From NCBI GenBank assembly GCA_026983835.1, contig JALSTH010000057.1, positions 1 through 57,471 of the forward strand: a stretch of 57,471 bases of DNA, read 5' to 3'. This DNA comes from Candidatus Zixiibacteriota bacterium (GTDB lineage Bacteria > Zixibacteria > MSB-5A5 > UM-FILTER-46-8). Below are positions 1 through 57,471 of this stretch, one piece after another. The position numbers and the translations under genes are program-made. The notes beneath the pieces were generated by a model. That model was given only the letters and a program-made list of their open reading frames with translations, was not told where the DNA came from and made no database searches. Position 1 is the stretch's first letter. Each line of letters starts with the position of its first letter.

Positions 1-708
1 GATTTCTCCGGTTATTCCGATATTGCAATAGGCTCGGCGAAACTTATGGGATATGATTTAATGGAAAATTTTCATAGGCCCTTTTTCTCTAAATCGTTCC
101 CCGAATTTTGGCGACGATGGCATATTTCACTTTCTACATGGTTTAAGGACTATCTATATATCCCTATGGGTGGAAACCGAGTCCCCAAATGGCGATGGTA
201 TATTAATATAATGACTTTATTTTTGTTGAGCGGTTTATGGCACGGTGCAAATTGGACCTTTATTTTCTGGGGCGCCGTACACGGTTTCTTTATGTTATTT
301 TCAGCTTGGACTAAAAAGATCAGAGATAAGATTAACGAACTCATTGGGCTCGTCAGATTTCCTATCATTCATAACGCCTTAAAAATAATAACCGTAAATA
401 TTCTGTTAGCCTTATCCTGTGTTTTCTTCCGTGCCCTCTCGATTCAGGATGCGTTCGAGATATTACAAAAGATATTTCACCTAAGCGGAAATTTATATCT
501 CGAAGATCCGGCGCAATTGATATATTCTTTTTCCGCGATATTTATTTTGATGGCTGTCGAATTTAGGCAGGAATTCTTCCCAAAAGGGTTTTCCTTATTC
601 GAAAACAAATTCAGCTTAGTCAGACAAATCTCCTATGGACTGTTAATTGCTATTATCTTGCTAATCGGAGTGTTCGATGGTGGACAGTTTATTTACTTCC
701 AATTCTAA
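1..708 (+). CDS. MBOAT-family membrane O-acyltransferase (AlgI-like), 5' truncated
   Basis: The reading frame is open from the first base of the window ([11 protein letters not shown]...), so the gene begins upstream and only its C-terminal 235 residues are seen. The motif [13 protein letters not shown] followed by [11 protein letters not shown], and the later SGLWHGANW with its invariant His, are hallmarks of the AlgI branch of MBOAT proteins. These move acyl (usually acetyl) groups across the inner membrane onto extracellular or periplasmic polysaccharides. Several hydrophobic helices follow. The next gene overlaps its end by 32 bases and encodes an SGNH-type protein, the usual partner that completes O-acetylation on the periplasmic side. 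Family assignment is firm; the acceptor polysaccharide is unknown. Confidence 0.93.
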
Positions 709-1732
709 ACTTTATTTTCTCTATAAATTATTTGGTTTTTTGATAATATTGTTCATTATCGATTTCACTATCGGATATGCTTTAAGATATCTTTACTTCC
801 ATGAAAAGTCGGGAAATGCATATTCTATAACTTACGCTTTGGAAAGGACGCACGAAGACATAATTATACTTGGTGATTCACAGGCCCTTCACAGCTTCGA
901 CCCTAGGGTGTTCTCCGATGTTTTGGGTCTTTCTTGCTATAACGCCGGTAGGGGGGGACAAAGCATACTCTATTTCAAGGCTATATTAGACGGAATATTA
1001 AAACGCTATACCCCTAAGATAGTTATCATAAATGTCCCCCCATATGGATTGTTTTATAGGGATATTGTATATGATAGGTTATCTATGCTTCTACCCTATT
1101 ATAAAACCCATAAAGATTTAAGACCGATTATAGAATTGCGGGGTCCCTTTGAAAAATATAAAAATATATCGAAAATATACCCCTTTAATTCTACCATTGT
1201 AAGTTTGCTCAACCCCAATATAGGACGGAAAAAAGCTTATGCCGGTTTTATTCCTTTGAAAAGAACATTGAAACCTGTCTTCGCGGATAACTTGGACGCT
1301 ACCCAAATTGAAGTAAATGCTTCTGATCTTATAATTGATCCTAACTTAGTTAATGCTTTTGAATCTATGATTAGGGAAACCTTATCTTCGGATGCTGAGC
1401 TTTTCCTCGTTATGACACCTGTATATAGGAAACGAAAATTCGATTACAACCCTCGCTCAAAAGAGCTTGTCCTGAAAATTATCAAAAAGTATAATGTTCC
1501 TTTTTGGGATTACTATATTTTACCCGAATTCTATGGTAATTATATATATTTCGCAGATAATGCCCATTTAAATTATAAAGGGGCGGAAATATTCTCAAAG
1601 CTTATTGCCGAAAGAATAAGAGAATACCTAATTAATAAAAATACTGATACCACTATAGCCATAAAGCCCCCAAAGGATTCAACTCTAAATATTGATAAGC
1701 TTTCTACTTCCGTAGATAACTTGGCTCACTGA
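677..1732 (+). CDS. Membrane-anchored SGNH-hydrolase-like protein, O-acetylation partner
   Basis: A 351-residue protein with one N-terminal membrane helix (about residues 17-40) and an extracytoplasmic SGNH-like domain. Block I is GDSQALHS (Ser68), and the distal Asp/His pair is in DNAHLNYKG (Asp294, His297). Proteins of this kind (AlgJ/AlgX/DltD-like) transfer or remove acetyl groups on surface glycans together with an MBOAT protein, which is the gene directly upstream. The ATG is preceded by GGAG at 6-base spacing, which supports this start although it lies inside the preceding gene. The coupling suggests the two are made in fixed ratio. Whether it is a transferase or an esterase cannot be told from sequence. 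Confidence 0.8.
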
Positions 1733-1737
1733 TGGAT

Positions 1738-1929
1738 TCAATATCCTACTCTTATTATCATTTCCTTCCCTTTTTTGGAAACTACACCGGTTAAGCTATC
1801 CGTCCCTTTAATAGTATGAATTTTAACGGTATCCCCCAATTTATAAGCGCCGTTTTTGTGTTTCTTCCCGCTTGGAATAGTAAAGGAATATTTATTATTC
1901 GATTTGTTTCCCGGAGTATATATCAACAT
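1738..1929 (-). CDS. Small basic protein, unknown function
   Basis: A 63-residue Lys-rich reading frame with no recognised motif, predicted mostly beta (YKLGDTVKIHTIKG, then a second strand pair). It has ATG preceded by GGGGGAG at close spacing and lies 65 bases downstream of the PorV-like gene on the same strand, so it may be the last gene of that operon. It converges on the SGNH gene. No signal peptide is visible. It could be a chance frame; the good ribosome-binding site and co-orientation are the only support. Confidence 0.4.
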   Translation of the reverse strand: MLIYTPGNKSNNKYSFTIPSGKKHKNGAYKLGDTVKIHTIKGTDSLTGVVSKKGKEMIIRVGY

Positions 1930-1994
1930 CAGCTCCCCCTTTTACGGTTGATCCCGTATTATAAGTCCTTCAGACGACCCTTTATAAATCACCT

Positions 1995-2918
1995 TTAGAA
2001 ATTTATCGTTGCGGAAATGTTGTGTGATCCACCCCAATCATTATTCGGTATATATGTGTAGTCAATACGATAATGCCAAATTTTAACACCACATCCGAAG
2101 GTAAAATTTCCCTTTTGATTACCCATATCTTCCGTATGATACCCTCCCCTGATCGACAGCTTCTCAAGGATTTTCTGCTCCAAACCAAATGCCAAACGCT
2201 GGGTCTTATCCCGGCTATACCCATATTCAGCCGCCATTGTCAGTGGGAAATCTACGGTTTTATAAGCTATCCCGACTCTCAATTCGGTTGGCAGCGGAGC
2301 CTTTTCGGTTTCGTATTTTATCGAGGGTCCCCAATCAGCTATAACCATTGAAGCCATTAATGATTTAATAATTAATAACTTGGCGCCGAAATTCATCGCC
2401 CATCCATTAGCTTTTACATCTCCAAGCGATTGTTGTATCCGCTCCACCCCCACACCAAGGTTTAGATGCGGATTAACCCTGCAAGCGTAATTTAAACTAT
2501 AAGCCATATCATATATTTCGAAATTTCCCAATGGATTATCGTTGGCATCATAACTTTGAATTTCCCCAAGGTGCAAATAAGAGACAGCGATACCTATAAC
2601 ACTATTTTCATTAAAAGGCATAGCGTAAGCGCCATACTCGTAATTGATGTCTTGATAAAGGGTGTTATGTTGAAGCAATAGCGCCCCCGATTTTATTTCC
2701 ACCAACCCCGCCGGATTCCAATAGCAAGCGCTCGGATCGTCAGCCAAAGCGCTGTATGCCCCCCCTAACCCAACTGCTCTTGACCCGATTCCGATATTCA
2801 GAAATTCCGCCCCGCAACTTCCACTTCCCCTTGCGTAAATTATGGAAGTTAAAAGCAAAAACATTGCCGAAAACAAAATACTCCCCGCCAATATCATTCC
2901 CTTTTCCTTGAGACGCAT
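1995..2918 (-). CDS. PorV/PorQ-family outer-membrane protein
   Basis: An N-terminal signal peptide (ILFSAMFLLLTSIIYA) is followed by the diagnostic opening of the PorV/PorQ (UPF0164) family: GIGSRAVGLGGAYSALADD, then CYWNPAGL. The rest is made of alternating strands typical of an outer-membrane barrel. PorV carries type IX cargo proteins to the attachment machinery in Bacteroidetes, while many paralogs outside that group have unknown roles. Upstream reading would allow a GTG six bases earlier, but GGAG lies 7 bases before the ATG at 2918 and only one base before the GTG, so the ATG is chosen. The window carries several type IX cargo genes that could be its clients. Confidence 0.85.
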   Translation of the reverse strand: MRLKEKGMILAGSILFSAMFLLLTSIIYARGSGSCGAEFLNIGIGSRAVGLGGAYSALADDPSACYWNPAGLVEIKSGALLLQHNTLYQDINYEYGAYAMPFNENSVIGIAVSYLHLGEIQSYDANDNPLGNFEIYDMAYSLNYACRVNPHLNLGVGVERIQQSLGDVKANGWAMNFGAKLLIIKSLMASMVIADWGPSIKYETEKAPLPTELRVGIAYKTVDFPLTMAAEYGYSRDKTQRLAFGLEQKILEKLSIRGGYHTEDMGNQKGNFTFGCGVKIWHYRIDYTYIPNNDWGGSHNISATINF

Positions 2919-3050
2919 AAGCACTCTCCTTTTCTTTACAGTGTTTGTGTATTTCGCAATACACGGTCTCTGATATTCTTTTGGTTATAAGGGTGGAGAC
3001 TGTTAACAATAACATCTTTATTCTCTTAAGGTTACGCTGCTACTTTACTT

Positions 3051-3117
3051 GGAGAGCAATATCTTTTCGGAAATTAATCGCTGGGAAAAGCGATCTTTTA
3101 GAAATTACCCGCTCTCC
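3051..3117. other. Nested inverted repeats with an internal direct repeat
   Basis: The outer arms GGAGAGC (3051-3057) and GCTCTCC (3111-3117) are perfect complements. Inside them ATCGCT (3077-3082) and AGCGAT (3089-3094) form a second stem with a 6-base loop. The two flanks are an imperfect direct repeat of about 22 bases (3061-3082 and 3093-3113), sharing ATCTTTT, GAAATTA and CGCT. It could be a structured leader or RNA upstream of the PorV-like gene, or a double operator. No known riboswitch class is recognised. Confidence 0.45.
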
Positions 3118-3245
3118 TTTTTGGTCCGAAAATGGACTTATAATATTGTGTTATTGCAAGCTCCCTTTGCGGGGAAACGTCCTGTTTGAAAAATAAATTT
3201 CAGTAAAATTGTTGATTAAATACCACAAATATCGGATTAAGTCAA

Positions 3246-3282
3246 TAAAAAACCGCCGATTTTTTCAAATCAGCGATTTTTT
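3246..3282 (-). terminator. Rho-independent terminator after the YHS gene
   Basis: Stem of 11 pairs (3252-3262 with 3267-3277, two G-U), loop of 4, followed on the minus strand by a run of T. A T-run also flanks it on the plus strand, so it may work both ways. Confidence 0.75.
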
Positions 3283-3322
3283 CCTTAATTATTAGGAGGT
3301 ACTGAGAATTTTGGGGGGGAAT

Positions 3323-3799
3323 TTACATATCGGACATTGAAGGCCTCTTCCCATCTTTGAAATCTTTTTTAGCTTTTTCCAATTTCGAATCAAACCCTTT
3401 GAGGTATTTCTTCGGATTTGATTTAAATGGAGCTACACAACCATTACAACAATGATAATATCCTTTTCCGTCGATAACCGAATAAGGGCTGTTTTTCGAA
3501 ACTTCAAATTCCTCTCCGGTAACCGGGCAAACGGCATATTTCATACCATTTTTATCCGTCGCATAAACATTAGCGAATTTTTTCGGTTTTTCGACGGTTT
3601 TGGCGGTTGCGCTCACGCTCTTATCGGAGCCCATCGTTGCTTTCATCCCTTGATGACCGGAATCCATTCCACAAGCAGAGCCCATCGTTGCTTTCATCCC
3701 TTGATCGCAGGAATCCATTCCGCAAGCGGAGGCATAACTCCCGGTAGCGAATACCAGCATTGTCAAAAAAGCGATCGTTAAAAGAATTAACTTTTTCAT
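3323..3799 (-). CDS. Secreted YHS-domain metal-binding protein
   Basis: A 158-residue protein with a signal peptide (LILLTIAFLTMLVFATGSYA). Two back-to-back 17-residue Met/Cys-rich units follow (ACGMDS..QGMKATMGS), then a YHS/TRASH-type domain with CPVTGEEF and GYYHCCNGC. YHS and TRASH domains are small Cys folds that bind metal, often copper or other soft metals, in trafficking and sensing proteins. The Met/Cys/His-rich repeats would add soft-metal ligands in the periplasm. The ATG has AAAGGAG five bases upstream. It stands alone, with its own promoter and terminator. A metal-binding role is inferred from residues; the metal is unknown. Confidence 0.8.
   Translation of the reverse strand: MKKLILLTIAFLTMLVFATGSYASACGMDSCDQGMKATMGSACGMDSGHQGMKATMGSDKSVSATAKTVEKPKKFANVYATDKNGMKYAVCPVTGEEFEVSKNSPYSVIDGKGYYHCCNGCVAPFKSNPKKYLKGFDSKLEKAKKDFKDGKRPSMSDM
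3627..3728 (-). repeat. Tandem 51-bp coding repeat (two copies)
   Basis: 3627-3677 and 3678-3728 are near-identical and encode the two Met/Cys-rich 17-residue units of the YHS protein. The few differences change one Cys to Gly and one Asp to His. Confidence 0.9.
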
Positions 3800-3834
3800 C
3801 TTTTCTCCTTTCAGGATTGTAATTAATCTTTATC

Positions 3835-3863
3835 TATTTAGTAATATATTAAACGCAGTTCAA
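3835..3863 (-). promoter_or_regulatory. Predicted promoter of the YHS gene
   Basis: On the minus strand TTGAAC, a 17-base spacer and TAAATA lie about 35 bases before the ATG. Confidence 0.45.
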
Positions 3864-4011
3864 GGTATATTTGTTCCAAATGCCGTTCAGGATTTTTTTT
3901 GGGGGGTAACGATGGAATTGGACTTTTATTATTGGTTATGGTGATATGTGGATTTATTATGGTTTAATTTGGGGAGTTGATATTATTTCAGCGATTGTTT
4001 TAAGATTTCCC

Positions 4012-4039
4012 TTGACAAATAATTTATTATTTATAAAAT
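4012..4039 (+). promoter_or_regulatory. Predicted promoter of tRNA-Gln
   Basis: TTGACA (4012-4017), a 16-base spacer and TAAAAT (4034-4039) lie 38 bases ahead of the tRNA. Confidence 0.65.
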
Positions 4040-4077
4040 AGCGGGTAAGCTTAAAAGGCTGTTTTGATATAGATAAC

Positions 4078-4148
4078 TGGGAGATCGTCCAATGGCAGGA
4101 CATACGGCTCTGGACCGTAGAATCGGGGTTCGAATCCCTGTCTCCCAG
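4078..4148 (+). tRNA. tRNA-Gln (anticodon CTG)
   Basis: A full cloverleaf of 71 bases: acceptor TGGGAGA/TCTCCCA, D stem GTCC/GGAC, anticodon stem TACGG/CCGTA with loop CTCTGGA, and T arm around TTCGAAT. U1-A72 and discriminator G fit tRNA-Gln. CCA is not encoded. Confidence 0.96.
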
Positions 4149-4196
4149 CTTTTTATTATTTATATGTTTTACACTAATTTTGGCGTAAATATCCCG

Positions 4197-4889
4197 CTAT
4201 AATTTTTTGATTTTCTTCATAACTAAAAGGTGTTTAAAACCTCTTAAAAAGAAATTATATTTTTTTGCCCTATAATGCCAAATTCCTGTATTAGAGCTTT
4301 GATTCCGCCTAACAACGCATAGCCAATCTATTGGCATAAAATACTTTGTTAGTATTTCATAGAGCCTATATCCAACAGGAGTGAATACTTTCCGCTTCGA
4401 TTGGTCCCCGATTAACCAAGCCATATATTTTTGCGGTTTAAGAATCCTCTGTATTTCTTGGGTAACTTTTTCTAACTCCGAGAAAAAGGTGGGATTTTCA
4501 CAGGAAATATTTCCGATATTATTGGGATGATTATTATATTTTATATTGTCGGAATATGGAGAATCGACAAAAACAAAATCTGCTATATCATTCTTCAATG
4601 GTAGATGCCTCGCATCAGCTTGAATTATATCATTCCTGAATGGGACTATATCAAAACCTATCACTTTTCTTTTTTCTTCAACACAGACATCTATTGTTGT
4701 GCCGCTACCGCACATTGGATCTATTACTAAATCACCTTCTTTTGTGTATCGCTGAATGAGATTCCAAATTACAAACGCGGGGGTTACTCCAGAATATTTA
4801 TTGTATCCGTGAGGTTTGTCGCCATAATTTTGGGTTGGATAATCCCATAATGTCGTTGTTTCAAATTTAGGGCTTTTGCTGTTTCCCAT
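4197..4889 (-). CDS. Amino DNA methyltransferase, second methylase of the R-M operon
   Basis: A 230-residue SAM-dependent DNA methylase. Motif I is DPMCGSGTT (residues 57-65) and motif IV is DSPYSD (109-114), a variant of the (D/S)PPY catalytic loop of N6-adenine/N4-cytosine enzymes. The I-then-IV order without an obvious large target-recognition domain makes it compact. It is the last gene of a three-gene operon and starts inside the nuclease gene (23-base overlap) with no clear ribosome-binding site, so it is probably translationally coupled. A second methylase in such an operon often protects the other strand or an asymmetric or hemimethylated state. Whether it makes m4C or m6A is not certain. 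Confidence 0.85.
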   Translation of the reverse strand: MGNSKSPKFETTTLWDYPTQNYGDKPHGYNKYSGVTPAFVIWNLIQRYTKEGDLVIDPMCGSGTTIDVCVEEKRKVIGFDIVPFRNDIIQADARHLPLKNDIADFVFVDSPYSDNIKYNNHPNNIGNISCENPTFFSELEKVTQEIQRILKPQKYMAWLIGDQSKRKVFTPVGYRLYEILTKYFMPIDWLCVVRRNQSSNTGIWHYRAKKYNFFLRGFKHLLVMKKIKKL

Positions 4890-5571
4890 CTTTGTTTAGT
4901 AGTAATTGCTTTATATCATCAATAAATTTGCTAAAACTTTTTACCTTATCGCTTTCCTCTAAATTTGTTTCCGACATTATATAGGCTCCATCAGTATCAA
5001 TTTCTACAATTGCCCTGCCCTTTTTCTGTGGCTTTTTATTAGTCAGGGTACCATCTTCATCGGGAGTAATAAAATATACGCGAATATGTTCTGTTATTTT
5101 ATCCTGCAATAGTTTCAGTTTCCAATAGCCGGTTTGCGCAATCCTTTCCCTTAAGGTTACCTTACTTGAAATAACAGCCAGCACCTTGAGGGTTTTAGGA
5201 TAATATATTATTATATCAACATCGGGCAAATGCAGTCCATATTCGCCATAATCAATAGCTAAATTCCTTTTAAGCTGTCCCAACTCTTTAGGGAGATCTC
5301 TTGTCCTTTCAAGTTTATTGCCGTTAATGACCTTCAAACCCAATTTTTCGACTTCCCGAGTAATCATAAATTGAATTAGTTTTTCTAGGTTTTTACCCTT
5401 GAACGCCCGCCAACTTTGCTCATGATCTCCGTTGGGAGTAGGGTTTTTCAGCCAATCCTGTTTATGCTTCTCTTTAGCTTCTTGTAATATAGATGAAATA
5501 TGTTTATATGTGGTGGTTCCATATTGTTCTTCTTTTCTTAAATATAATTGTTTCAAATCTTCGAAATTCAC
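4867..5571 (-). CDS. Type II restriction endonuclease, BsaWI-like
   Basis: A 234-residue protein lying between two methylases. The pattern PDVDIIIYY (116-124), then VISSKVTLRER (133-143), then AQTGYWKLKLLQ is what I recall of the BsaWI-type nuclease family, a PD-(D/E)XK fold in which Asp, Lys and a nearby Glu hold the metal. Relatives cut CCGG-centred sites; the target here is inferred only by family. The start is GTG at 5571, backed by AAGGAG 8 bases upstream; no ATG fits. It begins just after the upstream methylase stop and overlaps the downstream methylase, so all three are co-expressed. It is AT-rich compared with the housekeeping genes, fitting horizontal arrival. Confidence 0.78.
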   Translation of the reverse strand: MNFEDLKQLYLRKEEQYGTTTYKHISSILQEAKEKHKQDWLKNPTPNGDHEQSWRAFKGKNLEKLIQFMITREVEKLGLKVINGNKLERTRDLPKELGQLKRNLAIDYGEYGLHLPDVDIIIYYPKTLKVLAVISSKVTLRERIAQTGYWKLKLLQDKITEHIRVYFITPDEDGTLTNKKPQKKGRAIVEIDTDGAYIMSETNLEESDKVKSFSKFIDDIKQLLLNKDGKQQKP

Positions 5572-5576
5572 AACAG

Positions 5577-6932
5577 TTACTCCTTTTTGCCTATAACAAT
5601 ATATTCAACAGGATATGCCTGCGAAGTAGCATTATGGTTGGACGCAAATCTTCCTGTTTCCTTATCTCTCTTCTGCGGTAATATTTTTAATGGTATCTCC
5701 CGCTTAATCACTCTATCTAACTTGAAACCAGAATATTGTATGATTTCTGCGAAAATTTCGGCATTGGGAATCTTGACCCCTTTTAATTCTGTATTGCCGA
5801 TAACATAACAGCATCTTCCTCCCTCTTTTAAAATTCTATAGCTTTCGTCAAATACCTGTTGTATATCAAGGAAGAATGTTTCAATTTCCCGCGCAATTTT
5901 CTCGCTATTTTTTTTCATTTTCTTAATAGTTTCTATAGCGATACTGCTTTTTAATTTCAAAAAGACATTGTTTTTCTTGAATGCAGAGCCTATAAAATTG
6001 CTTCTATATTCTTTTAGGTCATTTGCAAAATCCAGCCATAATGTGGATAATTGATGCAAGTCAGCATATTCATAACTAGTAACATAGGGACTTGAAGAAA
6101 TTATTATATCGACACTATTGCTTGGTACTTGTTGATGTTTAGCATCGCCTAAACATATTCTTAAATAATAATCGATATTTTTAATAACCTCCGATGATAT
6201 GACTTGGTGAAATTCTCTATTTCCCCTTTCCATTTTTCTCAAATGTTTTTTTAGGGTAGTAAACGGCTTCGCGGGTTTTTTATTAAAATCACGGGTCGGT
6301 TTAGTACTACCTTGAAGCCATATTGAACAATTTTTCAAAATATGGCTAAAAGCTAATAATAGAAAATCCCTAATATCCTTATCTTCTTCTTCTAAAATTA
6401 TTCTTAGTATTATACCTAATTCCCTCTTGTTATCCTCATTAAACCAATAATTTATTCTCTCAATATGTCTTTGAGGAATTAGTGGCTGTATTTCTTTGTT
6501 AGTATTAAAATTTAATGCTCCATCCAAAAAACCTAATTTCAGGTTAAAGGAATTGATTTTGGTTTGAAGATATGTTGGTTCTATCGGGGTTGATTTAACC
6601 TTTGTCATTAGATATGATATACCATTTATATCCGTTCCACTTGCGATAAATCCCCTTGATATTGCTGTTACAATCGTAGTTCCGCTACCCATAAAGGGAT
6701 CATTTATATGAGCATCATTGCCAGATATGTATTCATCCAAAAGTTTTTCTACTAATTGGGGAATGAACTTAGCGGGATAGCGATGATAGGAATGCGTCCA
6801 CTTTCCTGTTTGCGATGGCTTATAACCATTAAAGGACCATTCTTTTTCAACCTTAAGAGATCTAAATAATTCAATTATTTCATCCTTTAAAAGAAGTCTT
6901 TCTTTAACTTTCATTCGTTTATCTATTAACAA
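5577..6932 (-). CDS. Amino DNA methyltransferase (likely N4-cytosine), first gene of the R-M operon
   Basis: A 451-residue methylase. Motif X-like HRYPAKFIPQL (50-60), motif I DPFMGSGTT (78-86), a long middle part that probably reads the target, and motif IV SSPY (280-283) followed by TSYEYADLHQL. The Ser-rich SSPY loop favours N4-cytosine methylation. It ends with PVEYIVIGKK, a common C-terminal strand of this class. The frame can start at TTG (6932), 10 bases after AGGGA, or at ATG (6914), which has no clear site; the start is therefore uncertain by six codons. It heads the operon methylase-nuclease-methylase. A diverged relic of its last codons lies just upstream at 7065-7139. Confidence 0.85.
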   Translation of the reverse strand: MLIDKRMKVKERLLLKDEIIELFRSLKVEKEWSFNGYKPSQTGKWTHSYHRYPAKFIPQLVEKLLDEYISGNDAHINDPFMGSGTTIVTAISRGFIASGTDINGISYLMTKVKSTPIEPTYLQTKINSFNLKLGFLDGALNFNTNKEIQPLIPQRHIERINYWFNEDNKRELGIILRIILEEEDKDIRDFLLLAFSHILKNCSIWLQGSTKPTRDFNKKPAKPFTTLKKHLRKMERGNREFHQVISSEVIKNIDYYLRICLGDAKHQQVPSNSVDIIISSSPYVTSYEYADLHQLSTLWLDFANDLKEYRSNFIGSAFKKNNVFLKLKSSIAIETIKKMKKNSEKIAREIETFFLDIQQVFDESYRILKEGGRCCYVIGNTELKGVKIPNAEIFAEIIQYSGFKLDRVIKREIPLKILPQKRDKETGRFASNHNATSQAYPVEYIVIGKKE

Positions 6933-7011
6933 AATTAAATATTCCCTAATATATTCACGAAATTCTCATTGATTAATCACAATATTTTTTATACCGATTA
7001 AATCCCAATAA

Positions 7012-7139
7012 CTAGGATTCCTTTTCATTTTTCAGATATAATTCCTTCAAATCTTCAAATTTCACTATTGTCGCCCCTCTTCGCTTATCACGGCATATTC
7101 AACTGGATCGCTTGCGGAAAAATTATCATTTGTCCCATT
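7012..7139 (-). pseudogene. Relic of a second R-M operon: methylase tail joined to nuclease head
   Basis: On the minus strand a methylase end can be read (SASDPVEYAVISEE, stop 7065-7067), compare AYPVEYIVIGKK in the intact gene. At once follows a GTG-initiated nuclease start (residues KFEDLKELYLKNEK, frame 7065 to 7012, then a stop), compare NFEDLKQLYLRKEE. The same gene junction as at 5560-5600 is therefore present a second time in diverged form, with nothing else of either gene left. It is too diverged to be a fresh duplication. Confidence 0.75.
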
Positions 7140-7539
7140 CGATATGACTATCAATATGATATTTTTCGTAAATCTTTAAAATGTCTTCGCAAAATTCTAT
7201 CAATTTTTCAGCACCTTCTTTTTTAGCTATTTTGTATAAGCGAATAATTATTTTCTTGCCTATTTCGGTTTGGCTCAAGGATTTTTTCATTAAACTATGT
7301 TCAACGCATAAAGTTTGACCGTTTTCCATAATGGCTTTTCCTCCGAGGCGTACAGGTTCTATATAACCTATATCCAATTCCACTCCATCTTTCAATCCTT
7401 TCCCACATATAACACATTTATACCCATCGCGCCTGAGAATCGCCTCTTTCTGCTCCTGAGTAAAATCTTCCAAATCTTTATGATTAACATTTTGAGAATC
7501 ATTTAGATTGATAATTGATTTATTTCTATCTTTATTCAA
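7126..7539 (-). CDS. HNH-nuclease-like protein, probably inactive
   Basis: The protein carries the frame of an HNH endonuclease: RDGYKCVICG (first Cys pair), GYIEPVRLGG, ENGQTLCVEHS. In active relatives the second block reads DHI.P and the last HN; here these are GYI and HS, so the catalytic His and the final Asn are missing. The C-terminal half (EFCEDILKIYEKYHIDSHIEW) matches the conserved tail I associate with this HNH group. No ATG and no ribosome-binding site are present at the 5' end; only a TTG (7539) is available. The frame continues upstream, across a single TAA, into a 44-codon open stretch. Most likely a decaying gene of the R-M island. Confidence 0.6.
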   Translation of the reverse strand: MNKDRNKSIINLNDSQNVNHKDLEDFTQEQKEAILRRDGYKCVICGKGLKDGVELDIGYIEPVRLGGKAIMENGQTLCVEHSLMKKSLSQTEIGKKIIIRLYKIAKKEGAEKLIEFCEDILKIYEKYHIDSHIEWDK

Positions 7540-7542
7540 AGA

Positions 7543-7677
7543 TTAAGACCTATAATAAATCTGGTTAATTGACATTCCCAGAACATCATAATTATAAATT
7601 AAGATGTTGGAGTTATTGAAATGATAGGTAGGAACCCCTTTTAGATTTTTTTTTAATATTCCTGCGTTCGTATCCAT
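7543..7677 (-). pseudogene. 44-codon ORF in frame with the HNH gene, separated by one TAA
   Basis: ATG (7677) opens a frame of 44 residues (MDTNAGILKK...INQIYYRS) ending in TAA at 7543-7545. The frame is the same as that of the HNH gene, whose first possible TTG follows one codon later. This is either the N-terminus of one gene cut by a nonsense codon or a small separate protein. GGA lies 9 bases before the ATG. The function of the 44 residues is not recognised. Confidence 0.5.
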
Positions 7678-7769
7678 ATTTAATATTCCAATTTAACCTA
7701 TATATAAATATAATATATTAATTAGGAAAGTTGTATATATTTATTATTTTTTTGGGGATAATGGAAACT

Positions 7770-7807
7770 AAAAAAACTAAACGCCTCCCGTATTCGAGGG
7801 GAGGCGT
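7770..7807 (-). terminator. Rho-independent terminator after the M32 carboxypeptidase
   Basis: Perfect 9-bp stem ACGCCTCCC/GGGAGGCGT (7781-7789, 7799-7807) with a T-rich tail on the minus strand. The remaining bases 7678-7769 are AT-rich leader of the R-M island without a gene. Confidence 0.85.
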
Positions 7808-7849
7808 TGTTTTATAGGTTTATGTTATTCTTATGGTAATGTTTTTACA

Positions 7850-9367
7850 TCACACTCCGTAAAGGGGACCGAATTTGCTTTTCAGGTAATCCATAAATGG
7901 CTTGTGCGATAACGGTTTGCCGGTTACAACTTCAACCAATTTACCCGCACGATACCGCTGTCCGTGAGTGTGAATATTTTTATGCAGCCATTGCTTCAAC
8001 TCGCCGAAAGAGCCCCGCTCAAACTGCTCATCCAAATCCCCCAAATCCTCTTTCGCCTTGGCAAAAAATTGCGCCGAATAAAGATTCCCCAGTGTGTATG
8101 TCGGGAAATAGCCGATAAGCCCGTTGCTCCAATGAACATCCTGCAAACACCCTTTGGCGTCATCCGGTGGCGTTATATCCAAATAGTGCTTGAATTTCTC
8201 ATTCCAAACCGCGGGGATATCATCGACCTTCAACTCGCCGCGGAAAAAGGCATACTCCATCTCGAAACGAAGCATTATATGAAGGTTGTAGGTTACCTCA
8301 TCGGCTTCCACCCGAATAAATGACGGTTCCACATTATTCACCGCAAAGTGGAAATCCTCCAACTTCACATCGCGCAATGTCTCGTAAAATATCCCCTTGG
8401 CAAGCGGGAAGAAATATTTCCAGAAGGAAAGGCTTCTCCCCACCATATTTTCCCACATACGGGATTGGGATTCGTGTATCCCCAACGAGACCGCTTCGCC
8501 TCGCGGAGTTCCCCAATGCTTGGGGTCGAGACCCTGTTCGTAAAGGCCATGCCCGGCTTCATGCATTATGCCGAAAAAAGCATCATTAAAATGATGAGGG
8601 TTATATCTTGTGGTGATGCGCACATCGCCGACACCCAAACCGGTGCAAAAAGGATGAGTGGTTTTATCGAGCCGTCCGGAATCGAAATCGAACCCCATCG
8701 CCGAAGCTGCCATTTTGCCTAATATCTCCTGCTTATCTACCGGGTAATGGCGGCTTAAAATGGAAGTATCCGGCTTTTTTCCCGAGCCGATAACCCTGCC
8801 GACAAAATCGACCAATTCGACCCTGAAATCCTCCAAAACTTTTCCGATGGTCTCAACCGTCGCTCCGGGTTCGTAATCATCGATTAGAGCATCATAGGGT
8901 TCTTTGGGATAACCTACCGCTTCGGCATACTGACGCTTCAGCTCGATAACCTTTTCCAACCACGGCTTGAAGGACTCGAAATCGGATTTTTTACGGGCTT
9001 CGACCCAAGCGGCATCCGCCTTGACAGTAGTTTCGGCAGTTTCCATAACCAAACTTGTCGGAACTTTTTTCGCTTTTTCGTAAGCACGGCTTATCTCTCT
9101 GATATTTGTCTCCTCATCGGAGAATTCTTCCTTATCGTATCCGCCTGCCTTAAGTTCCCCGATGAGATCGCCCACTTTGGGATCAACAAACTTTTGATGT
9201 CCCATACCGACTAACATCGAAATCTGTTGTGCTCTGGAGTCGGAACCTTTTCGGGGAAGGTATGTCTTCTGGTCCCAATCCAAAACAGCGGCGCAAGAAT
9301 AGATGCGGCTGACTTCGACCGTCCTTTCAATCAGCTCCTTATAGGCTTTTTCCAATGATTCGCTCAT
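7850..9367 (-). CDS. M32-family metallocarboxypeptidase (carboxypeptidase Taq)
   Basis: A 505-residue cytoplasmic zinc carboxypeptidase that trims amino acids from peptide C-termini. The zinc motif HEAGH is at 269-273 and is followed by the family's HESQSRMWE helix (third ligand Glu). The N-terminal WDQ.TYLP and the C-terminal Arg/Tyr segment HTHGQRYRAGKL also match the family, and the length is the usual 500. The ATG at 9367 has AAGGAG 5 bases upstream and is preferred over a longer start 12 codons earlier. It is monocistronic, with a clear terminator. Assignment is firm. Confidence 0.95.
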   Translation of the reverse strand: MSESLEKAYKELIERTVEVSRIYSCAAVLDWDQKTYLPRKGSDSRAQQISMLVGMGHQKFVDPKVGDLIGELKAGGYDKEEFSDEETNIREISRAYEKAKKVPTSLVMETAETTVKADAAWVEARKKSDFESFKPWLEKVIELKRQYAEAVGYPKEPYDALIDDYEPGATVETIGKVLEDFRVELVDFVGRVIGSGKKPDTSILSRHYPVDKQEILGKMAASAMGFDFDSGRLDKTTHPFCTGLGVGDVRITTRYNPHHFNDAFFGIMHEAGHGLYEQGLDPKHWGTPRGEAVSLGIHESQSRMWENMVGRSLSFWKYFFPLAKGIFYETLRDVKLEDFHFAVNNVEPSFIRVEADEVTYNLHIMLRFEMEYAFFRGELKVDDIPAVWNEKFKHYLDITPPDDAKGCLQDVHWSNGLIGYFPTYTLGNLYSAQFFAKAKEDLGDLDEQFERGSFGELKQWLHKNIHTHGQRYRAGKLVEVVTGKPLSHKPFMDYLKSKFGPLYGV

Positions 9368-9596
9368 AATTACTCCTTTTAATCGCGGTTTCTCAATTTG
9401 CAAATTGTTTTTATATAATATATATTTTTATCCAACGCAAAGGGTTAGTAGCAAGCTATAATTAATTTTGTATTTTGGGATGGGAGTCGGCGGGGCAATT
9501 GGGGTTGCTCCACAAAATAGGTGACTGGAGCCTCTGCTTTGCCTCCGGCAAGGGAGGGCTTAAGCTCTCCGTTTAATGTGATGAAACAAAATGAGG

Positions 9597-9622
9597 AAGG
9601 GCGAACCTTCGTGTCCGCCCTT
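9597..9622 (-). terminator. GGGCGG-type hairpin after a secreted-protein gene
   Basis: AAGGGCG (9597-9603) pairs with CGCCCTT (9616-9622). The flanking bases toward the gene resemble those after the other type IX cargo gene at 35740-35763. Confidence 0.6.
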
Positions 9623-9646
9623 ATTAGAATTTTGGAAAATAAAGCT

Positions 9647-10756
9647 CTATTTCAGCAGTGTCATTCGTTTGGTGAAGACTTTATTTCCAGTATTTAATTT
9701 ATAGAAATAAATCCCGCTGGAATAATTGCCGGCATCCCAAACAACCGTATGCGAACCAGCCTCGACATTGCCGTTAACCAGCGTAGCCACTTTCTGTCCC
9801 ATTATGTTGTAAATATCCAGAGAGACATTGCCCGCCGTTGGAACATCAAAACTGATCGAAGTCTGCGCATTGAACGGGTTGGGATAGTTGTTTCCCAACA
9901 TAGCAACGGATGGAATTACAGAGGACTCTTCTTTCCAGCCAACAACACCCCAGGAATCAGCTGTTGATCCTTCAGGTTCAATAACTGTAAACTCCATATC
10001 GGCTTCATCCCAAGGATTATCGGGATAATCGCCGACAAACGCCATATATGTATATGTTCCGAGTGGAGCATAAGTTGGGACATACTGTTCGACATGTCTA
10101 CTGATAGTAAAATCTGCGGGAATTGTAACATCTATAAGGCTCAAGGGACCATATATCCCATAATCGGGGACATCAAGCATCATCCATAGATCAGCGGTAA
10201 CATCCTCATCTCCCTGATTTGTTAAAGTTCCCGTGTAGCCAAAAGACCCGCCCGCGGGGACTATGGTCGGATCCTCATCGGGAGTAATATCTATATCTAT
10301 GTTTTCATCAAAGGCTCCCAAAACTACCCAGCTATCGGCATCGCCGCCATTGGGTTCAACAACTGTAAATTGGAAAGATGAGGAATCGATGGGATTATTA
10401 GGATAATCGCCACAAAATGCCCAATAGGTATAAACACCCAAAGGAGCTCGACAAGGAACAAATTGGCTTATTTCCGCTGACAAAGTTTGATTCGGTGCAA
10501 GATGGACATCCTCATAAATATCAAGAGGACCAAAAATCCCGTGATCCGGGACATCCAACATAATCCAGACATCCGTTATTTGAGGTTCATCGGTATTGTT
10601 AGTTAAAATACCGGTGTAATTGAATGATCCACCTGCCGGTACGATAACGGGATCACTTTCAGGTATTAACTGGACTGAGACAGTAGGATCCTGTGCAAAT
10701 GCATTGGCAGTCAAGAAAAGAGCGAAGATCACAAGTAAAAACAGAAGCTTTTTCAT
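9647..10756 (-). CDS. Secreted protein with two VPAGGSF modules and a type IX sorting tail
   Basis: A 369-residue exported protein: signal peptide (residues 1-21), two copies of a module of about 115 residues that each begin with IVPAGGSF, continue with a TDVWIMLDVP-like strand and end in a (Y/W)TYWAFCGDYP-like strand plus a DSW segment, and then the sorting tail NYPNPFNAQTSISFDVP...MTLLK. The tail directs export by the type IX system and is normally cut off after passage through the outer membrane. The modules look like Ig-type beta sandwiches (inference). The ATG has AGGAGG seven bases upstream. Function unknown; probably a surface or extracellular adhesive or structural protein. Confidence 0.85.
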   Translation of the reverse strand: MKKLLFLLVIFALFLTANAFAQDPTVSVQLIPESDPVIVPAGGSFNYTGILTNNTDEPQITDVWIMLDVPDHGIFGPLDIYEDVHLAPNQTLSAEISQFVPCRAPLGVYTYWAFCGDYPNNPIDSSSFQFTVVEPNGGDADSWVVLGAFDENIDIDITPDEDPTIVPAGGSFGYTGTLTNQGDEDVTADLWMMLDVPDYGIYGPLSLIDVTIPADFTISRHVEQYVPTYAPLGTYTYMAFVGDYPDNPWDEADMEFTVIEPEGSTADSWGVVGWKEESSVIPSVAMLGNNYPNPFNAQTSISFDVPTAGNVSLDIYNIMGQKVATLVNGNVEAGSHTVVWDAGNYSSGIYFYKLNTGNKVFTKRMTLLK

Positions 10757-11173
10757 AACATTTCCTCCTATGAAATAAGGTTTAAGAGATTAAAGAAACC
10801 CGTTGCTTCATGCATCATAACGAAACCGATAACATACAATTGACAGCCTGACTATCACCTCCTTTCATTCCATTTAAGAAGCCAAACAGGTTCTGTTCAA
10901 GGATAATCATTATTATTCTCTATAAATTACAAATAGTGCCTGTTTTTAGTAGAAAACGAAAAGTTAATGATAATTATTTATGGCACTTATTACTATTGCT
11001 AATAATATATTTAAATCCTTATTTTGTCAAGTATATTTTAATTTTTTCTGGAAAAAATTTTATCCCTATTTATTTTCGTTTATTTTGCTTGAGAACACTT
11101 GAGTTTTTTGGAAAAGATATTATATTGCCGTGCTGATAAAATGTAAATTCGTATTGTATTAAAGGAGTTGAAT
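10757..11173. other. Divergent intergenic region
   Basis: It separates the secreted-protein gene from the aminotransferase gene. It is AT-rich and holds the ribosome-binding site AGGAGG for the left gene and AAGGAG (11162-11167) for the right gene. No gene, tRNA or clear promoter pair stands out. Confidence 0.5.
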
Positions 11174-12457
11174 TTGAATAAAATAAAAGAACAAAAACAA
11201 CAAAAATATGGCTATTCCCCTATTTCCGATGAGGAAGTATTTGGGATAGCCAAAGAGTATGCCGCCCAACATTACGGCCGTTTCGATTTTGTAGTCCGCA
11301 AAGCCGAAGGGGCTTGGCTTTATGATATCGAAGGGAATAAATACCTCGATTGTTTGGCAGCTTACTCCGCCGCCAATCAAGGGCATCATCATCCCAAAAT
11401 TGTCAACGCAATAGTCGATGCCTTACGGGGCAACTACGCCTCGGTGCTTTCCAATATGGTCTATACCGATGTTATGGCTTTATTCTCCAAAAAGTTAGCC
11501 ACATTGCTGCCGCAGTTGGGACCCCGTTTCGGCAATCAGGGGAATAAAGTCCTTCCTAAAAACGGCGGAGTGGAATCGGTTGAAACCGCCATTAAGGCTA
11601 TCCGTTTCTACGGTTTCAAGCAGAAGGGTATTCCTGACGGTAAACAGGAAATCATCGTTTTCGATAATAATTTTCACGGACGGATGATAACCGTCATATC
11701 CTTTTCCACCACCGAGAAATACAAAAAAGGGTTTGGTCCCCTCACGCCCGGATTTATCTCCGTGGAATATGGGAATTTGAAGGCGGTCGAGAACGCTGTT
11801 AATGAAAACACCGCCGGTATTCTCGTGGAACCTATGCAGGGCGAGGGCGGAATGTATCAGCCGCCGGAAGGTTTCCTCAAAGGTTTGCGGGAAATCTCCG
11901 ACGAGAACGATCTATTGCTTGTCTTCGATGAAATTCAAGTAGGCTTGGGACGGACCGGGAAAATGTTTTGCTTTGAATATGAAAATGTAATTCCCGACGG
12001 GATAATTTTAGGCAAAGCTATATCGGGTGGGTTGCTGCCGCTTTCGGCGTTCGTCTCCAATTCAGAAATTATGGATATGGTTTTCACTCCGGGATCCGAC
12101 GGCTCCACTTTTGGAGGCTATCCGCTTGCCTGCGTGGCGGGTATTGCTGCTTTGGATGTCATTATCAATGAGGATTTGCCGGCACGGGCGGCAAAGATGG
12201 GTGAGATATTGAAAAGTCGGATTATGAAAATCGCCGAACACTCCGCACATATAAAAGAAGTTCGGGGGAGAGGCTTGTTCATCGGTATCGAGGTAAACAA
12301 CGGTAATGCGATGGAATACTGCCAAAAACTGCTGAAATTGGGAGTGCTTGCCAACGACAGCCACGGGCATACAATCCGTATTTCACCTCCCTTGATTATC
12401 AACGAGGAGCAGATAGACTATTTAATCGAAAGACTCGAAAAAGTCCTGCTGGACTGA
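11174..12457 (+). CDS. rocD: Ornithine aminotransferase (class III PLP enzyme)
   Basis: A PLP-dependent aminotransferase of about 427 residues. The N-terminal half has the ornithine aminotransferase pattern (AEGAWLYDIEGNKYLDCLAAYS, GNQGNKVLPKNGGVESVETA), NFHGRMITVISFS binds cofactor phosphate and substrate, FDEIQVGLGRTG holds the PLP-contacting Asp, and LGKAISGG holds the Schiff-base Lys. It interconverts ornithine and glutamate semialdehyde, linking arginine and proline metabolism. TTG at 11174 is chosen because AAGGAG ends six bases before it; an earlier in-frame TTG at 11168 touches that site. The family is firm; ornithine as substrate is likely but acetylornithine or another amine is not excluded. 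Confidence 0.87.
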   Translation: MNKIKEQKQQKYGYSPISDEEVFGIAKEYAAQHYGRFDFVVRKAEGAWLYDIEGNKYLDCLAAYSAANQGHHHPKIVNAIVDALRGNYASVLSNMVYTDVMALFSKKLATLLPQLGPRFGNQGNKVLPKNGGVESVETAIKAIRFYGFKQKGIPDGKQEIIVFDNNFHGRMITVISFSTTEKYKKGFGPLTPGFISVEYGNLKAVENAVNENTAGILVEPMQGEGGMYQPPEGFLKGLREISDENDLLLVFDEIQVGLGRTGKMFCFEYENVIPDGIILGKAISGGLLPLSAFVSNSEIMDMVFTPGSDGSTFGGYPLACVAGIAALDVIINEDLPARAAKMGEILKSRIMKIAEHSAHIKEVRGRGLFIGIEVNNGNAMEYCQKLLKLGVLANDSHGHTIRISPPLIINEEQIDYLIERLEKVLLD

Positions 12458-12563
12458 TTAACGGCTTTGTTGATAAAAATGAAAAGGACTCTAAAAGCTG
12501 AATTTTTAAGATTTCGCTTGCTTTATGGGGTTCGGGATTTTATTTTTTTAGCTGAAAATAAAT

Positions 12564-12636
<73 letters not shown>

Positions 12637-12687
12637 TTTTTTATTTTTCGCCCAATAATCATAGGCAAAAGAGCAAACTCCGGCACC

Positions 12688-15078
12688 CTATTCAAAAGCG
12701 TTTTTGTAAACCTCAAAGTAATCGTTTACGGGGATAAAATTTACATCCTTCTTAAGTTCCGATGACATCTCCTTGAGGTCTTTGCGGTTTTTAGCCGGAA
12801 TTATTATATCGGTAATACCGGAGCGTTTGGCCGCCAACACCTTCTCCTTTAATCCACCGATAGGCAAAACATCCCCGCGCAATGTTATCTCCCCGGTCAT
12901 CGCCAAATTCGGTCTTATTGGGCGTTTGCCCAATGCCGATATAATAGCGGTGGCTATCGTAATCCCCGCCGATGGCCCATCCTTATCAACAGCGCCTTCG
13001 GGGATATGGATATGCAATTCCGATTTGGAGTAGAAATTCGGGGGAACACCAAATCTTTCAGCATTTTCCCGAACATAAGATAGTGCCGCTTGCGCCGATT
13101 CCTGCATAACTTTGCCCAATTTCCCCGTTAAAAGAAGTTTTTCCTCCCCCCTCATTACCGCAACCTCCACCGCAAGCGTCTCCCCGCCAAATTCGGTCCA
13201 AGCCAACCCTACCGCCACCCCTATCCTCGGCTTGGAATAATCATCCGGTTCAAGATAATCCGGCACCCCAAGATATTTCTCTATGCCGTTCACAGTAATT
13301 GTGAATTTATCCTTACTATCATTGAGTACGACCTTCTCGGCGATACGACGCATAATCGCCTTTATTTTCCGTTCCAATTCCCTGACGCCGGCTTCACGGG
13401 TGTAGTTCCTGATTATGTGCAACAATGCCTTATCGGAAATTGCGAGCTCGATATTCTCCAACCCATGCTCCGGTTTCAGTTTCGGGATTAGATAACCTTT
13501 GGCAATATGCAGTTTCTCGAATTCCAAATATCCGGGAAGCCGTATAATCTCCATCCTATCAATTAAGGCTGGGGGAATACCCATTAAAGTGTTGGCGGTG
13601 GTTATGAAAAGTATATTTGAGAGGTCGAATTCCACTTCGAGGAAGTGATCCACAAAAGTGTAATTCTGCTCGGGGTCAAGCGCTTCCAATAAAGCCGCCG
13701 CCGGGTCACCGTGAAAGTCGTGTGAAAGCTTGTCTATCTCATCCAAGAGGAAAACCGGATTTGAAGAACCGGCTTTGCGGATGGATTGAATTATCCGTCC
13801 CGGGATGGAGCCGATATAAGTCCGTCTATGTCCCCGTATCTCCGCCTCGTCTCGTACCCCACCGAGGGACATCCGCACGAATTTCCTGTCCAATGCGGAA
13901 GCTATCGATTTTCCCAATGAGGTTTTCCCAACCCCCGGAGGTCCCACGAAACAGAGAATAGGACCCTTCACTTTTTTCGCTAAACGGATGACCGCCAAAT
14001 GCTCAAAAATCCTGCGCTTTGCTTTTTCCAATCCATAGTGATCGTTATCGAGGATTTTTTTTACTTTCCTTATATCATTTCTATCTTTCGTCATTATCTT
14101 CCAAGGAAGATTGACGATCCAATCGAGATAATTACGCACTACCGCCGCTTCAGCCGAAAATGGATGCATTTTTTTCAACTTACTTAATTCCGAAACAGCT
14201 TTTTCGCGTGCTTCTTTGGAAAGTTTAGCCTTCTTCAGTCTTTTCTCCAACTCGATATCCTCAACCCTTTCCTCAGATTCGCCCAATTCCTCTTTGATAA
14301 CCTTAAGTTGCTGTTGGAGATAAAATTCCCTTTGGGATTTAGTCAGGTTATCCTTTACTGATCCATCTATTTTCCGTTCGAGTTTCAGTATTTCAATTTC
14401 CGACGAGAGGAGCATAGACAGTTCGAGAAGTTGGCTTTTCAGGTCTTTGGATTCCAATATCCGCTGTTTGATGTCGGGCCTATGGATGATATGTGCCGAA
14501 ATCGTATCCGCAAGGCGCTGAGGGTCATCGAACCCGCCTAAAGAGCCGATAATCTCCTCCGGAAGTCGTCGATTAAAGCGGACATAATCATGGAACTGAG
14601 TTATGATGTTCCTTATGAGCGCCTCGTTTTCCAAATTGGACTTCATATTCGGATATTGGATAAATTGCAATTCTGCTTTATAGAATCCGTCTTTGTTGGT
14701 AATCTTTTTCGCCTTCGCCCTAACAAGTCCTTCAACCAAAATTTTAATTGCTCCGTTCGGGAGTTTCATAAGCTGAAGGATGCGAGCAGCGACCCCGACC
14801 CGATATAAATCGGATGGTTTTGGGTCTTCGGTGCCGGCATCTTTTTGTGTACACAAAAAGACCTGTCTTTCCAAAACCATCGCTTCCTGCAAAGCATAAA
14901 CCGAAATCTGTCTCCCAACCAAAAGCGGATATATCATATAGGGGAAGATCACCATATCCTTTAGAGGCAAAAGAGGGAGAACATTATGTATCTTAATCTT
15001 TTCACCTTCGCGAATTAAAGTAAACACTTTCGGAGTATTCTTTTTCTTTATTGCTTTTTTAGTTTTTTCCATTGCCAT
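12688..15078 (-). CDS. lon: Lon (LonA) ATP-dependent protease
   Basis: A 796-residue cytosolic AAA+ protease that degrades misfolded and regulatory proteins. The N-terminal substrate domain starts at PLLPLKDMVIFP. Walker A GPPGVGKT is at 379-386, Walker B FLLDEIDK at about 443-450, and the protease dyad is Ser703 (DGPSAG) with Lys746 (GGLKEK). Length and order are canonical. The ATG has AGGGA six bases upstream. It is the last gene of the run tig-clpP-clpX-lon, 44 bases after clpX; a small hairpin (15088-15103) lies in that gap just before the ribosome-binding site. A second, different Lon-type protease is encoded at 36843-39284. Confidence 0.98.
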   Translation of the reverse strand: MAMEKTKKAIKKKNTPKVFTLIREGEKIKIHNVLPLLPLKDMVIFPYMIYPLLVGRQISVYALQEAMVLERQVFLCTQKDAGTEDPKPSDLYRVGVAARILQLMKLPNGAIKILVEGLVRAKAKKITNKDGFYKAELQFIQYPNMKSNLENEALIRNIITQFHDYVRFNRRLPEEIIGSLGGFDDPQRLADTISAHIIHRPDIKQRILESKDLKSQLLELSMLLSSEIEILKLERKIDGSVKDNLTKSQREFYLQQQLKVIKEELGESEERVEDIELEKRLKKAKLSKEAREKAVSELSKLKKMHPFSAEAAVVRNYLDWIVNLPWKIMTKDRNDIRKVKKILDNDHYGLEKAKRRIFEHLAVIRLAKKVKGPILCFVGPPGVGKTSLGKSIASALDRKFVRMSLGGVRDEAEIRGHRRTYIGSIPGRIIQSIRKAGSSNPVFLLDEIDKLSHDFHGDPAAALLEALDPEQNYTFVDHFLEVEFDLSNILFITTANTLMGIPPALIDRMEIIRLPGYLEFEKLHIAKGYLIPKLKPEHGLENIELAISDKALLHIIRNYTREAGVRELERKIKAIMRRIAEKVVLNDSKDKFTITVNGIEKYLGVPDYLEPDDYSKPRIGVAVGLAWTEFGGETLAVEVAVMRGEEKLLLTGKLGKVMQESAQAALSYVRENAERFGVPPNFYSKSELHIHIPEGAVDKDGPSAGITIATAIISALGKRPIRPNLAMTGEITLRGDVLPIGGLKEKVLAAKRSGITDIIIPAKNRKDLKEMSSELKKDVNFIPVNDYFEVYKNAFE

Positions 15079-15087
15079 ATATTATCC

Positions 15088-15103
15088 CTCGGCATCAGCC
15101 GAG
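15088..15103 (-). other. Hairpin in the clpX-lon gap
   Basis: CTCGGC and GCCGAG pair perfectly around a 4-base loop, ending within a few bases of the lon ribosome-binding site. It may tune translation or mRNA ends. It does not match the CIRCE heat-shock operator. Confidence 0.4.
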
Positions 15104-15122
15104 TTTCCTCGAGAAAATAAGG

Positions 15123-16385
15123 TTAAGCGCTCTTTTTGGAGGTTTTTTCTTTTTTGGGGATTAATTCGGGTTTGCCCCGTTTCTCAATAACTTCAGGGGT
15201 GATTATACACCGTTCGATATTCTCATAATTGGGAGTAGCATACATTATATCCAACATCGCCTCCTCCATAACCGCTCGTAAAGCACGAGCCCCCGTACCG
15301 CGCTTTTTCGCCAATTCTATCACTTTATCCAAAGCTTCGTCGGTGAATTCAAGTTCGACACCTTCCATCTCGAAAAGATATTCGTATTGCTTGACGATTG
15401 CATTTTTAGGATCGAGTAGTATCTGTTTCAAAGCGGCGTTGTCCAACTCATCCAAAGTTGTTATTACGGGTAAACGTCCCACCATTTCAGGAATTATTCC
15501 ATAAGAGATTATATCTTCTGCGGTTACGAGCGAAAGTAATTCCCCAAGATTGTAATTCTTACGGATTTTCTCGGAGTGAAATCCCAAAACCTTCCGACCG
15601 ACGCGCCGTTCGATAATCCTTTCCAAGCCGATAAAGGCGCCGCCGCAGATAAATAATATATTACGGGTATTTATTTGGATCATCTGCTGTTCCGGATGTT
15701 TCCTCCCTCCGCGCGGAGGAACCGATGATATGGTCCCCTCGAGTATTTTCAATAATGCCTGTTGAACGCCTTCACCTGACACATCACGGGTAATTGACGG
15801 GTTGGAATCACGACGCGATATTTTATCGATTTCGTCGATATAAACAATTCCCCGCTCGGCACGGGCGACATCATAATCCGCAGCCTGCAATAAACGGACC
15901 AATATATTCTCGACATCCTCGCCGACATATCCGGCCTCCGTCAACACGGTGGCGTCGGCGATAGTGAACGGCACCTTCAATGTCTTCGCCATTGTTTGCG
16001 CCAATAGGGTTTTGCCGGTTCCAGTGGGGCCCAAGAGCAATATGTTCGATTTTTCCAACTCGACATCATCCTCATCTCGAGGAGGTAGAAGAATCCGTTT
16101 ATAATGATTGTAAACTGCAACGGCTAAAGATTTCTTTGCCCTTTCCTGACCTATAACATATTGATCCAAGAACTCTTTCAACTCCTGAGGCTTCGGGAGA
16201 ATAAAGTCCCCGGAAATCAGAGCTTCATTTTTTAACCTTTTCAGCTCGAAACTGCATAGCTCGACACACACATCGCAGATAGAACTTTTTTCGGAGATAA
16301 AAAGTTTGTTCACTTCCTTTTTGGAACGACCGCAGAAGGAACAATAATTTAAATGATATGGCGATTTCTTCGATTTACCACTCAT
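15123..16385 (-). CDS. clpX: ClpX, ATPase subunit of the ClpXP protease
   Basis: A 420-residue hexameric unfoldase that feeds substrates to ClpP. It has the N-terminal zinc-binding domain (CSFCGRS ... CDVCVELC), Walker A GPTGTGKT, Walker [10 protein letters not shown] and the pore and sensor segments of the family. The ATG at 16385 sits after GGATGGAG and begins MSGKSKK, as in other ClpX proteins; a longer frame beginning 13 codons upstream runs through a terminator-like hairpin and is not used. Its neighbours are clpP upstream and lon downstream, the classical grouping. Confidence 0.97.
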
Positions 16386-16399
16386 AGCACTCCATCCAT

Positions 16400-16430
16400 A
16401 AAAAACCGGATGTTGTTTTATCATCCGGTT
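16400..16430 (-). terminator. Terminator or attenuator between clpP and clpX
   Basis: Perfect 9-bp stem AACCGGATG/CATCCGGTT (16404-16412, 16422-16430) followed on the minus strand by six T and then, within 15 bases, by the clpX start. It would lower read-through from tig-clpP into clpX-lon. Confidence 0.75.
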
Positions 16431-16483
16431 AATAATTTAACAACTTATACGCTATTTTTCAAGGATATTTCAGCTATAAATAT

Positions 16484-17071
16484 CTATTTTCTCTTTTTTT
16501 CATAAACTTCATCGACCAAACCGTATTCTTTTGCTTCCAAGGCTGAGAGGAAATAATTCCTGTCGGTATCCTTCTCGACTTTCTCAACCGGTTGCCCGGT
16601 ATGTTTGGCAAGGATTTGATTCAGTCTCTTCTTATTTTCCATAAATTCCTTCGTTTGGATTTCGATGTCTGATACTTGTCCCTGAACGCCGCCCCAAGGC
16701 TGATGTATCATAATCCGCGAATTAGGTAGAGCAGCCCGTTTGCCGGCTTCCCCCGCGCAAAGCAGAACCGCCCCCATAGAAGCCGCCATACCGAGACATA
16801 TTGTTGACACCGCAGGCTTTACAAACTGCATCGTATCGTAAATCGCCAAACCGGCGGTAACCGACCCTCCGGGCGAGTTTATATAAACGAATATATCCTT
16901 TTCAGGATCCTCCGCTTCAAGGAATAACAGCTGAGCAACGACCAAATTGGCTATATTGTCGTCAATAGGCGTACCTATAAAAATAATCCTATCTTTTAGC
17001 AAGCGGGAATAAATATCATAAGCGCGTTCGGTGCGTCCTGTCTGCTCTACTACCATTGGAATTAACGGCAT
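16484..17071 (-). CDS. clpP: ClpP, proteolytic subunit
   Basis: A 195-residue serine protease forming the tetradecameric chamber of ClpXP. The catalytic Ser is in [11 protein letters not shown] and the His in MIHQPWGG, with the Asp further on. The N-terminus ([23 protein letters not shown]) matches the family. It starts three bases after the trigger-factor stop, with GGGGAG before the ATG, so it is in one operon with tig. No second clpP is seen in the window. Confidence 0.98.
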
Positions 17072-17074
17072 ATC

Positions 17075-18403
17075 TTATCTCCCCTCGGGTGTTATGATAA
17101 TTGAGCCTTTCGCATTTTCTTCACCATCTTTATCATCATCGGTTATATCTTCTATTTCGGCATTTTCTATGATAAAATCCAGAACTTTTTTCTCCAGCAT
17201 CCTGTCCTCCCAATCGGCAAGATGTTTTTCAATTTCTTCCTCGCCCAAATCACGATTTTGATGAAGATACCGCCTTTGGGCGTTAATCTCCTCTTTGGAC
17301 ACTTTTATATTTTCTTTTTCAGCTATCGCCTCAACCAGATATTTCCACCGTATGAAATTTTCAGCCACAGGTTTCAATTTCTCCTTAAGTTTTTCCTCAT
17401 CCTCCCTTTTATCCTTATGTCGATAGCTTTGAACCATACCTTCCAATGTCTTTTCGAGAATAGAAAGCGGTATATCGAATTGATTGGTTTTGGTTATCTG
17501 TTCGATAGCCTGACTTTCAAGCTCCCTTTGAGAATCACGGTGTGCTTTCTCCTGCAAGTCGTTTTTTACCATCTCCCGAAATTTTTCCGGATCAACCGGT
17601 TCGTTGTTCTCCTGATTGACAACATTCAGCGCCTTTATCAGTTCTTCGTCGGTTTTCGGAAGCTTCTTTTCGCGGATATGTTTTATGGTCGCCTTATATA
17701 AATAAGTGTAATTCGCCAAATCCTTATCGAAATAATCCGCCGGGTATTTCACCGAGAACTCGACCGTATCCCCCACGGATTTTCCTACCAAATTATTCAC
17801 AAATTCGGGGAGCGTCCTCTTTTCGTCCAACTCGATATCCGAGGTCCCAAGGTCCTCTTCCTCACCGATATTATCTCCTCCCTTTAATTTGATAATCTCA
17901 ACCATTACAATATCCCCCCTCTGCGATGGACGGTCAACCTCGTTGACGACGGCTAACTTATCCCGCAAGGCATCGACAGTCTTTTCCACATCTTCATCGG
18001 TGACCTCAACCGGCCTTCCTTTTAATTTCAGCCCCTTGTAATCAACGGGTTCAATTCTCGGTTTTATATCCAATATCGCTCTGAAAGTCAAAGGTTCCCC
18101 TCTTTTGAGGTGGACATCCTTCAACTCCGGCTCTCCTGATGTTTTCAAATCGGCTTTCTTCAATGCGAGATGGAAAACCTCCGGTAGGAGCTTTTCCATA
18201 ACCGATTGGGATATTTCCTTTTTGAACTTCGCATAAATGATATTCGAGGGGATTTTACCCGGACGGAACCCATCGATTTTAACCTCCCTTTTAAGTCCTT
18301 TTATCGCATCGGTGAATTCCGTTTCGACATCTGAAGCCGGAACTTTAACCTCCAAAATGCGGCGTAGCCCCTTACCTTCGGAAACATTAACTTCAATATC
18401 CAT
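17075..18403 (-). CDS. tig: Trigger factor, ribosome-associated chaperone
   Basis: A 442-residue chaperone with peptidyl-prolyl isomerase activity. The ribosome-docking signature GFRPGKIP lies at about residues 44-51 of the N-terminal domain. The FKBP-like middle domain spans about 155-240 (RGDIVMVEI ... VEFSVKYP) and the helical C-terminal arms carry the many-charged segments. Length is normal. It leads the operon tig-clpP and lies downstream of tRNA-Leu and ridA. Confidence 0.95.
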   Translation of the reverse strand: MDIEVNVSEGKGLRRILEVKVPASDVETEFTDAIKGLKREVKIDGFRPGKIPSNIIYAKFKKEISQSVMEKLLPEVFHLALKKADLKTSGEPELKDVHLKRGEPLTFRAILDIKPRIEPVDYKGLKLKGRPVEVTDEDVEKTVDALRDKLAVVNEVDRPSQRGDIVMVEIIKLKGGDNIGEEEDLGTSDIELDEKRTLPEFVNNLVGKSVGDTVEFSVKYPADYFDKDLANYTYLYKATIKHIREKKLPKTDEELIKALNVVNQENNEPVDPEKFREMVKNDLQEKAHRDSQRELESQAIEQITKTNQFDIPLSILEKTLEGMVQSYRHKDKREDEEKLKEKLKPVAENFIRWKYLVEAIAEKENIKVSKEEINAQRRYLHQNRDLGEEEIEKHLADWEDRMLEKKVLDFIIENAEIEDITDDDKDGEENAKGSIIITPEGR

Positions 18404-18437
18404 TATTCCAACCTGACTTTTTTATGTATTTTACAAA

Positions 18438-18521
18438 TGCGAAAGGGGGGACTTGAACCCCCACCCCGATTAAGGGACCGGATCCTAAGTCCGGCGCGTC
18501 TGCCAATTCCGCCACTCTCGC
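18438..18521 (-). tRNA. tRNA-Leu (anticodon TAG)
   Basis: An 84-base class II tRNA: acceptor GCGAGAG/CTTTCGC with one G-U pair, anticodon stem CCGGA/TCCGG with loop CTTAGGA, a long variable arm, T arm GGGGG-TTCAAGT-CCCCC and discriminator A. CCA is not encoded. Confidence 0.95.
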
Positions 18522-18608
18522 TTACAGCGAAAATCAATATATTAATAAGCGCCTGTCTGTCAATAGATAATACGCCTGAAAACAATTATTATCAAGATAA
18601 ATGTTCGA

Positions 18609-18986
18609 TTATATCTCTGCCAAAGCTTCGATCTCTATTAAAACATCCTTAGGCAGTCGGTTTACCTCGACAGTGGAGCGGGCTGGCTTGTGCCCTTCCA
18701 TAAATTCCTCATAAACCTCATTCATCCCGCCGAAATCGGATAAGCTTTTCATAAAGACGGTGGTCTTTATAATCTTATCCTTTCCGCTGCCGGCGGCTTT
18801 CAAAACCTCATTGATGTTTTTCAGAACCCGAAGAGTTTGCTCTTTTATCCCCCCCGACAACAAATTTCCTTTCTCATCGGCTGGTATCTGCCCGCTTGTC
18901 TGAACTAATTTCCCTCCGAGAAACATAATCGCCTGCGAATAAGGACCGATAGCCGGAGCGGCCTTTTTGGTGTTTACTTTCTCCAT
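18609..18986 (-). CDS. ridA: RidA-family enamine/imine deaminase
   Basis: A 125-residue trimeric RidA (YjgF/YER057c) protein that hydrolyses reactive enamine/imine intermediates released by PLP enzymes such as threonine dehydratase. The signatures AIGPYSQA, TSGQIP and the C-terminal PARSTVEVNRLPKD (with the substrate-binding Arg) and IEIEALAEI are all present. GAGGG lies six bases before the ATG. It is likely a separate unit ahead of tRNA-Leu. Confidence 0.95.
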   Translation of the reverse strand: MEKVNTKKAAPAIGPYSQAIMFLGGKLVQTSGQIPADEKGNLLSGGIKEQTLRVLKNINEVLKAAGSGKDKIIKTTVFMKSLSDFGGMNEVYEEFMEGHKPARSTVEVNRLPKDVLIEIEALAEI

Positions 18987-19043
18987 CTTATACCCTCACA
19001 ATATTTCATTTCGCTTGAGAGTGAACCTGTCAAACCTATGTTA

Positions 19044-19071
19044 AACGGCGGGACAACAAAAACCCGCCGTT
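19044..19071 (-). terminator. Hairpin after serC
   Basis: Perfect 9-bp stem AACGGCGGG/CCCGCCGTT (19044-19052, 19063-19071) closing the DUF1015-serA-serC operon. It has a weak T tail. Confidence 0.65.
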
Positions 19072-19093
19072 CCTCTATTTTAAAAATTAAGAT

Positions 19094-20182
19094 TTAACCG
19101 TTTTCCTTCATAAAAGATTCCATAAAATCAGCGACCTTCTGTGCCCCCTCAACGGTCATAGCGTTGTACAACGAAACCCTTATCCCCCCCACACTGCGAT
19201 GCCCTTTCAAACCGATAAAGCCCGCTTTTTTAGCTTCATCTACGAATTTAGTTTCCAAATTTTCGGTGGGCAAACGGAAAGTAACATTCATCCAACTACG
19301 GCTTTCCGGCTGAACATTCCCTCTGAAGTAATCAGGGTATTCGTCCAAAAGCGCATAAATAATGTCTTTTTTAGCGCGATTGAGCTTTTGAACCGCCTTT
19401 AATCCGCCGAGGTTCTTTATCCACTCCAGCACCAATTTCACAACATAAACCGCAAATACGGGCGGAGTGTTGAAAAGCGATTTCTTCTCCGTATGGGTTT
19501 TATAATCCAACATAGTGGGAAGTCCATCCTTGCGCTTCTCTAAAAGGTCGTTGCGGATAATCACCATTGTTACCCCAGCCGGCCCGAGGTTTTTCTGCGC
19601 CCCGGCATAGATCAAGGAGAATTTTGAAAAATCGATAACGCGGGAGCAAATATCCGAAGACATATCCGCAATTAAGGGGACATTTCCGGTATCTGGATAA
19701 ATTTGGTATTGAGTTCCCTTGATGGTGTTATTTGTGGTTATGTGGAGATAAGCAGCATCATCGGGATATTTTATATCCTCGATTTTGGGAATAAATTTAT
19801 AATCCCCTTCCTTGGAAGAGGCGGCGAGATGAACCTTTCCCATCTTTTCCGCTTCCTTAATCGCCTTTGTTGACCAAGTCCCCGTATCGACATAAGCGGC
19901 GGTTTCGCCCTCGTGAAGGAAATTCATCGGTATCATAGCGAATTGAGTTGATGCTCCGCCTCCCACAAATATCACGCTGTAATCATCTCCCAATCCCATT
20001 ATCTCTTTCGCCAATGAAATAGCAGTATCATTAATCTCGGTATATTCGGCGGAGCGGTGCGATATCTCCATCACCGACATACCGGTCCCTCTGTAATCCA
20101 AAAGTTCTTCCTGCACTATCTTCAGCACATCCAAAGGAAGCGTGGATGGTCCCGGATTGAAATTGTAAACTCTATTAGCCAT
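19094..20182 (-). CDS. serC: Phosphoserine aminotransferase
   Basis: A 362-residue PLP enzyme that makes 3-phosphoserine from 3-phosphohydroxypyruvate and glutamate, the second step of serine synthesis. It begins VYNFNPGPSTLP, has GGGASTQFAMIP (cofactor loop), the PLP Lys in YAGAQKNLGPAG, and HRSVGGIRVSLYNA near the end, all family signatures. It is the last gene of the operon, 37 bases after serA. GAGGA lies just upstream of the ATG. Confidence 0.97.
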   Translation of the reverse strand: MANRVYNFNPGPSTLPLDVLKIVQEELLDYRGTGMSVMEISHRSAEYTEINDTAISLAKEIMGLGDDYSVIFVGGGASTQFAMIPMNFLHEGETAAYVDTGTWSTKAIKEAEKMGKVHLAASSKEGDYKFIPKIEDIKYPDDAAYLHITTNNTIKGTQYQIYPDTGNVPLIADMSSDICSRVIDFSKFSLIYAGAQKNLGPAGVTMVIIRNDLLEKRKDGLPTMLDYKTHTEKKSLFNTPPVFAVYVVKLVLEWIKNLGGLKAVQKLNRAKKDIIYALLDEYPDYFRGNVQPESRSWMNVTFRLPTENLETKFVDEAKKAGFIGLKGHRSVGGIRVSLYNAMTVEGAQKVADFMESFMKENG

Positions 20183-20219
20183 AATTTTTCCTCGCAGTTA
20201 TGGTTGTTTTCTAAATAAA

Positions 20220-21095
20220 TTATTTATTGACAAACTCGCTGATTATCCTTTCGACTATCTCTCCGATACGCAACAGGTTTTCCTTGGTGGAAGCGCCTAA
20301 ATGGGGCGTCATCACCATATTCGGGGCGTTGCGGAGCGGAGTATCCTTCGGCGGGTCGGAATACCAGACATCATTGCCGAAACCGGCTAATTTTCCGCTT
20401 TTGAGGGCATCGGCAACATCCTCCTCGACAATTGTTTTACCCCTGCCGGTATTGATTAAGAAGGCCCCATCCTTGAACTCCTTCAAAGTCTCCGCATTTA
20501 TCATCCCCTCGGTATCATCGGTTAACGGCATATGCATAGAGACATAATCGGAAGTATTCAGCACTTCTTTGAGGGTCGGCTTCAGCTCGGCGTATTCGTT
20601 GGATTTTACGAACGGGTCGTAAGCGATAACCTTCATTCCGAAAGCGACGGCCCGTTTGGCAAGCTCCGTCCCTATCCTCCCTATGCCTAAAATACCTAAT
20701 GTCTTGCCATATAATTCGGTGCGCTTCAATTCCTTTTTCAGCCATTTTCCCTCAGCCATCGAGTTGTGCGCTTTGGGGATATGGTTGGTCACCGCCGACA
20801 TCAAAGTGAATGCCAATTCGGCAACCGCTATCGAAGACGCTTCCGGAGTATTGCGAACGATGATACCCTTCCGCTTGGCATAATCCAAATCCACATTGTC
20901 CAAACCGACCCCACCCCGAATCACCAACTTCAAATTAGGAGCCGAATCGATATATTCCGCGTTCACTTTTGTTTTACTGCGAATTAAGACTACCTCAGCC
21001 TCAGCCAATCTACTTTTATCATCGGTTATCTCCCCATATTTGGAGAGCTTATCCGGGAGGCTGGAGTCAAATGCATCGGAAATTAAAATCAACAT
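20220..21095 (-). CDS. serA: D-3-phosphoglycerate dehydrogenase, short form
   Basis: A 291-residue NAD-dependent 2-hydroxyacid dehydrogenase, first step of serine synthesis. The NAD-binding loop is GILGIGRIGTELAKR, the catalytic Arg is in INTGRGKTIVEE and the catalytic His in MTPHLGAST. It lacks the extra substrate domain and ACT domain of long SerA proteins, so no serine feedback by ACT is expected. AAGGA precedes the ATG at 8 bases. The neighbours serC and DUF1015 support the serine role over other 2-hydroxyacid substrates. Confidence 0.93.
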   Translation of the reverse strand: MLILISDAFDSSLPDKLSKYGEITDDKSRLAEAEVVLIRSKTKVNAEYIDSAPNLKLVIRGGVGLDNVDLDYAKRKGIIVRNTPEASSIAVAELAFTLMSAVTNHIPKAHNSMAEGKWLKKELKRTELYGKTLGILGIGRIGTELAKRAVAFGMKVIAYDPFVKSNEYAELKPTLKEVLNTSDYVSMHMPLTDDTEGMINAETLKEFKDGAFLINTGRGKTIVEEDVADALKSGKLAGFGNDVWYSDPPKDTPLRNAPNMVMTPHLGASTKENLLRIGEIVERIISEFVNK

Positions 21096-21116
21096 AACTC
21101 TTATCCTTATTTTGAT

Positions 21117-22364
21117 TCATTCGTTTAACAGATTGACGATCATTCCACTACGAAGTTTAGGTTCAAACCAGGTCGATTTCGGAGGCATTACCTCCCCGGC
21201 ATCGGCAACTTTCAGCAATTGTTCTATCGATGTCGGAAAAAGGGAAAAGGCTATTTTATATTTGCCCGAATCGACCAATTTTACCAACTCCCCAATCCCA
21301 CGAATACCGCCGATGAAATCTATCCTCTTATCGGTTTTAGGGTTTGTTATCCCCAAAATCGGAGCGATAAAATTATCCCCCAAAATAGCCGCGTCTATCG
21401 ACCCGGTGGGATTCTCGGGATCGAAACTCCCCTCCTTTGCTTCCAATAAATACCATTTCTTTTCGCTGTATAAACCGAACTGATGCGGCCTTTCGGGATT
21501 TACTTCACCCTCCGCCGGGCTAATATGAAATTTAACGGAAGCTTTCTCCAAAATCTCATCCAAAGTCATCCCGTTCAGATCCTTGATAACTCGATTATAT
21601 GGCAGGATTCTAAGTTCCTTATCGGGAAAGATTACATTGAGGAAAAAATTATATATTTCCTCACCGGTATGATGAGGATTTTTCTCCCTATACATACGGG
21701 CGACTTTCGAAGCGGATTGGCTGCGATGGTGACCATCGGCAATATATAGACAGGGTATCGAAGCGAAGGCATTGATAATTTTCCCTATCAACACATCGTC
21801 TTTGACTACCCAAAACTGATGGCGGACATTATCATCGGAGTTGAAATCAACTTCCGGATCCGATTCGGAAGCGATTTTTTTCAGGACCTCGTCCGCATTT
21901 TTATCATAACGGAAAGTGCTGAAAACAGGACCGACCTGCGCCTCTAAATATAATATATGATTGGCGCGGTCGTTGACTTTCTCCGGACGGGTATGCTCAT
22001 GCTTTTTAATTTTGCCTTCATCGTATTCCACAACAGAAGTCAAGGCGACCAAACCGGTTTGACTTTTACCATCCATTGTAAGGCGATAGATATAGAAGCA
22101 GGGTTTATCATCCCGTATCATTATGCCGTCATCGATTAATTTTTGAAGGTTTTCCTTTCCTTTTTTATATACTTCTTCGCTGTATGGATTGACGCCATCA
22201 TCGAATTCCAATTCGGCTTTGTTGATACGAAGAAAGGATAGAGGGTTATGCAACGCTATCTCGCGTGCTTCTTCCGAACTTAAAACATCATAGGGCGGCG
22301 AAGCGACATTCTTGGCATATTCGGGTTTTGGTCTAAGGCCCCTGAACGGCCGTACAATTGACAC
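21117..22364 (-). CDS. DUF1015 family protein in the serine operon
   Basis: A 415-residue protein recognised as DUF1015 by IVRPFRGLRPKPEYA, SPPYDVLSSEEA, HEHTRPEKVNDR and YIADGHHRSQSA. The many conserved His, Arg and Asp residues suggest an enzyme, but no activity is established to my knowledge. It often lies beside serine-biosynthesis genes, as here, where it leads DUF1015-serA-serC. GTG at 22364 is chosen since GGAG lies six bases upstream; the GTG two codons earlier abuts that site. No phosphoserine phosphatase (serB) gene lies in the operon. A role in serine metabolism is guilt by association only. Confidence 0.88.
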   Translation of the reverse strand: MSIVRPFRGLRPKPEYAKNVASPPYDVLSSEEAREIALHNPLSFLRINKAELEFDDGVNPYSEEVYKKGKENLQKLIDDGIMIRDDKPCFYIYRLTMDGKSQTGLVALTSVVEYDEGKIKKHEHTRPEKVNDRANHILYLEAQVGPVFSTFRYDKNADEVLKKIASESDPEVDFNSDDNVRHQFWVVKDDVLIGKIINAFASIPCLYIADGHHRSQSASKVARMYREKNPHHTGEEIYNFFLNVIFPDKELRILPYNRVIKDLNGMTLDEILEKASVKFHISPAEGEVNPERPHQFGLYSEKKWYLLEAKEGSFDPENPTGSIDAAILGDNFIAPILGITNPKTDKRIDFIGGIRGIGELVKLVDSGKYKIAFSLFPTSIEQLLKVADAGEVMPPKSTWFEPKLRSGMIVNLLNE

Positions 22365-22410
22365 GGGCACCTCCGTTAATTTAACTTAACTATGTAAATC
22401 AAAGAGATAC

Positions 22411-22438
22411 ATTATAATAAATCCTGCCCAAAATTCAA
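22411..22438 (-). promoter_or_regulatory. Predicted promoter of the DUF1015-serA-serC operon
   Basis: On the minus strand TTGAAT, a 16-base spacer and a perfect TATAAT lie about 50 bases before the GTG start. Confidence 0.75.
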
Positions 22439-22618
22439 CCTTTTTATCGCCCGTATGGCAGGAATATATAAACTTTTATAGATATTGAGGGGAAGTATCG
22501 GACTTTATATTTTTATTAGAACTATTATACCCCGTCGAAGTAATTTCGGCGGGGTATGGGTAGTAGTAGGTAGGTTACATAAATCCCCTTTTCTATTGGG
22601 AGGAATTTTTCATATCTA

Positions 22619-22664
22619 CTGTGGGTTTATGGACAATAATCCACAATTAAATAAACGCCCACAG
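22619..22664. ncRNA. Candidate structured RNA element
   Basis: CTGTGGG (22619-22625) pairs with CCCACAG (22658-22664); inside, TTTAT (22626-22630) pairs with ATAAA (22651-22655) after a 2-base bulge, and GGA/TCC (22631-22633, 22640-22642) caps it. With the terminator-like hairpin at 22775-22802 on the plus strand this could be a small RNA; no known family is recognised. Confidence 0.35.
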
Positions 22665-22878
22665 AATATATTCAATGACATTAAATGAATTCGAATTTAA
22701 GAGAACATGATTAGATATACTTCTACCGGCATACTAATCCTACCAACCACTTATAATTAAATAAATTATTTCTTAAAAAGCAACCCTTTTTTTGCTTTTT
22801 TTATAATTTATTTATCTTTATCACCACTATCCCGAAATAGCTGCATTAAAGAAACGAATATTAAAACCGGATAGTAAA

Positions 22879-22904
22879 GCGGCAGAGCAGGTCAGCTCCG
22901 CCGC
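22879..22904 (-). terminator. Hairpin after the beta-helix secreted protein gene
   Basis: GCGGCAGAGC (22879-22888) pairs with GCTCCGCCGC (22895-22904), with one G-U on the transcribed strand. The T tail is weak. Confidence 0.6.
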
Positions 22905-22939
22905 AATAAAAGAGAACTCTACAAATAAAGTCTGCTTAC

Positions 22940-25585
22940 TTACTTCAGCAAAGTCATCCTCTTGGTGAAGACTTTATTTCCGGCGGTTAATTTGTAGAAA
23001 TAAATACCGCTGGAATAATTGCCCGCATCCCAAATAACCGTATGCGAACCGGCTTCAATATTGCCCTTGACCAGCGTAGCCACCTTCTGTCCCATTATGT
23101 TGTAAACTTCCAGAGAGACATTGCCTGCTGTAGGAACATCAAAGCTTATAGTGGTCTGCGCATTGAACGGGTTCGGATAATTACCAACCGAATATTTTTT
23201 GGGAATTGATACCTGCAAATTATTACAATTGTTATCAAAAGAATAATACAGGATCCCCCAAGCATTATCACCCATCTCGCCATTTTTCGCCGAGCCGGTT
23301 ATACTGAACGGAGCGCTTCCCTCACCCATCGCAAATGCCATATCATCCTGCGGCGATACCCTCACCAAATACTGATAATCACCCGCCGGCGCTACCTCCG
23401 GGACAATATGCTTAATCGTTCCATAAACGCCGCCATCAGGAAATAATCTAAAATCATAAGGACCGAAAACCGGACCGTAAATATAGCCGCCGGGAAGTTC
23501 CATCGCCGTCGCCAACCAAAGATATAAATTCTGACTTGTGGGATTGGTTACGGTGATGTCAACCGCAAGCGTATCACCCACCGATAGGATATTATCCGCT
23601 ATCGATGCCTCCACCCCGACAGTGGTCCGGACCGTCATCTCCGTGGGAATTATAACCCCATCCATCGAAGGCATATCCGACTCAAAATAAATATCCGCAT
23701 CATAGCTCCGATAATACAAACCAGTAGCATCGAATATCGCCGCCACAGTAATCGTATCCCCCGGATCCATATTAACCGAATCCGGCTCGAACGATATCCA
23801 AGAGGAATCGCACAGCATTTTAACATAAGATACCGAAAGAGCGCTGTTTTGATTACAGATTAAATTAAAATACTTCGTTTCCACCGAATCACGGAGAATA
23901 TCGAAAAGGAAATCGTCAGGATTGTAATCCAAGACTATATCCGCTGGCGGGATGACCGTCATTTCAACCGGAATCGGATCGCCCTGAAAACCGGGGATAT
24001 CGGAGGCAAAAGTAATGTCGGTTGTATAGGTGCTGTCGAAGGGCAGTTCGCCGGGATTGAAAGTTGCGGTAACCATAACCGTATCGTTAGGTTCCATTTC
24101 CACATAATCCGGGTCGAGCGTGACCCAAGGCGCATTGCAAAATGAAAGGACATAACCGCTACTATCACCGGAGGTTATTTGATAATTCCGAAAAGTAGTC
24201 AGATTTTGGGCGATAGTAAAAATAAAGTCCTCGGGATTATAAATTACTCCCCCTGATGGCAATGGATTATAATAAAATGCTCCCATATCGGCAATTGTGC
24301 CATCCGGATCCGGCGGGGAGTTCGGATCGCCGGCATCTATACAGGGAGACCCTTCCTGCAGATGATAATCCCCATTATCTGGGTTCACAAAAAGCGGATC
24401 GGCATCGATATTCCCCTCACCTCCCCATCCCCCTTGAATATCGGAATAAGTCACATCATAAACGCTGTTATCCAAATCAATCTCATTGCCATATGGCGCG
24501 GAGTCAGCCCACAAAATTGTATTTATTACTGTTAGATTAGAATTAATCCTACAACGAATCCCACCACCACGATAATCAGCTGAATTATTGCTAATGGTGT
24601 TATTGGTTATAGCCATGTTAGTTTCATAGCAGTAAATCCCACCACCTTCATAAGCTGAATTATTGCTGATAGTATTACCGCTTATGGTCGGGTCGGAACT
24701 ATTGCAGTAAATCCCGCCGCCATTAAAAGCGGAGTTTCCGGTAATAGTATTATTGTTTATCATTGGGCTGGAATTAGAAATAAAGTAAATCCCGCCACCA
24801 TAATCAGCTGAATTATCGCTGATGGTGTTATTCATTATGGTTGGGCTGGAATCGCAGCAGTAAATCCCGCCACCTTCATGATTATTATTATAACCATTTG
24901 CAGAATTTTCGCTGATAGTATTATTAGTTATGTCCGAGTTAGAAAAATTGCAGTAAATCCCGCCACCAGTGTAAGCTGAATTATTACTAATGGTATTACC
25001 GTTTATGGTTGGGTCGGAATTAATGCAGTAAATCCCGCCGCCACCCCAAGTTCCTAAATTATTACTAATGGTATTATAGCTTATAATCGGGTCGGAATGA
25101 TCGCAGAAAATCCCGCCTCCATAATCAGCTGAATTATCGCTGATGGTATTATTGCTTATACTAGGATTAGAATAGCTGCAATAAATAGCACCGCCATCGT
25201 TATCGGGCTCATTTCCGGTAGCCCTTCCATATTCGATATGGCAGTAAGAAATTCTTGAAATGTCGCTGGCAGAAAAAAATCTTATCCCCCACCAACCTTC
25301 CGATGTGTTTGCGGCGGTGAAAACAATCGAATCGCTTTCGGTACCGGCGGCAATCAAAGTCGCCGAAGTCTCCACATTAAACTTATAATGCCCTTGAAAT
25401 ATCACCGATACACCCGGATCGATTATCAAAGTGGAATCGGTCGGGACAGTCAACTCCCCAACAACATTATACGGACTATTATCAACAGTCCACTCCCCCG
25501 AAACATTCCCGCTTACATCGGTAGCCGAAGCGATAGCAGGGATCGCTATCAACCAAACAAGCGAGAGCAATAACAACTTTTTCAT
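22940..25585 (-). CDS. Large secreted beta-helix protein with type IX sorting tail
   Basis: An 881-residue exported protein. After the signal peptide (1-20), an entry segment (TLIIDPGVSVIFQGHYKF) leads into nine GGGIYC-type turns with NNTISNNSA spacers (about 130-345), the pattern of a right-handed parallel beta-helix. A SPCIDAGDP closing segment follows, then two repeats with a DPDYVEMEPNDTV pattern (ASPM/choice-of-anchor-like), a divergent copy of the VPAGGSF-like module, and the sorting tail (NYPNPFNAQTTISFDVP...MTLLK). GGAGG precedes the ATG. Such proteins are usually surface-exposed adhesins or polysaccharide-binding or degrading factors; no catalytic residues could be pinned down. Confidence 0.88.
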   Translation of the reverse strand: MKKLLLLSLVWLIAIPAIASATDVSGNVSGEWTVDNSPYNVVGELTVPTDSTLIIDPGVSVIFQGHYKFNVETSATLIAAGTESDSIVFTAANTSEGWWGIRFFSASDISRISYCHIEYGRATGNEPDNDGGAIYCSYSNPSISNNTISDNSADYGGGIFCDHSDPIISYNTISNNLGTWGGGGIYCINSDPTINGNTISNNSAYTGGGIYCNFSNSDITNNTISENSANGYNNNHEGGGIYCCDSSPTIMNNTISDNSADYGGGIYFISNSSPMINNNTITGNSAFNGGGIYCNSSDPTISGNTISNNSAYEGGGIYCYETNMAITNNTISNNSADYRGGGIRCRINSNLTVINTILWADSAPYGNEIDLDNSVYDVTYSDIQGGWGGEGNIDADPLFVNPDNGDYHLQEGSPCIDAGDPNSPPDPDGTIADMGAFYYNPLPSGGVIYNPEDFIFTIAQNLTTFRNYQITSGDSSGYVLSFCNAPWVTLDPDYVEMEPNDTVMVTATFNPGELPFDSTYTTDITFASDIPGFQGDPIPVEMTVIPPADIVLDYNPDDFLFDILRDSVETKYFNLICNQNSALSVSYVKMLCDSSWISFEPDSVNMDPGDTITVAAIFDATGLYYRSYDADIYFESDMPSMDGVIIPTEMTVRTTVGVEASIADNILSVGDTLAVDITVTNPTSQNLYLWLATAMELPGGYIYGPVFGPYDFRLFPDGGVYGTIKHIVPEVAPAGDYQYLVRVSPQDDMAFAMGEGSAPFSITGSAKNGEMGDNAWGILYYSFDNNCNNLQVSIPKKYSVGNYPNPFNAQTTISFDVPTAGNVSLEVYNIMGQKVATLVKGNIEAGSHTVIWDAGNYSSGIYFYKLTAGNKVFTKRMTLLK
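24530..25200 (-). repeat. Coding repeats of the beta-helix
   Basis: About nine imperfect units of roughly 70-80 bases, each encoding GGGIYC and NNTISNNSA-like turns. They are coding repeats, not a CRISPR array: spacing varies and the frame stays open. Confidence 0.8.
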
Positions 25586-25910
25586 TCTTTACCTCCAATA
25601 ATGATATGATACAAAAACCTATCAAAAGGGCTTTTGCCTTTAAAGATTAACCGAGAATAATTTTCTATCATAATAATATCTGCACCATACAGCCCCGGGG
25701 TTATCAATGCTTAATTTTATTATATCACAAAACCTCCCATCCCGCAAGGAATTTCTGGTGTTATTTCTATGGTATGTTTCAGGTAGGGATTAGAAAAATA
25801 TAAAAAGGGCAATTGGAAAATTTGCCTTTGCGAAAACATATATACTGTTTCATATCATAAAGGCGGGAGAAACCCGCCTTTATCGAGATAACCGAGTAAA
25901 AGATAATAGA
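25586..25910. other. Intergenic region
   Basis: It holds the leader of the beta-helix gene and the hairpin of the FadL-like gene at 25859-25881. Nothing else was recognised. Confidence 0.5.
25859..25881 (-). terminator. Hairpin after the FadL-like gene
   Basis: Perfect stem AAAGGCGGG/CCCGCCTTT with a 5-base loop directly after the stop codon. Confidence 0.75.
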
Positions 25911-27080
25911 TTATTCGAAATGAACAATCGCCGATAATATCACATTTTGTCGGGTCAATTTATAAGTGCTGTTGTATCCCGCAAACCACACATCACTGTC
26001 GGTCTTTACGGTGCCGATTTCATAAGCTAAATCAAACCAAATATTACCGAATATAACCCCGAAACCGGCAGTGAAATAATTCCCGCTGACAGTCGCATCC
26101 TCAGAAGGATAAAAGGGGTTTTGTATCAACGGCTCGGTATGAAACCCCAACCTTACGGGAAATACCGCCGATTCGCCGATAAAGAGGTATTCCATCCCGG
26201 CGCGGATCTGCGTCGTGTTGTTAAGCAGCCCCGAGTAAGTAGTATCATCCATCCCATCGACAATATCGGTTTTGGAGTATGGACGGATATCCACATCAGC
26301 CGCCAAAGTAAGGTTCTCGTTCGGAGCGAAAGAAATCCCAAAGCCATAAGTCATCGGGAACTTGAATTTGTCCTTATAGGTGGAGTCGTTCTGCGTATAT
26401 TCATCCGTAAGGGTCAGAGGGGTCTTCACCACCGCTCCAACCTTAACCTGTTGGAATTGAGCCAATACTCCGATGTTGACATTGAACCCGGAAAACTTAT
26501 CGAGATTTTTTTGGTCAATATTCAAGCTCGGATTGCTTTTATTTTCGTATTTGTAATCGGTGCCGCCGGTCCAGATATTGAAAGCGGCGCCGACAGCGAC
26601 CTCGGGGGTCAATTGTATCCCGACTCCGGGGGAGATAGCATCCACCCCACCTTTGGTTTCCCAAGTTTCATTGCCGTCATCGGTCTCGCTTTTGCCATAA
26701 AGGTCTATCAACCTCTGATAAGCACCGGCAATGACGAAATTTTTTCCCGATGTTGCCAACGGGTAAGCAATGCTTCCGAAATTGAAGACCGGGTGCGACT
26801 CGGAATATTCGGTGCCGACAAGATTCTCGATATCGATGTTATATTTGCTTGCCGAATAATAGCCGACAATCGAGCCTTCCGGTCTCTCAAGGGTAGCCAA
26901 TCCGGCAGGATTCCAACTGATAGCGGTAGCATCGTCAGCCACCCCGATAAATGCTCCCCCCATACCGCGCGCCCTAGCTCCCGCACCGATAAAGTTAAAA
27001 TTTACCTGTTGGCTTAAAGCCGGGATCGAATAGACGATAACCGCCATTACGACCAATAATACAACCGCTTTGCATCTCAT
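25911..27080 (-). CDS. FadL/TodX-like outer-membrane transport protein
   Basis: A 389-residue outer-membrane barrel. A signal peptide ends near ALSQQ, and NFIGAGARARGMGGAFIGVADDATAISWNPAGL is the opening of the OmpP1/FadL/TodX family, which takes up hydrophobic compounds such as long-chain fatty acids. The C-terminus ends in FE after alternating strands (VILSAIVHFE), as expected for barrel insertion. It lies 24 bases after the CsgG-type gene in one operon. The opening is also shared with PorV-like proteins, so the cargo is unproven. Confidence 0.82.
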   Translation of the reverse strand: MRCKAVVLLVVMAVIVYSIPALSQQVNFNFIGAGARARGMGGAFIGVADDATAISWNPAGLATLERPEGSIVGYYSASKYNIDIENLVGTEYSESHPVFNFGSIAYPLATSGKNFVIAGAYQRLIDLYGKSETDDGNETWETKGGVDAISPGVGIQLTPEVAVGAAFNIWTGGTDYKYENKSNPSLNIDQKNLDKFSGFNVNIGVLAQFQQVKVGAVVKTPLTLTDEYTQNDSTYKDKFKFPMTYGFGISFAPNENLTLAADVDIRPYSKTDIVDGMDDTTYSGLLNNTTQIRAGMEYLFIGESAVFPVRLGFHTEPLIQNPFYPSEDATVSGNYFTAGFGVIFGNIWFDLAYEIGTVKTDSDVWFAGYNSTYKLTRQNVILSAIVHFE

Positions 27081-27104
27081 AAGACCACCTTTCCCTATGG
27101 AATG

Positions 27105-28364
27105 TTATTTGATTACGACCTTGTCTCCTACCTGAATTCTTTCGCCTTTTTCCTTTATTATTACATCGGCTTCGGAGGAGCTTTCCTGAACCTGATCCAA
27201 GACCGCCTCACCGAGATATATCTTTTTCACATAAGCTATCTTACCGGTTATGGGATGTTTTATCTTTTCACCTTCCCGATAGATGACGCATTGCATATCG
27301 GGTTTCATATGTTTTTCCTTGCCCAAATCGAGGAGTATTTTATCGCTCGGTTCGATGCTGATTACATACCCCTCGACCAACGGCAGGTCATTATATAGTT
27401 TAATGGATAAATCCATACAAGCTTTGTTGATATCCTTCGGCGATGCGGAAAGCGCATAACCGTCCTGAGCGGTTATAAGTTTTCCGGTCTCGGTATTTAT
27501 CAACCTTCCCCAAATCTTCAAGGAACTATCGGAGGAGACTGAAATACTCCCCATCAAAACAGCATCGACCCCGGCGATCTTCCCAGCCTTAACGGCGGAT
27601 TTGTCATCTATCTGACCGGACTGAGCACGGATCTGTTCATCGATAATCTTTTGTATCTTCTCCCGTTCGATAATATTAAATCTGCCCCCAAGCGAATACA
27701 GGGTGGTAATCATTTCGTTGAGAACATCATTGGAGATATCCCTCCCGTTGCCGGAGAAGGAGAATTTCATCACGGCGATGGAAAGTCTCGAACCGACCTG
27801 AGTGACTTTATCGGGGTCATAGGTTAGAGCACCCACGGGGACTTTGCCATAGGTGGAGTAATATCTGTTTTTGCGTTCCGATTGGGCGGCGGAGGTTTCG
27901 TTCTCACGATGTGAGCGGTTGAGTTCCTCTTGATAATCTATCTCCCGCTGTGAGGGAAACGGGGCAACGGATGTCGGGGCGATACCCGAAGCGATTATTT
28001 TCTTCAATTGTTCCGCATCTTTGCTATGCTGGAAAGCCAATGAGAGATCTATTTCCCGGGTTGCGGCATCCGAATCCCCCATTTTATAATAACACTCCGC
28101 CATATAACGGTGGGGATAATATTTGATAAAGTGCATTCCGTAGGTCCGTTTGTTATTCCTTTCCTCGAATTCCAAACTTGCCGATGCTTTAAAGCTGTTC
28201 AATGCCCTTTGCCAATCGCCAATTTTATAATAATCAATACCTCTTTGATAATATTGATACCATTTCAAACTGACTTTCGCGCTGGTCGGTTTCACTTCGC
28301 CAAATGCGATTAATAGTATCAATATACTTAAGATAATTTTTAATCCGTTTTTATTTGCAAACAT
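27105..28364 (-). CDS. TPR and CsgG-domain envelope protein
   Basis: A 419-residue exported protein. After an N-terminal membrane or signal helix, TPR-like repeats (YYQRGIDYYKIGDWQRALNSFK; AECYYKMGDSDAATREIDLSL) lead to a CsgG-like domain (SIAVMKFSFSGNG ... FNIIEREKIQKIIDEQ ... AGKIAGVDAVLMGSIS). The C-terminal beta domain resembles the one in FlgT-type proteins. CsgG domains build outer-membrane secretion pores or periplasmic assembly factors. No lipobox Cys is visible, unlike true CsgG. The ATG at 28364 is preferred since GGAG lies 9 bases before it. Co-transcription with the FadL-like barrel suggests an envelope role. Confidence 0.78.
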   Translation of the reverse strand: MFANKNGLKIILSILILLIAFGEVKPTSAKVSLKWYQYYQRGIDYYKIGDWQRALNSFKASASLEFEERNNKRTYGMHFIKYYPHRYMAECYYKMGDSDAATREIDLSLAFQHSKDAEQLKKIIASGIAPTSVAPFPSQREIDYQEELNRSHRENETSAAQSERKNRYYSTYGKVPVGALTYDPDKVTQVGSRLSIAVMKFSFSGNGRDISNDVLNEMITTLYSLGGRFNIIEREKIQKIIDEQIRAQSGQIDDKSAVKAGKIAGVDAVLMGSISVSSDSSLKIWGRLINTETGKLITAQDGYALSASPKDINKACMDLSIKLYNDLPLVEGYVISIEPSDKILLDLGKEKHMKPDMQCVIYREGEKIKHPITGKIAYVKKIYLGEAVLDQVQESSSEADVIIKEKGERIQVGDKVVIK

Positions 28365-28421
28365 TTTTCGATACTCCACCATTAGGAAGCAGTGTTTAAT
28401 TTTTATTTATCAAGTCAAATG

Positions 28422-28451
28422 ATAATATCCCTTGATTCTTATTTCTGTCAA
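28422..28451 (-). promoter_or_regulatory. Predicted promoter of the CsgG/FadL operon
   Basis: On the minus strand TTGACA, an 18-base spacer and TATTAT. Confidence 0.6.
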
Positions 28452-28521
28452 GCAAAAAAGACTTTCGAGGGTTTTTGTAAGCCTCTATCACAACCGATAA
28501 CATCCGGTGAAAAAATCAGGC

Positions 28522-28550
28522 TTGATATTTGCTCGCTTATACAGTATTAT
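28522..28550 (+). promoter_or_regulatory. Predicted promoter of the ABC exporter/sugar transferase operon
   Basis: TTGATA (28522-28527), a 17-base spacer and TATTAT (28545-28550) lie 23 bases before the ABC gene ATG, giving a very short leader. Confidence 0.65.
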
Positions 28551-28573
28551 TCGGAACTATTTAATATATTATA

Positions 28574-30499
28574 ATGAAGTATTATTTAAGGATTCTCAAA
28601 TACATCAAGCCCTATTGGCAATGGGCGGTAATCGGGATTATACTTACGGGTTTCTATGCTCTCGTATCAGGGTTTTCCTTGACAATGCTTTATCCTGCTT
28701 TCGAGAAAGTTTTTGCCGGAAACAAGTCCGTAATCTCTCAACCTTCCTCGGGAGAATCGGTTTTTGTGCAATTTTTCGATCTGGTCGGGGATACAATCGA
28801 CAAATCGCATAAATTGTATGAAGAGGGAGGATTCGGTGGAATAGGCGATCATTTCAAAAAGGGGTTCGATGATATATTGGCGTCCAACAGCGCAATAGAG
28901 GTTCTCAAGTTTATATGTATCGGGGCTTTGATTTTGATATTTCTCAAGACGGGGTCCGACTACGCTCAAAAGGTCGTTTTCGTCCGTTTGGAGCAAAAGG
29001 TTGTTATGCATCTGCGGAACGATCTTTTCGAGTCGATGCAAAAGCAGTCTTTGGATTTCCATCAAAAATTCAAATCGGGGGAAATAGTAACCCGTATGGT
29101 TTCCGATGTGGCGGCGGTCAGAACCTTTACAATCTCCAATGTTGCGGAGATTTTGAAAAATGTAATGCAGGTAATAGTTTTTCTTTCTATGACTTTTATA
29201 ATCAGCTGGCGGTTGGCGATTATAGCCTATATCGTGGTGCCTCCCATTATGTTGCTTATCGGAAAAATAGGGCATAAGCTGAAAACATACTCCGGAAGGG
29301 CGCAGGTGGCGGTTTCGGATGTGTTATCCTATCTTTCCGAAAGGATATCGGCCGCCAGAGTGGTTATCGCTTTCGATCAGGGATGGCGCGAAACCGAGAA
29401 ATTCAAGGGGATTACCAAGAATTATTACCGCCGCTTTTTGAAATTGATGAGGTTGGATTTGTTGGCGGCCCCACTATCCGAATTTTTGGGGACGGTAATC
29501 GGGGTGGCTGTGCTTTATTATGGAGCGCTGCAGATACTCAAGCCGAACTCATCCCTTTCAACCGGCTCGTTTATGGTCTTTTTGGCGGCGCTGTTTTCGA
29601 TGATGCATCCCCTTACAAGAACCGTTAAGGTTTATGCGGATATCAAGAAAGGCTCTGCGCTGATGATGAGAATATTCGAGATTATGGATTATAAACCGAC
29701 TATCACCGAACCCGAAAATCCGGTGGAGATTAAATCGCTATCGAAAGGGATCAAGTTCAACAATGTCAGCTTTAGCTATGACGGAAACGGTAAGGTGTTA
29801 AAGGATATTAGCTTGGAGATACCTTATGGGGATACGGTAGCTCTTGTCGGCCCATCCGGCGGGGGGAAAAGCACTATCGCCGATTTGATACCGCGCTTTT
29901 ATGATCCCGATACGGGGTCGATTACTATCGATGGAATCGATATCAGGGATATCAGCCTGAGTTCTCTGCGCAACTTGATGGGCATCGTTACTCAAGAGAC
30001 AATCCTTTTCAACGATACGGTCGCTGCGAATATCTCCTATGGGAAGCCGGAAGCGAATTTGGAGGAGATAAGGAAAGCTGCCGAGTTGGCTAACGCTTTG
30101 GATTTTATCGAGGCGATGTCCAACGGTTTCGATACGATTTTGGGGGAGAGAGGGACCCGTATATCCGGCGGCGAGCGCCAGCGGATAGCTATCGCCCGGG
30201 CGATACTAAGAAATCCGCAGATATTGATTTTCGATGAAGCCACCAGCGCTCTGGATAATGAAGCGGAAAGGGCTGTGCAAGCGGCGATAGGGAACCTGCT
30301 GGCAAATCGGACGACACTGGTTATCGCCCACCGACTTTCCACCATAGTGCGTGCGGACATGATTTATGTGGTTGACGGCGGCAAAATAATAAGTAGCGGG
30401 AAGCATTCTCAATTGTTATCCGAGTGCGATCTTTATAAACGGCTCTACGAACTCGAATTCGCCCATCGTAAATCGGTGGGACAGAGGGAAGGGGATTGA
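28574..30499 (+). CDS. MsbA-like ABC exporter (membrane and ATPase domains fused)
   Basis: A 641-residue half-transporter. Six membrane helices with an unusually long first extracytoplasmic stretch (about residues 45-110) precede the ATPase: Walker A GPSGGGKST (426-434), signature ISGGERQ (530-536), Walker B LIFDEATSALD (to 561), H-loop His586. The order and the domain fusion match MsbA-type lipid and oligosaccharide flippases. The ATG has no clear ribosome-binding site and a leader of only about 20 bases. The following sugar-transferase genes make a lipid-linked glycan or lipopolysaccharide core the likely cargo. It might instead export another lipid or peptide. Confidence 0.9.
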   Translation: MKYYLRILKYIKPYWQWAVIGIILTGFYALVSGFSLTMLYPAFEKVFAGNKSVISQPSSGESVFVQFFDLVGDTIDKSHKLYEEGGFGGIGDHFKKGFDDILASNSAIEVLKFICIGALILIFLKTGSDYAQKVVFVRLEQKVVMHLRNDLFESMQKQSLDFHQKFKSGEIVTRMVSDVAAVRTFTISNVAEILKNVMQVIVFLSMTFIISWRLAIIAYIVVPPIMLLIGKIGHKLKTYSGRAQVAVSDVLSYLSERISAARVVIAFDQGWRETEKFKGITKNYYRRFLKLMRLDLLAAPLSEFLGTVIGVAVLYYGALQILKPNSSLSTGSFMVFLAALFSMMHPLTRTVKVYADIKKGSALMMRIFEIMDYKPTITEPENPVEIKSLSKGIKFNNVSFSYDGNGKVLKDISLEIPYGDTVALVGPSGGGKSTIADLIPRFYDPDTGSITIDGIDIRDISLSSLRNLMGIVTQETILFNDTVAANISYGKPEANLEEIRKAAELANALDFIEAMSNGFDTILGERGTRISGGERQRIAIARAILRNPQILIFDEATSALDNEAERAVQAAIGNLLANRTTLVIAHRLSTIVRADMIYVVDGGKIISSGKHSQLLSECDLYKRLYELEFAHRKSVGQREGD

Positions 30500-31527
30500 C
30501 GGTTCGCTCTAATAAAAAGCGTAAATTCCATAAGGCGTTGTTTATTCAAATCAAGCAAGCCGGTGACTGCCTGCTGACCACCCCCGCCCTGCGCGCCTTC
30601 AGGAAGTCGTTCCCCGAAACGAAGATAGATTATCTCATCGGCGAGTATTCTTTCGGTATCCTAAAGGGGAATAATAACATCGACTCGTTGATTACAGTTC
30701 CCGACAAAAGCTCCAAATCTATTCTTGAGGCCGCCTATAAGTTGAGGAAGCGCAAATATGATTTGGTAATCGATTTCCTTTGCAGCCCGACTTCATCAAA
30801 ACTCGCTTATGTAACGAATGCCCCAACTCGGGTCGGTTATAAACGGCGTGGCAGAAGCTGGGCTTACAACCTGTTATTGGCTGAAGGTAATCCTGATGAT
30901 TATTCCGCCAATGACAAGCTCCGTTTGGTCGAAGCGGTTGGGGCGGAGTCCGATGGAATAAAACTTGATTTTACCGTGCCGAAGGATGAACTCTCAAAGG
31001 CTGATGCCGATTTGGAAGGTTATAAGGATAGGCTTTTAGCTGTCCTGCCCGTCAGCCGCCGTAAATACAAGCGCTGGGGTCCCGATAAGTTCGCCCGCTG
31101 TCTGGACAGGGCAACGAAGGAGTTAAATATAAAACCCTTGCTGTTATGCGGTCCGGGAGAGTTCGATACGCTTAAGGAAGTCGAGTCGAAAATGAAAACC
31201 AAACCGCTTATCAGGGAAATGAAAAGTTTCCAACAGTTCGGAGCTTATTTTCTCCATTCAAGGATGATTTTTGGGAATGACAACGGTCCCAAACATATCG
31301 CGGTCGCTCTTGGAATACCGACCTTGACCGTTATGGGACACCTAAACCCGAACAATTGGACGGAGCCGAACAATCCGATTCATTCTTATGTAAACATAAA
31401 AATGGATTGCCGCTCTGACTGTAATCCCCATAAATGTAAAAACCACAGATGCATCGATGATATCCCGATAGATTTGGTTTATGAAAGACTAAAAGAGCAT
31501 TGGAGCGGATACGGTGGTATGAAATGA
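30496..31527 (+). CDS. Glycosyltransferase family 9 (heptosyltransferase-like), first copy
   Basis: A 343-residue GT-B fold enzyme of the ADP-heptose:LPS heptosyltransferase family. ALFIQIKQAGDCLLTTPALRAFRKSFP is the family opening, KRKYDLVIDFLCSPTS marks the first domain, and FGNDNGPKHIAVALGIPTLTVMG the nucleotide-sugar site. A Cys-rich tail (DCRSDCNPHKCKNHRC) is additional and may bind metal. It starts at TTG overlapping the ABC gene stop (TTGA) with GAGGG upstream, so translation is coupled. It probably adds a sugar to the lipopolysaccharide core. Confidence 0.87.
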   Translation: MTVRSNKKRKFHKALFIQIKQAGDCLLTTPALRAFRKSFPETKIDYLIGEYSFGILKGNNNIDSLITVPDKSSKSILEAAYKLRKRKYDLVIDFLCSPTSSKLAYVTNAPTRVGYKRRGRSWAYNLLLAEGNPDDYSANDKLRLVEAVGAESDGIKLDFTVPKDELSKADADLEGYKDRLLAVLPVSRRKYKRWGPDKFARCLDRATKELNIKPLLLCGPGEFDTLKEVESKMKTKPLIREMKSFQQFGAYFLHSRMIFGNDNGPKHIAVALGIPTLTVMGHLNPNNWTEPNNPIHSYVNIKMDCRSDCNPHKCKNHRCIDDIPIDLVYERLKEHWSGYGGMK

Positions 31528-32570
31528 AACTCCTTCTCTTAAAAATGTTAAGGTTGTTTTTTCCGAAATCGACTCCAATCGCTAAATCGATCGAGAGGAT
31601 ATTGATAGTTCGTCAGGACAGGCGTATCGGGAATATGCTTTTTATCACGCCTCTTATCAGAGAGGCTCATAATATTTTCCCTTTGGCGGAAATCGATGTT
31701 TTAGTCCCGAAGAATTTCTCGGAGATATTCCATTTCAACCCGCATATAACAAATATCATCGAATTCGACCATAAAGGTTTAATTATCTCTCCCCATAAGT
31801 TTTTTAAAATGATAGGGGATTTGCGCCGCCGAAAATACGACATAGTTTTCGACACCAAAGATGTATTAAGTTTCACTAACGCCCTTATTACGATTTTGTC
31901 AGCTGTCAATATGGCAGTCGGATACGATTATAAAGGTTCGGAAATAATCCATAATAAGATAATTCCTTTACCATCGGCTGATATGTATGAGCCTCGCCGT
32001 CATTTAAAACTCCTGGAGGCTTTGAACGATGAAGCAAGCGTAAGTGATAAGATGGAGATATTCATCACGGAGGCTGAAATAGAAGCGACAGAGTTTTTAT
32101 TGGCGGAGCAGGGATTTGCCTCCGGAGGATTTATCGCCATCCATTGCGGTGGACGTGGGAGAAAGGCTTATGGGGTGAAACGCTTTTTTACGGTGGCGAG
32201 AGCTCTTGCCGCCAACTATTCATTGAAATCACTCCTTATCTATGGTCCCGATGAGGAGGAGGAAGTTGGAAATTTAGCTGAATCATCCGATATCCTCTGG
32301 ATAGAACCCGGGGATATTCGTGAGATGGCGTCCTATATTTATCATTGCGGGATATTTTTAAGCGGGGACACCGGTGCGTTGCATCTTGCCGTAGCCCTCG
32401 ATAAGCCGACCGTATCGCTGTTTTTCGGCTCTTATTGGGCGCGGTATGCCCCCAAAGGCGATAAGCATACGGTTTATTATCGGCTCGATGTCCCCCCAAG
32501 CGAGCGTAAGGTCGCTGAGATGGTGGCTGAAAGGTTCAACGCAGAGGGAGGTTTTCCTTTTGGGAACTGA
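31524..32570 (+). CDS. Glycosyltransferase family 9 (heptosyltransferase-like), second copy
   Basis: A 348-residue homolog of the preceding enzyme: ILIVRQDRRIGNMLFITPLIREA, RRRKYDIVFDTKDV, IAIHCGGRGRKAYG and FLSGDTGALHLAVALDKPTVSLFF. ATG at 31524 overlaps the previous stop as ATGA with GGTGG six bases upstream; an earlier in-frame TTG at 31500 is not needed. Two consecutive GT9 enzymes are typical of inner-core assembly, each adding a different residue. Confidence 0.87.
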   Translation: MKLLLLKMLRLFFPKSTPIAKSIERILIVRQDRRIGNMLFITPLIREAHNIFPLAEIDVLVPKNFSEIFHFNPHITNIIEFDHKGLIISPHKFFKMIGDLRRRKYDIVFDTKDVLSFTNALITILSAVNMAVGYDYKGSEIIHNKIIPLPSADMYEPRRHLKLLEALNDEASVSDKMEIFITEAEIEATEFLLAEQGFASGGFIAIHCGGRGRKAYGVKRFFTVARALAANYSLKSLLIYGPDEEEEVGNLAESSDILWIEPGDIREMASYIYHCGIFLSGDTGALHLAVALDKPTVSLFFGSYWARYAPKGDKHTVYYRLDVPPSERKVAEMVAERFNAEGGFPFGN

Positions 32571-33531
32571 AAACGGAAATATAACCCCCGATGAACCAAA
32601 GCCCGGCTTGATATCGGTTGTGATGGCTACCTATAACGGCGAGCGATACCTTGCCGAACAGTTGGGGAGCATATTAAATCAAAGCTATAAAAATATGGAG
32701 ATTATCTGTGTCGATGATTGTTCCACCGATGGGACGATTGGCATCTTAAATGAGATTAAACGCTCTTATCCGAATATCATCAAAATTCACCGCAATGAGC
32801 AAAACCTCGGACTGCGAAAAACTTTTGAGAAGGGAACTCTCCTCGCCAACGGGGAATTTATCGCTTATTCCGATCAGGATGATTGGTGGTTTCCGGTTAA
32901 ACTTCGAGAACTTCATCGAAAAATTACCGAAAACCGCAAATTAGCCTTCGTTTATTCAAACGCCGAATTGGTGGACGAAAATCTTCAGCTTATCCGCGAA
33001 ACCGTTTTCAGCCCCAAGGACAGACCTTTCAAGGGGGATAAGTATTACAATGTGGTTTTTGAAAACAGGGTTATGGGATGCACAATACTGGCTCGCACCG
33101 ATTTCGTGCAGAAGGTTCTCCCATTCCCGTCGAAAGGGTTTTATCAGGATTGGTATTTGGCGATTATGGCGCAAGCGTTGAATTATCCCGTTGATTATGT
33201 CGATAAACCGCTAATCAAATATCGTCGGCATCGAAGTAATGTTGTCGGCAGGGATAAGAAATTCAAGAAGAAGTCATCATACAAAGAAAGAACCCGGCGC
33301 CGATATAACCAACTGCACTCTCTCGATTTCAGCAAATTCCGTAATCCGAAGCTCGAAGAACTTCTTAAGATGGAAATGGATATGCTCTCCTTAATCCTCG
33401 AGAAGAAACCCATTAAGGCTTACCGAAGTTTGCGCTCATTTTATGGGGAACTGGAAAAGCTGATAACCGTCCCTTCGCGGATTAAATATAGCGATATGCG
33501 CCTTATCTTACGGGGGATGTTTTTCCGATGA
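32560..33531 (+). CDS. Family 2 glycosyltransferase (rhamnosyltransferase-like)
   Basis: A 323-residue GT-A enzyme: ISVVMATYNGERYLAEQLGSILNQSY, IICVDDCSTDGT and AYSDQDDWWFPVKL, whose DQDD region carries the metal-binding acidic residues. TTG at 32560 is chosen because GGGAGG lies 8 bases upstream and the domain starts soon after; the frame is open further upstream but that part overlaps the previous gene. It adds a sugar to a growing surface glycan in the cytoplasm. The donor sugar is unknown. Confidence 0.86.
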   Translation: MGTENGNITPDEPKPGLISVVMATYNGERYLAEQLGSILNQSYKNMEIICVDDCSTDGTIGILNEIKRSYPNIIKIHRNEQNLGLRKTFEKGTLLANGEFIAYSDQDDWWFPVKLRELHRKITENRKLAFVYSNAELVDENLQLIRETVFSPKDRPFKGDKYYNVVFENRVMGCTILARTDFVQKVLPFPSKGFYQDWYLAIMAQALNYPVDYVDKPLIKYRRHRSNVVGRDKKFKKKSSYKERTRRRYNQLHSLDFSKFRNPKLEELLKMEMDMLSLILEKKPIKAYRSLRSFYGELEKLITVPSRIKYSDMRLILRGMFFR

Positions 33532-34352
33532 GACAACGCAATTGTTCAGTCATAATCAGAGTTTATAATCGTATAGAGGACCTCCGTATCACGCTTGATT
33601 TAATCAAAAGATATTGGCGACACCATAAATATTATATAATAATCGCCGGTAACGGTGAATCCGCCGGGTATGTTATCCCGAAAGATATCACCGATAAGGC
33701 GGATAATATTGTCTCATTGAGGGAATACTTTAGCCATCGTAAAGGAGACAGTTTATTGCTCAAGGCGGGATTGGAAGCGGTGCCTGAAAGTTCCGAATAT
33801 ATTATCCTGCTTCAGGCGGATACTTGGATTTTCAGCGATGATATTATCGCCGAATATATCGATAAAATGGAGCACACCTCATCAGTCTGGGCAAGTGCGG
33901 AATGGGTAGAAAAATACTGGTCTTTGGCGGTTGATTTTGCGATAGTCAACGGGAAATTTTTAAGAAACCATCCCGATATTTTCGATTTCGGAGAACATCC
34001 GGAGTCGTATATTTGCAATTACCTTTTGGACGGGGGACATAAATTTCAATACATTCGGGAATGTATGCCGGTGCATAGGCCTAAAATAATGAAGCCTTTT
34101 TATAATGCTTACGGCGGGCGATTCCGTTCTTTTCCCGAGGCGAAGGTTATAACTCATCATATAGAGGATCTATCGGACGGTATCGAAGGCAAAAAGCTTT
34201 TGGCTAATATCTGCCTTGGGAGGAAACAGTTTAATATATCAGCCGAGCGAAACATAGCTTTTGAGAATTACAAATTGAGATTTTTAATGAAAATCGCTTC
34301 GATGCTTCCCCGCTCCAAGTGGTTCAGGGGGAAAAAGCGGCGCAAACTATAA
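33528..34352 (+). CDS. Putative GT-A-type glycosyltransferase
   Basis: A 274-residue protein with a GT-A-like start (CSVIIRVYNRIEDLRITLDLI) and an acidic LLQADTWIFSDD segment that could be the metal-binding DxD site. The second half, with HRPKIMKPFY and HHIEDLSDG, is not recognised. It overlaps the previous stop as ATGA with GGGGG upstream. The position inside a sugar-transferase operon supports the assignment. Weaker similarity than its neighbours. Confidence 0.65.
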   Translation: MRQRNCSVIIRVYNRIEDLRITLDLIKRYWRHHKYYIIIAGNGESAGYVIPKDITDKADNIVSLREYFSHRKGDSLLLKAGLEAVPESSEYIILLQADTWIFSDDIIAEYIDKMEHTSSVWASAEWVEKYWSLAVDFAIVNGKFLRNHPDIFDFGEHPESYICNYLLDGGHKFQYIRECMPVHRPKIMKPFYNAYGGRFRSFPEAKVITHHIEDLSDGIEGKKLLANICLGRKQFNISAERNIAFENYKLRFLMKIASMLPRSKWFRGKKRRKL

Positions 34353-34362
34353 CGATGAGTTT

Positions 34363-35664
34363 ATGAAAAAACTGTTATTCATATCTTTTTATTTCCCCCC
34401 ATTGGCCGGCGGTGGAGTGTATAGACCCCTGAAATTTGTGAAATATCTCCCCGATTTCGGTTGGGAACCGATTGTCCTGACCATTCGCCCGAACGATATA
34501 AAATCGTATGTTAAGGATTATTCACTTTTGGAGGAAATTCCCGAAGGGGTTAAGATATATCGAGCTTTCTATCCAGATTTAACCCGACTGCCCCTCTTTC
34601 GGGGAACCCCCGCCCGTATTTTCTTCACCCCATTTAGAAATAAATTCCTGATCCCCGCAAACGAGCTTACTTGGAATATCTTCGCTTATCGAAAAGCAGC
34701 GAAAATTATATCAACCGATAACCCGGACCTTATTTTAACTACCTCCCCTCCGCACTCGGTTCATCTTTTGGGGATGAAATTGAAAAAGAGCTTCAATATT
34801 CCCTGGGTTGCCGATATGCGCGATGAGTGGACCACCGACCCGTATATGGCGGAAGCCTTTGTAAAACTTCCCGAAAACCGCCGTCGGAGGGAAAAACAAT
34901 TGGAGCGCCAAACCCTGAATTATGCCGATGGAGTTGTGGCTATCTCCACCTTGATGAAAAGATCTCTGGTGGAAAAAATACCTCTCGATGAGGGTAAGGT
35001 CAAGATTATCCCTAACGGATTTGATGAGGAGGACTTCGCCGATTATGATTTTTCCCCTCCGCCGAAAGGAGATAAATTAAAGATATTATTGATGGGAAAT
35101 TTGAGCTTGCAGAAGGTCAGCCGTAATTTAATTCCCGCTTTGGAGGGGTTAATCGAGGGAGGAGCGATTAGTCGGGATAAAATTCAAATCGATGTCTATA
35201 CCCAATCGAATCCGAGCCATATCAATAAACATTTCAAGAATCCCAAAAACAATATATTCACTTTCCATAAGTACCTCCGCCATCGGGAGATGATAAGGGT
35301 GATGTCCGGTTATCACGCCTTTTTATTGCTGATAAATCCCGACGCCAAATCGGTTATATCGGGACGGATTTTCGAGTATATCCGCGGGGGAAGACCTGTT
35401 ATCGGTTTTATCCCCGAAGACGGCGAAGCCGCTGAAATTATTAAACGCACCCGATCGGGATGGTTTTGCTCTTCGGCGGATATACCCGCTATGAAAAGCC
35501 TTCTTCAGGTGATCCATCGCCGTTGGAGGGATAACAAATGGGACTTTAACCCGGACCGCAAGGGAATCGAGCGCTACGACAGGAGGCGTTTGACGGGGGA
35601 ATTGTCGTTGTTCCTAAACGGATTTATTGCCGGGGTGAAAGCAGAAATAAGAGATAGCGTTTGA
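34363..35664 (+). CDS. Family 4-type glycosyltransferase
   Basis: A 433-residue GT-B enzyme: FISFYFPPLAGGGVYRPLKFVKYLPDFGWEP is a typical opening of GT4 proteins with the Gly-rich loop, NPDLILTTSPPHSVHLLG and VADMRDEWTTDPY close the first domain, and KIIPNGFDEEDF plus GRIFEYIRGGRPVIGF carry the donor-binding site. It is the last gene of the exporter/glycosyltransferase run, 10 bases after the preceding gene. Cytoplasmic sugar transfer onto a lipid or core acceptor is expected. Confidence 0.88.
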   Translation: MKKLLFISFYFPPLAGGGVYRPLKFVKYLPDFGWEPIVLTIRPNDIKSYVKDYSLLEEIPEGVKIYRAFYPDLTRLPLFRGTPARIFFTPFRNKFLIPANELTWNIFAYRKAAKIISTDNPDLILTTSPPHSVHLLGMKLKKSFNIPWVADMRDEWTTDPYMAEAFVKLPENRRRREKQLERQTLNYADGVVAISTLMKRSLVEKIPLDEGKVKIIPNGFDEEDFADYDFSPPPKGDKLKILLMGNLSLQKVSRNLIPALEGLIEGGAISRDKIQIDVYTQSNPSHINKHFKNPKNNIFTFHKYLRHREMIRVMSGYHAFLLLINPDAKSVISGRIFEYIRGGRPVIGFIPEDGEAAEIIKRTRSGWFCSSADIPAMKSLLQVIHRRWRDNKWDFNPDRKGIERYDRRRLTGELSLFLNGFIAGVKAEIRDSV

Positions 35665-35712
35665 ATGCAAAGGCGATGCGAAAACGAACCGAAATTTGTC
35701 GTTCGTAGTTTG

Positions 35713-35740
35713 TAAGGGCGGACATACCGGTCCGCCCTTA
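35713..35740. terminator. GGGCGG-type hairpin between converging genes
   Basis: Perfect 11-bp stem TAAGGGCGGAC/GTCCGCCCTTA with a 6-base loop; serves either direction. Like the hairpins at 9597 and 49198. Confidence 0.7.
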
Positions 35741-35763
35741 TGAGAATTAGGGAAAATAAATCT

Positions 35764-36822
35764 CTATTTTAGCAAAGTCATTCTCTTGGTGAAGACTTTA
35801 TCGCCGGCGGTTAATTTGTAGAAATAAATCCCACTGGAGTAATCGCCGGCATCCCAAAAGACCGTATGCGTCCCAGCTTCGACATTACCGTTGACCAGCG
35901 TAGCCACCTTTTGTCCCATAATATTATAGACTTCCAAGGAAACTTTACTGGCTGTTGGAACATCAAAACTAATCGAAGTCTGCGCATTGAACGGATTCGG
36001 ATAGCTGTCGGTCAAAGTGTATTCGCTTGGGATTTCATTATTGTCTGTCCCGAAACCACCTTCGCAATACCATTCATTAACACCTGAATCGATACGACCC
36101 GTAGTTACCGTGAACGGAAAGCAGGATGAATCTAATATCACATTCGGATGATAGCCGCAATAGGCACAGTATTGATAAGTCCCCGCAGGCACATAAACGG
36201 GAACATCCTGCACCAGATGCGCATTTACATATTCATCCGGGTCCAACGGAATATTGTTAAAATGCCCTTGCTCGTAAAAGTGGTTGTTATACTCGGCACC
36301 ATACCAAACATCGGTTGTAATCGTTGTATCGCAAGGACTACCGATAGTGCCTGTCAGACCGAAACTGCCACCGGCAGGAACTTCCACCGGATCATCATCC
36401 GGCACTATCTCCACATCCGCCACACAGCCGGTTTGATCGAAGTAAAATGCCCCTATATCCGCAATGGTGCCATCGGGATCAAGCGGGGAGTTCGGATCGC
36501 CGGCATCTATGCAGGGAGACCCCTCCTGCAGATGATAATCGCCATTATCAGGATCAACAAACAGCGGATCGGCATCGATATTCCCCTCGCCTGACCATCC
36601 TCCCTGAATATCGGAATAAGTCGCATCTATAACGCTGTTGTCCAGATAAATCTCATTGCCATCTGGCGCGAAGTTAGCCCATAAAATTGTATTCACTACT
36701 ATTGCATTAGACGAATAGGAGTAAATCCCGCCACCATTACCATAAATACCATTGGCAGAATTTTCGCAATAAATCCCACCTCCGTCAGAATCAGCCGAGT
36801 TACTGCTGTATGTGGGCGCAGG
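35764..36822 (-). pseudogene. 5'-truncated secreted beta-helix protein with type IX sorting tail
   Basis: The minus-strand frame is open from 36822 to the stop at 35764 and encodes two GGGIYC turns, the conserved YSDIQGGWSGEGNIDADPLF and SPCIDAGDP segments, one VPAGGSF module and the sorting tail. It has no signal peptide and no good start: the first candidate is a GTG at 36696 inside the beta-helix, and a TAA lies just upstream of 36822. The missing part abuts the 3' end of the Lon-like gene, so the gene has lost its head. It is close to the 22940-25585 gene over the beta-helix end and the tail. If expressed at all it would lack export. Confidence 0.75.
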
Positions 36823-36842
36823 TTATATACCCGCCATTCTTA

Positions 36843-39284
36843 TTATTCTTTTGACTCCGAAATGGCGAATTTTTTGTACGCCTCCGCATATTTATCGAGC
36901 TTTTTCTCCACCAAGTGGAATAGGCTCCCCTCGGGATAACTGCCATCATCCTGTTGCACCCCGGCTTCCATTCCCATCAACAACCTTACCCCATCTTCGA
37001 TTGTCTCAGCCGCATAAATATGAAATTTGCCCTGCTCAACCGCTTCCACGACCTCGCCGCGAAGCATCAAATCCTCCACATTCGATTTTGGTATAACCAC
37101 CCCTTGAGTACCCGTCAATCCCCTCGAACGGCAAACCTCGAAAAATCCCTCTATTTTATGGTTGACACCGCCAATAGCCTGAATTACGCCGTTTTGATTG
37201 ACACTCCCGGTTACCGCTAAATCCTGCCGTATCGGAACATCGGCAAGTGCGGACAAAATGGCATAAATTTCGGTGGATGATGCGCTGTCTCCATCCACCC
37301 CGCCATAAGATTGTTCGAAACATAAACTTGCGTTCATCGACAAAGGTCTGTTTTGGGCGAATTTGCTCCGTAGATAACCGCTGATAATCAAAACGCCTTT
37401 ACTATGCGTGGCTCCCGATAGTTGGGCTTCCTTTTCGATATTTATTATCCCCTTAGTCCCGACAGAAGTTCGAGCGGTAATACGGGTCGGTTTTCCGAAG
37501 GAATAATCTCCTATTTGATAGACGGATAACCCGTTAATCTGACCTACCGCGGAACCCTCTGTATCAATAAGGATTATCCCCTCATCGATTGCTTCGCCTA
37601 TTTTATCCTCCAACATCGATACCCGCCGTCTCCACTCATCGATAGCTTTATCGATATGTTTTTCGGTGACGGTATCGCTGTTATCCTTTTGCGCCCAATA
37701 GCTTGCCTCCCGCATCACATCCGCAATCAAATTGAACCGAGTCGATAATTTACTTTTCCGCCCCGCCAAGCGTGCGCCATATTCCACCAAACCAGCCACC
37801 CCGTCCCTGCTGAATGGCAGCAACTTATGTTCCTCCACCATCTTACGGGCAAAGGCATTGTATTTGGCGATGTTATCGTCAGTGCGTTTAATAACCGTAT
37901 CGAAATCCGCCTTGACTTTGAATATCTTTTTGAAATCCGGGTCGAGACGATACAGGAGATAATATATCTCCGGCATTCCAATCAACACAACCTTGAGATT
38001 AAGCTCGACCGGTTCGGGCTTCATAGCGCTGCTACTGAACATAAAAATCGGATCGTATGCTTGAATCTCCAACTTGCCGGAACGCAAAGTTCTTTTTAAT
38101 CCCTGCCAAACGCCCGGCTCAATTAAAACATCCATCGCATCCAACACCAAATACCCACCATTGGCTCGATGCAATGCTCCCGCCTTGATACGGGTAAAAT
38201 CGGTTCGCCAAAACCCATGACGATCGACCACCCGTTCGATTGAACCGAAGATATTCTTGTAGTTGGGGTTAACCTCAGTGATAATCGGTTTGTTTTTACT
38301 TTTGCCGTTATCGACCAAGAGATTTACCGAATACTCCAAAAAATGATCGGGGGTTTTGCGCGATCCGTCCGGGTTGGATTTTTCCTGAGATTCCTCCCCC
38401 CGTTGAAACCGTTCGAGATTATTGATTATGCTCTCCTTGACATCGGCCAGATATCTGTCCAACTTCTCCACCTTAAATTGGGACTTGATGGATTCTATTA
38501 CATCCGAAACGACAGGGCTGATGGCATCTATATGCAGTTTTTCCAACCTTTCGTTAAGTGCTTCTTGATTATCACGGGTCTGCTTGAATATCTGCACCAT
38601 TTCATCGGAAAGCTCATCATAAACAGCTTTGAGCTCCTCGAACCTCTCCTTCGGGAATTCTCCCGCTTCGGTTTTGGCTTCCAAGTCCGCAAGGGGGGTC
38701 GGCTTGCCGCCGATTATGGGATTTACATCGGGACGCAAAACCGTCCCCATCTGGATTTGGGTCATTGCAAACCCCTTATCCTTTACCCTTTTCTCGAAAT
38801 TTCGGATAAGCTCCTTTTGTTTTTCCTCGAATTCCTCAATTATACTTTTCCGCCTGGCACGAAGTTCGTCCGATTCGATTACCCCTGGGATAGTCTCGCG
38901 CAGATGTTCGATCAGCCGTTTCATCTCGTTGCGGAATTTACTCCCCCATCCGGCGGGAAAATACAAAACGATAGGTCTGTCGGGATTATCGAAATTATGC
39001 ACATAGCAAATATCGTCGGGAATATCTCCATCCCCCAATCCTAACTCTTCAAGCATCCTTTTTATGGTTGTGGTTCTGCCGGTTCCAATATATCCAACCA
39101 CGAAAACATTATAGCCGGGTTGTTCGATTTCTATCCCAAGCTTTATGGCCGCCAAAGCCCTTTCTTGACCTATAATCTCGCCGCTGGGTTCGATCTCTTC
39201 GGTGGAGCAGATTTTTGTATTATCATAATCGCAACGCCATCTAAGGTCTTGGATCGGAATTTCATAATTAGGTAGTTCTTTCAT
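36843..39284 (-). CDS. Lon-like AAA protease (AAA_32 type)
   Basis: An 813-residue ATPase-protease different from classical Lon. A P-loop-like GYIGTGRTT (64-72) has Arg in place of the Lys, as I recall for this family. A long coiled-coil insert (about 120-230) precedes the second part of the ATPase (GGYLVLDAMDVLIEPGVW). The C-terminal Lon protease domain has Ser667 (DGDSASS) and Lys710 (VNHKIEG), the same 43-residue spacing as in LonA. The ATG has AGGAG six bases upstream. No membrane helix is seen, so it is not archaeal membrane LonB. Function is probably quality control; substrates unknown. Confidence 0.9.
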   Translation of the reverse strand: MKELPNYEIPIQDLRWRCDYDNTKICSTEEIEPSGEIIGQERALAAIKLGIEIEQPGYNVFVVGYIGTGRTTTIKRMLEELGLGDGDIPDDICYVHNFDNPDRPIVLYFPAGWGSKFRNEMKRLIEHLRETIPGVIESDELRARRKSIIEEFEEKQKELIRNFEKRVKDKGFAMTQIQMGTVLRPDVNPIIGGKPTPLADLEAKTEAGEFPKERFEELKAVYDELSDEMVQIFKQTRDNQEALNERLEKLHIDAISPVVSDVIESIKSQFKVEKLDRYLADVKESIINNLERFQRGEESQEKSNPDGSRKTPDHFLEYSVNLLVDNGKSKNKPIITEVNPNYKNIFGSIERVVDRHGFWRTDFTRIKAGALHRANGGYLVLDAMDVLIEPGVWQGLKRTLRSGKLEIQAYDPIFMFSSSAMKPEPVELNLKVVLIGMPEIYYLLYRLDPDFKKIFKVKADFDTVIKRTDDNIAKYNAFARKMVEEHKLLPFSRDGVAGLVEYGARLAGRKSKLSTRFNLIADVMREASYWAQKDNSDTVTEKHIDKAIDEWRRRVSMLEDKIGEAIDEGIILIDTEGSAVGQINGLSVYQIGDYSFGKPTRITARTSVGTKGIINIEKEAQLSGATHSKGVLIISGYLRSKFAQNRPLSMNASLCFEQSYGGVDGDSASSTEIYAILSALADVPIRQDLAVTGSVNQNGVIQAIGGVNHKIEGFFEVCRSRGLTGTQGVVIPKSNVEDLMLRGEVVEAVEQGKFHIYAAETIEDGVRLLMGMEAGVQQDDGSYPEGSLFHLVEKKLDKYAEAYKKFAISESKE

Positions 39285-39498
39285 CTTTTTCTCCTGATTA
39301 TACTATAATTTACCGATAATAAATTACGATATTACAGGATAAAAAAAAACACTTTTTTAATTAAATCATTAGTTATTCTTTCAATAAATAAAGTATCCGT
39401 ATGACAAAAGCGGGATTACAACGAAAATGACACTATGAATTTTATGAACATAATATGAGTTTCAATAAATCGTCCTAAAACAAAATTGAAAGTTAAGC

Positions 39499-39526
39499 TT
39501 GTCATCGGGGATTTTTTCCCTATATT
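39499..39526 (+). promoter_or_regulatory. Predicted promoter of mnmG
   Basis: TTGTCA (39499-39504), a 16-base spacer and TATATT (39521-39526) lie 53 bases before the ATG. Confidence 0.6.
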
Positions 39527-39579
39527 AAACCTGCCCATAAATATAAACCATAGGAATATATTACAATAACAGTAAAGTA

Positions 39580-41460
39580 ATGAGAAATTATGAGGTAATA
39601 ATAGTTGGTGGAGGACATTCCGGCTGTGAAGCAGCGTATGTGTCTGCCAAAATGGCAGGGAAGGTGTTGCTGTTGACTGGGGGTGCTGACTCTTTAGGAA
39701 GAATGTCCTGTAATCCTGCTGTCGGGGGGCTGGCAAAAGGACAAATAGTCAAGGAAATAGATGCTTTGGGCGGGATTATGGGGACTGTAGCGGATAAATC
39801 AGGAATACAATTCCGTTTATTGAATCGCTCCAAAGGACCTGCTGTCCGCTCAACCCGGATTCAATGCGATCGAAAACTATACGAAACCAATATGAGTAAG
39901 GCATTATCGGAAATCGAGAATATCGATATTGCCGAGAAAATGGTTACGGGAATAATTGTTAGGAATGGAAGGGCGGTTGGGGTCAAATGTGATGGTGGGG
40001 AAATAATTTATGGAAGGACGGTTATACTCGCAACGGGAACTTTCCTAAATGGGCTTATTCATATTGGGATGAAATCTTACCCCGCGGGCCGCTATAATGA
40101 AAAGCCAGCCATCGGATTAACCGAAAATCTCAAAAGTTATGGCATAAAAGCGGGTCGTTTGAAGACAGGCACCCCTCCGAGAATAGATGGGAAATCGATA
40201 GATTTCGATAAATGTATTATCCAAAAAGGTGAATATCCTCCGCCGCATTTTTCAAAGGTGGTAGATGTTAAAGGGAAAGTGCAACTACCCTGCTATCTAA
40301 CTTATACAAATGAAAGAACTCACAGGATAATCAGAGGTGGACTTGATAGATCGCCCCTATTTAGAGGGGTTATAGAGGGCGTTGGTCCGCGTTATTGTCC
40401 ATCGATTGAGGATAAGGTGGTGCGATTTCCGGACAAAGTAAGGCATCAACTTTTCCTCGAGCCTGAGGGTTTGGATACCGATGAGATATATATCAATGGG
40501 TTTTCTTCAAGTCTTCCGGAAGATATTCAATATGAATCGATGAAGACCATTCCGGGTTTGGAAAATGTAAAGATGAATCGTCCGGGATATGCCATTGAAT
40601 ATGATTATTTCCCCTCATCGCAGATAAAACCGACAATGGAATCCAAAATTATCGAGAATCTATATTTTGCTGGTCAGATAAATGGGACTTCCGGATACGA
40701 AGAAGCTGCTGCTCAGGGATTGATGGCGGGGATAAATGCGATCTTAAAACTGCGTGGCGAGCCGCCATTTGTATTGAAGCGATCGGAGTCATATATTGGT
40801 GTTTTAATCGATGACTTGACCAGATTGGATATCGACGAACCTTACCGTATGTTTACCTCGCGTGCCGAATATCGCCTGCTTTTGCGTGAGGACAATGCGA
40901 GGGAAAGGCTTTCCGGATATGCATTCCAACTTGGTTTGATATCTAAAGACGAGTACGACAAGACGAGGAATTCCCAAAAGCGGATTGAAAGGATGATAAA
41001 TAGACTAAAAGGGATATTTGTATTACCCGCGAAAATATCGAAGGTTGAAAAAGTGCGCAAAGACAGAGAAAACAAACTTTCCCTTTACTATGCGTTAAAA
41101 ATACCCGGCATATACGAAAAGGATATTTCGAAAATAGATAAGGAATTCGCCAAACTACCATTAGAGATGAGAAAGAAGGTTGAGACGGAGATAAAATACA
41201 GCGGATATATTAAAAGGGAATTAAGGGAGATTGAGAAATTCTCAAAAATCGAAGAGATGAGACTTGACACAAACATAGATTATAGGGAAATAACCGGATT
41301 GAAAGCGGAAGCTATAGAAAAATTAAATAAATTCAAGCCATACACATTAGGACAAGGCTCTCGGATTGCCGGCGTATCCCCCGGGGACCTCTCGGTGCTA
41401 TTGGTTTATTTAAGGCGGAGGCGCGAGGACGACAAAATGTTCCCCGTGAAACAATCGTAA
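39580..41460 (+). CDS. mnmG: MnmG (GidA), tRNA wobble-uridine modification enzyme
   Basis: A 626-residue FAD enzyme that, with MnmE, installs the 5-carboxymethylaminomethyl group on U34 of certain tRNAs. The FAD loop is VIIVGGGHSGCEAAYV; the signatures GRMSCNPAVGGLAKGQ, RLKTGTPPRID and AGQINGTSGYEEAAAQG, and the C-terminal helical domain ending near ISPGD-like AGVSPGDLSVLL are in place. Length is normal. Its last codons lie inside the first parS-like site. MnmG often neighbours rsmG, parA and parB near the origin, but here lysS follows instead. Confidence 0.98.
   Translation: MRNYEVIIVGGGHSGCEAAYVSAKMAGKVLLLTGGADSLGRMSCNPAVGGLAKGQIVKEIDALGGIMGTVADKSGIQFRLLNRSKGPAVRSTRIQCDRKLYETNMSKALSEIENIDIAEKMVTGIIVRNGRAVGVKCDGGEIIYGRTVILATGTFLNGLIHIGMKSYPAGRYNEKPAIGLTENLKSYGIKAGRLKTGTPPRIDGKSIDFDKCIIQKGEYPPPHFSKVVDVKGKVQLPCYLTYTNERTHRIIRGGLDRSPLFRGVIEGVGPRYCPSIEDKVVRFPDKVRHQLFLEPEGLDTDEIYINGFSSSLPEDIQYESMKTIPGLENVKMNRPGYAIEYDYFPSSQIKPTMESKIIENLYFAGQINGTSGYEEAAAQGLMAGINAILKLRGEPPFVLKRSESYIGVLIDDLTRLDIDEPYRMFTSRAEYRLLLREDNARERLSGYAFQLGLISKDEYDKTRNSQKRIERMINRLKGIFVLPAKISKVEKVRKDRENKLSLYYALKIPGIYEKDISKIDKEFAKLPLEMRKKVETEIKYSGYIKRELREIEKFSKIEEMRLDTNIDYREITGLKAEAIEKLNKFKPYTLGQGSRIAGVSPGDLSVLLVYLRRRREDDKMFPVKQS
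41438..41453. promoter_or_regulatory. parS-like site 1 (overlaps mnmG end)
   Basis: TGTTCCCCGTGAAACA differs from the consensus parS palindrome TGTTTCACGTGAAACA at two positions. It covers the last codons of mnmG. Confidence 0.5.
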
Positions 41461-41474
41461 TCCCTCCCCGAAAA

Positions 41475-41490
41475 TGTTTCCCGTGAAACA
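41475..41490. promoter_or_regulatory. parS-like site 2
   Basis: TGTTTCCCGTGAAACA differs from consensus parS at one position, within an 8-bp-arm inverted repeat (AATGTTTC/GAAACATT, 41473-41492). It would be a ParB-binding centromere site. Confidence 0.65.
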
Positions 41491-41599
41491 TTCCAACCCA
41501 ACTTGCCAACGGAACCAAAGAATTATATAATAATATGGCAATAATACAGATATACAATAACCGTCTTTCGCTACTATCACAAACTGTATAAAGAGATGC

Positions 41600-41629
41600 T
41601 TGACATCCTGTGAAAATCTATTATATATT
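41600..41629 (+). promoter_or_regulatory. Predicted promoter of lysS
   Basis: TTGACA (41600-41605), an 18-base spacer and TATATT (41624-41629), 30 bases before the ATG. Confidence 0.55.
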
Positions 41630-41658
41630 CCCCCAAAATAATAACAAAAGGAGTTATA

Positions 41659-43128
41659 ATGTCCGAACGACCGGAAATCATCCAAGCGAGATACGATAAA
41701 TTATCCAAACTTCAAGAGCTGAATATAACCGCTTTCGCATATAAATTCCATCGCACTCACCTTTCAGCCGAGATAAAGGACAAATACACGGAATTGGAAG
41801 GTTCGGGCGAAAAAGTGCGGGTTGCCGGCAGGTTGATGGCGATTCGCGGCCATGGCAAATCTTCATTCGGGCATATCTGGGACAACGACGGGAAAATCCA
41901 ATTTTACATTAAATATGATATTGTCGGCGAAGAGCAATACAACTTTTTCAAAAAACTTCTGGATATCGGCGACATAATCGGTATCGAAGGCGAAGTTTTC
42001 AAAACCAAGACCGGCGAAATAACCGTTAAAGTCGAGAAAATAGAGATACTGAGCAAATCGCTTTTGCCTCTACCCGAAAAATGGCATGGCTTGGTGGACA
42101 AGGAAGCCCGTTATCGCCAGCGCTACCTCGATTTAATCAGCAACCCGAAGGTCAAGGAAATTTTTATCAAACGGACTAAAATGTATAAGGCGTTCAGGGC
42201 TTTCCTTGATTCGCAAGGCTTTCTGGAAGTGGAAACCCCTATCCTGCAACCTATCTACGGCGGCGCTTTCGCCAAACCGTTCCAAACCCACCTGAACGCT
42301 CTCGACCTACGAATGTATCTCCGTATCGCCGATGAACTTTACCTCAAACGCCTTATCATCGGCGGGTTCGAGAAAGTTTATGAGATTTGTAAAGATTTCC
42401 GCAACGAAGGGGTCGATCGCCTTCACAATCCCGAGTTCACTCAGATTGAGCTTTATTCCGCTTACTGGGATTATCGCGATATGATGGATTTCACCGAGCG
42501 GATGCTGGAATTTGTCGCCGGTGAAGTTTGCGGGACGACCGAGATAGAATATGAGGGCAGGGCTATTTCTTTCAAGGCTCCGTTTAAGCGGGTAAGTATG
42601 TTGGAGGTGACAGCGGAGAAAACCGGCGTCGATTTCAGGGGGATGGATTATGCGGAGGCTAAAAAATATGCCGAATCGCTTGGGGTGGATGTCGGCGGAA
42701 AGCGGAATTGGGGGCAGGTTGTGGAGGAGGTCTTTTCTGAGCTGGTTCAAGCGGATTTGGTTCAACCGACTTTCATTACCGATTTCCCGGCGGATATTTC
42801 CCCTTTGGCGAAGCCTCATCGCGATAAACCGGGACTTTCGGAGCGTTTCGAGGGGTATATTGCGGGCGAGGAGGTTTTCAATGCTTTCTCGGAACTGAAC
42901 GATCCGATTATTCAAAGGGAGAAATTCGCCGAATTGCAGAAGCTCCGCCGGTTGGGGGATGAGGAAGCGCCGCCTATCGATGAGGATTTCCTTACGGCGA
43001 TGGAATATGGGATGCCGCCGACTGCGGGTTTGGGGTGTGGTTTGGATCGACTGATAATGATTTTGACCGACTCTCATTCCATCCGCGAGGTAATCTTCTT
43101 CCCCCTGATGAAACCGGAAGAGAAATAA
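41659..43128 (+). CDS. lysS: Lysyl-tRNA synthetase, class II
   Basis: A 489-residue class II enzyme that charges tRNA-Lys, whose gene lies at 12564. The N-terminal OB-fold binds the anticodon (VRVAGRLMAIRGHGKSSFGHIWD). Motif 1 is around FLEVETPILQPIYGGAFAKPF, motif 2 YEICKDFRNEGVDRLHNPEFTQ and motif 3 GLGCGLDRLIMILTD. AAGGAG precedes the ATG by five bases. No T-box leader is seen. It converges on the type III R-M genes with no clear terminator between. Confidence 0.98.
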   Translation: MSERPEIIQARYDKLSKLQELNITAFAYKFHRTHLSAEIKDKYTELEGSGEKVRVAGRLMAIRGHGKSSFGHIWDNDGKIQFYIKYDIVGEEQYNFFKKLLDIGDIIGIEGEVFKTKTGEITVKVEKIEILSKSLLPLPEKWHGLVDKEARYRQRYLDLISNPKVKEIFIKRTKMYKAFRAFLDSQGFLEVETPILQPIYGGAFAKPFQTHLNALDLRMYLRIADELYLKRLIIGGFEKVYEICKDFRNEGVDRLHNPEFTQIELYSAYWDYRDMMDFTERMLEFVAGEVCGTTEIEYEGRAISFKAPFKRVSMLEVTAEKTGVDFRGMDYAEAKKYAESLGVDVGGKRNWGQVVEEVFSELVQADLVQPTFITDFPADISPLAKPHRDKPGLSERFEGYIAGEEVFNAFSELNDPIIQREKFAELQKLRRLGDEEAPPIDEDFLTAMEYGMPPTAGLGCGLDRLIMILTDSHSIREVIFFPLMKPEEK

Positions 43129-43219
43129 CGCTGTTAATTAAGCAAAACAATATTTTATTATTGGAAAAATCGATAAATGAATTACCATTTTTTCTCTCGC
43201 GGAACGAAAAGATAATAGC

Positions 43220-46036
43220 TTATCGAATTTTAGGTTGGGTTTTTCCATTTAGTAATTGTTTATCAAATTCATCCTCAAATTTTTCTTTTAATCGCTCATT
43301 GAAAAAGGGAAGTCCAATTAATTTATAATTTTTGCTTTCTGCTTTTAATAAATTACCATTTCCGTATTTTTTGGAAATTTGCTCTAAAAATTTTTCTTTC
43401 CAGCCTTCTTTACTTTCTTTAAATCCGCCTTCTTTGTCCGCAAATTGCCCACCCTTTGGTTCAATAAAAATTTGATAATACAAATTACGATTTTTGCCTT
43501 TTAAAAAGAGCAAAAAATCCGGTTCAAAACCACGACCTCGCTCAAAATCGTAAATTTTATACACTTCTTCATTTCTAAGTAAATAAACCTCATTATATTC
43601 ATCCCGTAAATTTCCTATTTTATTTTCAATAAACTTTACTAATTCTCTTTCTTCACTTGTTCCATTAAATCCATTTAACACATACCACTTATTCTGCAAT
43701 AAACTTTCTTCCAATCTTTTACTTTCTTGATCAATAAGCACACTTTTCTCTTTTTCCTTTCCGAATAATTCCTCAAAAGAAAAAGGCGAAAATTCTTTTG
43801 TTCCTAAATATGGATTTGCTATTTCTTTAAGTTTTTTGGTAAATTCATCAAAGAAAACTAATAATAATTCTAACTTCTCATTATTGTCTAAGTCGTCTAG
43901 TTTTTTTTTATCGTTTGGCATAGTTATATTGATCTTAAACTTAAAATTCCCGATAACTTTTTCGCTGATAAAATCGTCGATACTTTCTATACCCAATTCC
44001 TCCCGTAAATTATCAAATCGTAAAAGCGAAAAATCCGCCATAGCCTTTTTATTTATTGCTTTTTTTATGATATGCTTCTCAAAATCTGAAAATTTTACGC
44101 TTATTGTCCTTTTGTCTTTTTTCCCGGTTTCCGCAAGCGTTTCATCTCTGTCTTTATCTAAACTAATTTGCTGTTCTTTTAAGTTTATTCCTCTTATCTC
44201 ATATTTAAAAACTAAATTTTCTCTTAGCTCCTTAATAGCCATCTTTTTTCTTTCCGGATTATTTATTCTTTCATTTTTCCAAACTTTTACTTCCTTAAAA
44301 AATACGCTTTGCTTAAAATCTTCTTTTAATGCAAATTTTTTAATCACACGATTATCTTGAATAAATCCTCTATTTTTAAGTTCCCTTTTTAGCTCATCAA
44401 GATAGCGAACATCATTATCGCTATGATAATAAAATTCTTCTAATACCCTAATTGGATTTTCTAAGTCATTATCAAACTTTCTTTTATTTTTCTCATATCC
44501 GTTATAATCAAAAGGGAAATATCGTACGCCACGACCAATAAGCTGTATTTCTTGAACCGTTGCTTGTCCGGCAATTCTTTGACCGTTTCGATGACTTTCA
44601 TCTCTACCTTCATAAAGACGCACAATATCAAAAAGATTTAATACATCCCATCCCTCGGTTAACCTTTTGACGGTAAAAATCGCCCGAATGTGATTATTTT
44701 TATCTTCCAAACTATTAAGCAATTGCTCTTGTTCCGCAGTTGTTTTTTCTTTCGTGGTTGCTTTATTATCTTTTGAGTTGGTTATAATACAATTTCTTTC
44801 CGCGAAATTATATTTTAGAAAATCAACTATTTCTCGGATATTTATCTTTTCATCCTTAATAAAGGCAAGCATTTGCTTTACCCGGCTTCTGCCTTGTTCA
44901 TACACCTTAAACAAATTTTGTTGATCTTCTTTTATACTGCTCTCAACATTTTTCAAAAAATCAAAATCAGAAACTTTTAAATCAGCAATAAGGGAAATGA
45001 ATTCCTCATAATCCTTTTTTGATTCTTCAATAAACTTGCTTCTAAACAAGATCACAGGCTTAAAATTGGCGATTTTATTTTTGAGAGCAATTTGATGACG
45101 ATACCAGTTGAACAGCAAAGCAAGTAAGATCTTTTCTTTCTTTTTGAGTGAGGTGGAAACGAGATTTATTTCTTTGGTATATCCGGCATTTAAAAAATCG
45201 ACAAGTTCAAATTTATAAATAGTTTTTGTACGATATTTTTCTTGCACCTCTGTATTTTTGGGTATGGTCGCGGTAAACTCCAATAAAACATTTTTATTTT
45301 CCGTTTCTTGTTCAGCTTTGCCTTTTCTTAAAATTTTATTTATCACCGTATCTTCCCAGCTTTTCTCAACATCCTTTTCACTTGCATTTTTTTTCAATTC
45401 CATTGGCAAATTTATTTCCCCTTGTCGGTTTTTCCTTGTTGATGCGTTAAGGTGATGAGCCTCATCGCCGATCATCACCAAATCCATCTTTTGTAAATCT
45501 TCAAGCGTAACGGAATTTTCTTTTGCCAAATAAACCGCGTTATGAAGCTTGTGAATTGAAGTAAATTTAATCTGAATATCGTCATTGTCATCGAAAGTTT
45601 CCACCTTGCGGATATTGATGGTTTTATCGTCAATTACAATGGTTTGCCGGAAAAGATATTTGGTATGATTTTTGTTGATAAAATTGTTTTCGGTTTTATC
45701 AACAATGTTATTTTGATTTACAAAGAAAATAAAATGCCGATAGCCTTGTTTATAATAATATAAAATTAAAGCGGCCATAAGCAGGGTTTTGCCGGTGCCG
45801 GTCGCCATATTAAACATCAAATGGGTTGGCTCGTTTTTGTCATCTACAAATTTATCTTTCCGTTTTTCAAAAACATTAAAATACTGTAAAGCGTTTTTTT
45901 GCCATGTCCAAAAATCGTGCTTTAAATTATTTTTTATATAATCCGGTACCTCAAAAGATTCTCCGGCAATATCAAGATAGGTTTTGATTTTGTAAAATAA
46001 ATCGTCATTCATAAATAATTTATTTTGTTCGGTCAT
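43220..46036 (-). CDS. Type III restriction subunit Res (helicase-nuclease)
   Basis: A 938-residue SF2 ATPase with a C-terminal nuclease. Walker A lies in [15 protein letters not shown], the DEAH box is GDEAHHL, and motif VI is in QLIGRGVRYFPF. Near the end FEPDFLLFLKG and YQIFIEPKGGQF give the Asp...Glu-X-Lys of a PD-(D/E)XK nuclease. With Mod it cuts DNA after ATP-dependent movement between two unmethylated sites. It starts two bases after mod. Long A/T runs set it apart from the neighbouring housekeeping genes. Confidence 0.9.
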   Translation of the reverse strand: MTEQNKLFMNDDLFYKIKTYLDIAGESFEVPDYIKNNLKHDFWTWQKNALQYFNVFEKRKDKFVDDKNEPTHLMFNMATGTGKTLLMAALILYYYKQGYRHFIFFVNQNNIVDKTENNFINKNHTKYLFRQTIVIDDKTINIRKVETFDDNDDIQIKFTSIHKLHNAVYLAKENSVTLEDLQKMDLVMIGDEAHHLNASTRKNRQGEINLPMELKKNASEKDVEKSWEDTVINKILRKGKAEQETENKNVLLEFTATIPKNTEVQEKYRTKTIYKFELVDFLNAGYTKEINLVSTSLKKKEKILLALLFNWYRHQIALKNKIANFKPVILFRSKFIEESKKDYEEFISLIADLKVSDFDFLKNVESSIKEDQQNLFKVYEQGRSRVKQMLAFIKDEKINIREIVDFLKYNFAERNCIITNSKDNKATTKEKTTAEQEQLLNSLEDKNNHIRAIFTVKRLTEGWDVLNLFDIVRLYEGRDESHRNGQRIAGQATVQEIQLIGRGVRYFPFDYNGYEKNKRKFDNDLENPIRVLEEFYYHSDNDVRYLDELKRELKNRGFIQDNRVIKKFALKEDFKQSVFFKEVKVWKNERINNPERKKMAIKELRENLVFKYEIRGINLKEQQISLDKDRDETLAETGKKDKRTISVKFSDFEKHIIKKAINKKAMADFSLLRFDNLREELGIESIDDFISEKVIGNFKFKINITMPNDKKKLDDLDNNEKLELLLVFFDEFTKKLKEIANPYLGTKEFSPFSFEELFGKEKEKSVLIDQESKRLEESLLQNKWYVLNGFNGTSEERELVKFIENKIGNLRDEYNEVYLLRNEEVYKIYDFERGRGFEPDFLLFLKGKNRNLYYQIFIEPKGGQFADKEGGFKESKEGWKEKFLEQISKKYGNGNLLKAESKNYKLIGLPFFNERLKEKFEDEFDKQLLNGKTQPKIR

Positions 46037-46038
46037 AC

Positions 46039-47967
46039 TTACTTTTTGGGGATGTTGTAAAATCCCTCGCTTAAAGCGATGTCATCTTTGGAGAGATTAT
46101 ATTTTTTGTCCGCTCGTTCGCTGAAATTAACATACATTTGATTCATATCCAGCATTTCCACAAACAGTTTTTTTTGTTCGTCTAAACTTAAATTTCTAAA
46201 TCCTTCTTCTCTGATGGTTTTTTCCTTAAATTCTTTTGTTTTCACATTGTAATTGAGGAAATATCGCTCATAAAGTTCGTCAAAGAGCATCTCCAATTCT
46301 TTCAAGCTTTTCGCTTTCAATATTTTTTCTTTGGCTTCCTCGTTCCACTTGGCAAGCTCTAAATAAACAAAATCCCCTCCACCTTTCCAATTTACAGATT
46401 TTGAAATTCCTCCTTGTTCCCCCGCAATAACTTTTTTAAGTCTTTCAACGGTAATATTGTCGATATAATCCATTTGTTCAATTCCAATATATTGTCTATC
46501 CATTTTGTGGGCTACGGCACAAGTGGTTCCAGAACCGATATGATAGTCAAGGATTATGTCCTTTGGCTGTGTCGCAATATCAAATATATGTTTCATCATT
46601 TTTTCGGGTTTTGGATAGGCAAAAGCTTTATAATCTAATAATGATGCTATTTCTTTTGCGCCTTCGGAATTTATAAATTTTATTAATGCTCTATAGGGGA
46701 TTTTTCTAGATCGTATATTATCATCATTATCAACATATTGATATTGTTTTATATAAATTTTTTCTTTTTTGTCATCAATTTCAATAAAACCATTTTTTAA
46801 TCCCCATATAAATTTTTTCTTACTCCATCTCCAAGTATTAGGTTTCCCAAATTTACCGCCAGGATATATTTCTTTTCCTTTTGGCAATTTTATTGGATAA
46901 TCTAAACTTGTGGAATAGCTCCCTTTATAATCTAGATCTCTCAAATAATATTTCCCTCGTTTTTCAAAATATTCGTCTTTATACCTATATTTTTTATCTT
47001 TATTTGTATCAACGGTCATTTTATTAATTACAAATTGTTCTTGCTTTTTCGTATAAAATAAAATATAATCGTATTCAATTGCCAAAAATTGGCTGTCGTG
47101 TCCGCCTCCCGTTTTTGCAATTCTTATCATATTACAAATAAAATTATTTCTTTCAAAAATATCATCCATCAAAACTTTTAAATAGGCTTGTTCGTTATCG
47201 TCGCACTGCAGAAAAATAACGCCATCATTTCTTAATAGCTCTTTTGCTATTTCCAACCTATTTTTCATAAAAGTCAGCCAAGTGCTATGATTGAAATTAT
47301 CATTATATTTAAAGCTATCATTACCTGTATTATAAGGCGGGTCAATGTAAATCAGCTTTATCTTGCCGGTAAATTGCTCTTTAAGGCTATGTAGGGCGAG
47401 TAAATTATTCCCTCTGATAATTAAATTTTCTTTTATTGTGCCGTCTTTATCTCTTTTAAGTTCTTTTACTTTTTCCTCGCCTTTGGCGGTATATCTTTTC
47501 CAATTTACCAGCGCTTTTGGATCAAAAAGCCGATCGATTTCATCCTTTGCTAAAATTTCATTAAAAAATATCTCGTTTCTTTTTTGGTCTTCTTTGGTCA
47601 TTCCACCCTCAAGCACGCAATCCTTGAAGGGCCAGTCCAAAACAACTTCATTTCTTTCACTTAATAATTTATTGCCAATCCGCAAGCCGATTTTGTTTTT
47701 ATATTGCGTATAGGAATTGTCAAGTTTGTTTTCATCTAAGAAAAATTTGAGATCGTTTTGCTTCAAGACAAAAACATCTTTTATCTTAATAAAAAATTTA
47801 TCCTTTGTTTCTTCGTTGTTTAGCAAAAGATCGATTAGTTTTTCATCCAACTTATCGATTAAATCTTTCAAAAGTGTTTGGTTAAGCTCTTTTGACTTCT
47901 CATCCCAAAGACGGGAATCTTGTTTTAGAACTTTTATAATTGTTGCCTTAAACTTTTTATTATCCAT
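46039..47967 (-). CDS. Type III DNA methyltransferase Mod
   Basis: A 642-residue adenine-N6 methylase that determines the specificity of the type III system. Motif IV is IYIDPPYNTGNDSF (catalytic DPPY), and motif I follows later as LDYHIGSGTTCAVAH, the IV-before-I order of beta-class enzymes including Mod proteins. The segment between them is the target-recognition domain. Cofactor and target cannot be read from the sequence. The ATG has a weak GGCGG upstream, and a strong promoter lies in front. Mod is needed by Res for cutting and protects the host DNA alone. Confidence 0.92.
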   Translation of the reverse strand: MDNKKFKATIIKVLKQDSRLWDEKSKELNQTLLKDLIDKLDEKLIDLLLNNEETKDKFFIKIKDVFVLKQNDLKFFLDENKLDNSYTQYKNKIGLRIGNKLLSERNEVVLDWPFKDCVLEGGMTKEDQKRNEIFFNEILAKDEIDRLFDPKALVNWKRYTAKGEEKVKELKRDKDGTIKENLIIRGNNLLALHSLKEQFTGKIKLIYIDPPYNTGNDSFKYNDNFNHSTWLTFMKNRLEIAKELLRNDGVIFLQCDDNEQAYLKVLMDDIFERNNFICNMIRIAKTGGGHDSQFLAIEYDYILFYTKKQEQFVINKMTVDTNKDKKYRYKDEYFEKRGKYYLRDLDYKGSYSTSLDYPIKLPKGKEIYPGGKFGKPNTWRWSKKKFIWGLKNGFIEIDDKKEKIYIKQYQYVDNDDNIRSRKIPYRALIKFINSEGAKEIASLLDYKAFAYPKPEKMMKHIFDIATQPKDIILDYHIGSGTTCAVAHKMDRQYIGIEQMDYIDNITVERLKKVIAGEQGGISKSVNWKGGGDFVYLELAKWNEEAKEKILKAKSLKELEMLFDELYERYFLNYNVKTKEFKEKTIREEGFRNLSLDEQKKLFVEMLDMNQMYVNFSERADKKYNLSKDDIALSEGFYNIPKK

Positions 47968-48001
47968 TTTAACCGCCGATATAAATTAAAAAGTTATAAG
48001 C

Positions 48002-48030
48002 ATTATATTATTCCGCCCCCCTGCAATCAA
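48002..48030 (-). promoter_or_regulatory. Predicted promoter of mod-res
   Basis: On the minus strand TTGATT, a 17-base spacer and a perfect TATAAT, about 35 bases before the mod ATG. Confidence 0.7.
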
Positions 48031-48057
48031 GTCTATTTTACGGCAACATTAGCCTTA

Positions 48058-48186
48058 TTATCTTCCGTCCGGTTGTCCCTTGATAATCGTCAAGCCGGGA
48101 TTCTTTATCCGTTTATGTAGGTATTCAAGCTCTTTCTTGCGCCCCAAAAATGGGATTTCGGGAGGGGTTGTAGTAAGTTTATCCAT
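48058..48186 (-). pseudogene. N-terminal fragment of a P-loop ATPase
   Basis: ATG (48186) opens 42 residues containing PFLGRKKELEYLHKRI and LTIIKGQPDGR, then stop. FLGRKKEL followed by an (I/V)xG strand is the start of archaeal/bacterial AAA ATPases with an xGRxxEL entry motif; the frame ends where the Walker A GxxGxGK(S/T) should be. A ribosome-binding site is not obvious. Probably a gene cut by rearrangement. Confidence 0.55.
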
Positions 48187-48227
48187 AAACAAACAATATC
48201 AATCCAACACAGCTTTGTCAATCAATA

Positions 48228-48280
48228 AATTAACCGCCGGGAATAAGGTATTCACCAAGCGTGCTACTTTATTGAAGTAA
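48228..48280 (+). pseudogene. Relic of a type IX sorting tail
   Basis: Seventeen codons read KLTAGNKVFTKRATLLK and stop, matching the last residues of the intact cargo genes (KLTAGNKVFTKRMTLLK) with one change. Nothing of the rest of the tail is present upstream. A terminator follows 22 bases later. Confidence 0.75.
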
Positions 48281-48301
48281 TCCAAACCACATTACTTTTT
48301 C

Positions 48302-48332
48302 AAGGCTGTCCCTTTGATGGGGCAGCCTTTTT
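48302..48332 (+). terminator. Rho-independent terminator after the sorting-tail relic
   Basis: AAGGCTGTCCC (48302-48312) pairs with GGGGCAGCCTT (48319-48329), one G-U pair, followed by TTTTT. Confidence 0.85.
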
Positions 48333-48547
48333 ATATTGGATTTATTCCACTCCTATAGGGCAAAACCAATAATTTTATCGGACAAAACAAGTCGGATTTA
48401 ACAATATCAAGGTTGATGGGATTATCTAATTTTCGGTCGCTCATAGAGTTAGAGTTTTCATTATTATTTTTTGGGGAGTCGGTTCGGTATTTGTTTCCTT
48501 ATGGGGAAAGCAAAAGAAACAAAAAAAACCGCAAAAGGGGGAGAATA

Positions 48548-49141
48548 ATGCAGAACAGAAAAAGGTTGATATTCAGCAGTTTAATTTTAACTGCGTTGCT
48601 TTTCGGCGTGGTTATGGTCAACGGATGCGGAAAACAAGCGCCGGTGGCTCCAACCATAACTCAGGATGCCCAGCAAGCCCCTTTTGGAACAGAGCAAATC
48701 CAATCGAGATGGGGACGGGTATATTATTTCTCATTTTATGATGGAGTCTATGGCTGGGTTAATGATGGTGGCGGTAGTATGGAATTTGACGGCAGCGGCT
48801 ATGAGGCGGAATTGATAATCCCGGAAGGGGCTGTTGAAGATTGGACCGAACTCACCTGTCAGGGGAGCTCTTACTACACAGAAAATGGTATGGTTTATAC
48901 CTTCGATTTTGGGCCCAATGGATTGGTTTTCGATGTCCCGGTTATATTAAGGATAGAAGCGGATGCAATAGAAGATTACGATGAAAACGACCAATTCGAC
49001 GGCGCGGAGTTGGTTTATTGGAATCCCACAACTCAACAATGGGAACCGCAGGAGTTCGAGGATGATTCAGATGGCGACGGGTATTACGACTTTCAAATAA
49101 ATCATTTCTCCAGATATGCAATAGGCGGGCGTAGCAATTAG
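48548..49141 (+). CDS. Lipoprotein with ZU5-like domain
   Basis: A 197-residue exported lipoprotein. The signal sequence runs to a lipobox-like VNGC with Cys27, then a flexible linker and a beta domain. GYEAELIIPEGAV, GLVFDVPVILRIEA, AELVYWNPTTQQWEPQE and the final HFSRYAIGG resemble a ZU5-type domain as I know it in bacterial surface proteins. ATG at 48548 is chosen over a longer frame from 48413 because GGGGGAG lies four bases upstream and the signal peptide starts there. Role unknown; attachment to the outer membrane is expected. Confidence 0.8.
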   Translation: MQNRKRLIFSSLILTALLFGVVMVNGCGKQAPVAPTITQDAQQAPFGTEQIQSRWGRVYYFSFYDGVYGWVNDGGGSMEFDGSGYEAELIIPEGAVEDWTELTCQGSSYYTENGMVYTFDFGPNGLVFDVPVILRIEADAIEDYDENDQFDGAELVYWNPTTQQWEPQEFEDDSDGDGYYDFQINHFSRYAIGGRSN

Positions 49142-49456
49142 TAAAATCAAAAGCGTGTAGCCTTAAGTAAATCACCGGTCACTCAGCGGCATAGGCAAAG
49201 GGCGGGCTTATCAACCCGCCCTTATTTTAGTCCGGTGCCATAAATCTACTTGTTTGACCTTTTCAATAATAGTACTAATTCTATGCTACAAAATTAATAT
49301 TAAATAATAAACCCTTTTGCCGATATGGAAAATAATAGGTCTTTAAATCTTTTAACCGTTCATTAGTGATCAAGCCAATCGAGTTTAAAAGATTAGACCC
49401 ATAAGGAACCGATAATTATTTACATTTGATGCCTATTTCAGATTGATAATATTTTA
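49142..49456. other. Intergenic region
   Basis: It holds the GGGCGG hairpin at 49198-49228; the rest is AT-rich sequence with no gene recognised. Confidence 0.5.
49198..49228 (+). terminator. GGGCGG-type terminator after the lipoprotein gene
   Basis: AAGGGCGGG/CCCGCCCTT perfect 9-bp stem followed by ATTTTA. Confidence 0.75.
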
Positions 49457-50353
49457 ATGGGAAAATTCTCCGAAAAGCAGATAATGTTATCCGGCAGGAT
49501 ATTCAGGCTTGCGGGGTTCGGTAAATTATCGCAATCCTTACAGCCGAAGGATAATATCCGTATAACCACCACCCACTATGTAAAGAGACAGGATTCGAAC
49601 AACTTCGATAGAATTGTCCGTTATCTAAACGAAACCAGAAAAATAATCACTCCCAAGGAATTTTTCCGCTTTTATAAGCATAACGACAGCAACACCGAAT
49701 TAAAAGGCAGAAATCTATTGATGACTTTTGATGATGGCCTTTATTCCAGCTATACGGCGGCAAAAGAGATATTGTCAAAATATGGGATTAAGGCGATATT
49801 CTTTGTCCCCACAATGATATTGGAACTGAAATCCAAAACGGAGATGTTATCCTTTGCTACAGAAAATATATATCATAATGAAATACCGCCGAGCCAATTG
49901 AGCGAAGAGGAATACGTGGTAATGTCGAAGGATGATTTATTGGATTTGAAAAAAGACGGCCATTATATCCTTCCGCACACCCATACCCATTGCGATATAT
50001 CCAAAATTAAAAATGAAGAAGGTGTGAAAAGGGAATTGATTAAACCTAAGCATATTTTGGAAGAGCTGTTGGGTGAGCCGATCGAAGCGATGGCGTTTCC
50101 CGACGGGAGCGAGAAAGTGGTCAGCAGTTATGCCTATGCTCAAATTAAAAAGTTCTACCGCTTTGCTTTTCCAGCCTTAGTGGGTGTAAACCATACCCGC
50201 ACCAATCCATATTTCTTCCACCGCGATTGTATCCACGCCCATTATCCGCTTTCCTTTGTAAAGAACATATTGGACGGTGTCTATGACCCATATTATTATC
50301 TCAAGATGAGGCACCTTAAATCCAAAGTAAAAGCGGAAGTCCTCAAGCAATAA
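49457..50353 (+). CDS. Polysaccharide deacetylase (NodB-fold)
   Basis: A 298-residue metal-dependent deacetylase. Motif 1 is MTFDDGLYSSY (the two Asp bind metal or act as base), motif 2 LPHTHTHCDIS (metal His pair), and AFPDGSEKVV lies at the third motif. It removes acetyl groups from N-acetylated sugars in peptidoglycan or another polysaccharide. No signal peptide is evident, so a cytoplasmic substrate such as a lipid-linked precursor is possible. The ATG lacks a clear ribosome-binding site; a later in-frame ATG at codon 10 is the alternative. It converges on cobA-hemD with one base between the stops. Confidence 0.87.
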   Translation: MGKFSEKQIMLSGRIFRLAGFGKLSQSLQPKDNIRITTTHYVKRQDSNNFDRIVRYLNETRKIITPKEFFRFYKHNDSNTELKGRNLLMTFDDGLYSSYTAAKEILSKYGIKAIFFVPTMILELKSKTEMLSFATENIYHNEIPPSQLSEEEYVVMSKDDLLDLKKDGHYILPHTHTHCDISKIKNEEGVKRELIKPKHILEELLGEPIEAMAFPDGSEKVVSSYAYAQIKKFYRFAFPALVGVNHTRTNPYFFHRDCIHAHYPLSFVKNILDGVYDPYYYLKMRHLKSKVKAEVLKQ

Positions 50354-50354
50354 A

Positions 50355-51899
50355 TTAGCTGTCCCCCTTCCCATTACGCCATTTCACAATTGCGGAGATT
50401 ATCCCCTTGATGGAGTGCGGAGAAGCCTCGACATCGACTGTCAACCCGAATTGGCGGACGGCTTCCGAAGTTATGGGACCTATGGACAGGATATCGGCTT
50501 TCGATAATATCATTTTGGCATTATCCATCCCGATTATCTCAACAAAATTCCTTACGGTCGAAGGGCTGGTGAAGGTAATTAAATCCGCTCCATCTTCGAG
50601 GAGTTTTTTGCGGATGCCGGGAATAGGTTTTCCGACGATTATCCGATAAACTGTCAAGGTCTCAACGGCAGCCCCGTACCCCTCAAAGATATCTTCAACC
50701 GTTGATGGGGCGGTATCGCCCCTTACACGGAGGATTTTGTTTCCCGAAACCCCAAACCGTTTATGGAGTTCTTCAGCCAACTCGGAAGTCAAATATCTTT
50801 GAGGGGTAAAATCGGATTTTATAAATTTTTCGGTTAAAGCTCTATCGGTGCCTGCTCCGACTACCGCAATTTTCGCTTTCCGAAATTTCCTTATATCACT
50901 TTTACACTCGGCTAAAGCATCGAAGAAATACCGCACCCCATTTGCACTTGTGAAGATTATCCAATCGTATTTTGCGCCGCTGTCGATAACCGATTGAAGC
51001 TTCTCATCAGCATAATACTCCGTGGCAATTGTCGGAAACAATATCACCTCTGCTCCCAATTCCCTCAAGTCCGCCGTAAGTTCCTGCGATTGGCCAACAG
51101 CACGGGTGATTACAATCCGTCTGCCGAAAAGAAGTTTGTTCTCATACCATTTCAAGTTTTCCCGAAGTTTGACCGTTTCACCGACAACAAATATCGCCGG
51201 CGGGGTTATCCCTGCTTTCGATACGACATCGATAATATTACCGAGCGTCCCGACAACCGTTTTCTGAGCGGGGGAGCATCCTCGAGAGATGACAGCTACA
51301 TCCGTATCGGGAGGCAGTCCTGATTTTATCAATTTACCGACAACATTTTGTAAAGTTTTCACCCCCATATAACCGATTATGGAGGCTGATCTTAGTTTCG
51401 CCAAAAGTTCCCAATCGACCTGCCCGATACTTTTAAGGTCAGCTTCGTGGGCGGTTACGAAAACAGTCTGTGTAACCATCCCCCTATGCGTTATTGGAAT
51501 GCCGGCAAAAGAGGGGACAGCGCTGCCGGCAGTTATTCCGGGGACAATTTCAAAGGGGACCCCATACTGCTTTAGAAACAAGGCTTCCTCCCCCCCGCGT
51601 CCGAAGATAAAAGGATCCCCCCCCTTTAAGCGGCAGACTATTTTGCCTTTATTAGCATAATCAACCAACAGCTGATTGATTTCATCCTGTTTGAGCTTAT
51701 GTTTCCCTGAATGCTTGGAAGCATCGATTAGCTCGGCATCGGAGGGTGTTTGGTAAAGCAATTCCAGAGGAATTAAATGATCATAAATGACAACATCGCA
51801 TTTCTTTAGGCATTCAAGCCCTTTAACCGTAATCAATCCGACATCTCCGGGGCCGCCACCTATAAGATAAACGATGCCGCTTTTCGTTTCGCTTCGCAT
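50355..51899 (-). CDS. cobA-hemD: Fused uroporphyrinogen-III methyltransferase and uroporphyrinogen-III synthase (CobA-HemD)
   Basis: A 514-residue two-domain enzyme. Residues 1-245 are the SAM-dependent methyltransferase that makes precorrin-2 (GGGPGDVGLITVKGLECL, YDHLI, CRLKGGDPFIFGRGGEE). Residues 255-510 are a HemD domain closing the ring to uroporphyrinogen III (RRIVITRAVGQSQELTADLRELGAE, WIIFTSANGV, LITFTSPSTVRNF). This fusion occurs in several bacterial groups. It starts three bases after hemC in the same operon. The products feed siroheme, cobalamin and heme d1 pathways as well as heme. Confidence 0.95.
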   Translation of the reverse strand: MRSETKSGIVYLIGGGPGDVGLITVKGLECLKKCDVVIYDHLIPLELLYQTPSDAELIDASKHSGKHKLKQDEINQLLVDYANKGKIVCRLKGGDPFIFGRGGEEALFLKQYGVPFEIVPGITAGSAVPSFAGIPITHRGMVTQTVFVTAHEADLKSIGQVDWELLAKLRSASIIGYMGVKTLQNVVGKLIKSGLPPDTDVAVISRGCSPAQKTVVGTLGNIIDVVSKAGITPPAIFVVGETVKLRENLKWYENKLLFGRRIVITRAVGQSQELTADLRELGAEVILFPTIATEYYADEKLQSVIDSGAKYDWIIFTSANGVRYFFDALAECKSDIRKFRKAKIAVVGAGTDRALTEKFIKSDFTPQRYLTSELAEELHKRFGVSGNKILRVRGDTAPSTVEDIFEGYGAAVETLTVYRIIVGKPIPGIRKKLLEDGADLITFTSPSTVRNFVEIIGMDNAKMILSKADILSIGPITSEAVRQFGLTVDVEASPHSIKGIISAIVKWRNGKGDS

Positions 51900-51902
51900 T
51901 TT

Positions 51903-52823
51903 TTATCTGCCCAACAATTCATTTGCTTGAGGCAGTATCTTTTTCCCTAATTGTTTCCCCAATTCCTCAGCCTTATCCCTCTTTCCGAAAACGGTTTCCT
52001 CCGCTATTCTCTTCCCGCCTGCATCCAATACCCTGCCGATAATCTTCATCCTGCCACCATCGATTTCAGATAAGACAGCAACCGGCAAACCGCACCCGAT
52101 ATCCAATTCCCGTAAAAAGGACCTCTCCGCTTTCAACCGTTGGAAGGTGGTAAGGTGGTTTATTTTTTTCAGAAGTTCGGATATTTCGGAATTATCGCGC
52201 AGACACTCCATACAGATTATCCCCTGTCCGGCCGCCGGCAAACACAAATTCTTTGGGATGATACTGTAAGTGCTTTTATCGATATCTATGCGCTCGACGG
52301 CCGCCTTCGCCGAAATTATACCGTCATAAGCTCCCGTTTTCAGTTTTTTTATTCGGGTATCCATATTCCCCCGTATATCGGCAAACCGAAGGTCCTGCTT
52401 GAGGTGGAGCAGTTGGGATATGCGTCGCGGGGAGCTACTGCCTATCAACGCCCCCTCCCGCAGCATATCCAAAGGACGTCCGTCCCGAGTCAGCAAAACA
52501 TCCTCTACCGATCCCCTTTCCAAGACGGCGGGGATTTCAAATTTCGCATCGATATCCGAAGGGAGGTCCTTTGCGCTGTGGACAGCGATATCGATGGATT
52601 TCTCCAACAAGGCATCTTCGATTGCTTTCGTAAACAGGCCTATTCCGCCGATATCGACGAGGGGGCTGGTTTTATCCTTATCGCCTTTGGTCTTGATAAT
52701 TACAGTTTCAAACCCTAACTCCGGGAAACCTCCTTTTAGTTTTTCGATAACCCTTTCCGCTTGGATGAGGGCTAACCTGCTTCCCCGAGTTCCGATTCTT
52801 ATTATATCCCTATTACTTGCCAC
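51903..52823 (-). CDS. hemC: Porphobilinogen deaminase (hydroxymethylbilane synthase)
   Basis: A 306-residue enzyme that condenses four porphobilinogens into hydroxymethylbilane. RIGTRGSRLALIQAE opens it; DIAVHSAKDLPSD has the catalytic Asp, GSSSPRRISQL the substrate-binding Arg, and DIGCGLPVAVLSE the Cys that anchors the dipyrromethane cofactor. GTG at 52823 fits the family N-terminus and has AAGG 9 bases upstream; the frame is open for another 25 codons but these do not look like HemC. Next gene: cobA-hemD. No hemA or hemB lies in the window. Confidence 0.94.
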   Translation of the reverse strand: MASNRDIIRIGTRGSRLALIQAERVIEKLKGGFPELGFETVIIKTKGDKDKTSPLVDIGGIGLFTKAIEDALLEKSIDIAVHSAKDLPSDIDAKFEIPAVLERGSVEDVLLTRDGRPLDMLREGALIGSSSPRRISQLLHLKQDLRFADIRGNMDTRIKKLKTGAYDGIISAKAAVERIDIDKSTYSIIPKNLCLPAAGQGIICMECLRDNSEISELLKKINHLTTFQRLKAERSFLRELDIGCGLPVAVLSEIDGGRMKIIGRVLDAGGKRIAEETVFGKRDKAEELGKQLGKKILPQANELLGR

Positions 52824-53033
52824 GATCCATAACCTTCTTCGCTTATCATAATTATATACAGGAAGGAATATAATAAACGATCTCCGTTTCCAATACATTT
52901 TTTCATCTTCTTTTTTATCGAAAGTCGGGGGATTTCATCGCTTATAAAGGCGATAATTTATAAAGGGTGGTCCTTAATCTGCCGATAACTTTGTTGATTG
53001 CAATTCTTATAACTCATAACAGAGAGGTGAATA

Positions 53034-55172
53034 ATGCTCGGCTCCGCTCTGCCGGATATTTTTATAGATGGTTTATTGGTCCTTGTTTTCGGCATAATAT
53101 TCCATCTTAAAAGATATTTACGCCCTTCTTCCGCTTGGGAGAAAATTTACATCAGTGCGGGTTTGGTTCTTTTGGGAAGATCCATTAATTTCTGGGATAT
53201 TATTTCGGGAGGTAATCTACCCTCCTTTATTAACGGGCCAAACAAAGTTGTATTGGAGGGCGCAATCGGATATATCGGCGGGATTATATTTCTATCCGGG
53301 GGCTTTTTGGAACTCATTCCGAAAATATCCGAATTGCGGTCCGGGTCAAAATTAAGTGATGGCGTAGGATATTTATATAGGGCTGCCGATTCGGTGATTT
53401 ATCCCGGTTGCGATCTAAAAAAAGTTTCAAAAACGATATGCGCCTATACCGCCAACAGCTTCAAGCTAAAAGCTCTTTTTATACATCTTGTATCACCGAA
53501 AGGCGGGACACTGAAATTCTATAACGGAAAAGCTTTCGATTATAACAACAATTGGTATAAACGGGAATTCCCCATAAAAAATTCGCTTCCCGGAAATGCC
53601 CTTACCAAAGGGAGAATAACCCGCTCGGAACCTTTGGAAAGTCTATCTCCAAGAAATATCGATATAATCAACGGCGGAGGATATATCTATATCGGGCAAC
53701 CGATAATTACCGAGAACCGCCACTGGGGAGTTTTGGGGGCTATTATTCCGCCTAATTATGAATATCGGGGTGCGATGGAAAAGTTTATGAAATATCTCTC
53801 CGGTAGAATTGGGGCTTGTTTGGATTATGAAAAGGCAAATCGCGAAGTTTCGGTTAAGCAGAGGTATATCAATTTATACCTCTCCACAATGGAGATACTT
53901 AATAAATGGCATAAGGAAGATGTCTCTTTGCCCAAAATGGCGGATAAGTTGAGGGAGTACATCGGTTATGAATACCTGTTTTTAGCCCGATTGGATGGCA
54001 GGGGGGAAAATATGTGGCGATTCGTCTATTCCGACTCGGGGAAGAGTTTGGTGGATAAAGGGGTTGTTGTGCCACGGGACGGCTTGCTTTTGGGAAGGGT
54101 AATACGGAGCAAACGACCCGTAATTTTCGATTTCAATCCCCGAAAGGAGGACGCCAAGTATAACCTCTCCATCCCGCCATCGAATTGTATCGGTGTGCCT
54201 CTCTACAAAAGGCGGAAGATGATAGGCGCGATACTGTTGACCGACAGCAACGGGAAAACCTATAATCAAAACCAATTGAATATGCTTCGGTTCATCGCTC
54301 CGATAATAGCGGAACACCTTTTCTCCATAACCTTGAGGGAGCAATACTATAAGCGTGAGAAACTGCTGTCTTATTTGGCGGAAAAACCGAAAGCTACTTC
54401 CGATGAACGGGAATTCAAGGACTTAATCCGCAAAATAGCCGAGACTTTCACCAAAATAATCCCCATAACATCCTGCAGGGTAATGTTATTGGATGAACAG
54501 GAAAAGGAATTTTTTACCGTCGGTTTATACCAGACCCGCGACTTGGATTGGGATAAGGAATCCCTGAATATAATCCCTGCGGAATCCGCTCAATTCCATT
54601 TAATGGCTCTGAAAAACAATCACCCGATAGTAGTCGACTTCAATAACCAGCGTTTGACAATGAAGGAAAAAGAAAAGCGGCTGCTCTATTATACGGGGAT
54701 ATCCGGTGCGGTGCTAATTCCTATCATCGGAAGTGAGCAAAAATTGGGGATTATCTCCTTGGGGGAGATGAGGAACACAAACCGCCAATCGATAGGAGCG
54801 GAGGATATCAATTTTGCCGCCGCAGTCGGTATGAGACTTGGTTTGATCCTGCAGGGTATTAAGCTTCGCAAAAAAATTAGAAGACTCCGCATAAAAGAAT
54901 TAACGAGTTTCAATTTTAATAACAGCACGCATCGTTTGAAGGGAAACGCGAATTGGAGAAATGATATTATGAACGCCTTGTCAAGTATAATGGGAAGCGT
55001 CGAACTTATCAATAATACGGAGGATAAACCCGTTAACCCCCGTCTGAAAAGGTATCTCGAGATTATCCAACACAACAGCGAGAAAATTTATTCCCTGACA
55101 AACGGGGCGGGAAAAGAGACACATTTATCGGGAAACAAAAGCAGGGAAATCCCGCAACCGAAAAAACAATAA
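53034..55172 (+). CDS. Membrane-anchored GAF-domain sensor with degenerate kinase helix
   Basis: A 712-residue protein. Two or three membrane helices (6-25, 38-55, 75-95) lead to tandem GAF-like domains (about 110-270, 285-445, 460-615). A coiled coil follows and then a HisKA-like dimerisation helix WRNDIMNALSSIMGSVELI (641-659). In sensor kinases this helix reads HD..N with the phospho-acceptor His; here it is NDIMN, with Asn643 at that place, and no ATPase domain follows the last 50 residues. It may sense small molecules or redox cues and pass the signal to a partner, possibly the next gene 15 bases downstream. Sensing ligand unknown. Confidence 0.7.
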   Translation: MLGSALPDIFIDGLLVLVFGIIFHLKRYLRPSSAWEKIYISAGLVLLGRSINFWDIISGGNLPSFINGPNKVVLEGAIGYIGGIIFLSGGFLELIPKISELRSGSKLSDGVGYLYRAADSVIYPGCDLKKVSKTICAYTANSFKLKALFIHLVSPKGGTLKFYNGKAFDYNNNWYKREFPIKNSLPGNALTKGRITRSEPLESLSPRNIDIINGGGYIYIGQPIITENRHWGVLGAIIPPNYEYRGAMEKFMKYLSGRIGACLDYEKANREVSVKQRYINLYLSTMEILNKWHKEDVSLPKMADKLREYIGYEYLFLARLDGRGENMWRFVYSDSGKSLVDKGVVVPRDGLLLGRVIRSKRPVIFDFNPRKEDAKYNLSIPPSNCIGVPLYKRRKMIGAILLTDSNGKTYNQNQLNMLRFIAPIIAEHLFSITLREQYYKREKLLSYLAEKPKATSDEREFKDLIRKIAETFTKIIPITSCRVMLLDEQEKEFFTVGLYQTRDLDWDKESLNIIPAESAQFHLMALKNNHPIVVDFNNQRLTMKEKEKRLLYYTGISGAVLIPIIGSEQKLGIISLGEMRNTNRQSIGAEDINFAAAVGMRLGLILQGIKLRKKIRRLRIKELTSFNFNNSTHRLKGNANWRNDIMNALSSIMGSVELINNTEDKPVNPRLKRYLEIIQHNSEKIYSLTNGAGKETHLSGNKSREIPQPKKQ

Positions 55173-55187
55173 GGAATCAGGGACAAA

Positions 55188-57471
55188 ATGGATTTTAAAG
55201 ATTTCAGCAAAATAAACATAAAATATATCCTAATCGGTATTGCGGGTTTAATAATCCCATCGCTTTTCATCTTTCTCCCCCTTAACCGTATGCAGACCGA
55301 TTTGCACAAAACCGAAGATGAAGCGTTAAGGCGGTCCGTATCCCCAATAACTGCGGAGATTAGGCATTCGGTGGAAGGATTAAAAGATGCTGCTACAAAT
55401 ATGATTTCCTCCAAATCCTTTCACCGAGCCTTATTGAAAAGGAATACAAGCTGGCTGTCGGTGAATCTAAGCCCCAAAAAGAGGGATTACAGAAGTTATG
55501 ACGGTATCTCGATTATCGCCAAAAACGGTAAAAGTTTATTCTCCGCCGGTGTTCTTCCCCCAAAAAAGTTGATGCGAATAAATCCCGTTAAGCGAAAACA
55601 AAAATTGCTTCCTTATCCATCCATCTCAGATGAATTTACAATAGATTACATAAACGACACCCCTTTGCTCGTTATTGAAGAAACGGTCCCTTCACAAAAA
55701 TCGGGCGGGATAGATGGGGTTATCAGGTTAACTAAAAGCTTGGATGCGGATTATTTTCAATCGCTGGGTCAAATAGTCGGAGCGCGTATTGAACTCCTGC
55801 CGGAAAGCGAAATACCCAAAATAAATTGGGCGGAATACAAAAATCTAAATGATACCGATACCGATGTGGAATATTTTTATAAACCCCGCAATAAAGGGGA
55901 AGGTGAATTTGTAATTAATTTTCATAATAATGTTCAAAAGAATAAGGGGATGAACATAAGGGTGTTTATGGATCTTGGCCCCTTGGCAAATCTCTCTACC
56001 CCTTATCCCTTTATTCGATCGTTTCTCCTTCCGATGATATTGCTCGGATATTTATTGTTAATGTATTACCTGCTCAAAATGAGGCTTGAGGAATCTCCCG
56101 CGAACCTTCAAGTCAAAGATCATAACTCGGGAAGCAACAAAGACGAAAAAACTATCGAAGGGAGAACAGCAGCATTAACAAGAGATCAAGAACGATTGCT
56201 GACATATGACAATTCAAATACTACATTAAAAGAGACTTTAATAAGGATAGCTTCCTATGAGAATTTCGGGGAAATGATGTTGGAGGTTCTCCGATATCTT
56301 AGTCCTTATGGTTTTTCCGATTCGGGGATAATCGTGCGGAGAATCGAAAATGAAATGGGGTTATCCCTTGAAGAGATTGAAACTTTCGGTTTCGATAATC
56401 GCCCGAAGTGGGTGGATTATCTCTCGACGAATCGCTCAACGGATTATTTCCGAAATCTAAAAGCCAAGAGAGGGGAAACCTCTTCAATGAGATTGACTTC
56501 TGTTGATGAGATAATCACATTGAGGGTATTTATACTTGGCAAATTCGAGGGATATACATATTATCTGATCAGCAATTTTAATAAGGATGCCGAGCCATTA
56601 AATGATGATTATCATAACCTATTCCCCCTAACGGAAATAATCCTTCCTCGAATAGCCGCTTTTAGCCGAATATCGGGCTATGAGAGGTCGCTTGAGAGTC
56701 ATAAAGTAGCTCAAAAATTATCCTTTACTTTGATTAAGGGCGAAACAGTCGCAGAAATCACGCAGAATTTCCTGCCGGGGATTTGCGATGTCTTTGGGTT
56801 CAACGGCTGTGGATTTTATATCCCCAACTCCCAAAGCGGAGAGTTGATTTGCAGAGGATATTTCGGTCCCTATGAAAGAAATCGGCAGTATATCGAAGCG
56901 CGGGACAAAACAATGGTAAACGAAGCCGTAAAATCCAAGGATATAGTGGAAAGCGACACTCGGGATGGTAAATATATAAAAACAGCGGTGCCTGTGCTAG
57001 ATGATAATCAGGTCTCCGCGGTTTTCCTCATATCGCACGGAGATCCCCTGAAAGATAAGCAGGATAGATTTGTATTGGATTATTTATTCCACCAATTCAC
57101 GCGCCTAACAAAACTCCTTTCCGGTATCGAAAGCGACAGGCTGGAATTGGAAATCAAGCTCGATTCCCTGAAAGAGTTATTGCAGATCTTCGACATAGCG
57201 GACAACATCTCGCAGGATTTATCCCGAACATCCGATTTTTACGAAATGCTGAGGTCGTTGAGCGTAAATTTGAAAGAAGCCCTCAACCTTTCAGGGCTTT
57301 ATTGGATTACTTATGAGGAGAATAACTCAAAGAAGAAACTGAAAGTCAATTATTATGATGAAAAGCTACAATTGAAACAGTTGGATGAGGATGCGGGGAA
57401 AGATATCCTACCCGGACGGTCGCTTGATAATTATGGCTTCTTTGAATATTTCAGCGGTGCGCACCAATCCC
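55188..57471 (+). CDS. Membrane sensor with extracytoplasmic domain and GAF domains, 3' truncated
   Basis: The frame runs from ATG (AGGGA four bases upstream) to the end of the window without a stop, giving 761 residues. A membrane helix (13-32, ILIGIAGLIIPSLFIFLPL) and a second (about 287-303, LPMILLGYLLLMYYLL) enclose an extracytoplasmic domain of some 250 residues with Cache/CHASE-like features (SIIAKNGKSLFSAG). Two or more GAF-like segments follow (near 345-500, 520-640 and a third at the end). It lies directly after the other GAF sensor, so both form one operon. The output domain lies beyond the window; a kinase, phosphatase or cyclase are all possible. Confidence 0.75.
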   Translation, partial: MDFKDFSKINIKYILIGIAGLIIPSLFIFLPLNRMQTDLHKTEDEALRRSVSPITAEIRHSVEGLKDAATNMISSKSFHRALLKRNTSWLSVNLSPKKRDYRSYDGISIIAKNGKSLFSAGVLPPKKLMRINPVKRKQKLLPYPSISDEFTIDYINDTPLLVIEETVPSQKSGGIDGVIRLTKSLDADYFQSLGQIVGARIELLPESEIPKINWAEYKNLNDTDTDVEYFYKPRNKGEGEFVINFHNNVQKNKGMNIRVFMDLGPLANLSTPYPFIRSFLLPMILLGYLLLMYYLLKMRLEESPANLQVKDHNSGSNKDEKTIEGRTAALTRDQERLLTYDNSNTTLKETLIRIASYENFGEMMLEVLRYLSPYGFSDSGIIVRRIENEMGLSLEEIETFGFDNRPKWVDYLSTNRSTDYFRNLKAKRGETSSMRLTSVDEIITLRVFILGKFEGYTYYLISNFNKDAEPLNDDYHNLFPLTEIILPRIAAFSRISGYERSLESHKVAQKLSFTLIKGETVAEITQNFLPGICDVFGFNGCGFYIPNSQSGELICRGYFGPYERNRQYIEARDKTMVNEAVKSKDIVESDTRDGKYIKTAVPVLDDNQVSAVFLISHGDPLKDKQDRFVLDYLFHQFTRLTKLLSGIESDRLELEIKLDSLKELLQIFDIADNISQDLSRTSDFYEMLRSLSVNLKEALNLSGLYWITYEENNSKKKLKVNYYDEKLQLKQLDEDAGKDILPGRSLDNYGFFEYFSGAHQS

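Follow-up and report, generated by a model that had tools for sequence, protein, structure and literature searches.

The window, by which we mean the whole 57,471-nucleotide stretch analysed here, is contig C57 (JALSTH010000057.1) of the draft genome of a Candidatus Zixiibacteriota bacterium (G000; GCA_026983835.1), which comprises 134 contigs and 2.53 Mb. On this contig the lysyl-tRNA synthetase gene lysS (41659–43128, plus strand), assigned from Pfam tRNA-synt_2 and from comparison of its neighbourhood, forms the left flank of a junction. It is followed, in this order, by the Res and Mod genes of a type III R-M pair, a 42-codon ORF, the orphan tail of a type IX secretion cargo gene, an intrinsic terminator and an intact gene for a predicted lipoprotein (48548–49141, plus strand), which is the right flank. 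The lipoprotein assignment is our own reading of a putative signal sequence; the gene has a Pfam ZU5 match just under the cut-off and no NCBIfam match. Its best relatives, 51–55% identical, are found in G001–G003 on other contigs and beside other neighbours. The 42-codon ORF (48058–48186, minus strand) and the cargo tail (48227–48280, plus strand) are the two fragments on opposite strands that a preliminary description of this DNA had reported next to the R-M genes, and both are present. No RNA gene was found that could have served as an insertion point: there is no Rfam match within 43000–49500, and the three tRNAs of the window all lie outside this region. Elsewhere in the window (4197–6932, minus strand), two DNA-methylase-like genes (5577–6932 and 4197–4889) lie on either side of a gene that PADLOC does not match (4867–5571) and adjoin tRNA-Gln at 4078–4149. 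The arrangement suggests another R-M or methylase locus.

Both subunit genes of the type III pair are carried by the minus strand. Mod (46039–47967, 642 aa) matches PF01555 (6.8e-48), PF12564 (6.2e-15) and the PADLOC model MTase_III (2e-207). The adjoining Res (43220–46036, 938 aa) matches PF04851 (1e-24), and PADLOC REase_III spans its residues 22–931. As in known type III systems, mod and res are adjacent and carry the expected domains, namely an N6/N4 methylase domain and the type III N-terminal region in Mod and helicase and putative nuclease regions in Res, and from their domain content we read them as a complete type III R-M pair with predicted activity. A promoter-like site (TTGATT, 17, TATAAT) lies before Mod at 48002–48030 on the minus strand; it comes from a consensus scan only, which returned 8 such sites in the region against 5.2 expected.

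The GC content is 31% in the R-M pair and 29% in the 91-base gap after lysS, compared with 48.5% in lysS itself and 46% in the predicted lipoprotein gene. Proteins resembling Mod at E ≤ 1e-40 occur in three of 132 genomes of the phylum, the present one counted, and are absent from all three family relatives. Relatives of Mod were found on five viral contigs (45–60% identity) and, at E ≤ 1e-20, in 495 plasmid records, which with a single exception fall below 60% identity. The plasmid relatives include 6.8-kb Salmonella plasmids; the one that was read is mobilizable and has the same gene order. From these observations we infer that the pair was horizontally acquired. The related pair of genome G082 (L249:6198-12349), in which Mod reads as two overlapping ORFs (6198–6788 and 6761–8128), has a serine recombinase directly downstream, whereas the pair described here has no adjoining mobility gene, and the ORFs of the window include no recombinase beside the insert. 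The longest word that the insert's two edges have in common is 9 bases, both in direct and in inverted orientation, which was matched in 240 and 179 of 409 random draws, respectively.

The orphan tail reads KLTAGNKVFTKRATLLK and ends with a stop codon at 48278–48280. It was compared with three intact sorting-domain genes of the window (9647–10756, 22940–25585 and 35764–36696), each of which ends at its lower coordinate. When anchored on the stop codon, the DNA of the tail is identical to the gene at 22940 at 44 of 54 positions, to that at 35764 at 40 of 54 and to that at 9647 at 36 of 54. The agreement falls to 18, 20 and 20 of 66 bases, respectively, on the 5′ side of the tail and to 17, 7 and 9 of 40 bases on its 3′ side. 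Because the flanking bases disagree on both sides, the match is confined to the coding tail. Within its own genome the tail is matched with an E value of 9e-8, and its resemblance to intact cargo genes beyond chance is solid. The corresponding peptide is the last 17 residues of the sorting domain of the 22940 gene, with one residue different. TIGR04183 is present in all three intact genes and PF18962 in both of those scanned with Pfam. Thus the tail matches the end of the type A sorting domain of type IX secretion, as found in the intact 22940 gene. Unlike a full TIGR04183/PF18962 cargo gene, however, 48227–48280 holds just the last 17 of about 75 residues, and the remainder of the domain is missing, as is the entire cargo.

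Read off the alignment with the 22940 gene, seven codons of the tail are changed and six of these changes are synonymous, so that the tail would have been under protein selection until recently and loss of the cargo body is probably recent. Behind the tail, an 11-pair stem followed by a T-run (48302–48329, plus strand) folds at −21.3 kcal/mol (z −4.5), and none of 200 shuffles folds as well. The claim that the last 17 codons of a cargo gene survive here with a terminator is borne out by the DNA match with its sharp edge and by this hairpin, although the hairpin is not common to the intact cargo genes at 22940, 9647 and 35764. Neither gene scrap functions as a protein; the predicted lipoprotein gene may still be insulated by the terminator from transcription arriving from the left.

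When the complete sorting domain was used as the query, 126 matches at E ≤ 1 were obtained in the 2.5-Mb genome, only the best of which were listed; the ends of type IX sorting domains thus form a dispersed repeat family in G000. Repeats this numerous, in a draft of 134 contigs, raise the question of whether the joins are errors of assembly. However, the nearest copies found share only about 80% identity with the tail, and there is therefore no long exact repeat to mislead the assembler at this point. We regard an artefact of this kind as very improbable.

The second fragment is far less certain. The ORF runs on the minus strand from an ATG at 48186 to a TAA at 48058, reads MDKLTTTPPEIPFLGRKKELEYLHKRIKNPGLTIIKGQPDGR and carries the motif GRKKEL. 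It was scored against a profile built from 34 N-termini in which a GR motif precedes a P-loop; they were picked by pattern from the loci compared, and 8 of them look Clp-type. On this AAA-type profile the ORF scored 13.4 bits, higher than any of 60,000 random ORFs and any of 20,000 shuffles of the peptide. The alignment covers residues 12–27 only, however, and the motif had already been noticed when the profile was chosen. As a sign of ATPase origin the score is suggestive, not proof. The PFLGRKKELEYL of the ORF resembles the motif that lies ahead of the P-loop in the AAA_16 and ATPase_2 families (PF13191, PF01637), as in a 397-aa protein of contig C72. In contrast to members of these families, the ORF has neither a P-loop nor a match in the model libraries. 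It could be the N-terminal stub of an AAA/STAND-type ATPase.

Database comparisons did not support this origin. No match to the ORF was found in Pfam up to E 10, nor in NCBIfam or PADLOC; PHROGs returned a single match with an E value of 0.22, and reading through the frame change gave no match in Pfam, NCBIfam or PHROGs. The best E values were 4 against plasmids, 6 against phages and 0.6 against the PDB. The family holds no intact copy, and the best of the weak matches elsewhere in a set of 20 genomes has an E value of 0.02. Weak matches lie in G017 and G029; that in G017 is antisense to a 673-aa ORF and was taken as chance. Across the 132 genomes of the phylum, the two non-self matches (E 0.016 and 0.022) do not amount to a credible homologue, so the intact ATPase beginning with this peptide, for which the preliminary description had suggested a search, was not recovered there. 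The ORF contains no Walker A motif and its frame stops at GQPDGR; in another frame the region continues with TGRKIIRLMLP up to a stop codon, and this stretch may be a P-loop in decay or have no meaning. Thus, of the ATPase said to be cut at its P-loop, the GRKKEL-bearing ORF and its score above the controls stand, while no Pfam or NCBIfam family match was found and the "cut" is read from the position of a stop codon.

The ORF may also be considered without any ATPase. A second promoter-like site (TTGACA, 17, TATTGT; 48193–48221, minus strand; consensus scan only) is squeezed into the interval 48187–48226, 6 bases from the ATG of the ORF and 6 from the edge of the tail, and points at the R-M operon. 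The ORF, which itself points towards Mod, might then be a leader of that operon under its own promoter-like site, or a chance ORF, and the cargo gene would be the only truncated gene. Chance alone would readily supply such a frame: shuffled versions of the intergenic stretch contain on average 0.79 ATG-initiated ORFs of at least 42 codons, and 55% of the shuffles contain at least one. ORFs of this length are thus expected here by chance, the ATPase origin is unproven, and the lack of a Pfam or NCBIfam match and of a credible homologue agrees with a chance or leader ORF. On the other hand, the profile score exceeds all 80,000 controls, and the GC content of the ORF is 44% against 31% for Mod. 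Its codon use (0.10 bits per codon) lies within the host range (real host windows: 0.205, sd 0.117; 19% score as low or lower) and fits host genes and not the R-M genes, yet 23% of open antisense windows, taken in one frame, score higher. Taken together, we consider that an ORF that was never an ATPase has a serious chance of being correct, somewhat short of even. That the ORF is an accessory gene of the R-M system was also considered and rejected: in L234, L235 and L249, the related loci that were read, Mod has no such gene upstream, although three loci do not make a systematic count. Naming a gene from 42 codons that hold a single good motif calls for caution.

The gene order around lysS was compared with that of other genomes. 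Directly downstream of lysS, on the same strand, lolC/E is found in 16 of 18 other genomes of the class (11 of 11 and 5 of 7 in two sets); the 18 are 20 genomes less G000 itself and G014, whose contig end cuts lysS down to a fragment. One genome of the first set, G003, has a contig that breaks off within lolC/E. The two exceptions are G009, with about 1.5 kb between lysS and lolC/E, and G017, where lolC/E is absent from the 2.3 kb read; they imply that the adjacency can be lost without R-M genes. Among more distant genomes of the named collection, whose retained lysS loci are 46–54% identical, 12 of the 80 retained loci have lolC/E within reach downstream of lysS. The cluster extends further in the family relatives G001 and G002, where lolD, mcsA, mcsB and a Clp gene follow. 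NCBIfam supports lolCE above the cut-off and the protein arginine kinase above one cut-off, whereas LolD and McsA are best matches below their cut-offs. ClpC is our own name for the Clp protein, for which the best NCBIfam model is ClpB, below its cut-off.

In G000 this cluster is in three pieces. lysS is on C57, lolC/E is on C27 (L057:7941-9164) without lolD beside it, and lolD-mcsA-mcsB-clp is on C108 (L240:3052-7836). One of the two breaks coincides with the R-M pair. At the other, where lolC/E and lolD have parted, the stretches read show no R-M gene either between the two or next to them, and the gap upstream of the moved lolC/E showed nothing beyond chance among the sequences compared. 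Sorting-domain repeats were also examined as general break points and rejected, as, among the cluster edges seen in G000, a tail lies near the R-M side of the lysS break only and none was found at the edges of lolC/E or lolD. The interval from lysS to the lipoprotein gene, which the preliminary description had proposed to compare, is absent from the three family relatives, where lysS is followed by lolC/E and the lipoprotein gene lies elsewhere.

The sharp edge of homology at 48227, together with the lost adjacency of lysS and lolC/E, identifies the region as a join. There is good support for a break-and-join junction that holds one certain gene remnant. We favour, and hold to be probable, the reading that a type III R-M pair acquired by horizontal transfer occupies a rearrangement junction here. 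Illegitimate recombination would have joined DNA carrying Res and Mod in behind lysS. The body of the cargo gene would have been removed either in this step or by a subsequent deletion at this site, and the 42-codon ORF, probably the first part of a second gene, would have stayed behind between R-M pair and tail. Two of the earlier claims are narrowed accordingly by the data: the join stands, but the "hot spot" amounts to one junction without recurrence, and of the "at least two genes lost" the cargo gene is certain and the ATPase gene possible but not established.

The order of events could also be the reverse. The scraps would then be older than the R-M pair, which would have landed in a region already decayed after the breakup of the cluster, with nothing left to damage. 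The second break of the cluster, where no R-M gene was seen, is in keeping with this order, and the GC step near 48058, between the R-M pair and the ORF, would fit an edge. However, the tail differs from its paralogue almost only by synonymous changes and can therefore not have been long free of selection. This order of events appears rather doubtful to us, and a junction that the R-M pair occupies remains the preferred reading.

That the R-M insert caused the break, as the preliminary description proposed, is plausible but unproven: the edges of the insert share no repeat beyond chance, and the genomes searched include none of the same genus. Moreover, as lolC/E and lolD have also parted where no R-M gene was seen, the breakup of the cluster was possibly independent of the R-M genes. 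Both fragments unchanged in relatives without R-M genes, which were held to speak against a link to the insert, were found by DNA in none of 38 other genomes, and G002 and G003 match over the tail alone. In the most far-reaching version, a single event is assumed in which entry of the R-M pair split the cluster kept in the class (lysS, lolC/E and lolD, with mcsA, mcsB and clpC in the family), deleted the cargo body and rejoined the ends. We consider it unlikely. If true, it would amount to the one-step breakup of a housekeeping cluster by acquisition of a defence system, and sorting-domain repeats could offer places for such breaks.

Genome rearrangements linked to R-M gene complexes are known from works cited in PMC4176335. 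Here likewise an R-M pair lies exactly at a break in gene order, although the cause and the order of events put forward for this junction are hypothetical. We rate the locus as an ordinary scar in the genome: rearrangement scars with R-M genes next to them are known, truncated genes are expected at such joins, and neither a new system nor a new mechanism is called for. For this little-known lineage, it provides a clear case of a gene lost recently next to an acquired R-M pair, and shows that the lysS-lolC/E neighbourhood kept in the class has been broken in G000.
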